Positions 1 to 29,250 of a stretch of 29,250 nucleotides of DNA are shown one piece after another; the first letter of the stretch is position 1, and the number at the start of each line of letters is the position of its first letter. The notes under the pieces are model-generated. The model did no database searches and had not been told where the DNA came from. It saw nothing but the letters and a program-made list of their open reading frames with translations. The stretch is from a virus. Both the position numbers and the translations under genes were made by a program. Location of the stretch: positions 1-29,250 of IMG/VR virus record IMGVR_UViG_3300028196_000058; one strand, 5' to 3'.

Positions 1-50
1 AGAAAAAAAAAAGAAATGATTAACACTCTAATAAAAAAAAAGTTTTCATA

Positions 51-58
51 TATAAAAA
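51..58 (+). promoter_or_regulatory. Possible weak late-type promoter
   Basis: TATAAAAA is one base away from the T4 late octamer TATAAATA and lies 21 bases before the ATG at 80. The surrounding bases 1-79 are A-rich tracts with no other recognisable element, so chance is a real alternative. Confidence 0.22.
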
Positions 59-79
59 ACGGATACAGGATTCAAAGAT

Positions 80-262
80 ATGCAAAAAAATTCCGCAGAA
101 AATTTTTCAACTGTAGAGATCGACCCAATAACTGGTGAGTATCTTATTACGATACCGGAATGGATATGTGATGAGAAGGGGTGGTATGAGGGAACAGAAG
201 TAAATATCGAGGTAGAGAATGATTGTATTATTATCAAGGATCTCGAAGAACCGCGGTCTTGA
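80..262 (+). CDS. AbrB/SpoVT-like small protein (60 aa)
   Basis: Small protein of 60 residues. From about residue 20 it reads like a swapped-hairpin AbrB/SpoVT half-barrel: a strand with an IPEW turn, then a short helix-like part, then GTEVNIEVENDCIIIKD, which matches the family pattern 'G-x-E-V-x-(V/I)-x-x-(D/N)-x-x-I-x-I'. Known members bind DNA as dimers and act as transition-state regulators or antitoxins. The basic residues usually used for DNA contact are few here and the protein is acidic (many D and E), so a non-DNA-binding role is possible. No toxin-like partner lies next to it. I recall similar small proteins as common in marine T4-like phages, but the function is not known to me. 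The start at 80 is the first ATG after the A-rich leader; its ribosome binding site is weak. Confidence 0.6.
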   Translation: MQKNSAENFSTVEIDPITGEYLITIPEWICDEKGWYEGTEVNIEVENDCIIIKDLEEPRS

Positions 263-287
263 CAATGTATAGATAGAGTGTTATGAT
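259..287 (+). promoter_or_regulatory. Sigma70-type (early) promoter for the glycosyltransferase
   Basis: TTGACA at 259-264, a 17-base spacer, then TATGAT at 282-287: a perfect -35, optimal spacing and a -10 with one mismatch. The -35 box overlaps the TGA stop (260-262) of the upstream AbrB-like gene. Transcription would start near 293-296, leaving a leader of roughly 15 bases before the ATG at 310. T4-like cyanophage early genes are known to use host sigma70-like promoters. Confidence 0.7.
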
Positions 288-309
288 AGTGACGTAGTTA
301 CTTAATGTT

Positions 310-1068
310 ATGGCTAAAGGATTTACTGTAAAAGCAAAAACACCCAAAGCACCTGAGAGTGCTCCAGAATGGGATTATGAAAAGGCAAAGGAAATGGTAA
401 AAGGCAAATCCATTGTCTTTTGTTTACCAGGTAGAGGAGTTTCTTACACATATCTCAAAAACTTTGTACAACTTTGTTTTGATTTAGTGCAAGCAGGAGC
501 AAGCATCCAGATTTCGCAAGATTATTCATCGATGGTAAACTTTGCAAGATGCAAATGTTTAGGTGCGAATGTATTGCGAGGACCGGATCAAATTCCATGG
601 GACGGCAAATTAAAATATGATTGGCAGTTATGGATTGACAGTGACATTGTGTTTAACACTGAGAAGTTCTGGCAATTGGTACTGATGGATGAAGATATTG
701 CAAGTGGATGGTATATGACAGAAGATGGTAAGACCACTTCAGTTGCACATTGGATGGAAGAGGATGATTTCCGTAATAATGGTGGAGTGATGAATCATGA
801 AACCGGGGAGAGTATTTCAAAACGTCGCAAACCGTTCACTGTCGATTATGCAGGATTTGGATGGTTACTATTAAAGCACGGAGTCTTTGAACATTCTGAG
901 ATGAAGTATCCATGGTTTGCTCCAAAGATGCAAGTATTTGAGAGTGGAGATGTGCAAGATATGTGTGGAGAGGATGTATCATTCTGTCTCGACGCTATCG
1001 AAGCAGGATTTGAGATTTGGTGCGATCCACGTATCAGAGTTGGGCACGAGAAGACAAGAGTTATCTGA
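310..1068 (+). CDS. GT-A-fold glycosyltransferase (family 2-like)
   Basis: 252-residue protein with glycosyltransferase GT-A features. A beta-strand and loop at residues 35-45 (IVFCLPGRG) fits the start of the nucleotide-sugar binding fold. A DSD motif at 110-112, inside WIDSDIVF, is the DxD metal and sugar-nucleotide site. GED at 220-222 fits the acidic catalytic-base region, and a histidine at 246 (VGHEK) fits the C-terminal metal ligand common in these enzymes. It probably transfers a sugar to an unidentified acceptor in the host cytoplasm; phage DNA, virion proteins and host surface glycan precursors are all possible. There is no membrane segment or signal peptide. It lies directly behind a sigma70-type promoter, not a late promoter, which suggests early or middle expression. 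The stop TGA shares its last base with the ATG of the next gene. The start at 310 has no clear Shine-Dalgarno sequence. Confidence 0.75.
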   Translation: MAKGFTVKAKTPKAPESAPEWDYEKAKEMVKGKSIVFCLPGRGVSYTYLKNFVQLCFDLVQAGASIQISQDYSSMVNFARCKCLGANVLRGPDQIPWDGKLKYDWQLWIDSDIVFNTEKFWQLVLMDEDIASGWYMTEDGKTTSVAHWMEEDDFRNNGGVMNHETGESISKRRKPFTVDYAGFGWLLLKHGVFEHSEMKYPWFAPKMQVFESGDVQDMCGEDVSFCLDAIEAGFEIWCDPRIRVGHEKTRVI

Positions 1069-1229
1069 TGAGTCTGACAAAATATACAATTTTCCATAAA
1101 GGGAAAGTACTGTATAAGAACTTAACCGAGGAAGAATATTTTGATACTATAGAGGATCTTTCTGAACAATATTATCAGAAAGGTTCTCCAAGACCACAAG
1201 ATTTAGAAACAAAAATGATGAGTAATTAA
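1068..1229 (+). CDS. Conserved small phage protein, unknown function (53 aa)
   Basis: 53 residues beginning MSLTKYTIFHKGKVLYKNL. The start at 1068 overlaps the preceding stop by one base (TGATG), so it is probably translated by coupling to the glycosyltransferase gene. The frame is open further upstream to an ATG at 1017, but that would extend the overlap inside the glycosyltransferase by 51 bases without an obvious ribosome site. The body has a beta-hairpin-like start (YTIFHKGKVLY), an acidic helix (LTEEEYFDTIEDLSEQYY) and a tail with a PRPQDL motif. No function recognised. I recall proteins of this type in marine T4-like phages near baseplate genes. Confidence 0.7.
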   Translation: MSLTKYTIFHKGKVLYKNLTEEEYFDTIEDLSEQYYQKGSPRPQDLETKMMSN

Positions 1230-1237
1230 GGAGCATT

Positions 1238-1387
1238 ATGGCAGTTCGTTCAAAGATTGGATTGAGTGGAGACGGTTTTGTGGAATCAAAACCGAAGAAA
1301 ACTCGTCAGGGAAGTGGGAAGCACACGAAGTATGCCGCGACTTCTCGTAATGGAAAACGTAAAGTATATCGAGGACAGGGACGTTGA
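1238..1387 (+). CDS. Very basic small protein, unknown function (49 aa)
   Basis: ATG at 1238 preceded by a good Shine-Dalgarno (AAGGAG, five bases from the ATG); TGA at 1385-1387. The product has 14 Lys/Arg against two acidic residues (D12, E16). It begins MAVRSKIGLSGDGFVESK and ends RKVYRGQGR. Low-complexity, basic and glycine-rich composition suggests a nucleic-acid-binding or ribosomal-protein-like peptide that is unfolded alone; this is inference only. It is eight bases downstream of the previous gene and likely in the same transcript. I see no named family. Confidence 0.65.
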   Translation: MAVRSKIGLSGDGFVESKPKKTRQGSGKHTKYAATSRNGKRKVYRGQGR

Positions 1388-1414
1388 TATATACATTTAG
1401 TTTTGTAACGTCAC

Positions 1415-2092
1415 ATGGCATGTTTGATTGCAAATCTTCCTTCACAAGAAGTATGGGTTAGAAAAGAATATCTTACAGACCATCAAAGTGGACACGGTGA
1501 ATTTGTAAAGGGCGTCTGGGTTTCGGTTAAATCGATTCCTGGACGTGCTTTTTATTTTGAGACCTATCTACCAGAATATGCGGCAATGTATGATAAATTA
1601 CCTATCAGTGCCTTTGTAACAGACCCTGAGACACCGACTCCGGATATGAACCTACCAAACCTTCAGTTTTGGAATTGTATGGACTACGGGGTCGTTTCGG
1701 TGGATAAGAAATTTATTGGTTCAATGGACTTTGAATGTTATACAAGGGACTTTGGTAATGTAAAGGGAACTTATATTTGTACAATAGATAACTATCACCA
1801 TGATCCGGACTATGTTGATTGGGCAACCAGTGAAAATCCTGCCGAACACAAGTCTCATAACCTGATTGAACTTGAGAATGGACAGTATGCACTGTATCCA
1901 AACAATAGATTACGTATTTTTGATAATAGTTTGACACCTGTCGAACCAAAGACACCTGACTTTAAGGTTTCGACTCAATATTATCAAGTTGAAAATGGAT
2001 TTGAACGACTTGGAATGGGACGTGAGGACGAATATTTCTGGAAAACGGCACAAGAACGTGAATATTCGTCCGAAGAGGGTGAAAATAAATAA
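1415..2092 (+). CDS. Conserved hypothetical phage protein (225 aa)
   Basis: 225 residues, soluble, with no signal peptide or membrane segment. The N-terminal half looks beta-rich (EVWVRKEYL, GEFVKGVWVSVKSIPGRAFYFETYL). An aromatic and histidine-rich stretch lies around residues 126-133 (NYHHDPDY). The C-terminus, from about 205, is highly charged and ends EEGENK, probably a flexible tail. The N-terminal start MACLIANLPSQEVWVRKEYL is at the first ATG, and the ribosome site is poor. I do not recognise a domain. Its place just ahead of the baseplate operon suggests a role in tail or particle assembly, but the less AT-rich composition and lack of a late promoter in front make an earlier function equally possible. 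Confidence 0.7.
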   Translation: MACLIANLPSQEVWVRKEYLTDHQSGHGEFVKGVWVSVKSIPGRAFYFETYLPEYAAMYDKLPISAFVTDPETPTPDMNLPNLQFWNCMDYGVVSVDKKFIGSMDFECYTRDFGNVKGTYICTIDNYHHDPDYVDWATSENPAEHKSHNLIELENGQYALYPNNRLRIFDNSLTPVEPKTPDFKVSTQYYQVENGFERLGMGREDEYFWKTAQEREYSSEEGENK

Positions 2093-2145
2093 AAATAGGG
2101 ATAGAAACCCCTTAAAAAGTTTCATTTTAACAAAATAGGAGTAAA

Positions 2146-2322
2146 ATGGGCAATTCACCAGTTGATAGAAATGAAAATTATATGCAGGAAGTGTGGGGAA
2201 CTACAAGTTTGACCACAGATTATTGGTCATTACCCAAAAAAACGAATGATCCAGAAGAAAGAGTGCTTCAAGAAATTATGCACGATGATTTGAAGAAAGG
2301 ACAAAAGAATCTTCAAGAATAG
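2146..2322 (+). CDS. Small hypothetical protein (58 aa)
   Basis: ATG at 2146 with a Shine-Dalgarno AGGAG five bases upstream; TAG at 2320-2322. The 58-residue product starts MGNSPVDRNENYMQEVWG, has a TTDYWSLPKK segment and a charged helical C-terminus (PEERVLQEIMHDDLKKGQ). No family recognised. It is the last gene before the late promoter of the baseplate wedge operon; only two bases separate its stop codon from the TATAAATA box. The 53-base gap before it contains only a weak five-base-pair hairpin. Confidence 0.6.
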   Translation: MGNSPVDRNENYMQEVWGTTSLTTDYWSLPKKTNDPEERVLQEIMHDDLKKGQKNLQE

Positions 2323-2324
2323 AG

Positions 2325-2332
2325 TATAAATA
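2325..2332 (+). promoter_or_regulatory. T4-type late promoter for gp25-gp6-gp7-like
   Basis: Exact TATAAATA octamer, recognised in T4-like phages by the phage late sigma factor gp55 with gp33/gp45. It ends 22 bases before the gp25 ATG at 2355 and starts two bases after the stop of the 58-aa gene. Confidence 0.8.
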
Positions 2333-2354
2333 TAATTAAGAAAACTCTTTAACA

Positions 2355-2756
2355 ATGGCAATTCAGAGGATATCACGGGCATTTAAGGATATTAGCTTGT
2401 CTTTTGATCCCCATCCTGTGACAAAAGACTTACCCATTCTCAAAAACGAGATAGCAATTCGCAGATCTGTGAGAAATATTGTTCAGACAATACCTACCGA
2501 AAAGTTTTTCAATTCAATATTTGGATCTGACATAAGAGGAAGTTTGTTTGAATTTGTTGATTTTGGTACATCTTCTGTAATTAGTGATCAAATTATGATA
2601 TCCATCAATAATTTTGAACCAAGAGTCGATAATTTGCAAGTCGAAGTTCTACCAAGACCAGACCGTAATGCATTTGATGTTACTGTAATATTTGATATTA
2701 TTGGCCAAGAGTTTCCAACACAAGAATATTCTTTCCTTTTAGAGGCAACAAGGTAA
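2355..2756 (+). CDS. gp25: Baseplate wedge subunit gp25
   Basis: 133 residues, matching the 132 aa of T4 gp25. It belongs to the gpW/gp25 (lysozyme-like fold) family, which caps the inner baseplate and templates the tail sheath through a handshake with sheath strands. The family's conserved EPR motif is at residues 88-90 (NNFEPRVDNL). The order of elements fits: an N-terminal segment contacting gp6/gp53, a helix with RRSVRNIVQTIPTEKFF, a core with FGSDIRGSLFEF, and a C-terminal strand pair with VIFDIIG. It is first in the operon after a late promoter, and one base separates its stop from the gp6 start. No residue seems to be missing. Confidence 0.93.
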   Translation: MAIQRISRAFKDISLSFDPHPVTKDLPILKNEIAIRRSVRNIVQTIPTEKFFNSIFGSDIRGSLFEFVDFGTSSVISDQIMISINNFEPRVDNLQVEVLPRPDRNAFDVTVIFDIIGQEFPTQEYSFLLEATR

Positions 2757-2757
2757 T

Positions 2758-4686
2758 ATGCCTTTTACAAAATTCGCTAATTTAGATTTCGATCAAATAA
2801 AAGAATCTATCAAAGATTATTTACGTGCAAATTCTGATTTCACGGGGTTTGACTTTGAAGGTTCTAATTTTTCAGTATTGATTGAGACTTTAGCATATAA
2901 CACTTACATAACAGCATTCAACTCAAATATGGTTGTGAATGAGTCTTTCTTGGACTCTGCAACACTCCGTGAGAACGTTGTTTCTCTTGCTAGGAATATT
3001 GGGTATGTTCCCAAGTCAAGAAGTGCTGCAAAGGCATCTATAACCTTTACAGCAAACGTTAATGAATCTACATCACCAACTTTAACATTAAAAAAAGGAT
3101 TGGTTTGTGTTGGAAATTCAAACGATACTTCATATACATTTTCGATATTAGAAGACATACAGAGACCATCTAATATTTTAAATTTTGATGTTGGAGGTGT
3201 TCCTACTACTGGAAGATCTGCAACGTTTTCAAATATTGATGTTTATGAAGGAACTTTTCTTACTAAACAATTTTTAGTTGATTCATCCTTGAATCAAAAC
3301 TTTATTCTTAATAATTCATTTATTGATACCTCAACAATAAAAGTATATGTAAAGAAAGAAGGGGAATCTGGATTAGGAATAGAATATAAATTAATTGATA
3401 ATATCACCAATGTTAGAGGAACTTCTTTTGTTTATTTGATACAAGAAATTCAAGATGAAAAGTACGAACTTTTATTTGGTGATGGTTTAATTGGAAGAAA
3501 ACTGGAGACAGGAGAAATAATCACTGTAAATTATCTTATTACTAGTGGAAAAGAAGGTAATGGTGCGAATAGATTTTCATTTTCTGGAAATGTAGTTGAT
3601 AGTGATGGCAATGCAATTTCTCCAGAACCATTTACTGTAACTACAAACCAATCATCTATGAATGGTGGAGAGATTGAATCTATAGATTCTGTTAAATATT
3701 TTGCCCCAAGAATATATTCTGCACAGAATAGAGCAGTTACTGGAAGAGATTATGAGTCAATTATAAAAACAATATATCCAGATACTGAATCTGTATCTGT
3801 TGTTGGTGGTGAAGAATTAAATCCACCGGAGTTTGGGACAGTTCAAATTTCAATTAAACCCAAAAATGGATTTTTAGTATCCGAATTTAATAAATCTAGA
3901 ATTTTATCGCAACTCAAACAATATTCAATATCGGGAATTAATCAAAAAATTATAGACCTTAAAATTTTATATGTTGAGATTAACTCATTTGTTTATTATA
4001 ATGATTCGATGGTATCAACACCTGAAGATTTAAAATCCAAAGTAATCAATTCACTTACAAATTATTCAGAATCAACTAACTTGAATAAATTTGGAGGAAG
4101 GATTAGGTATAGTCAAGTATTAAAAACTATTGACAGCACCGATACTTCTATAACATCAAATATTACTAGAGTTACAATAAGAAGAAATTTATTTGGATTA
4201 CTTAATCAATTTGCACAGTATGAATTATGTTTTGGAAATCAGTTTCATGTTTCTGAAGATGGAAGAAATATTAAATCTACTGGGTTCAGAGTATCTGGAG
4301 AGAGTGATATTGTTTATTTGACTGATATGCCAAATGATGATAAAAAAACTGGCATTCTTTCTATTGTTAAAAATTTATCGGATGGTACTATAAGAATTAT
4401 TTCAAAATCTGTAGGAACAGTTGATTACATTAAAGGTGAAATTAATTTGGGAACACTAAATATTACATCAACTGTAAGACCAAATAATATTATAGAGATA
4501 CAGGCATTTCCGGAATCAAATGATGTTGTCGGATTAAAAGAACTTTATATCAATTTTGACATTGGAAAAAGTAAAATAAATATGATTAAGGATGTTATTT
4601 CATCTGGGGATGAAATATCAGGTACAGTCTTTAACAGAGATTTTTACACGTCAAGCTATTCAAATGGAAGTTTAATCAGAGAGTAA
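2758..4686 (+). CDS. gp6: Baseplate wedge subunit gp6 (baseplate J-like)
   Basis: 642 residues, close to T4 gp6 (660). In T4 the gp6 dimers form the continuous inner ring of the baseplate and clamp gp7. The N-terminus (DFDQIKESIKDYLRANSDF, then NFSVLIETLAYNTYITAFN) is the characteristic helical start of cyanophage gp6. The mid-region around 315-375 (APRIYSAQNRAVTGRDYESI) is the baseplate-J-like signature. The C-terminal third is beta-rich, with an acidic end. No signal peptide or membrane segment. The stop is followed after one base by the ATG of the giant gp7-like gene, implying co-translation. Identification is from motif memory and gene order. Confidence 0.93.
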   Translation: MPFTKFANLDFDQIKESIKDYLRANSDFTGFDFEGSNFSVLIETLAYNTYITAFNSNMVVNESFLDSATLRENVVSLARNIGYVPKSRSAAKASITFTANVNESTSPTLTLKKGLVCVGNSNDTSYTFSILEDIQRPSNILNFDVGGVPTTGRSATFSNIDVYEGTFLTKQFLVDSSLNQNFILNNSFIDTSTIKVYVKKEGESGLGIEYKLIDNITNVRGTSFVYLIQEIQDEKYELLFGDGLIGRKLETGEIITVNYLITSGKEGNGANRFSFSGNVVDSDGNAISPEPFTVTTNQSSMNGGEIESIDSVKYFAPRIYSAQNRAVTGRDYESIIKTIYPDTESVSVVGGEELNPPEFGTVQISIKPKNGFLVSEFNKSRILSQLKQYSISGINQKIIDLKILYVEINSFVYYNDSMVSTPEDLKSKVINSLTNYSESTNLNKFGGRIRYSQVLKTIDSTDTSITSNITRVTIRRNLFGLLNQFAQYELCFGNQFHVSEDGRNIKSTGFRVSGESDIVYLTDMPNDDKKTGILSIVKNLSDGTIRIISKSVGTVDYIKGEINLGTLNITSTVRPNNIIEIQAFPESNDVVGLKELYINFDIGKSKINMIKDVISSGDEISGTVFNRDFYTSSYSNGSLIRE

Positions 4687-4687
4687 T

Positions 4688-7600
4688 ATGATACAAACTG
4701 GAATTGAATCTAGAATCAAGATTCAGGAAATAATTTCTAATCAATTACCGGAATATGTTTTGGATGAAAGTCCAAAGGCATTAGATTTTTTAAAACAATA
4801 TTATATTTCTCAAGAGTATCAAGGTGGCCCTGTTGATATTGCAGAAAACCTTGACCAATATTTAAAAGTAGATAATTTAACTCCAGAAGTAGTTGTAGGA
4901 TTTACAACTTTATCCTCCGATATCGGATCTGATGATAACATAATTAGTGTTCCTAATACGAAAGGATTTCCTGAAAAATATGGACTGTTAAAGATTGATG
5001 ATGAAATTATCACATACACTGGAGTTACTACAAACACTTTTACTGGATGTATTCGTGGTTTTAGTGGAATTACTAGTTATCATCATGATCTAAATGCAGA
5101 AGAATTAGTATTTTCGGATACAACTGCTGATTCTCATACTTCAAATTCACCAGTAAACAATTTAAGTTCTTTATTTTTAAAAGAATTTTACAAAAAATTA
5201 AAATCTACATATACTCCCGGATTTGAGAATAGAGTTTTTAATTCTGAAGTAGATGCTGGAAACTTTATAAAAGAATCTAGATCATTTTACGAATCTAAAG
5301 GCACTAATGATTCTTTTAGAATACTATTCAATGTGTTATTTGGAGAAACTCCAAGAATAATTAATCTTGAGGAATATCTAATAAAACCATCAGATGCAAA
5401 ATTTATTAGAAAAGAAATATGTATTGCTGAAGCTATTAGTGGTGACCCTGCAAAAATAATCGGACAAACATTAACAAAATCGACAGATCCTACAACTAAT
5501 GCTTCCATATCTTCAGTTGAAATATTTACAAAAGATCAAAAGGTATATTATAAAGTAGGGTTATTTGTTGGATATGGTGATAATAGTAATGTTCAAGGTA
5601 ATTTTATAATTACTCCTAACTCAAAAGTTTTGGAGAATGTCAGTATTGGTGCTTCTATAATATCTGTAGACTCTACAATTGGATTTAATCAGACTGGAAT
5701 AGTATATTCTGGAGATAATACTATTACATACGTTGATAAGAGTATTAATCAGTTTTTGGGATGTTCTGGAGTTGTTGGTGTTATTACTGCCACAGATAAT
5801 ATTTTTTCAGATGATACATATTTTTCTTATGAAGATGGGGATATAACAAAAAAAGTCGTTCTTAGATTAACAGGAGTTCTTTCAAATTTTGTTCAAAAAT
5901 CAGATTCAATTTCTGTTAATGAAGGGCAAATCTTAGGAGTTAAGAGTATTGGGACTTTAATTGAAAATCCAGAACAAAATAAAACATATACAGAAATTTT
6001 TGCAAATTCTTGGATTTACAATACTAGTTCTTCAATAGAAATTGATAGTTTTGTTGGAGGATCAAATCCAACTGGTGTTATATTAAAAACTTCTGTGGAT
6101 AGATCTCAATTGAAAAAAGGTGATCGAGTAGAATTTATAGACGAGCAAACAAATAATGTAATATATCCTACAGATACCTCGGATATTCCATTCGTAAATG
6201 CCGATATTAGATCCAATTTAGTTTCTATAGGAAATTTAAGTTCCTTTTCCCCAAATGAGGGGCAATTTATAAAATTAAGAAGAAAAATTAATAAGGCAAA
6301 TAGTTCTTCTGTTGATTTTAAATATGAAAATAATAGTATTATTTCTGATGTTCAGAACATGTATGTTGATGATGATAATTTTGCATACATAGCATCAAAT
6401 TCACTTCCATCTTGGGGAAATGGACTTACAAATTCATATGCATATCAAATAAAAGAAAAAATTAAATCGGCATCAATCTCTTCTTCTGGAAGTATTATTG
6501 ATTTTGATATTGATACTGGTTTATATTCTACTATTTTCTTTGATACTCCTGTCCCATTTATAAGTGGAGAAAAGGTTCAATATACTCCATCCGGAGAACC
6601 TTTAAAAGGATTGGAAGAAGGTTCTTATTATATTAAGATCGTATCTAATAGTGACGGTAAAAAAATAAAACTTTATAGATCCCCTTCCTTTTTAGTTTCT
6701 GATGCAAATTCTATTCAATTCAAATCGACTACTTCAGAATTAGAAACTCATACGTTTACTTTATATTCTCAAAAATCGAGAATAATAAATCCTCAGAAAA
6801 TTTTAAAGAAATTTTCTTTAAATCCTAATATTAAAGATGGTATTGGAAAAGAAACAGTATCAGGATCAATTGGAATGTTGATTAATGGTGTCGAAATTTC
6901 AAATTATAAAACTTTCGATAAAGTTTATTATGGTCCAATAGAAAATGTTAAAGTTTTAAATGGTGGATTTAATTTTGATGTTATTAACACTCCATACATA
7001 GGTGTATCTACCAGTGCTGGAACAACATCTTTAGTCTTACCAGTTATAACTGGAACAGTAACAGATATTATTATAGATAAGCAAGATTTTGATATTAAAG
7101 AAGTATTGTCAATTAATATTACTGGTGGAAATGGATCTGGAGGATCGTTCGAACCAGTATTAAATAGAAGAAGAAGAGAAATATTATTTGACGCAAGAAC
7201 GACCACACAGGGTGGTGGTATAAGTACAACCACTAATCAATTAACATTTTTAAGTAATCACAATATTACGAATGGACAAAAAATTACCTATAGAAATAGT
7301 GGTAACCAAAGTGTTGTTATTGGTCTAGGATTATCTACATTATCTGACAATGCAAATTATTTTGCAAAAGTTGATAATAACACAACAATACAATTATTTA
7401 ATACTTTTGATGATTATTTAAATGGAAATAATCAAATTTCATTTGCAACTACTTCAATAAGTGGAATACATAAATTTTTGACAGAATTTTCAACAAATAC
7501 TGTTTCAGAAGTAAAAATTATAGAAGGTGGATCATTTACAAATAGAAAAGTCTTAGTCAAACCAACAGGAATTTCTACTTCTAAATATACGATAAACTTC

Positions 7601-10600
7601 AATAATCATGGATTTTCTAGTGGAGAAATTGTAGAGTATTCACCTGTTGTTGGATTGGGAACTACACAACCACAAACTATTTCAGGATTAACTACAACTA
7701 ATCAATATTTTATTTTAAGAAATGATGAAAAATCTTTCAGAGTATGCGATGCTGGTATTGGAGGAACAAATACTACAAATTATGATCAAAATAATTTTGT
7801 AAAATTTTCTTCTGTTGGAACTGGTTTTCAACAGTTTAAATATCCGGATATAAAAGCAAATATTGAGTTTACAACAGTTGGTATCGCAACATCAACGCAA
7901 ATTCAATCCATAACTGCAACACCAGTTGTTAAGGGATCTATTGAAGAAATTTATGTTTATGATCCAGGAACAGGATATGGGTCAAATATTTTAAATTTTG
8001 AAAAGAAACCTTCTTTTACAATTAAAAATGGTAGAGATGCTCAAATAGTTCCTATTATAGTTAATGGATCTATTAATGAAACAAACATACAATTTGGTGG
8101 ATATGAATATTTTTCTACTCCAGATTTGATAGTTTCAGATCCAACTAATGCGGGGAGTGGTGCTAAGTTAAGAGCTATAGTTACTAATGAAAGAATAACT
8201 GGAGTAAATATTGTTAATGCAGGAATAGGATATTCTACTTCCAGCACAATTAAAGTCATTCCTAGTGGCACTGGTGAAATTTTAGAGGCATCTATAAGAG
8301 AACTTACTAGTAACCAAGTCGAAAAATTAAATACACCAGAATATGAAATATTAAAAGATAACAATGATGAATTATCATACTCAGTAACTGGATATTTTAA
8401 AGATTTACAATCTTCATTTAATGATACCAATTCAACTTTGTCTAATATTATTGGATGGGCGTATGATGGAAATCCCATTTACGGACCATATTCAATTGTA
8501 GATCCAGAGAACATAAGTTCTGGTATTAAGACTATGACATCTGGTTATACAAAAAATGTATCCAATGTTTATGATAGACCATCAATTTCAGATTTTCCTT
8601 TAGGATTTTTTGTTGAAGATTATAGTTTTAATAATCAGAACGGCACTCTCGATAAAAATAATGGAATATTTGCAAAGACAAAAGATTTTCCAAATGGAGT
8701 ATATGCATACTATGCGTCTATAGATGCTATTACAGGAGAACCACAATTCCCATACTTTATTGGAAATTCTTTTAGATCAAATACGATTGATGAAAATGAA
8801 AGTTTAAATCAAAAATTTGATTTTGATAATTCATCTCTTTCTAGAAATACTTTAGGATATAAAATTCTAGAATCGAATGCTCATAATGATTTTATTATTG
8901 AAAACAATAAAATTGTAGACCAACAAATAAATGTTGAACATATTAGTGAAGGATCAATTTCTGGTATTTCGGTTATCAATAGTGGAGATGATTATAAAGT
9001 AAACGATTTATTGAATTTTAATAATGATGATACTAATGGTGGAGGAATTTATGCCAAGATTTCATCTTTAAAAGGGAGGAATGTTGATAGAATTGATACT
9101 TCATACGAAGTTTATAATGATGCGGTATTTACTTGGAGAGGAGATGATAAAGTAACTATAACAATCTCTCCTTTCCACACATTATTGGACAAAGATTATG
9201 TTTCAATATCTGGATTTAGCACTTCAAATCTTTCCATATTAAATGGATATTATAAAATTAATGTCCCATCTATTTCAAATGTAGGATTGACGACAGAAAT
9301 TGTATCGTCCGGAGCAGCTACAACAGAAATATATGTGACACAGATTCCATCGGGAGTTTCTGTTGGCAGTAGCATTGGAATTGGAACTGAAACTTTAGAA
9401 ATCTTAAATGTATATCAAGATAAAAATGTTTTTAGAGTAAATAGGAGTCTTCCCGGAACCGCACATACTATAGGAGTTGCAGTATCATTTAAACCAAAAA
9501 CACTTATAATTGATCAAAAGATAGATTATTTTGATTCTAAAGTGAATAATAAAGTTTACTTCAATCCACAAGAATCGGTTGGTTTTGGAACAGTAGCAGG
9601 AATTGGATATAATGTAACATATTCTTTTGGAGAAGAGGTGATTGTAGGATCTATTCCCACACAAAGAATTAGTATTAAAGATCATCCTTTTGAAACTAAT
9701 CAGAGACTTACATTTAACAGAAATGGTAATGCTAATATTTCTATTTCAACATCTCCCACAGGAACACCATTTAATTTACCAACAACAGTTTATGCTGTTA
9801 ATAAGTCTCCAAGTACCATTGGTATAAAAACTTCTTTGACTTCTGGCGAAGTCTTCTTTATATCGGGAGGAGATAATGTCGATGATTATTATTTTGACAC
9901 TCATAACACACAACAACTTGGAAAAGTTGAGAAAATTTTATCAACTGTTTCAATATCAACTTCTCATTATCATGGATTAATTAAAGGTGACTTAATTGCC
10001 ATGAATGTAGATCCAAATCTTTCTGTTGGTATTGGAACTTCTATAGCAGTAAGATTGAAGAGGAATTTATTCACAAATAATTTGCAGATTAATCCTATAG
10101 GATTTAACTCTTTAGGAATTAATACAATTTCAAATCAAATTAACATCGAAAATCATGGTCTAGAAACTGGAGATAAGGTATATTACGAATCTGATTCAAT
10201 ATCTTCTGGTTTAGATACTGGATCATATTTTGTATACAGGGTCAATTCAGATAATATTAAGTTAAGTCATAGTAATATTAATGCAAATAAAAATCCACCA
10301 GTAGTTGTAAGTATTGGTGGAACTGGAGGATCATCTCAAACTATATCTTTAATTAATCCAAGAATACAATCAGTATTAAATAATAATTTAGTATTTGATC
10401 TTACAGATTCTTCTTTAGAAGGATATTCATTTAAACTTTATTATGATAGAGATTTTAATAATGAGTTTATATCAACAGGTTCTACAGAAACTTTTAGTAT
10501 ATCTAGTGTTGGAACAATAGGAGTAACTAATAATGCTTCAATTACTATTAATAATAGTCCCGGATTACCTAAAAAACTTTATTACTCTTTAGAGAAATCT

Positions 10601-13600
10601 GGGTACATAAGTTCTTCTGATAAAGATGTAAACAATTTTTCAGAAATTTTATTCATTGATAGTGCATATAATAAAACTTATAATGTTTTTGGTATAGGAT
10701 CAACTACGTTCCAAATTTCTTTACAAGAATCTCCAGAAAAATTAACATACACTTCTTCTGAATGTGATAATTTAGAATATACAACAACTTCAATATCAGC
10801 ATCTGGTCCAGTAAATGATCTTAAACTTATATCTGGTGGATCTCAGTATAAAAAATTACCCACACTTTCAAATGTCAGCACAGTAAATGGAACAAATTTA
10901 TCAGTATCATTAAAATCTGATAATATTGGTTCAATTAAAGAAACTAGATCTATTAATGAAAAATTTGAATATTCTTCAGATAAGACTTTAAATCCAAGAG
11001 TTTTTATATCTCCAAAAATTATTTTAAAAGATTCAAATACAATTGGTATTGTAACTATAACTTCTGGTGGATCTGGATATACATCACCACCACAGATTAT
11101 CATTATTAATAATGATACGAGAACCGAAGTAAAAAATGGAGTGATTAGGACAGAAATAACTGGCAATTCAATTACTAATTTAATTATTGATGTTCTACCT
11201 AAAGGAATATCTGACCAATCGGCAGAACTTTTTACTGTTAATAACACTAATGGAATTAGTATTAAGCAAGTTAATTCAGAAGAAAATAGTGGAATTTTTA
11301 CGTGTATTCTTACAACACCATCTTTAGGATTTGATGAAGATGTTTTTTCTGTAAATGAAGAAGTTTTTATAGAAGGAATACAAAAATCTAGTACTACTGG
11401 AGATGGATTTAATTCCAGTGATTATGGATATAAATTTTTAAAAGTGGTAAAATATGAAAATAAATTGACACCTGGATTATTTGATGATCAAGTTACTATT
11501 AGTATTGCAGGATTGGGAACAAATGTAGGAGTTGCAAAAACAATTCAAGATTCATTTGGAAACATTATTGCCAAGAAAGATTATCCAACTTTTTCAGTTT
11601 CACTATCTACATCAGGATTTGAAATTGGAGAGACATTAATATCTAATGGTATTGAGAGAAATCTTAAAGTTACCGATTATGATAGTTCAGGATCACTTAA
11701 AGTGCTTGGAACATATAATCTTTCTGTTAATGAAACAATTGTCGGCAAATCTTCAGGAAATATTGCCACTATAGAATCTTTAATAAACTATGATGGAATT
11801 TTTGAAATAAAATTTTCTAATAGAAAAAATCAAGGTTGGGAAAAACAAACTGGAAAATTGAGTGAAGATCATCAAGTTCTTGCAGATAATGACTACTATC
11901 AAAGTCTTTCATATTCTATCAAGAGTAGACAGCAGTGGAATGATATTAGAACACCTGTCAATAGTTTAGTTCATTCAATTGGTATTAAAAATTTCGCAGA
12001 TACAGAAATTATTTCTGACGGAGACGAAAGAGTTGGAATTACGAGTTCTTCTAATGTAACGACGATTATAAGAGATTTTACTGATGAAAAGAGAGTTGAT
12101 ACTATCAACAATTTTGATTTTGTGAAAGATATAGATCTAGTAGAAGATAAATCTAAATTCTTAGAGTTAAAAAATAAAAAACTTACAAACTATCAACTAT
12201 CTATATCTAATATTGGATTGAGAATAGATGATATTAAAGAACAATTTTCCAACCTTGAAGATGATCCTTACCCATATACAAACATCACAAAAATTGATGA
12301 TGAAGATACTTACAATAACTATCTGTTTAAAGTTTCCGATACAAGTGGAAAAAATCAAGTTCAATTGACAAGTTTATTGTTTCTGAACAATTCAGTCAAT
12401 ACTAACAAAAATAATATTGCTATTTTAGAAAAACAATCCTTAGTTAATGTAGGATCTGGATTCACTACAATTGATGGGGAGCAATATGGAGATTTTTCAA
12501 TAGAAACTGATGAGTTTAATGATAAGTATATAAGATTTACTCCCAAAGACCCTTTCAATACTGAATATGATATTAAGTATATTGATAAAAAATTTAATAA
12601 TGAAAATATTGGAGTAGGTACAACAACAATAGGATTTATTGATATCACTTCTCGTAGTCAAGAAATTCTTACAGGGACTACAGATAATATTATTGGTGTC
12701 TCAACAGATAAATTTGTATCTTTCCATGTTAATGCACAAATTTATACAGAAGTTACTAAGGACATGAATTTTGTAGAGTTGTATGTAACTCATGATGGGA
12801 TAGATACAAATATTTCGGAATTCTATTTTGATACTGAAGATTTTTCAAGATCGTCTAATCTTTTGGGACATTTCGACTCCAACATAGATTCTGGATCATT
12901 TAATTTAAATTATACTAATGATACGGATGAAGATGTAATTGTCAAAACACATATAGTTGGATTTGGAACAAAAAACCTATCAGATTCTGTTGGAATTGGA
13001 ACATTTAGATACAGGTTACTAAATCAACCAGAAGGTAATGAACGATCTGCAATTTACGAATCTGGAGTATCTACAACCACTTCTGGTGTTTCTACTTCTT
13101 TCTTGAGATTGAATAAAAATAATTTTGATTCTGCAAGATCTTTAGTTGAAGTTAGTATTGGATCTACAAAATCAATCCATCAAGTCTTGATGGTTCAAGA
13201 TACTACTGATATTTACACTCAAGAATATTCATTACTGTCAATAGGAAGTACAAGTGGAGAATCTAGTCCACTAGGAGTAGGAACTTTTGGAGGAGAATAT
13301 TCTGGGGATGATATTTTAGTTAAGTTTTATCCAGATTCTAATTTTATTGGGGATATAAGAATTAATTCTTATAGTGAGTGTTTATACACCACAGTTGATT
13401 TTATCAATCAAGCACCAAATCTTATATATGGCAATTCTATTGAAACGGTAAATACTGGAGCATATTTGGCAATTAATGGAGATAGAATTAATAAAAAAGA
13501 TTTTGTATTGAGATCAAAAACTACTCCAATTTTTGCAAAATCATTTAACCCTTCAGATGCTAATATTCTCAATCTTTCAACAGGAGTATTTTCAATTAAT

Positions 13601-16600
13601 AATCATTTCTTCAGTAATGGTGAAGAATTAATATATACTCCAAAATCTACTTTTGTTGGTGTTGGATCAACTCCAATGATGTATCAAAACGGTTCTACTG
13701 TTGCAGAACTTCCTTCAAAAGTATTTGCTATTGTTGATAATGATAACAGTTTCTCAATATCAACAGTTAAATCGGGAACAGCTGTTATATTTACATCTGT
13801 TGGTGAAGGAAATTCTCACGAATTTTCAATGGCAAAGAGAAATGAAAAGGCTATTATTACTATTAATGATGTTGCACAATATCCAATTATTTTTGCTAAA
13901 GTTTCACAAACCTTATCTGGAAATGGTGGAAGTATTTCAGAATCCTCAACTATTTTCTCTTTGAGTGGTATTACAACCATATATCCTCTTGATATATTGA
14001 GAGTTGATGATGAATATATGAAAGTTGTTAATGTTGGATTGGGGACAACAAATATTGGACCTATTTCCAACTCCGGAACAGAAACTTTGGTTGAGGTTGA
14101 GAGAGGGTTTGTTGGATCATCTGGAACGTCCCACACAGATTCAACATTATCTAGAATTTATAAAGGATCTTATAATATTGTAGGTGACAAAATTTTCTTT
14201 ACACAATCACCTAGAGGTAATCCCAATATTATAAGAAAAGATAATAATCTAGTATTCCAAACATCAAAGTTTTCTGGTAGAGTATTCTTAAGAAAAAATT
14301 ATACTACAAATTCAGTTTATGATGACATTTCTAGAGAGTTTAATGGAATTGATAGAAAGTTCACTCTCACTATCGATGGAGAAAACACTGCAGGTATTGG
14401 GGTAAGTGGTGGAAATGGACTTGTATTTATTAATGGAATATTCCAAGCACCGACTACTATAAACAATCCATCAAACAACTTCTCTATTATTGAACAATCA
14501 ACACCCACGGGAATATCTTCTATTGTATTCAGTGGTATTAGAACAGAAATATCAGATGCAAGTAGTATTTTCATTTCCGATTCTGATGTAAATCAGAATC
14601 AAATTCCTAGAGGAGGTATTATTGTTTCTTTAGGATCTACCGAAGGAATTGGTTATGCACCTCTTGCTGGTGCGGCAGTAACTGCTGTCGTTGGTGCTGG
14701 AGGTTCAATTGTCTCTGCTGGACTCGGAATTACTGATGATAATGGTTCTGGATATAATGGTTTAGTTTCTATTGAAGTAAATGTAGTAGATATAGAATAT
14801 GATCATAAATTTGTAAGTTCCGGAATAAGTTCAATTACTGATGATACAGGTAGTACTCATACTGCAACAAACGCTGTTTATAATTCTGTGTCGGGAGATT
14901 TAACTTTAACTATTCTCAATCATGGGTTAACAACATCAAATACGATTGGTATTGCTACTGATGGACTAGTGTTTACTTGTTCTAAGAATAGTCATGCAAC
15001 AAATCATCCGTATCCAAGAGCAATTTCTAAAACCAAATTGAGAAGAGGGGAATCTGGGGGAGATCCTATTCATAACCAACAAGTATCAATTGCAGCAACT
15101 ACATTGAATACAGTTCAAATCAATGTAGGTCCTGGAGGAGGTGCTGGTGCAGGAGCAACAATTTCGGTTGCTTCTATAGGTGTTGGTGGAACTTTATCAT
15201 TTAATGTTGGTTCTGCCGGAACCAACTACGTAAATCCAGAAATATTTGTTTCCGAACCAACATACGAAAATCTTGAAGTTCAAGGTATTTCTAGAATTGG
15301 TGTTGGGGCGACAACTGATACTGGAATTGGATTGTTAGTAAGTATCGATGTTGATCCAAGTTCTGTAACTGGTATTGGATCAACTTATTTTGGAGTTAGT
15401 AATTACTTTATCTCAAGATCTGGATATTCATTTAGAAAAGGTGATGTATTTAAACCAGTTGGACTTGTTACTGCCAAAGGTTTAACATCTCCGATCTCAG
15501 AGTTTAAATTTACAGTATTGGAAACTTTCAGTGATAATTTCGGTTCATGGCAGTTTGGAGAATTAGATTATATTGATTCTATTAAAAATTATCAAGATGG
15601 AACAAGAATAAGATTTCCACTTTTTTATACTGGTGCATCACTGAGTTTTGAAACAAGTGAGGATTCTATAATAGAACTTCAAAATATTTTAATTGTAATT
15701 ATAAATGGAGTTATTCAAGAACCAGGTTCTTCTTATCAATTTACTGGCGGATCTACGTTCTCATTTAGTGTTCCGCCAAAACCTGAAGATAAAATTGATA
15801 TTTTCTTCTATAGAGGAACTAGGAATGAAGATGATTTACTTGTAAATAATATTATTCCAACACTAGAGAGAGGTGATGATATTAGAGTGTTTAGAAATGA
15901 TACTATTCCAGAAACTGTTACTCAAAATCAAAGAAAAATTTTTGATGTCTCTTTCGCGGATAAATTTGAGACAAATTTGTATGTGGATCAAGGTATTGAT
16001 GAAATTAATTCTAAACCTCTATCATGGACAAAACAAAAAACTGATAGGATAGTTAATGGGGCATTTGTTCCTAAGACAAGGCAATCCATAATTTCTCAAA
16101 TCTATCCAACTGCAAAAATTATTAAAGATATTACAACTTCGGATTCTAGTATTTTTGTTGATGATGTGAGTAATTTTAATTATGGTGTTTCATTAGAAGG
16201 ACCATATCAGAAAATGAAAGGTATTGTCGTTGATGGAAAAGTATCCACTGCTGCCAATATTACATCAACAATCAATACTGAAGGACTGGTAACTTCTTTA
16301 ACAGTAATAGATGGTGGAAGTGGTTACATTTACAATTTACCTAACTCGATTATTGCTAACGTAAATCCATCAGATGGTGTTAATAATGATCAATTTGGAA
16401 TTGCAGTAGCAGTAGGCAATGATAAGATCTATGTCGGTGCAGACTACAATACCACTCAATATGGAGCAGTATATTCTTATAATTTAGACGGAACTGTTCA
16501 AAATAAGATTACTGCTTCTGATACTAGTTCTGGTGCCCAATTTGGATGTTCAATAGCAGTAGGTAATGACAGGATTATTATTGGTGCTGAAGGTAAAAAT

Positions 16601-18136
16601 AGTAACCAAGGTGTAGTATATATCTTTAATCTTTCCGAAAATCAGTTAGGAATTATTACTGCTTCTGATGGTGCTGCTGGTGATTATTTTGGATACGCAG
16701 TCGCAGTAGGTAGCAATAAAATCTTTGTTGGTGCTCCTCATGATGATGACGATGGAACTTCATCTGGTGCAGTTTATGTTTACAACCTAGATGGAACTGG
16801 AGAAGTTAAGATTACTGCTTCTGATGCTGCTACTGGTGATAATTTTGGAGGATCAGTCGCAGTAGGTAGCAATGAGATTGTTGTTGGTGCTGCTGGTAGA
16901 GATGACAATGGAAATGGTAGTGGTGCAGTTTATGTTTACAACCTAGATGGAACTGGAGAAGTTAAGATTACTGCTTCTGATGCTGGCATTCTCCATCTCT
17001 TCGGAAGTTCAGTTGCTGTAGGATCTAATAAAATTATTGTTGGATCTCCTGGTGAAAGTACTAGTGGAACTTATTCTGGTTCAGTTTATGTTTATGACTT
17101 AGACGGAACTAATGAACTCAAGATTACTGCTTCTGATGCTGCTGCTGGTGATGAATTTGGAAAGTCAGTTGCTGTAGGATCTAATAAAATTATTGTTGGA
17201 GCTCCTGATGATGATGACAATGGAACTTCATCCGGATCAGTATACATTTATAATTTAGATGGAACTGGTGAAATTAAAATAAATGCCGGTGGTTCTGCAA
17301 ATGATGATGAATTTGGTTCTGCAGTAGCAGCAAGTAATACTAAAATAGTTGTTGGTGCTCCTGGAGGTTTTGGTGCAGATGTTACTGGTTTTGCTTACAT
17401 TTATAATAATGGTGATCAAAATATAGTTGACGTTAAATTCAGTTCTCCACCAATAATTGGTCCAGGAATTGGCACTACAGCAACAGCAACAGTATCTATA
17501 GGACCTGATGGATCACTAACAACACCGATAACAATTACAAATCCTGGTTTTGGATATACCGTCGAACCTAAAACAATTACACCTCTCCCAGATTCGAATA
17601 TTGAAACTGTGAATAATATTGAATTTATTAAAGGATTTTCTGGAATTATAACAGGAATTACAACTACTTCTGGATCTAGTGGACATTCATTAGCACTTAA
17701 ATTGTTCCTTAATACTGGAACAATAAATTTTGGAAATGATTTGAAGGTTGGGTATCCAATATTTGTTAAGAACACTATAATTGGATCTGGTGTTACATCT
17801 GTGGGGGATTCAAATGCCAATGTAGTTGGTATTGGAACTACCTTCTTAGATAATATTTACTATATTCATCAATTATCCCGTTTTGGTGATCATGTTGGTA
17901 TTGTTACTTGTAATATTGATTCTGGAACTGATATAACAGGTCTTTCTATAAGTGGAGATTATGTTGGTGAATTCTCTTGGGGATTATTCACATCAATTAC
18001 AAGATCCTCTACTCCAATTTCTATTGGTGTTACTGGAAAAACTGTAGATGTTGGATTATCAACATTTCCAACAATTCAGAGGAGGGGTGAAGGACTCAGA
18101 CTTACTGGATCACTTATAGAGAACTTAACTTCTTAA
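4688..18136 (+). CDS. Giant baseplate wedge protein, gp7-like N-terminus with modular beta-rich extension (4482 aa)
   Basis: One uninterrupted 4482-codon frame between gp6 and gp8, the position of T4 gp7 (1032 aa). Residues 1-230 look like the gp7 core: a helix near 17-40 (LPEYVLDESPKALDFLKQYY) and, near 197-222, SRSFYESKGTNDSFRILF, which resembles the C-terminal T4 gp7 segment with ..FYSTKG..SYKFLF (from memory). This part probably binds gp6. The rest is beta-rich, glycine- and serine-rich modules: an 'IDDEIITYTG...RG' module (first copy about 76-133), repeated 'NHG..xGexVxY' modules from about 857, a YHYH-like region (1256-1370), scattered GGSGY modules, a glycine run (about 3481-3495), a seven-blade FG-GAP propeller (3895-4247), and a C-terminus with PTIQRRGEGLRLTGSL, which I recall from cyanophage giant structural proteins. 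No signal peptide or membrane segment. It is probably a peripheral baseplate or fibre protein. The propeller looks like a late addition. The gp7 assignment rests on position and short similarity. Confidence 0.85.
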   Translation: MIQTGIESRIKIQEIISNQLPEYVLDESPKALDFLKQYYISQEYQGGPVDIAENLDQYLKVDNLTPEVVVGFTTLSSDIGSDDNIISVPNTKGFPEKYGLLKIDDEIITYTGVTTNTFTGCIRGFSGITSYHHDLNAEELVFSDTTADSHTSNSPVNNLSSLFLKEFYKKLKSTYTPGFENRVFNSEVDAGNFIKESRSFYESKGTNDSFRILFNVLFGETPRIINLEEYLIKPSDAKFIRKEICIAEAISGDPAKIIGQTLTKSTDPTTNASISSVEIFTKDQKVYYKVGLFVGYGDNSNVQGNFIITPNSKVLENVSIGASIISVDSTIGFNQTGIVYSGDNTITYVDKSINQFLGCSGVVGVITATDNIFSDDTYFSYEDGDITKKVVLRLTGVLSNFVQKSDSISVNEGQILGVKSIGTLIENPEQNKTYTEIFANSWIYNTSSSIEIDSFVGGSNPTGVILKTSVDRSQLKKGDRVEFIDEQTNNVIYPTDTSDIPFVNADIRSNLVSIGNLSSFSPNEGQFIKLRRKINKANSSSVDFKYENNSIISDVQNMYVDDDNFAYIASNSLPSWGNGLTNSYAYQIKEKIKSASISSSGSIIDFDIDTGLYSTIFFDTPVPFISGEKVQYTPSGEPLKGLEEGSYYIKIVSNSDGKKIKLYRSPSFLVSDANSIQFKSTTSELETHTFTLYSQKSRIINPQKILKKFSLNPNIKDGIGKETVSGSIGMLINGVEISNYKTFDKVYYGPIENVKVLNGGFNFDVINTPYIGVSTSAGTTSLVLPVITGTVTDIIIDKQDFDIKEVLSINITGGNGSGGSFEPVLNRRRREILFDARTTTQGGGISTTTNQLTFLSNHNITNGQKITYRNSGNQSVVIGLGLSTLSDNANYFAKVDNNTTIQLFNTFDDYLNGNNQISFATTSISGIHKFLTEFSTNTVSEVKIIEGGSFTNRKVLVKPTGISTSKYTINFNNHGFSSGEIVEYSPVVGLGTTQPQTISGLTTTNQYFILRNDEKSFRVCDAGIGGTNTTNYDQNNFVKFSSVGTGFQQFKYPDIKANIEFTTVGIATSTQIQSITATPVVKGSIEEIYVYDPGTGYGSNILNFEKKPSFTIKNGRDAQIVPIIVNGSINETNIQFGGYEYFSTPDLIVSDPTNAGSGAKLRAIVTNERITGVNIVNAGIGYSTSSTIKVIPSGTGEILEASIRELTSNQVEKLNTPEYEILKDNNDELSYSVTGYFKDLQSSFNDTNSTLSNIIGWAYDGNPIYGPYSIVDPENISSGIKTMTSGYTKNVSNVYDRPSISDFPLGFFVEDYSFNNQNGTLDKNNGIFAKTKDFPNGVYAYYASIDAITGEPQFPYFIGNSFRSNTIDENESLNQKFDFDNSSLSRNTLGYKILESNAHNDFIIENNKIVDQQINVEHISEGSISGISVINSGDDYKVNDLLNFNNDDTNGGGIYAKISSLKGRNVDRIDTSYEVYNDAVFTWRGDDKVTITISPFHTLLDKDYVSISGFSTSNLSILNGYYKINVPSISNVGLTTEIVSSGAATTEIYVTQIPSGVSVGSSIGIGTETLEILNVYQDKNVFRVNRSLPGTAHTIGVAVSFKPKTLIIDQKIDYFDSKVNNKVYFNPQESVGFGTVAGIGYNVTYSFGEEVIVGSIPTQRISIKDHPFETNQRLTFNRNGNANISISTSPTGTPFNLPTTVYAVNKSPSTIGIKTSLTSGEVFFISGGDNVDDYYFDTHNTQQLGKVEKILSTVSISTSHYHGLIKGDLIAMNVDPNLSVGIGTSIAVRLKRNLFTNNLQINPIGFNSLGINTISNQINIENHGLETGDKVYYESDSISSGLDTGSYFVYRVNSDNIKLSHSNINANKNPPVVVSIGGTGGSSQTISLINPRIQSVLNNNLVFDLTDSSLEGYSFKLYYDRDFNNEFISTGSTETFSISSVGTIGVTNNASITINNSPGLPKKLYYSLEKSGYISSSDKDVNNFSEILFIDSAYNKTYNVFGIGSTTFQISLQESPEKLTYTSSECDNLEYTTTSISASGPVNDLKLISGGSQYKKLPTLSNVSTVNGTNLSVSLKSDNIGSIKETRSINEKFEYSSDKTLNPRVFISPKIILKDSNTIGIVTITSGGSGYTSPPQIIIINNDTRTEVKNGVIRTEITGNSITNLIIDVLPKGISDQSAELFTVNNTNGISIKQVNSEENSGIFTCILTTPSLGFDEDVFSVNEEVFIEGIQKSSTTGDGFNSSDYGYKFLKVVKYENKLTPGLFDDQVTISIAGLGTNVGVAKTIQDSFGNIIAKKDYPTFSVSLSTSGFEIGETLISNGIERNLKVTDYDSSGSLKVLGTYNLSVNETIVGKSSGNIATIESLINYDGIFEIKFSNRKNQGWEKQTGKLSEDHQVLADNDYYQSLSYSIKSRQQWNDIRTPVNSLVHSIGIKNFADTEIISDGDERVGITSSSNVTTIIRDFTDEKRVDTINNFDFVKDIDLVEDKSKFLELKNKKLTNYQLSISNIGLRIDDIKEQFSNLEDDPYPYTNITKIDDEDTYNNYLFKVSDTSGKNQVQLTSLLFLNNSVNTNKNNIAILEKQSLVNVGSGFTTIDGEQYGDFSIETDEFNDKYIRFTPKDPFNTEYDIKYIDKKFNNENIGVGTTTIGFIDITSRSQEILTGTTDNIIGVSTDKFVSFHVNAQIYTEVTKDMNFVELYVTHDGIDTNISEFYFDTEDFSRSSNLLGHFDSNIDSGSFNLNYTNDTDEDVIVKTHIVGFGTKNLSDSVGIGTFRYRLLNQPEGNERSAIYESGVSTTTSGVSTSFLRLNKNNFDSARSLVEVSIGSTKSIHQVLMVQDTTDIYTQEYSLLSIGSTSGESSPLGVGTFGGEYSGDDILVKFYPDSNFIGDIRINSYSECLYTTVDFINQAPNLIYGNSIETVNTGAYLAINGDRINKKDFVLRSKTTPIFAKSFNPSDANILNLSTGVFSINNHFFSNGEELIYTPKSTFVGVGSTPMMYQNGSTVAELPSKVFAIVDNDNSFSISTVKSGTAVIFTSVGEGNSHEFSMAKRNEKAIITINDVAQYPIIFAKVSQTLSGNGGSISESSTIFSLSGITTIYPLDILRVDDEYMKVVNVGLGTTNIGPISNSGTETLVEVERGFVGSSGTSHTDSTLSRIYKGSYNIVGDKIFFTQSPRGNPNIIRKDNNLVFQTSKFSGRVFLRKNYTTNSVYDDISREFNGIDRKFTLTIDGENTAGIGVSGGNGLVFINGIFQAPTTINNPSNNFSIIEQSTPTGISSIVFSGIRTEISDASSIFISDSDVNQNQIPRGGIIVSLGSTEGIGYAPLAGAAVTAVVGAGGSIVSAGLGITDDNGSGYNGLVSIEVNVVDIEYDHKFVSSGISSITDDTGSTHTATNAVYNSVSGDLTLTILNHGLTTSNTIGIATDGLVFTCSKNSHATNHPYPRAISKTKLRRGESGGDPIHNQQVSIAATTLNTVQINVGPGGGAGAGATISVASIGVGGTLSFNVGSAGTNYVNPEIFVSEPTYENLEVQGISRIGVGATTDTGIGLLVSIDVDPSSVTGIGSTYFGVSNYFISRSGYSFRKGDVFKPVGLVTAKGLTSPISEFKFTVLETFSDNFGSWQFGELDYIDSIKNYQDGTRIRFPLFYTGASLSFETSEDSIIELQNILIVIINGVIQEPGSSYQFTGGSTFSFSVPPKPEDKIDIFFYRGTRNEDDLLVNNIIPTLERGDDIRVFRNDTIPETVTQNQRKIFDVSFADKFETNLYVDQGIDEINSKPLSWTKQKTDRIVNGAFVPKTRQSIISQIYPTAKIIKDITTSDSSIFVDDVSNFNYGVSLEGPYQKMKGIVVDGKVSTAANITSTINTEGLVTSLTVIDGGSGYIYNLPNSIIANVNPSDGVNNDQFGIAVAVGNDKIYVGADYNTTQYGAVYSYNLDGTVQNKITASDTSSGAQFGCSIAVGNDRIIIGAEGKNSNQGVVYIFNLSENQLGIITASDGAAGDYFGYAVAVGSNKIFVGAPHDDDDGTSSGAVYVYNLDGTGEVKITASDAATGDNFGGSVAVGSNEIVVGAAGRDDNGNGSGAVYVYNLDGTGEVKITASDAGILHLFGSSVAVGSNKIIVGSPGESTSGTYSGSVYVYDLDGTNELKITASDAAAGDEFGKSVAVGSNKIIVGAPDDDDNGTSSGSVYIYNLDGTGEIKINAGGSANDDEFGSAVAASNTKIVVGAPGGFGADVTGFAYIYNNGDQNIVDVKFSSPPIIGPGIGTTATATVSIGPDGSLTTPITITNPGFGYTVEPKTITPLPDSNIETVNNIEFIKGFSGIITGITTTSGSSGHSLALKLFLNTGTINFGNDLKVGYPIFVKNTIIGSGVTSVGDSNANVVGIGTTFLDNIYYIHQLSRFGDHVGIVTCNIDSGTDITGLSISGDYVGEFSWGLFTSITRSSTPISIGVTGKTVDVGLSTFPTIQRRGEGLRLTGSLIENLTS
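4913..5085 (+). repeat. 'Id-E-I-Y...RG' module, copy 1
   Basis: Encodes about residues 76-133 of the giant: a VPNTKGFP turn, GLLKIDDEIITYTG, then CIRGFSG and a histidine pair. Related copies in the same gene occur at about 5645-5790, 9325-9478 and 13965-14138, and in the DUF4815 gene at about 25970-26160. The module is a small beta unit common in marine phage structural proteins; its exact role is unknown. Confidence 0.55.
8440..8790 (+). other. YHYH-like domain region in the giant protein
   Basis: Encodes GWAYDGNPIYGPY (from residue 1256) and, about 80 residues later, FPNGVYAYYAS followed by FPYFIGNSFRS. These are the signatures of the YHYH-type domain found in marine phage structural proteins and some bacterial surface proteins. 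The namesake YHYH tetrad itself is not present here; only the DG-PIYG part and the downstream aromatic strand are clear. Confidence 0.6.
16765..16829 (+). repeat. 65-bp perfect direct repeat, copy A
   Basis: Identical to 16921-16985, offset by 156 bases (one propeller blade). It encodes the outer strand and linker GAVYVYNLDGTGEVKITASD between blades 3 and 4. Confidence 0.9.
16921..16985 (+). repeat. 65-bp perfect direct repeat, copy B
   Basis: Second copy of the sequence at 16765-16829, at the end of blade 4. A further 36-bp perfect repeat with the same 156-base offset lies at 17009-17044 and 17165-17200 (blades 5 and 6). Confidence 0.9.
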
Positions 18137-18156
18137 CTACTACTCAATTTTGCCCA

Positions 18157-18164
18157 TATAAATA
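18157..18164 (+). promoter_or_regulatory. T4-type late promoter for gp8 and the DUF4815 giant
   Basis: Exact TATAAATA octamer in the 46-base gap between the giant and gp8, ending 18 bases before the gp8 ATG at 18183. The expected leader is only a few bases long. Confidence 0.8.
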
Positions 18165-18182
18165 TTTAAAAAACTGTGTAAT

Positions 18183-19760
18183 ATGTCCGCTATAGTAACA
18201 GATCAATTTAGAATTGCTAACGCTAATAATTTTGTAGATTCTGTGTTGAGTTCTGATAATAATTATTATGTTTTTTTGGGACTTTCAAATCCCGGAACAA
18301 CATCTACCCCTGTAGGATTTGGTAGGACTGCGACATGGGGAAATACTCCATCAACTCCACCAAGTCCTATTGATAATCAACAGTACTTAAGTCACTACAG
18401 GAATACTGCATTATTTGGTAAAAAATTAAATAGTTTGAATGTTAGAAGAATTGTAAAAAAAGTTAATTGGACTTCAAATACTCGTTATGAAATGTATCGT
18501 CACGATTATAGTGTTGGAAATTTAACACCAATTACTCAAAGTGCAAGACTTTATGACAGTAATTATTTTGTTGTTAACAGTGATTTTAAAGTTTACATAT
18601 GCATCTATAATGGATCTTATGGTAATATTGGAGGAACATCTAATGTAACTGGAAATACATCTCAAGATGAACCAACTTTTACAGATTTGGAATCATCTGC
18701 TGCAGGAATAAGTGGAGACGGATATATTTGGAAGTATTTGTTTACAATATCTCCAAGTGATATTATTAAATTTGATTCTACCGAATATATTGTTCTCCCT
18801 AGTGATTGGCCAACTTCAACCGATTTTCAAATTCAATCTGTAAGAGATTCTGGTGATTCTACAATAAACAGAAATCAAATAAAACATGTTTATATTGAGG
18901 ATGGGGGAGGTGGTGTATATACTGCAGGTACTTATAATATTAAAGGTGATGGATCAGGAGCAAAAGTAAATATAGAAGTTGATACATCCGGAACTATTAC
19001 TAAAACAACAGTTGTTTCTGGTGGTAGTGGATATACATTTGGAATTGTTGATTTTGGACATGCAACAACAGATACCATTTCAAATCCCGCAAAGTTAATT
19101 CCAATTATACCTCCATCTAGAGGTCATGGTTATAACATATATGAGGAATTAGGGTCAGATAAAGTTCTCGCATATTCTAGATTTGATGATTCTACAAAAG
19201 ATTTCCCAACAGATACAAAATTTTCTCAGGTTGGAATTATAAAAAATCCAGAAAGATATGAGTCTACAAGTCTTTACACAGCAAATGAATATTCATCATT
19301 AGGAGCAATTAAACTAACGTCAAATTTTAATGGCATTCCTACTATTGGAGATAAAATTGAACAAACCACGTCAAATGGAACTGCAAGAGGATATGTTGCA
19401 TCATATGATATTGAAACTAAAGTATTGAAATATTATCAAGACAGATCTCTAAATTTTGCAAATACTTTAAATCAAACCGATAGAAATGATGTTACTGATA
19501 AAGGAAATGTTATTAGTTTTGAATCATCATCAAATACAGTTTCTAATGTTGCATACGTAGCATCAATTGATACCACCTTCAGTGGTATTACAACTACAGT
19601 TGGATCTAAAGAAATTAATTTGGGAGTATCTTTTTCATTGGGTCTTGCCAGTCCGGAGATAAATAAGAATACCGGAGATGTTATTTACATTGATAATCGT
19701 TCTATCGTAACGAGAGACTCTAGACAAAAAGAAGACATCAAAATTATTTTGGAATTCTAA
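18183..19760 (+). CDS. gp8: Baseplate wedge subunit gp8
   Basis: 525 residues. The N-terminus (TDQFRIANANNFVDSVLS, then NNYYVFLGLSNP) and the segments SHYRNTALFGKKL, NVRRIVKKVNWTS and YEMYRHDYSVGN are the recognisable start of cyanophage gp8. T4 gp8 (334 aa) is a dimer that binds gp7 and gp10 in each wedge. The extra length here is at least partly a beta insertion at about residues 241-293, containing GDGSGAKVNIEV and VVSGGSGYTFG, the same GGSGY module seen in the neighbouring giant. The C-terminus has a run of short beta elements ending DIKIILEF. It has its own late promoter and is followed after six bases by the next giant gene. Start chosen because it directly follows the promoter and gives the family N-terminus. 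Confidence 0.9.
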   Translation: MSAIVTDQFRIANANNFVDSVLSSDNNYYVFLGLSNPGTTSTPVGFGRTATWGNTPSTPPSPIDNQQYLSHYRNTALFGKKLNSLNVRRIVKKVNWTSNTRYEMYRHDYSVGNLTPITQSARLYDSNYFVVNSDFKVYICIYNGSYGNIGGTSNVTGNTSQDEPTFTDLESSAAGISGDGYIWKYLFTISPSDIIKFDSTEYIVLPSDWPTSTDFQIQSVRDSGDSTINRNQIKHVYIEDGGGGVYTAGTYNIKGDGSGAKVNIEVDTSGTITKTTVVSGGSGYTFGIVDFGHATTDTISNPAKLIPIIPPSRGHGYNIYEELGSDKVLAYSRFDDSTKDFPTDTKFSQVGIIKNPERYESTSLYTANEYSSLGAIKLTSNFNGIPTIGDKIEQTTSNGTARGYVASYDIETKVLKYYQDRSLNFANTLNQTDRNDVTDKGNVISFESSSNTVSNVAYVASIDTTFSGITTTVGSKEINLGVSFSLGLASPEINKNTGDVIYIDNRSIVTRDSRQKEDIKIILEF

Positions 19761-19766
19761 AGAAAA

Positions 19767-22700
19767 ATGTCGCAAAAAACAAATTTAAATATCAATCCAT
19801 ATTATGATGATTTTGATTCGTCGAAAAACTTTTTAAAAGTTTTATTTAAACCAGGGTATCCTGTCCAAACTAGAGAATTAACAACTTTACAGTCTATACT
19901 TCAAAATCAAGTAGAAGATTTTGGAAGTCATATGTTTAAAGAAGGATCGATGGTGGTCCCTGGAAACATTGGTTATGATGGACAATTCTACTCCGTTAAG
20001 GTAAATACAACTCAATTTGGAGTTGACTTATCATTATACATTGAGAATTTTGTTGGAAAAACTATATCCGGACAATTTTCTGGAGTTACCGCTAAGATTC
20101 AGAAGGTAGTTTTTCCAGCAGAAAGTGATGAAGTAGATAATATAACTCTATATGTAAAATATTTAAAATCAAATGACGATTTTGAATTTTCACAATTTGT
20201 TGATGGGGAATTATTATCGGCAAATGAAAATATTGTTTATGGAAATACGACTATAGGTGCAGGATCACCTTTTGCATCTGCAATTAGTTTAAATTCAACT
20301 GCTATCGCATCTGCATCGTCAATCGGAGAAGGTATATATTTTATAAGAGGTTACTTTGTAAAAGTTCTAAAACAAACAATTATTTTAGATTATTATACAA
20401 ATACTCCATCATATAGGGTTGGATTGAAAATTGATGAATCTCTTATTAATGCAAAAGAAGACGAATCTTTATATGATAATGCAAAAGGATTTTCAAACTA
20501 TTCATCACCAGGAGCTGATAGATTAAAAATATCCTTATCACTTACAAAAAGACCTCTAACAGATAAGAATGACATCGATTTTGTAGAGTTGCTTAGAGTA
20601 AAGAATGGAAAAGTTAAAAAAATTACAACTAAAACTGAATATAATAGAATTCGTGATTATCTTGCAGAAAGAACTTTTGATGAATCTGGCAATTATACTA
20701 TAAATCAATTCGATTTGAATGTAGAAGAATCTTTAAACGATAGATTGGGTAGTGACGGAACTTTTTTCAGTAATGAAAGAACAGATCAAGGAAACACTCC
20801 ATCAGAAAGTTTGGCAGTATTAAAAATATCACCCGGAAAAGCATACGTACAAGGGTATGATATTGAAAAAATATCTACTTCTATTATAGATGTAGATAAA
20901 CCTAGAGATACTGCAGACATTAAGAATACTACAGTCCCATTTGAAATGGGAAATATACTGAGAGTTAATAATGTAACCGGAGTACCAAAAGTAAGAGAAA
21001 CAATCGCTCTTTATGCACAATTTGAATGTTCAGGAACTCAAATTGGAGAAGCAAGAGTATATTCATTTAGTTTAACTGATGCGGCATATTCCAATGCGAC
21101 AACTAGTTGGGATTTAAGATTATATGATATTCAGACGTATACGAGATTAACATTAAATCAATCTGTTTCTTCGGATGAAATAAAACAGTCGTTCTTTGTT
21201 AAAGGGAATAGTACTGGGTCAACAGGATTTGCTATAGCAAACGGGTCATCAGATCAAATATTTTTAAGACAAACTTCTGGAACTTTTGCAAAAGGTGAAA
21301 ATTTAATTATTAATGGAATACCATCTTCAAGATCTGTAACTGAAGTTCGTGCATATAATACTCAAAATATTAAGTCAGTAAAACAAGTAGCACCTTTTAG
21401 TCATAGTAATTTTGAAGCAGATTCAATTTTAGATAAATTTAATTTTCCAGGAGCAGTATCTGAATTAACAATCACTGCAACTGGGGGAGGTATCTCTACA
21501 GTAACTTCTCCAGGTAGAACTTTTGTTGGTATTAGAACTGATACTGTAATTAGATATCAACAATCTGGTTCATCATTAGAGTATTTTAATAGAATATCTA
21601 GTGTTGCAGCAGATGCATTATCATTTGAAATTTCTGCATTATCAAGTGTTGCTGGAGTATTTAATGGAGCACTTCCAACATCAGATATTCAAGTTAATGG
21701 ATTTTTGGGAGCACCAATAGTAAGAGGTTCGGGAAGTTTATTTGCTCCATTAGCAGAACCAAATACCTCTAGTATTGATCTTTCCAATTCTCAACTATTC
21801 ATTACTGAACAGTTAACTGGGAAAGACGTTGACGGTGCTGATAATACTATAACTATCAATACTAGTGAGATTAGTGGTATCACTGATATATCTTGGGTTA
21901 ATTTTGATCAAGAGAGATTTGGTATTGGATATAGTGGAGGAGGTATAGGAACTATTACCTCAGATTCCTTCAGTATTAGTGGAAATACAATAACTATTAG
22001 AGGTCTTGATAGTACTCTTTCAAATAATGATACTGTTGTTAATGTAACAGTAGTAAAAAATAATATTCAGAGTAAAACTAAATCTTATAGTAGAAGTAGA
22101 ATTTTATCTGTAAATGGATCAAAATTAAAAGAGTCTGGAAATAATGTCGCAACTTCTAAAAATGATGGGTTAACATATAATCAATATTATGGGTTGAGAA
22201 TTCAGGACGAAGAAATATCATTAAATTATCCAGATGTTGTGAAGGTTCTTTCAATTTATGAATCTTTAAATGAATCTAATCCGACTTTAGATATAGTTGA
22301 TTTTCCAGTTATATCGAATGTTGGAGCAAATGTATTAATTGGTGAAAATATTATAGGGACTAAAAGCAATACTGTAGCCAGAATTGTCACTAATAACACC
22401 ACAGTTCCTTCGTCAGGAAGTGCAAATAAATTGGGAATTGTTTATTTAAACGAAAATAAATTTTCTATAGGTGAAGCAGTAGTATTTGAGGAGTCTAAGA
22501 TTAATTCTCAAATTGATTCTATAACAAAAGGAAATTATAGTGATATAACCGAATCATACGTGTTAAATAGAGGACAGAAAAATCAATATTATGATTATTC
22601 AAGAATTGAGAGAAGAAAAAGTATTCATGAGCCATCTCGTCGTTTATTGATAGTTTTCGACCATTATACAGTTCCAACAACTGATTCTGGAGATGTATTT

Positions 22701-25700
22701 ACTGTCGATAGTTATGATGCAGAAAGATTTTCTAAAGATATTCCAAATATTGGAGGGTCTATTAGGGCAACAGATACTTTAGACTTTAGACCTAGAGTGG
22801 CAATCTTTGATCCTGCAGTAACAACTGATAGATCACCATTCGATTTTAATGCCAGAACTTCACCATTTAATACTTCTCCGTTAAGATTATTGGCACCAAA
22901 AGAAAATGCAATAGTTAGTCAAAGTTTTTATCTTCCTAGGATGGACAAAGTTTATTTGGACATTCTTGGCAATTTTGTTGTTGAAAAGGGGGTTTCCTCA
23001 AAAAATCCAAAACCACCCAGCAAAAGAGGTGATTTCATAGAACTTGCAACAATTGCATATCCTGCATATCTTTATAATACATCCAATGCGGATATTATCT
23101 TGACTGATAATAGAAGATATACTATGAGAGACATTGGTATTATTGAAGATAGAGTTGAAAATTTAGAAAAAGTAACGACATTATCTCTTCTCGAAATAAA
23201 TGCAAACACTTTGAGAATTCAAGATAATGAAGGTAGAGATAGATTTAAAAGTGGTTTCTTTGTGGATTCATTTTCTGATAATTCTAAGTTTGATACTTTC
23301 CTCTCAACAACTTTGGTCGATCAATCCACTAGAACTTTAAATCCAAACATTAGTAGAAATTCATTAGATTCCCTAATAGCAACTTTGGATGATTTATCAC
23401 CACAAGAACTAGATTTAAATGATGAAAATTTAATTTTATTAGATTCTTCGATTCAAAAAACTGGTCGAGCATTAACTCTTGCATATAATGAAGTTGATTG
23501 GCTAGAGCAACCATTTGCAACCAAAGTAGAAAATGTAAACCCTTTCAATATTGTCGTTTATAATGGGATAGTTCAATTACAACCAGAGGTTGATAGTTGG
23601 ACTAGAACAGTTCAATTGCAGGATGTAAATATAAACAATAGATTTACACAAGAAGTCAATCTTGTCAATAATTTAGATCTCACTCAAAATAGATCTTTCA
23701 ATCTTCCGTTAGCTCCAAGATTTAGAGGTGGAGGAGCTCCTGGTGGAGCATTCCAGGCTTTTGCTCAAGGACTCAGTGGAACTGAGAGAAGGAGTAGTAC
23801 TGCAAGTGGTAGTTTTGATACTGTAGATACATTTATTCGTAATGAGGTGGTCGGTACACCTGATGAAGAATTTATGAGATCTAGAAATGTTGAATTCAAT
23901 GCATCTAATCTCAAACCAAACACAAGATTCTATCAATTCTTGGACAGTAATAGTGGTGTTGATTTAGTTCCTAAACTAATTGAAATTTCTAACAATCGAG
24001 AACTTTCTGGAAATGGTGCTTCTGGTTCATTTAGAATTGGAGAAACTGTAATTGGAACCGTTAATGGTCAAGAGAGAATAAGATTTAGAGTTTGTACTCC
24101 AAATCATAAATTAGGACCTTTTAATTCACCAACATCATTTTATAATCAGAATCCATATGATCCGGAAAATCCTAATATATCCAGTAATTACAATTTAACA
24201 TCTAAAATTCTTAATGTAGATACCGCAGCACTCGCACAAAATTCTCAAGGGGACTTTTTCGGATATCTTGAAAGTGGGATGCAGTTGGTGGGACAAACTA
24301 GCCAAGCAATTGCATTTGTAAAAGATATTAGATTAATATCAGATAATTATGGCGATCTTATTGGATCTTTCTTTTTAAGAGATCCAAATGGAAGACCAAG
24401 ACCTTCAACGAGAATATCCACAGGAACAAAAACTTACAGACTTACATCAAGTTCTACAAATACTCCTGGATTGCCTGGAAGTAATTCCGTTTCTTTTGCT
24501 GAAACAAATTATACTGCGGTTGCAACCTTAATCAACTTCCAAGCTACGGTAACAACAAATACCACAACTACCACAATTAATAATACTATAAATGCAACTA
24601 TTGGAGGAACTGTTGAAGTAGCGTATGTCGATCCTCTTGCTCAAACCTTTACTGTTGGTGGAAATATTCAAGTTAAATCTGATATTGATACCGAAGATGA
24701 TGTTAATGGAGCATTTTTAACCTCTGTAGACATATACTTTGCATCTATTGATAGTGGTAATGCACCTGTTACAGTTCAAGTTAGATCTACATTACTAGGA
24801 ATTCCTACATTAGAAGTTATTGGCAATTCATCAGTAACTCTTAGACCTAGATCTATTGATGAAAATGGTGTTGAGACTCAACTTATTCAAACATCAGATA
24901 CTGGAGAAATTGCAACTAATGTTAAGTTTCCGGAACCTATTTTCTTGGCACCAGGAAGAGAATATGCGATTGTTCTACTTTCCGCTCAAAGTGATGAATA
25001 TGAAGTATGGACTGCAGGTATGGGAGAAAAAACTGTTAATACACAATCTCTTCCAGATGTTGATCAGGTAATCTATACTCAACAGTTTGCTCTTGGTTCA
25101 TTATTTAAATCTCAAAATGGTTCTATTTGGACAACAGATCAAAATCAAGACCTTAAATTTAAATTATACAAAGCAGAATTTACTGAAACAACAGGATCCG
25201 TATATTTTTACAATCCACCATTAAATGAAAGTAATGGATATATTCGAAGATTGAATAGTAGTCCAATTACTATTCTTCCCAAAACAGGAAAAATTGGTAT
25301 TGTTACAACAACAAATTCTAGTTTTATTGGTATTGTAACTGTGGGTAGAAAACTTGCAGGATCTAATAATGGAGGATCTGCTATTATTGTTGGACAGGGA
25401 AGTTCTGTTAGTAATGTTAGACTTACAGATGCAGGTGCAAATTATCCAGCAAGTGTTACTAATCAAATAGTAAGCACTTATAATATATCTGGAAAAGGTG
25501 AAAATCTTAAACTTCTTATTAATACTAATTCTGCAGGAACAATTACTGGTGTTGGGCACTCCACTCTCGATTTTGGAAGTGGATATCAAGTAGGAAATGT
25601 TATAGGAATTCAAACCTCAACAACATCTAAACAAACTGGTAGAGATGCTACAGTTACAATTACTGGAATATCAGGATTGAACACTTTATATCTTTCAAAT

Positions 25701-27197
25701 GTTCAAGGTCAATTTGGTGGTAGTGGTAGTGGAAAGGAATTTGCAGTTGGTACTGCCGTTAGTTATTACAGTGATTCTTCTACAATTGTATCTGCTGCAG
25801 GAACAAATATTTTAAGTTCCTCTTCAGATGGTGGAGTATATTCTGGAGATTACTTTAAGGTAGATCATTTTAATCATGGAATGTATTCTACTACCAACAA
25901 ATTGATAATAGATAACATTAAATCCGATGTTCCAACAACTGTATTAAGATCTCAGTTAAATGTTGATGAGATATCAACTATTAGTGTTGCTTCTACATCA
26001 AACTTCACAACTTTCGAAGGACATAATGTTTCGGGATCATATCCAGGATATGTAAAGATTGGAAATGAAATTATTAAATATGATGGTTTAGGATCTGGAG
26101 CATTAACTATTAGTAGTAATGGTAGAGGAGTTGATGATACTATTGCAGTCAACCATTTTTTAGACACAGATGTGGAAAAATATGAATTTGGAGGAGTTTC
26201 ATTAAGAAGAGTTAATGGGATAACGACCTCCATTGCTTCTCCAATAAATATTGATAGCTATCATGTAAGAATTGATAGATCATCTGTTAAAGGGAGTTCG
26301 AGATTAAATGATGGATCTACAGCAGGAACTCCTCAATTATCATTTAATGATGAAAAATTAATTGGTGGAGATAGTGTCGATGCTTCCCAAAATTTGGTAT
26401 ATGATGCAGTAAATCCAATATATGGTATTTTAACACCAGGTTCAACAACTTCTGTAACTGGACAAATCAGAACTGTAACTGCAACAAGTGTTGATGGTAA
26501 TGAGGTTTCGTTTAATGATAATGGGTATCAGCAAATTCAATTAAATTCGTTAAATTCTTTGAATTCGGTAAGAATGGTTGCATCTGAAGTAAATCAAAAT
26601 GAATATTTGACTTCTTTGCCAAGAAAGAAATCATTTACTACTGCAATCGTATTTAACTCCAATGATCCTAATAGTGCATTATCTCCAATACTTGATCTTA
26701 ACCAAGCAAGAACTGAATTTAATTTGTTCCGTTTAAACAAACCAATTAGTGATTATTCTAGTGATAATCGTGTCAATTCAATATTATTCGATCCACATGC
26801 TTCTGTATATTATTCAAATATAAATACCCTTAAAAATCCAGCTTCTGGACTAAAAGTTATTATTGCTGCAGAAAGACCAGGAGATTCTGATTTTAGAGTT
26901 CTTTATACTACAATAAAAGCAGATTCTAGTGAAATTAGTCAATCTTATGAACTATTTCCAGGATATGATAATTTGAAAGAAACTACTGAAGGATTTTTAG
27001 TTGTTGATCCATCTAAGAATAATGGGTTACCTGACACAAAAGTTAAAGCAAGTCTTGATGGAGAATTTTTAGAATATGAATTTACAGTCGAAAATTTAGA
27101 TTTATTTACTGGATATGGTATTAAAATTGTAATGAATAGTTCAAATCAGGCACAAGCACCTCGTTTAGCAGACCTTAGAGTAATTGCACTAAGATGA
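19767..27197 (+). CDS. Large DUF4815-type virion structural protein (2476 aa)
   Basis: 2476 residues. The N-terminal part matches the DUF4815 family of T4-like cyanophages, known only as virion proteins: NINPYYDDFDSSKNFLKVLF and PGYPVQTRELTTLQSILQNQ at the start, ISPGKAYVQGYDI near residue 355, TLDFRPRV near 1005, and YTMRDIGIIEDRVENLEK near 1118, a helical segment. The middle contains DPLAQTF (about 1622) and PGREYAIVLLSAQSDEYEVW, recurrent in cyanophage tail proteins. The C-terminal third repeats the 'KIGNEIIKYDG...GRG' module (about 2068-2132) and a SGYQVGNV element also found in the gp7-like giant. A late hydrophobic region or signal peptide is absent. Its position after gp8 suggests a peripheral baseplate component filling the role of T4 gp9/gp10, which is inference. 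The stop overlaps the next start by four bases (ATGA). Confidence 0.88.
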   Translation: MSQKTNLNINPYYDDFDSSKNFLKVLFKPGYPVQTRELTTLQSILQNQVEDFGSHMFKEGSMVVPGNIGYDGQFYSVKVNTTQFGVDLSLYIENFVGKTISGQFSGVTAKIQKVVFPAESDEVDNITLYVKYLKSNDDFEFSQFVDGELLSANENIVYGNTTIGAGSPFASAISLNSTAIASASSIGEGIYFIRGYFVKVLKQTIILDYYTNTPSYRVGLKIDESLINAKEDESLYDNAKGFSNYSSPGADRLKISLSLTKRPLTDKNDIDFVELLRVKNGKVKKITTKTEYNRIRDYLAERTFDESGNYTINQFDLNVEESLNDRLGSDGTFFSNERTDQGNTPSESLAVLKISPGKAYVQGYDIEKISTSIIDVDKPRDTADIKNTTVPFEMGNILRVNNVTGVPKVRETIALYAQFECSGTQIGEARVYSFSLTDAAYSNATTSWDLRLYDIQTYTRLTLNQSVSSDEIKQSFFVKGNSTGSTGFAIANGSSDQIFLRQTSGTFAKGENLIINGIPSSRSVTEVRAYNTQNIKSVKQVAPFSHSNFEADSILDKFNFPGAVSELTITATGGGISTVTSPGRTFVGIRTDTVIRYQQSGSSLEYFNRISSVAADALSFEISALSSVAGVFNGALPTSDIQVNGFLGAPIVRGSGSLFAPLAEPNTSSIDLSNSQLFITEQLTGKDVDGADNTITINTSEISGITDISWVNFDQERFGIGYSGGGIGTITSDSFSISGNTITIRGLDSTLSNNDTVVNVTVVKNNIQSKTKSYSRSRILSVNGSKLKESGNNVATSKNDGLTYNQYYGLRIQDEEISLNYPDVVKVLSIYESLNESNPTLDIVDFPVISNVGANVLIGENIIGTKSNTVARIVTNNTTVPSSGSANKLGIVYLNENKFSIGEAVVFEESKINSQIDSITKGNYSDITESYVLNRGQKNQYYDYSRIERRKSIHEPSRRLLIVFDHYTVPTTDSGDVFTVDSYDAERFSKDIPNIGGSIRATDTLDFRPRVAIFDPAVTTDRSPFDFNARTSPFNTSPLRLLAPKENAIVSQSFYLPRMDKVYLDILGNFVVEKGVSSKNPKPPSKRGDFIELATIAYPAYLYNTSNADIILTDNRRYTMRDIGIIEDRVENLEKVTTLSLLEINANTLRIQDNEGRDRFKSGFFVDSFSDNSKFDTFLSTTLVDQSTRTLNPNISRNSLDSLIATLDDLSPQELDLNDENLILLDSSIQKTGRALTLAYNEVDWLEQPFATKVENVNPFNIVVYNGIVQLQPEVDSWTRTVQLQDVNINNRFTQEVNLVNNLDLTQNRSFNLPLAPRFRGGGAPGGAFQAFAQGLSGTERRSSTASGSFDTVDTFIRNEVVGTPDEEFMRSRNVEFNASNLKPNTRFYQFLDSNSGVDLVPKLIEISNNRELSGNGASGSFRIGETVIGTVNGQERIRFRVCTPNHKLGPFNSPTSFYNQNPYDPENPNISSNYNLTSKILNVDTAALAQNSQGDFFGYLESGMQLVGQTSQAIAFVKDIRLISDNYGDLIGSFFLRDPNGRPRPSTRISTGTKTYRLTSSSTNTPGLPGSNSVSFAETNYTAVATLINFQATVTTNTTTTTINNTINATIGGTVEVAYVDPLAQTFTVGGNIQVKSDIDTEDDVNGAFLTSVDIYFASIDSGNAPVTVQVRSTLLGIPTLEVIGNSSVTLRPRSIDENGVETQLIQTSDTGEIATNVKFPEPIFLAPGREYAIVLLSAQSDEYEVWTAGMGEKTVNTQSLPDVDQVIYTQQFALGSLFKSQNGSIWTTDQNQDLKFKLYKAEFTETTGSVYFYNPPLNESNGYIRRLNSSPITILPKTGKIGIVTTTNSSFIGIVTVGRKLAGSNNGGSAIIVGQGSSVSNVRLTDAGANYPASVTNQIVSTYNISGKGENLKLLINTNSAGTITGVGHSTLDFGSGYQVGNVIGIQTSTTSKQTGRDATVTITGISGLNTLYLSNVQGQFGGSGSGKEFAVGTAVSYYSDSSTIVSAAGTNILSSSSDGGVYSGDYFKVDHFNHGMYSTTNKLIIDNIKSDVPTTVLRSQLNVDEISTISVASTSNFTTFEGHNVSGSYPGYVKIGNEIIKYDGLGSGALTISSNGRGVDDTIAVNHFLDTDVEKYEFGGVSLRRVNGITTSIASPINIDSYHVRIDRSSVKGSSRLNDGSTAGTPQLSFNDEKLIGGDSVDASQNLVYDAVNPIYGILTPGSTTSVTGQIRTVTATSVDGNEVSFNDNGYQQIQLNSLNSLNSVRMVASEVNQNEYLTSLPRKKSFTTAIVFNSNDPNSALSPILDLNQARTEFNLFRLNKPISDYSSDNRVNSILFDPHASVYYSNINTLKNPASGLKVIIAAERPGDSDFRVLYTTIKADSSEISQSYELFPGYDNLKETTEGFLVVDPSKNNGLPDTKVKASLDGEFLEYEFTVENLDLFTGYGIKIVMNSSNQAQAPRLADLRVIALR

Positions 27198-27388
27198 TAA
27201 AAGTAAAGGGACATTCAAATCTGTATAGAGATGAAAATACTGGTAGTATTATAAACTGCGATACTACCAATTATAATCAATATGTAAATTCTCTTGTACA
27301 AAAAGATTTGCGTAAAAAAGAATTAAATAATATGAAAAAAGATATTGAAGAAATAAAAAATTTACTCAAAGATTTTTTAACCAAATAA
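27194..27388 (+). CDS. Small coiled-coil protein (64 aa)
   Basis: 64 residues starting at an ATG that overlaps the stop of the giant gene (ATGA), so translation is probably coupled. The N-terminal half is a short strand-rich part (KVKGHSNLYRDENTGSII) and the C-terminal half (about 36-62, LRKKELNNMKKDIEEIKNLL) is a strongly charged heptad-like helix. This fits a small assembly factor or bundle-forming virion peptide. No named family recognised; I recall similar small genes after the DUF4815 gene in marine T4-like phages. Confidence 0.75.
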   Translation: MIKVKGHSNLYRDENTGSIINCDTTNYNQYVNSLVQKDLRKKELNNMKKDIEEIKNLLKDFLTK

Positions 27389-27406
27389 ACTACTACCAAT
27401 AATTCA

Positions 27407-27414
27407 TATAAATA
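27407..27414 (+). promoter_or_regulatory. T4-type late promoter for the neck gene group
   Basis: Exact TATAAATA octamer 27 bases before the ATG at 27442, in the 53-base gap after the coiled-coil gene. It should drive the two small virion-like genes, gp13 and gp14. Confidence 0.8.
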
Positions 27415-27441
27415 TCTAAAGGATTATAATTTATAAAGATA

Positions 27442-27792
27442 ATGGCAGTTTATGCATCTAATATTGTGATTGAGCAGGGATTTGATTATAATAATACTTT
27501 TGTCTTAGGTGATTCCAGAACAAATGATAGTTTAGATATTACTGGATACGGAGTTACTGCACAATTAAGAAAAAGTTATGCAAGTTCCTCGTATGTTTCT
27601 TTTGCTTCTACAGTTTTAGATTCTTCTGTTGGTGCAATTAAACTATCATTAACAGATGAGGAAACCTCAAACCTAAAACCCGGACGATATGTATATGATG
27701 TTCTTGTTGAAATCGGAGGTTTAAATTCCGGAGGACAAAAATATAAAGCTTTTGAAGGTATGGCTTTAGTAAGAGCAGGGGTAACCAAGTAA
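27442..27792 (+). CDS. Small putative virion protein (116 aa)
   Basis: 116 residues, beta-rich: IVIEQGFDYNNTFVL, ITGYGVTAQLRKSY, GAIKLSLTDEETSNL, KPGRYVYDVLVEIGG and EGMALVRAGVTK. The final 'PGRYVYDVxV...EGxxxVxxGVT' pattern resembles small immunoglobulin-like or BppU-N-like domains of phage baseplate and tail-fibre proteins. No signal peptide. It sits between a late promoter and the neck genes, which makes a virion role likely. The stop TAA shares its last base with the next ATG (TAATG). The specific function is unknown. Confidence 0.75.
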   Translation: MAVYASNIVIEQGFDYNNTFVLGDSRTNDSLDITGYGVTAQLRKSYASSSYVSFASTVLDSSVGAIKLSLTDEETSNLKPGRYVYDVLVEIGGLNSGGQKYKAFEGMALVRAGVTK

Positions 27793-28265
27793 TGTCAATA
27801 CCAGATAGGATAGGCGGTCAGGGAGTAATTAAAGTACTTTCAAATATTAGCGGATCATCAGTATCTAAGTTATTAGATTTGAGTGACGTTAGTGCTGCTT
27901 CTTTAGCAGATGGGTATTTTTTAGAGTATAATGCAAATACATCTAAATTTATTACAACAGATACTTTTAGATTTGTTAAAAATATTAATGTAACTGATAC
28001 AGTAACCACTCAAAATTTAGATGTTACTGGAATAACAACTTTTAGAGGAGATCTATTTGTAGGATCTGATTTATATGTAAATGAATACTTAATCTATGGT
28101 AATAATTTCGATGGTCCAAATGGAGTAGGATATTTTGATGATCAAGGTAGATTGGTAGGTGCTTCTAGTACGGAAAATGCTGTAAATACTAGCAATTTTA
28201 TATTAACGACAGATGCTGTTGGAATTCCTACTTGGACTAATATTATTGATGGAGGAGTTTATTAA
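27792..28265 (+). CDS. Putative tail-fibre-like virion protein (157 aa)
   Basis: 157 residues. LLDLSDVSAASLADGYFLEYN near residue 22 is the 'LSDV...DG..L.YN' motif common in phage tail-fibre proteins. Residues about 75-100 (LDVTGITTFRGDLFVGSDLYV) form short beta repeats of the kind that fold into fibre shafts or beta-helices. The C-terminus (TDAVGIPTWTNI) is typical of these small fibre-like genes. It overlaps both neighbours by one base (TAATG), so it is probably co-translated with the 116-aa protein and gp13. It may be a short neck or baseplate appendage; which one cannot be told from sequence alone. Confidence 0.7.
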   Translation: MSIPDRIGGQGVIKVLSNISGSSVSKLLDLSDVSAASLADGYFLEYNANTSKFITTDTFRFVKNINVTDTVTTQNLDVTGITTFRGDLFVGSDLYVNEYLIYGNNFDGPNGVGYFDDQGRLVGASSTENAVNTSNFILTTDAVGIPTWTNIIDGGVY

Positions 28266-29107
28266 TGGCAAAACCAAGCACTAAAAAGGGATTAATAGAT
28301 TATTGTCTAAGGAGATTGGGTGCTCCTGTCTTGGAAATTAATGTTGATGATGATCAGATAGATGATTTAGTTGATGATGCAATACAGTATTTTAATGAAA
28401 GACATTATGATGGTGTCGAAAGAATGTATTTGAAATATAAAATTACTGAGGATGATATTAATAGAGGAAAAGCAACTGGAACAGATGGAGTAGGAGTCGT
28501 AACAACGACTGGATCATCAAATATTGTTGGATTTGGGACAACGACATTTAATTTTTATGAAAATTCCAATTATATACAAGTTCCAGATTCTGTAATAGGA
28601 ATTGAGAAAGTATTTAAATTTGATACTAGCACTATTTCCGCAGGAATGTTTAGTATAAAATATCAAATGTTTTTAAATGATCTTTACTACTTTAATTCTA
28701 TTGAACTTCTTCAATATTCTATGGTAAAAAGTTATTTGGAAGATATTGATTTCTTACTCACTACAGATAAGCAAATAAGATATAATAAAAGACAAGATAG
28801 ATTATATCTTGATATAGACTGGGGAGCACAACCTAAAGAAACATTTCTCGTAATAGATTGTTATAGAGCATTGGATCCAGAATCATTTACTCAAGTATAT
28901 AATGATTCATTTGTTAAAAAATATTTAACTTCTCTTATAAAGAGACAATGGGGACAAAATTTAATTAAGTTTAATGGTGTTAAACTTCCTGGTGGTATTG
29001 AATTGAATGGAAGGCAGATATATGAAGATGCTGAAAGAGAATTGGAAGATATAAAACAAAGAATGTCTTCTGAATATGAAATTCCTCCATTAGATTTAAT
29101 TGGATAA
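28265..29107 (+). CDS. gp13: Neck protein gp13
   Basis: 280 residues (T4 gp13 is 309). The N-terminus KKGLIDYCLRRLGAPVLEIN, then DDLVDDAIQYFNERHYDG, is the recognisable start of T4-like cyanophage gp13, which together with gp14 seals the filled head and connects it to the tail. The later segment WGAQPKETFLVIDCYRALDP and the C-terminal helices (KKYLTSLIKRQWGQNL, EDAERELEDIKQRM) also fit. An inserted glycine/threonine loop with VGVVTTTGSSNIVGFGTTT lies near residues 77-98. An ideal Shine-Dalgarno (GGAGGAG at 28251-28257) precedes the start, which overlaps the upstream stop by one base. Confidence 0.92.
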   Translation: MAKPSTKKGLIDYCLRRLGAPVLEINVDDDQIDDLVDDAIQYFNERHYDGVERMYLKYKITEDDINRGKATGTDGVGVVTTTGSSNIVGFGTTTFNFYENSNYIQVPDSVIGIEKVFKFDTSTISAGMFSIKYQMFLNDLYYFNSIELLQYSMVKSYLEDIDFLLTTDKQIRYNKRQDRLYLDIDWGAQPKETFLVIDCYRALDPESFTQVYNDSFVKKYLTSLIKRQWGQNLIKFNGVKLPGGIELNGRQIYEDAERELEDIKQRMSSEYEIPPLDLIG

Positions 29108-29109
29108 TT

Positions 29110-29250
29110 ATGGCACTGAATCCTTTCTTTCTTCAAGGTTCATCTGGAGAGCAAAATCTAGTACAAGATTTAATTAATGAACAATTGAAAATGTATGGAA
29201 TAGAAGTATACTATATTCCAAGAAAACTTCTCAAAACAGATAACATACTT
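29110..29250 (+). CDS. gp14: Neck protein gp14 (5' part only)
   Basis: Begins two bases after the gp13 stop and runs off the window end; 47 codons are visible. The start MALNPFFLQGSSGEQNLVQD and the following LINEQLKMYGIEVYYIPRK match the N-terminus of T4-like cyanophage gp14, partner of gp13 in the neck. T4 gp14 is 256 aa, so most of the gene is outside the window. Confidence 0.9.
   Translation, partial: MALNPFFLQGSSGEQNLVQDLINEQLKMYGIEVYYIPRKLLKTDNIL

Follow-up and report, generated by a model that had tools for sequence, protein, structure and literature searches.

Propellers are known from several phage tail proteins. In the myophage phiKZ, the periphery of the baseplate bears a seven-bladed propeller, gp131C, which is described as a receptor binder or an enzyme, neither role being confirmed at the time of that paper, and the baseplate RBP of phi11 contains a five-bladed propeller whose cavity could take GlcNAc; neither is a gp7-type wedge protein, and in the sections cited here neither is described as FG-GAP (PMC4901313). 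A propeller in a phage baseplate thus has these two precedents, which qualifies the initial annotation of the locus studied here, made from the sequence alone. In phage SU10, a seven-bladed propeller forms the structural core of the tail nozzle, where it docks the needle and fibers and is described as no adhesin (PMC9509320). FG-GAP repeats occur in the prasinovirus MntV1, for which attachment was proposed, although this is a eukaryotic algal virus in which the FG-GAP genes are separate (PMC11467894). Titles and abstract openings of the open-licence literature yielded no report of FG-GAP propellers in phage baseplates.

Insertion of binding domains in a tail protein has been described for lactococcal skunaviruses, in which the distal tail protein of some phages only is an evolved Dit (PMC10688798, PMC6669499). 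The inserted carbohydrate-binding domains promote adsorption (PMC10688798), and cloning them in restored infection of EPS-bearing hosts (PMC10688798, PMC6669499); host binding was found for two CBMs from lactococcal phages (PMC6669499). In pelagimyophages and cyanomyophages, the host-recognition island has been placed between VrlC and the neck genes (PMC7029224).

Here, we analyze a DNA stretch of 29,250 nucleotides from an uncultured cyanophage-like virus (IMG/VR record IMGVR_UViG_3300028196_000058; hereafter the window). Our preferred reading, which we consider rather probable, is that its gp7 carries a self-contained integrin-alpha-like propeller on a loop, that the propeller was probably swapped in by recombination since the split from a close relative (L005), and that it most likely serves as an accessory adhesin. 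This reading builds on computed features: the fold as predicted, the placement in frame, relatives in which the site is empty, flanks that are mosaic, and the other gp7 insertions.

The carrier gene and its surroundings

The gene order gp25-gp6-gp7-gp8 is present in the window, followed by a second giant gene:

2355-2756, + strand: gp25-like baseplate wedge subunit (phrog_261)
2758-4686, + strand: gp6-like baseplate wedge protein (PF21379, phrog_219)
4688-18136, + strand: gp7-like giant baseplate wedge protein, 4482 aa, carrier of the insert (phrog_2885; between gp6 and gp8)
18183-19760, + strand: gp8-like baseplate wedge protein (PF09215, phrog_438)
19767-27197, + strand: giant of 2476 aa at the VrlC/VriC position (phrog_358, a family without assigned function)

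The reading frame of the gp7-like gene is uninterrupted across all 4482 codons. Its placement at the gp7 position of a baseplate, proposed at the outset, is upheld by the gene order and by the match to the baseplate wedge subunit family phrog_2885 (3362 bits over aa 2-3443). The gp7 of P-SSM2 (T4-GC 107) aligns with window gp7 5-3480 at 39% identity, and the named PHROG matches of the carrier are baseplate wedge and virion structural families, not Dit. A profile of the gp7 N-terminus (aa 1-800) matched 0 solved chains at E<=1, and T4 Gp7 is stated to be absent from the pelagimyophage and cyanomyophage groups, with VrlC in its place (PMC7029224); the wedge role of the carrier therefore rests on gene order and database naming. 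The name VrlC/VriC is borne by the gene after gp8 in S-SRM01, Sf-CH5, and S-SM2.

The gp7 stretch before the propeller matches 242 phage records, which are named for Synechococcus (172), Cyanophage (39), Prochlorococcus (24), and Marine (7), and because of these names the host of the window phage is likely a picocyanobacterium. The record of S-SKS1 (L131) shows two baseplate CDS at the gp7 position and leaves the stretches before and between them unannotated; the annotation may have broken up a single giant gene.

Extent and predicted fold of the propeller

The seven FG-GAP repeats initially noticed in gp7 are borne out by Pfam, in which FG-GAP_2 (PF14312) matches seven stretches (E 2.5e-74, 245.7 bits against a cut-off of 23), and by a blade HMM built here, which finds seven units at gp7 aa 3895-4257. 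The family FG-GAP (PF01839) reaches 19 bits on window gp7, under its cut-off of 22.1, and FG-GAP_3 (PF13517) has no match at E <= 0.001 in the window record. The boundaries of the insert were set by eye against relatives with an empty site and by DNA identity. The blade limits listed below are approximate and follow repeat spacing and DSSP:

16328-17422, + strand: inserted seven-bladed FG-GAP_2 propeller, aa 3881-4245 (FG-GAP_2, AlphaFold2 model)
16349-16363, + strand: N-terminal strand, aa 3888-3892, which opens the series of 28 predicted strands and is taken as blade 7's fourth (pairing inferred)
16370-16516, + strand: blade 1
16517-16663, + strand: blade 2
16664-16819, + strand: blade 3, with an acidic 2-3 loop at 16742-16753
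16820-16975, + strand: blade 4, with an acidic 2-3 loop at 16901-16906
16976-17131, + strand: blade 5
17132-17287, + strand: blade 6, with an acidic 2-3 loop at 17207-17218
17288-17407, + strand: blade 7

The unit is thus slightly larger than the 16370-17428 first given for it, a range that omits the first strand and ends two residues into the scaffold.

The fold was modeled from an alignment (A3) of the window with 50 metagenomic propellers, which are the 50 of 76 loci that passed a redundancy and length filter. The AlphaFold2 model (pLDDT 90.4, pTM 0.90) has 28 strands, or seven times four, and this prediction agrees with the closed seven-blade propeller expected from the repeats. Three strands belong to blade 7 itself, and the strand at aa 3888-3892 could give the fourth. 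Because this N-terminal strand would complete the last blade, as the strand order suggests, the ring should be closed by it and the two ends of the propeller should lie close together. The propeller of the phi11 RBP is likewise closed by an N-terminal strand (PMC4901313).

Integrin alpha heads are the top solved structures in a Foldseek search (E 4.8e-17), and the best solved match by VIA-align is the integrin head 3v4v_C (Z 43.4; 348 residues superposed with an rmsd of 2.7 A and 21% identity). Among solved sequences, a profile reaches integrin alpha-E (E 8.2e-6); with the single propeller sequence, the best match among solved sequences has only E 0.099. None of the PHROGs families matches the propeller well (best E 0.00018), and 4gbf is absent among the 50 matches listed for the model, which excludes nothing. 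Window gp7 is therefore predicted to hold a complete integrin-type seven-bladed propeller. In the model it shares with the integrin alpha propeller the seven four-strand blades, the FG...GA motifs, and a near-complete structural overlap, but the identity is about 20%, the integrin calcium-cage motif is missing, and the carrier is a phage baseplate protein.

Acidic loops and loop variability

Calcium-binding loops had been proposed for blades 3, 4, and 6. Acidic stretches are indeed present there (aa 4019-4022, 4072-4073, and 4174-4177), all of them in the loops between strands 2 and 3. In integrins, the calcium cage D-x-D/N-x-D/N-G-x-x-D sits in the 1-2 loops of several blades. The 1-2 loops of the window propeller are short turns of the VGSNK kind, and none of the 51 aligned propellers, the window's included, contains the cage motif; judged by motif and position, the acidic loops are not calcium sites of the integrin type. 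The ligand face of integrins is made of 2-3 and 4-1 loops. In the 51-propeller alignment, these two loop classes have mean entropies of 2.19 and 2.10 bits, compared with 1.79 for the 1-2 loops, 1.27 for the 3-4 loops, and 1.31 for the strands, all being raw means without a null, with loop limits set by regular expressions.

The site is empty in relatives

A close relative, L005, aligns with the window DNA at 92.0% identity over 10,779 bp up to position 16263 and at 93.1% over 9,896 bp from position 17531, and it has no propeller and a short loop at the site. When the L005 tail is modeled, the site falls in a loop of eight residues (47-54) that is flanked by strands 39-46 and 55-60; the block has a pLDDT of 94-95, and the whole model a pLDDT of 81.5 and a pTM of 0.65. 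The empty scaffold compared with solved folds gave a best Z of 6.9, which is not decisive, and the region around the insertion loop was barely covered. The tail alignment (A6) comprises 37 of 116 candidate tails.

The initial annotation had allowed that nearly all related phages might carry the repeats at this place, and the survey of relatives speaks otherwise. The 294 aa before the propeller matched 46 relatives, and no FG pattern occurs in those of their tails that were available, three of these being cut by the contig end. The blade HMM found blades in 0 of 204 unselected gp7 ORFs with a stop, among the matches listed. These ORFs were not dereplicated and amount to 185 distinct tails, one of which (L221) has just 24 residues. 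They are the loci reaching a stop among 211 that came from the relatives scan, two wider scans (the best 80 of at least 600 stretches kept in each), and seven isolate records; the seven without a stop are outside the count. One of these seven, L267, has two blades elsewhere in gp7 and then the contig end, and it is not counted as the same site because its blades lie at another place. The same HMM found seven blades in the window and in L091, L101, and L123, which were picked for carrying propellers and so are outside the 211. Of 214 loci, 141 cover upstream gp7 by 1000 aa or more and 101 by 2500 aa or more, so that far-upstream propellers could be missed. Judged by the relatives sampled, the propeller is an addition to gp7.

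An addition of this kind could be a stray, functionless domain, neutral or transient, that a loop tolerates. The allele with a propeller at aa 3881-4245 is known from one contig (records very near the window may be absent from the databases searched), none of the 204 ORFs shares it, and the same gp7 region takes other inserts, all of which would suit such a stray. However, the frame is open, FG is kept in all seven blades and GA in six (blade 5 has GS), the fold is predicted with high confidence, and related propellers recur in gp7 and in other proteins, which suggests a benefit. We regard a functionless insertion as quite improbable compared with an accessory adhesin.

Mosaic flanks and origin of the proposed cassette

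The DNA without alignment to L005 is wider than the propeller:

16264-17530, + strand: stretch delimited by identity breaks, containing the propeller and a flanking GGxGY repeat, the proposed exchanged cassette

In protein, the outer stretches are 85% (aa 3575-3845) and 91% (aa 4283-4482) identical to L005. The left flank of the propeller (aa 3846-3881) is 49% identical to L005 and 67% to L014, and the right flank (aa 4246-4282) is 59% identical to L005, 72% to L020, and 76% to L227. Because both flanks are closer to other gp7s than to L005, the cassette looks like the product of recombination between gp7 alleles and not like the clean insertion of a bare domain.

The sharp breaks of L005 identity at both sides, together with an arrangement found in one contig only, could also come from an assembly chimera, in which the gp7 gene has been falsely fused with a propeller gene from a different phage. 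We hold this to be highly improbable. The reading frame is kept at both joins, both sides match the same relative, and other contigs show the same kind of insertion; since even the diverged flanks consist of gp7 repeats, a chimera would call for two joins within gp7, both in frame. Third-position GC is also the same in the insert and in the rest of gp7 (0.134 and 0.134). Recombination between gp7 alleles is the reading that we retain.

A foreign origin was looked for in composition and set aside. The total GC of the insert (0.374 vs 0.303 for gp7) is above the highest of 76 gp7 blocks (0.364), and its codon use is about 1.6 SD below the gp7 block mean, but with third-position GC equal we read the total GC as amino-acid content, and composition therefore gives no clear sign of transfer. 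Peptide patterns of the window propeller, used as a single query, found no IMG/VR relative. No close donor was found, since the nearest propellers found are only about 50-59% identical, the highest value being 59% in the best segment among the best 80 of 212 relatives. A bacterial source was rejected: 4 of 87 genome stretches encode a relative, and three of these, in Verrucomicrobia, are 32-34% identical. The fourth relative filed as bacterial, L295 (PAPS01000031.1, a Saprospirales MAG), has 37,816 bp, the same length as the IMG/VR viral contig L100, and is perhaps a virus binned with a bacterium.

Propellers at other sites and in other genes

The initial impression of a lone oddity has to be given up. 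A profile search of IMG/VR finds 212 stretches that encode propeller relatives, the best 80 of which give 76 loci, and 21 phage records match the propeller query. Among the best 80, four close gp7 orthologues carry propellers at three other sites, given here in coordinates of window gp7 without its propeller:

about 1518-1574: propeller site of L091; L096 has an identical start and then reaches the contig end
about 3343-3376: propeller site of L101
about 4059-4073: propeller site of L123

Also among the best 80, 17 metagenomic giants are collinear with window gp7 in two to eight pieces (23-45% identity per piece) and have one or two propellers each, with 5 to 7 detected blades. Kinship with gp7 is weakest for L099, L112, L114, L117, and L127, because each of these aligns in no more than two pieces; in L127, the cut end bears an additional lone blade. 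Two seven-blade sets each are seen in L099, L103, L107, L109-L112, L114, and L117. The 7022-aa giant of S-MbCM6 is of this gp7-family type: it is collinear with window gp7 in ten pieces and bears a propeller, but identity is 24-36% per piece, and the propeller falls between gp7 positions 3480 and 3587 and so not at 3880. It is labeled gp8 in its record.

Since propellers occupy different gp7 sites, independent capture is suggested, although not proved by the tree. With 51 propellers in the tree, 4 label changes are required by the five rows borne on gp7, and shuffles do as well in 64 of 500 cases; well-supported branches force only 2 changes, and the window row has no supported sister. The tree thus does not separate captures by gp7 from chance.

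Related propellers also stand alone. The best match to a phage record (52%) is a separate S-TIM5 protein of 407 aa (H6WG31), annotated as virion structural, which has its own gene and is no gp7 insertion. This protein comes first in a viral fold library, in which several giant-virus proteins are also among the matches. Among the 76 loci (from the best 80 of 212), a complete ORF of at most 450 aa holds the propeller in 28, and in 21 a gp13-like neck gene lies downstream of the propeller gene; for pelagimyophages, the host recognition cluster has been described in this region (PMC7029224). In the genome of the Sinorhizobium phage Phosso (PV764938.1), there are 14 separate matches to the propeller query.

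These distributions bear on whether the propeller might be a structural spacer or clamp, between wedges or between the baseplate and fibers, without a host ligand. Such a role would suit a wedge protein, as gp7 is by PHROG and position, in a family whose lengths vary greatly through many inserts of unassigned role, and the SU10 nozzle propeller is an example of one with a structural task (PMC9509320). On the other hand, L005 manages without a propeller despite being 92-93% identical, related propellers occur as separate genes, and a single structural contact fits poorly with propellers at several gp7 sites. A clamp is therefore unlikely in our judgment, and an accessory adhesin remains our preferred reading.

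Proposed role and other gp7 domains

In the mechanism that we favor, recombination between gp7 alleles after the split from L005 probably brought the propeller cassette in, and the propeller would be displayed from the gp7 loop, exposed on the virion, with the wedge core undisturbed, which is feasible because its two ends should lie close together. The face formed by the 2-3 and 4-1 loops may then contact a host surface molecule, either glycan or protein, during adsorption. Binding to the host or to a glycan, as first proposed, is something that we infer. Because the propeller is missing in a relative 92-93% identical around it, it has the look of an exchangeable module for attachment, which could contribute to the phage's choice of cells and so might affect host range. 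By analogy, the best reading is that the gp7 propeller would work like an evolved Dit without being a member: that system concerns the Dit protein of siphophages and carbohydrate-binding domains, and no FG-GAP propeller is mentioned in the sections cited (PMC10688798, PMC6669499). The window and L005, alike on both sides except for the cassette, offer a natural test of a gp7 adhesion-module role.

The propeller may be one of several exchangeable gp7 modules, which would include other propellers and Reelin-type and CBM-like domains. More tentatively, gp7 of marine T4-like phages may be a modular adhesin rack whose loops acquire and exchange such domains through recombination. The baseplate would then bear a second host-recognition system in addition to the tail fibers, one that differs between phages more than 90% identical in the surrounding DNA. 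If gp7, as the largest baseplate protein, does carry swappable adhesion domains as well, host-range prediction must read gp7 too.

Several domains are candidates for such modules. In window gp7, aa 1245-1346 match the YHYH domain (8420-8725; 76.8 bits, cut-off 25), and YHYH, concanavalin, and other possible binding domains have been noted in unidentified structural proteins of the pelagimyophage and cyanomyophage groups (PMC7029224). The gp7 tail of L273 contains Reelin_subrepeat-B (L273:11303-11797; 53.1 bits, cut-off 27), and that of L091 a weak, similar match (L091:17180-17740; 18.5 bits, under the cut-off of 27). In L277, an insert of 180 aa (L277:8543-9082) has a weak match to CBM_4_9 (E 0.032, 15 bits, under the cut-off of 25.9) and follows a GxGY motif resembling that before the window propeller. 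Window gp7 has one further domain with a patchy distribution:

14783-15172, + strand: extra repeat domain of about 115 aa in gp7 (chain gaps at gp7 3366-3495; repeat matches to 3373-3480)

This domain is absent in L002, L003, and others, is present in L004 and L005, and is repeated in other gp7s and in giants, with four matches in L101.
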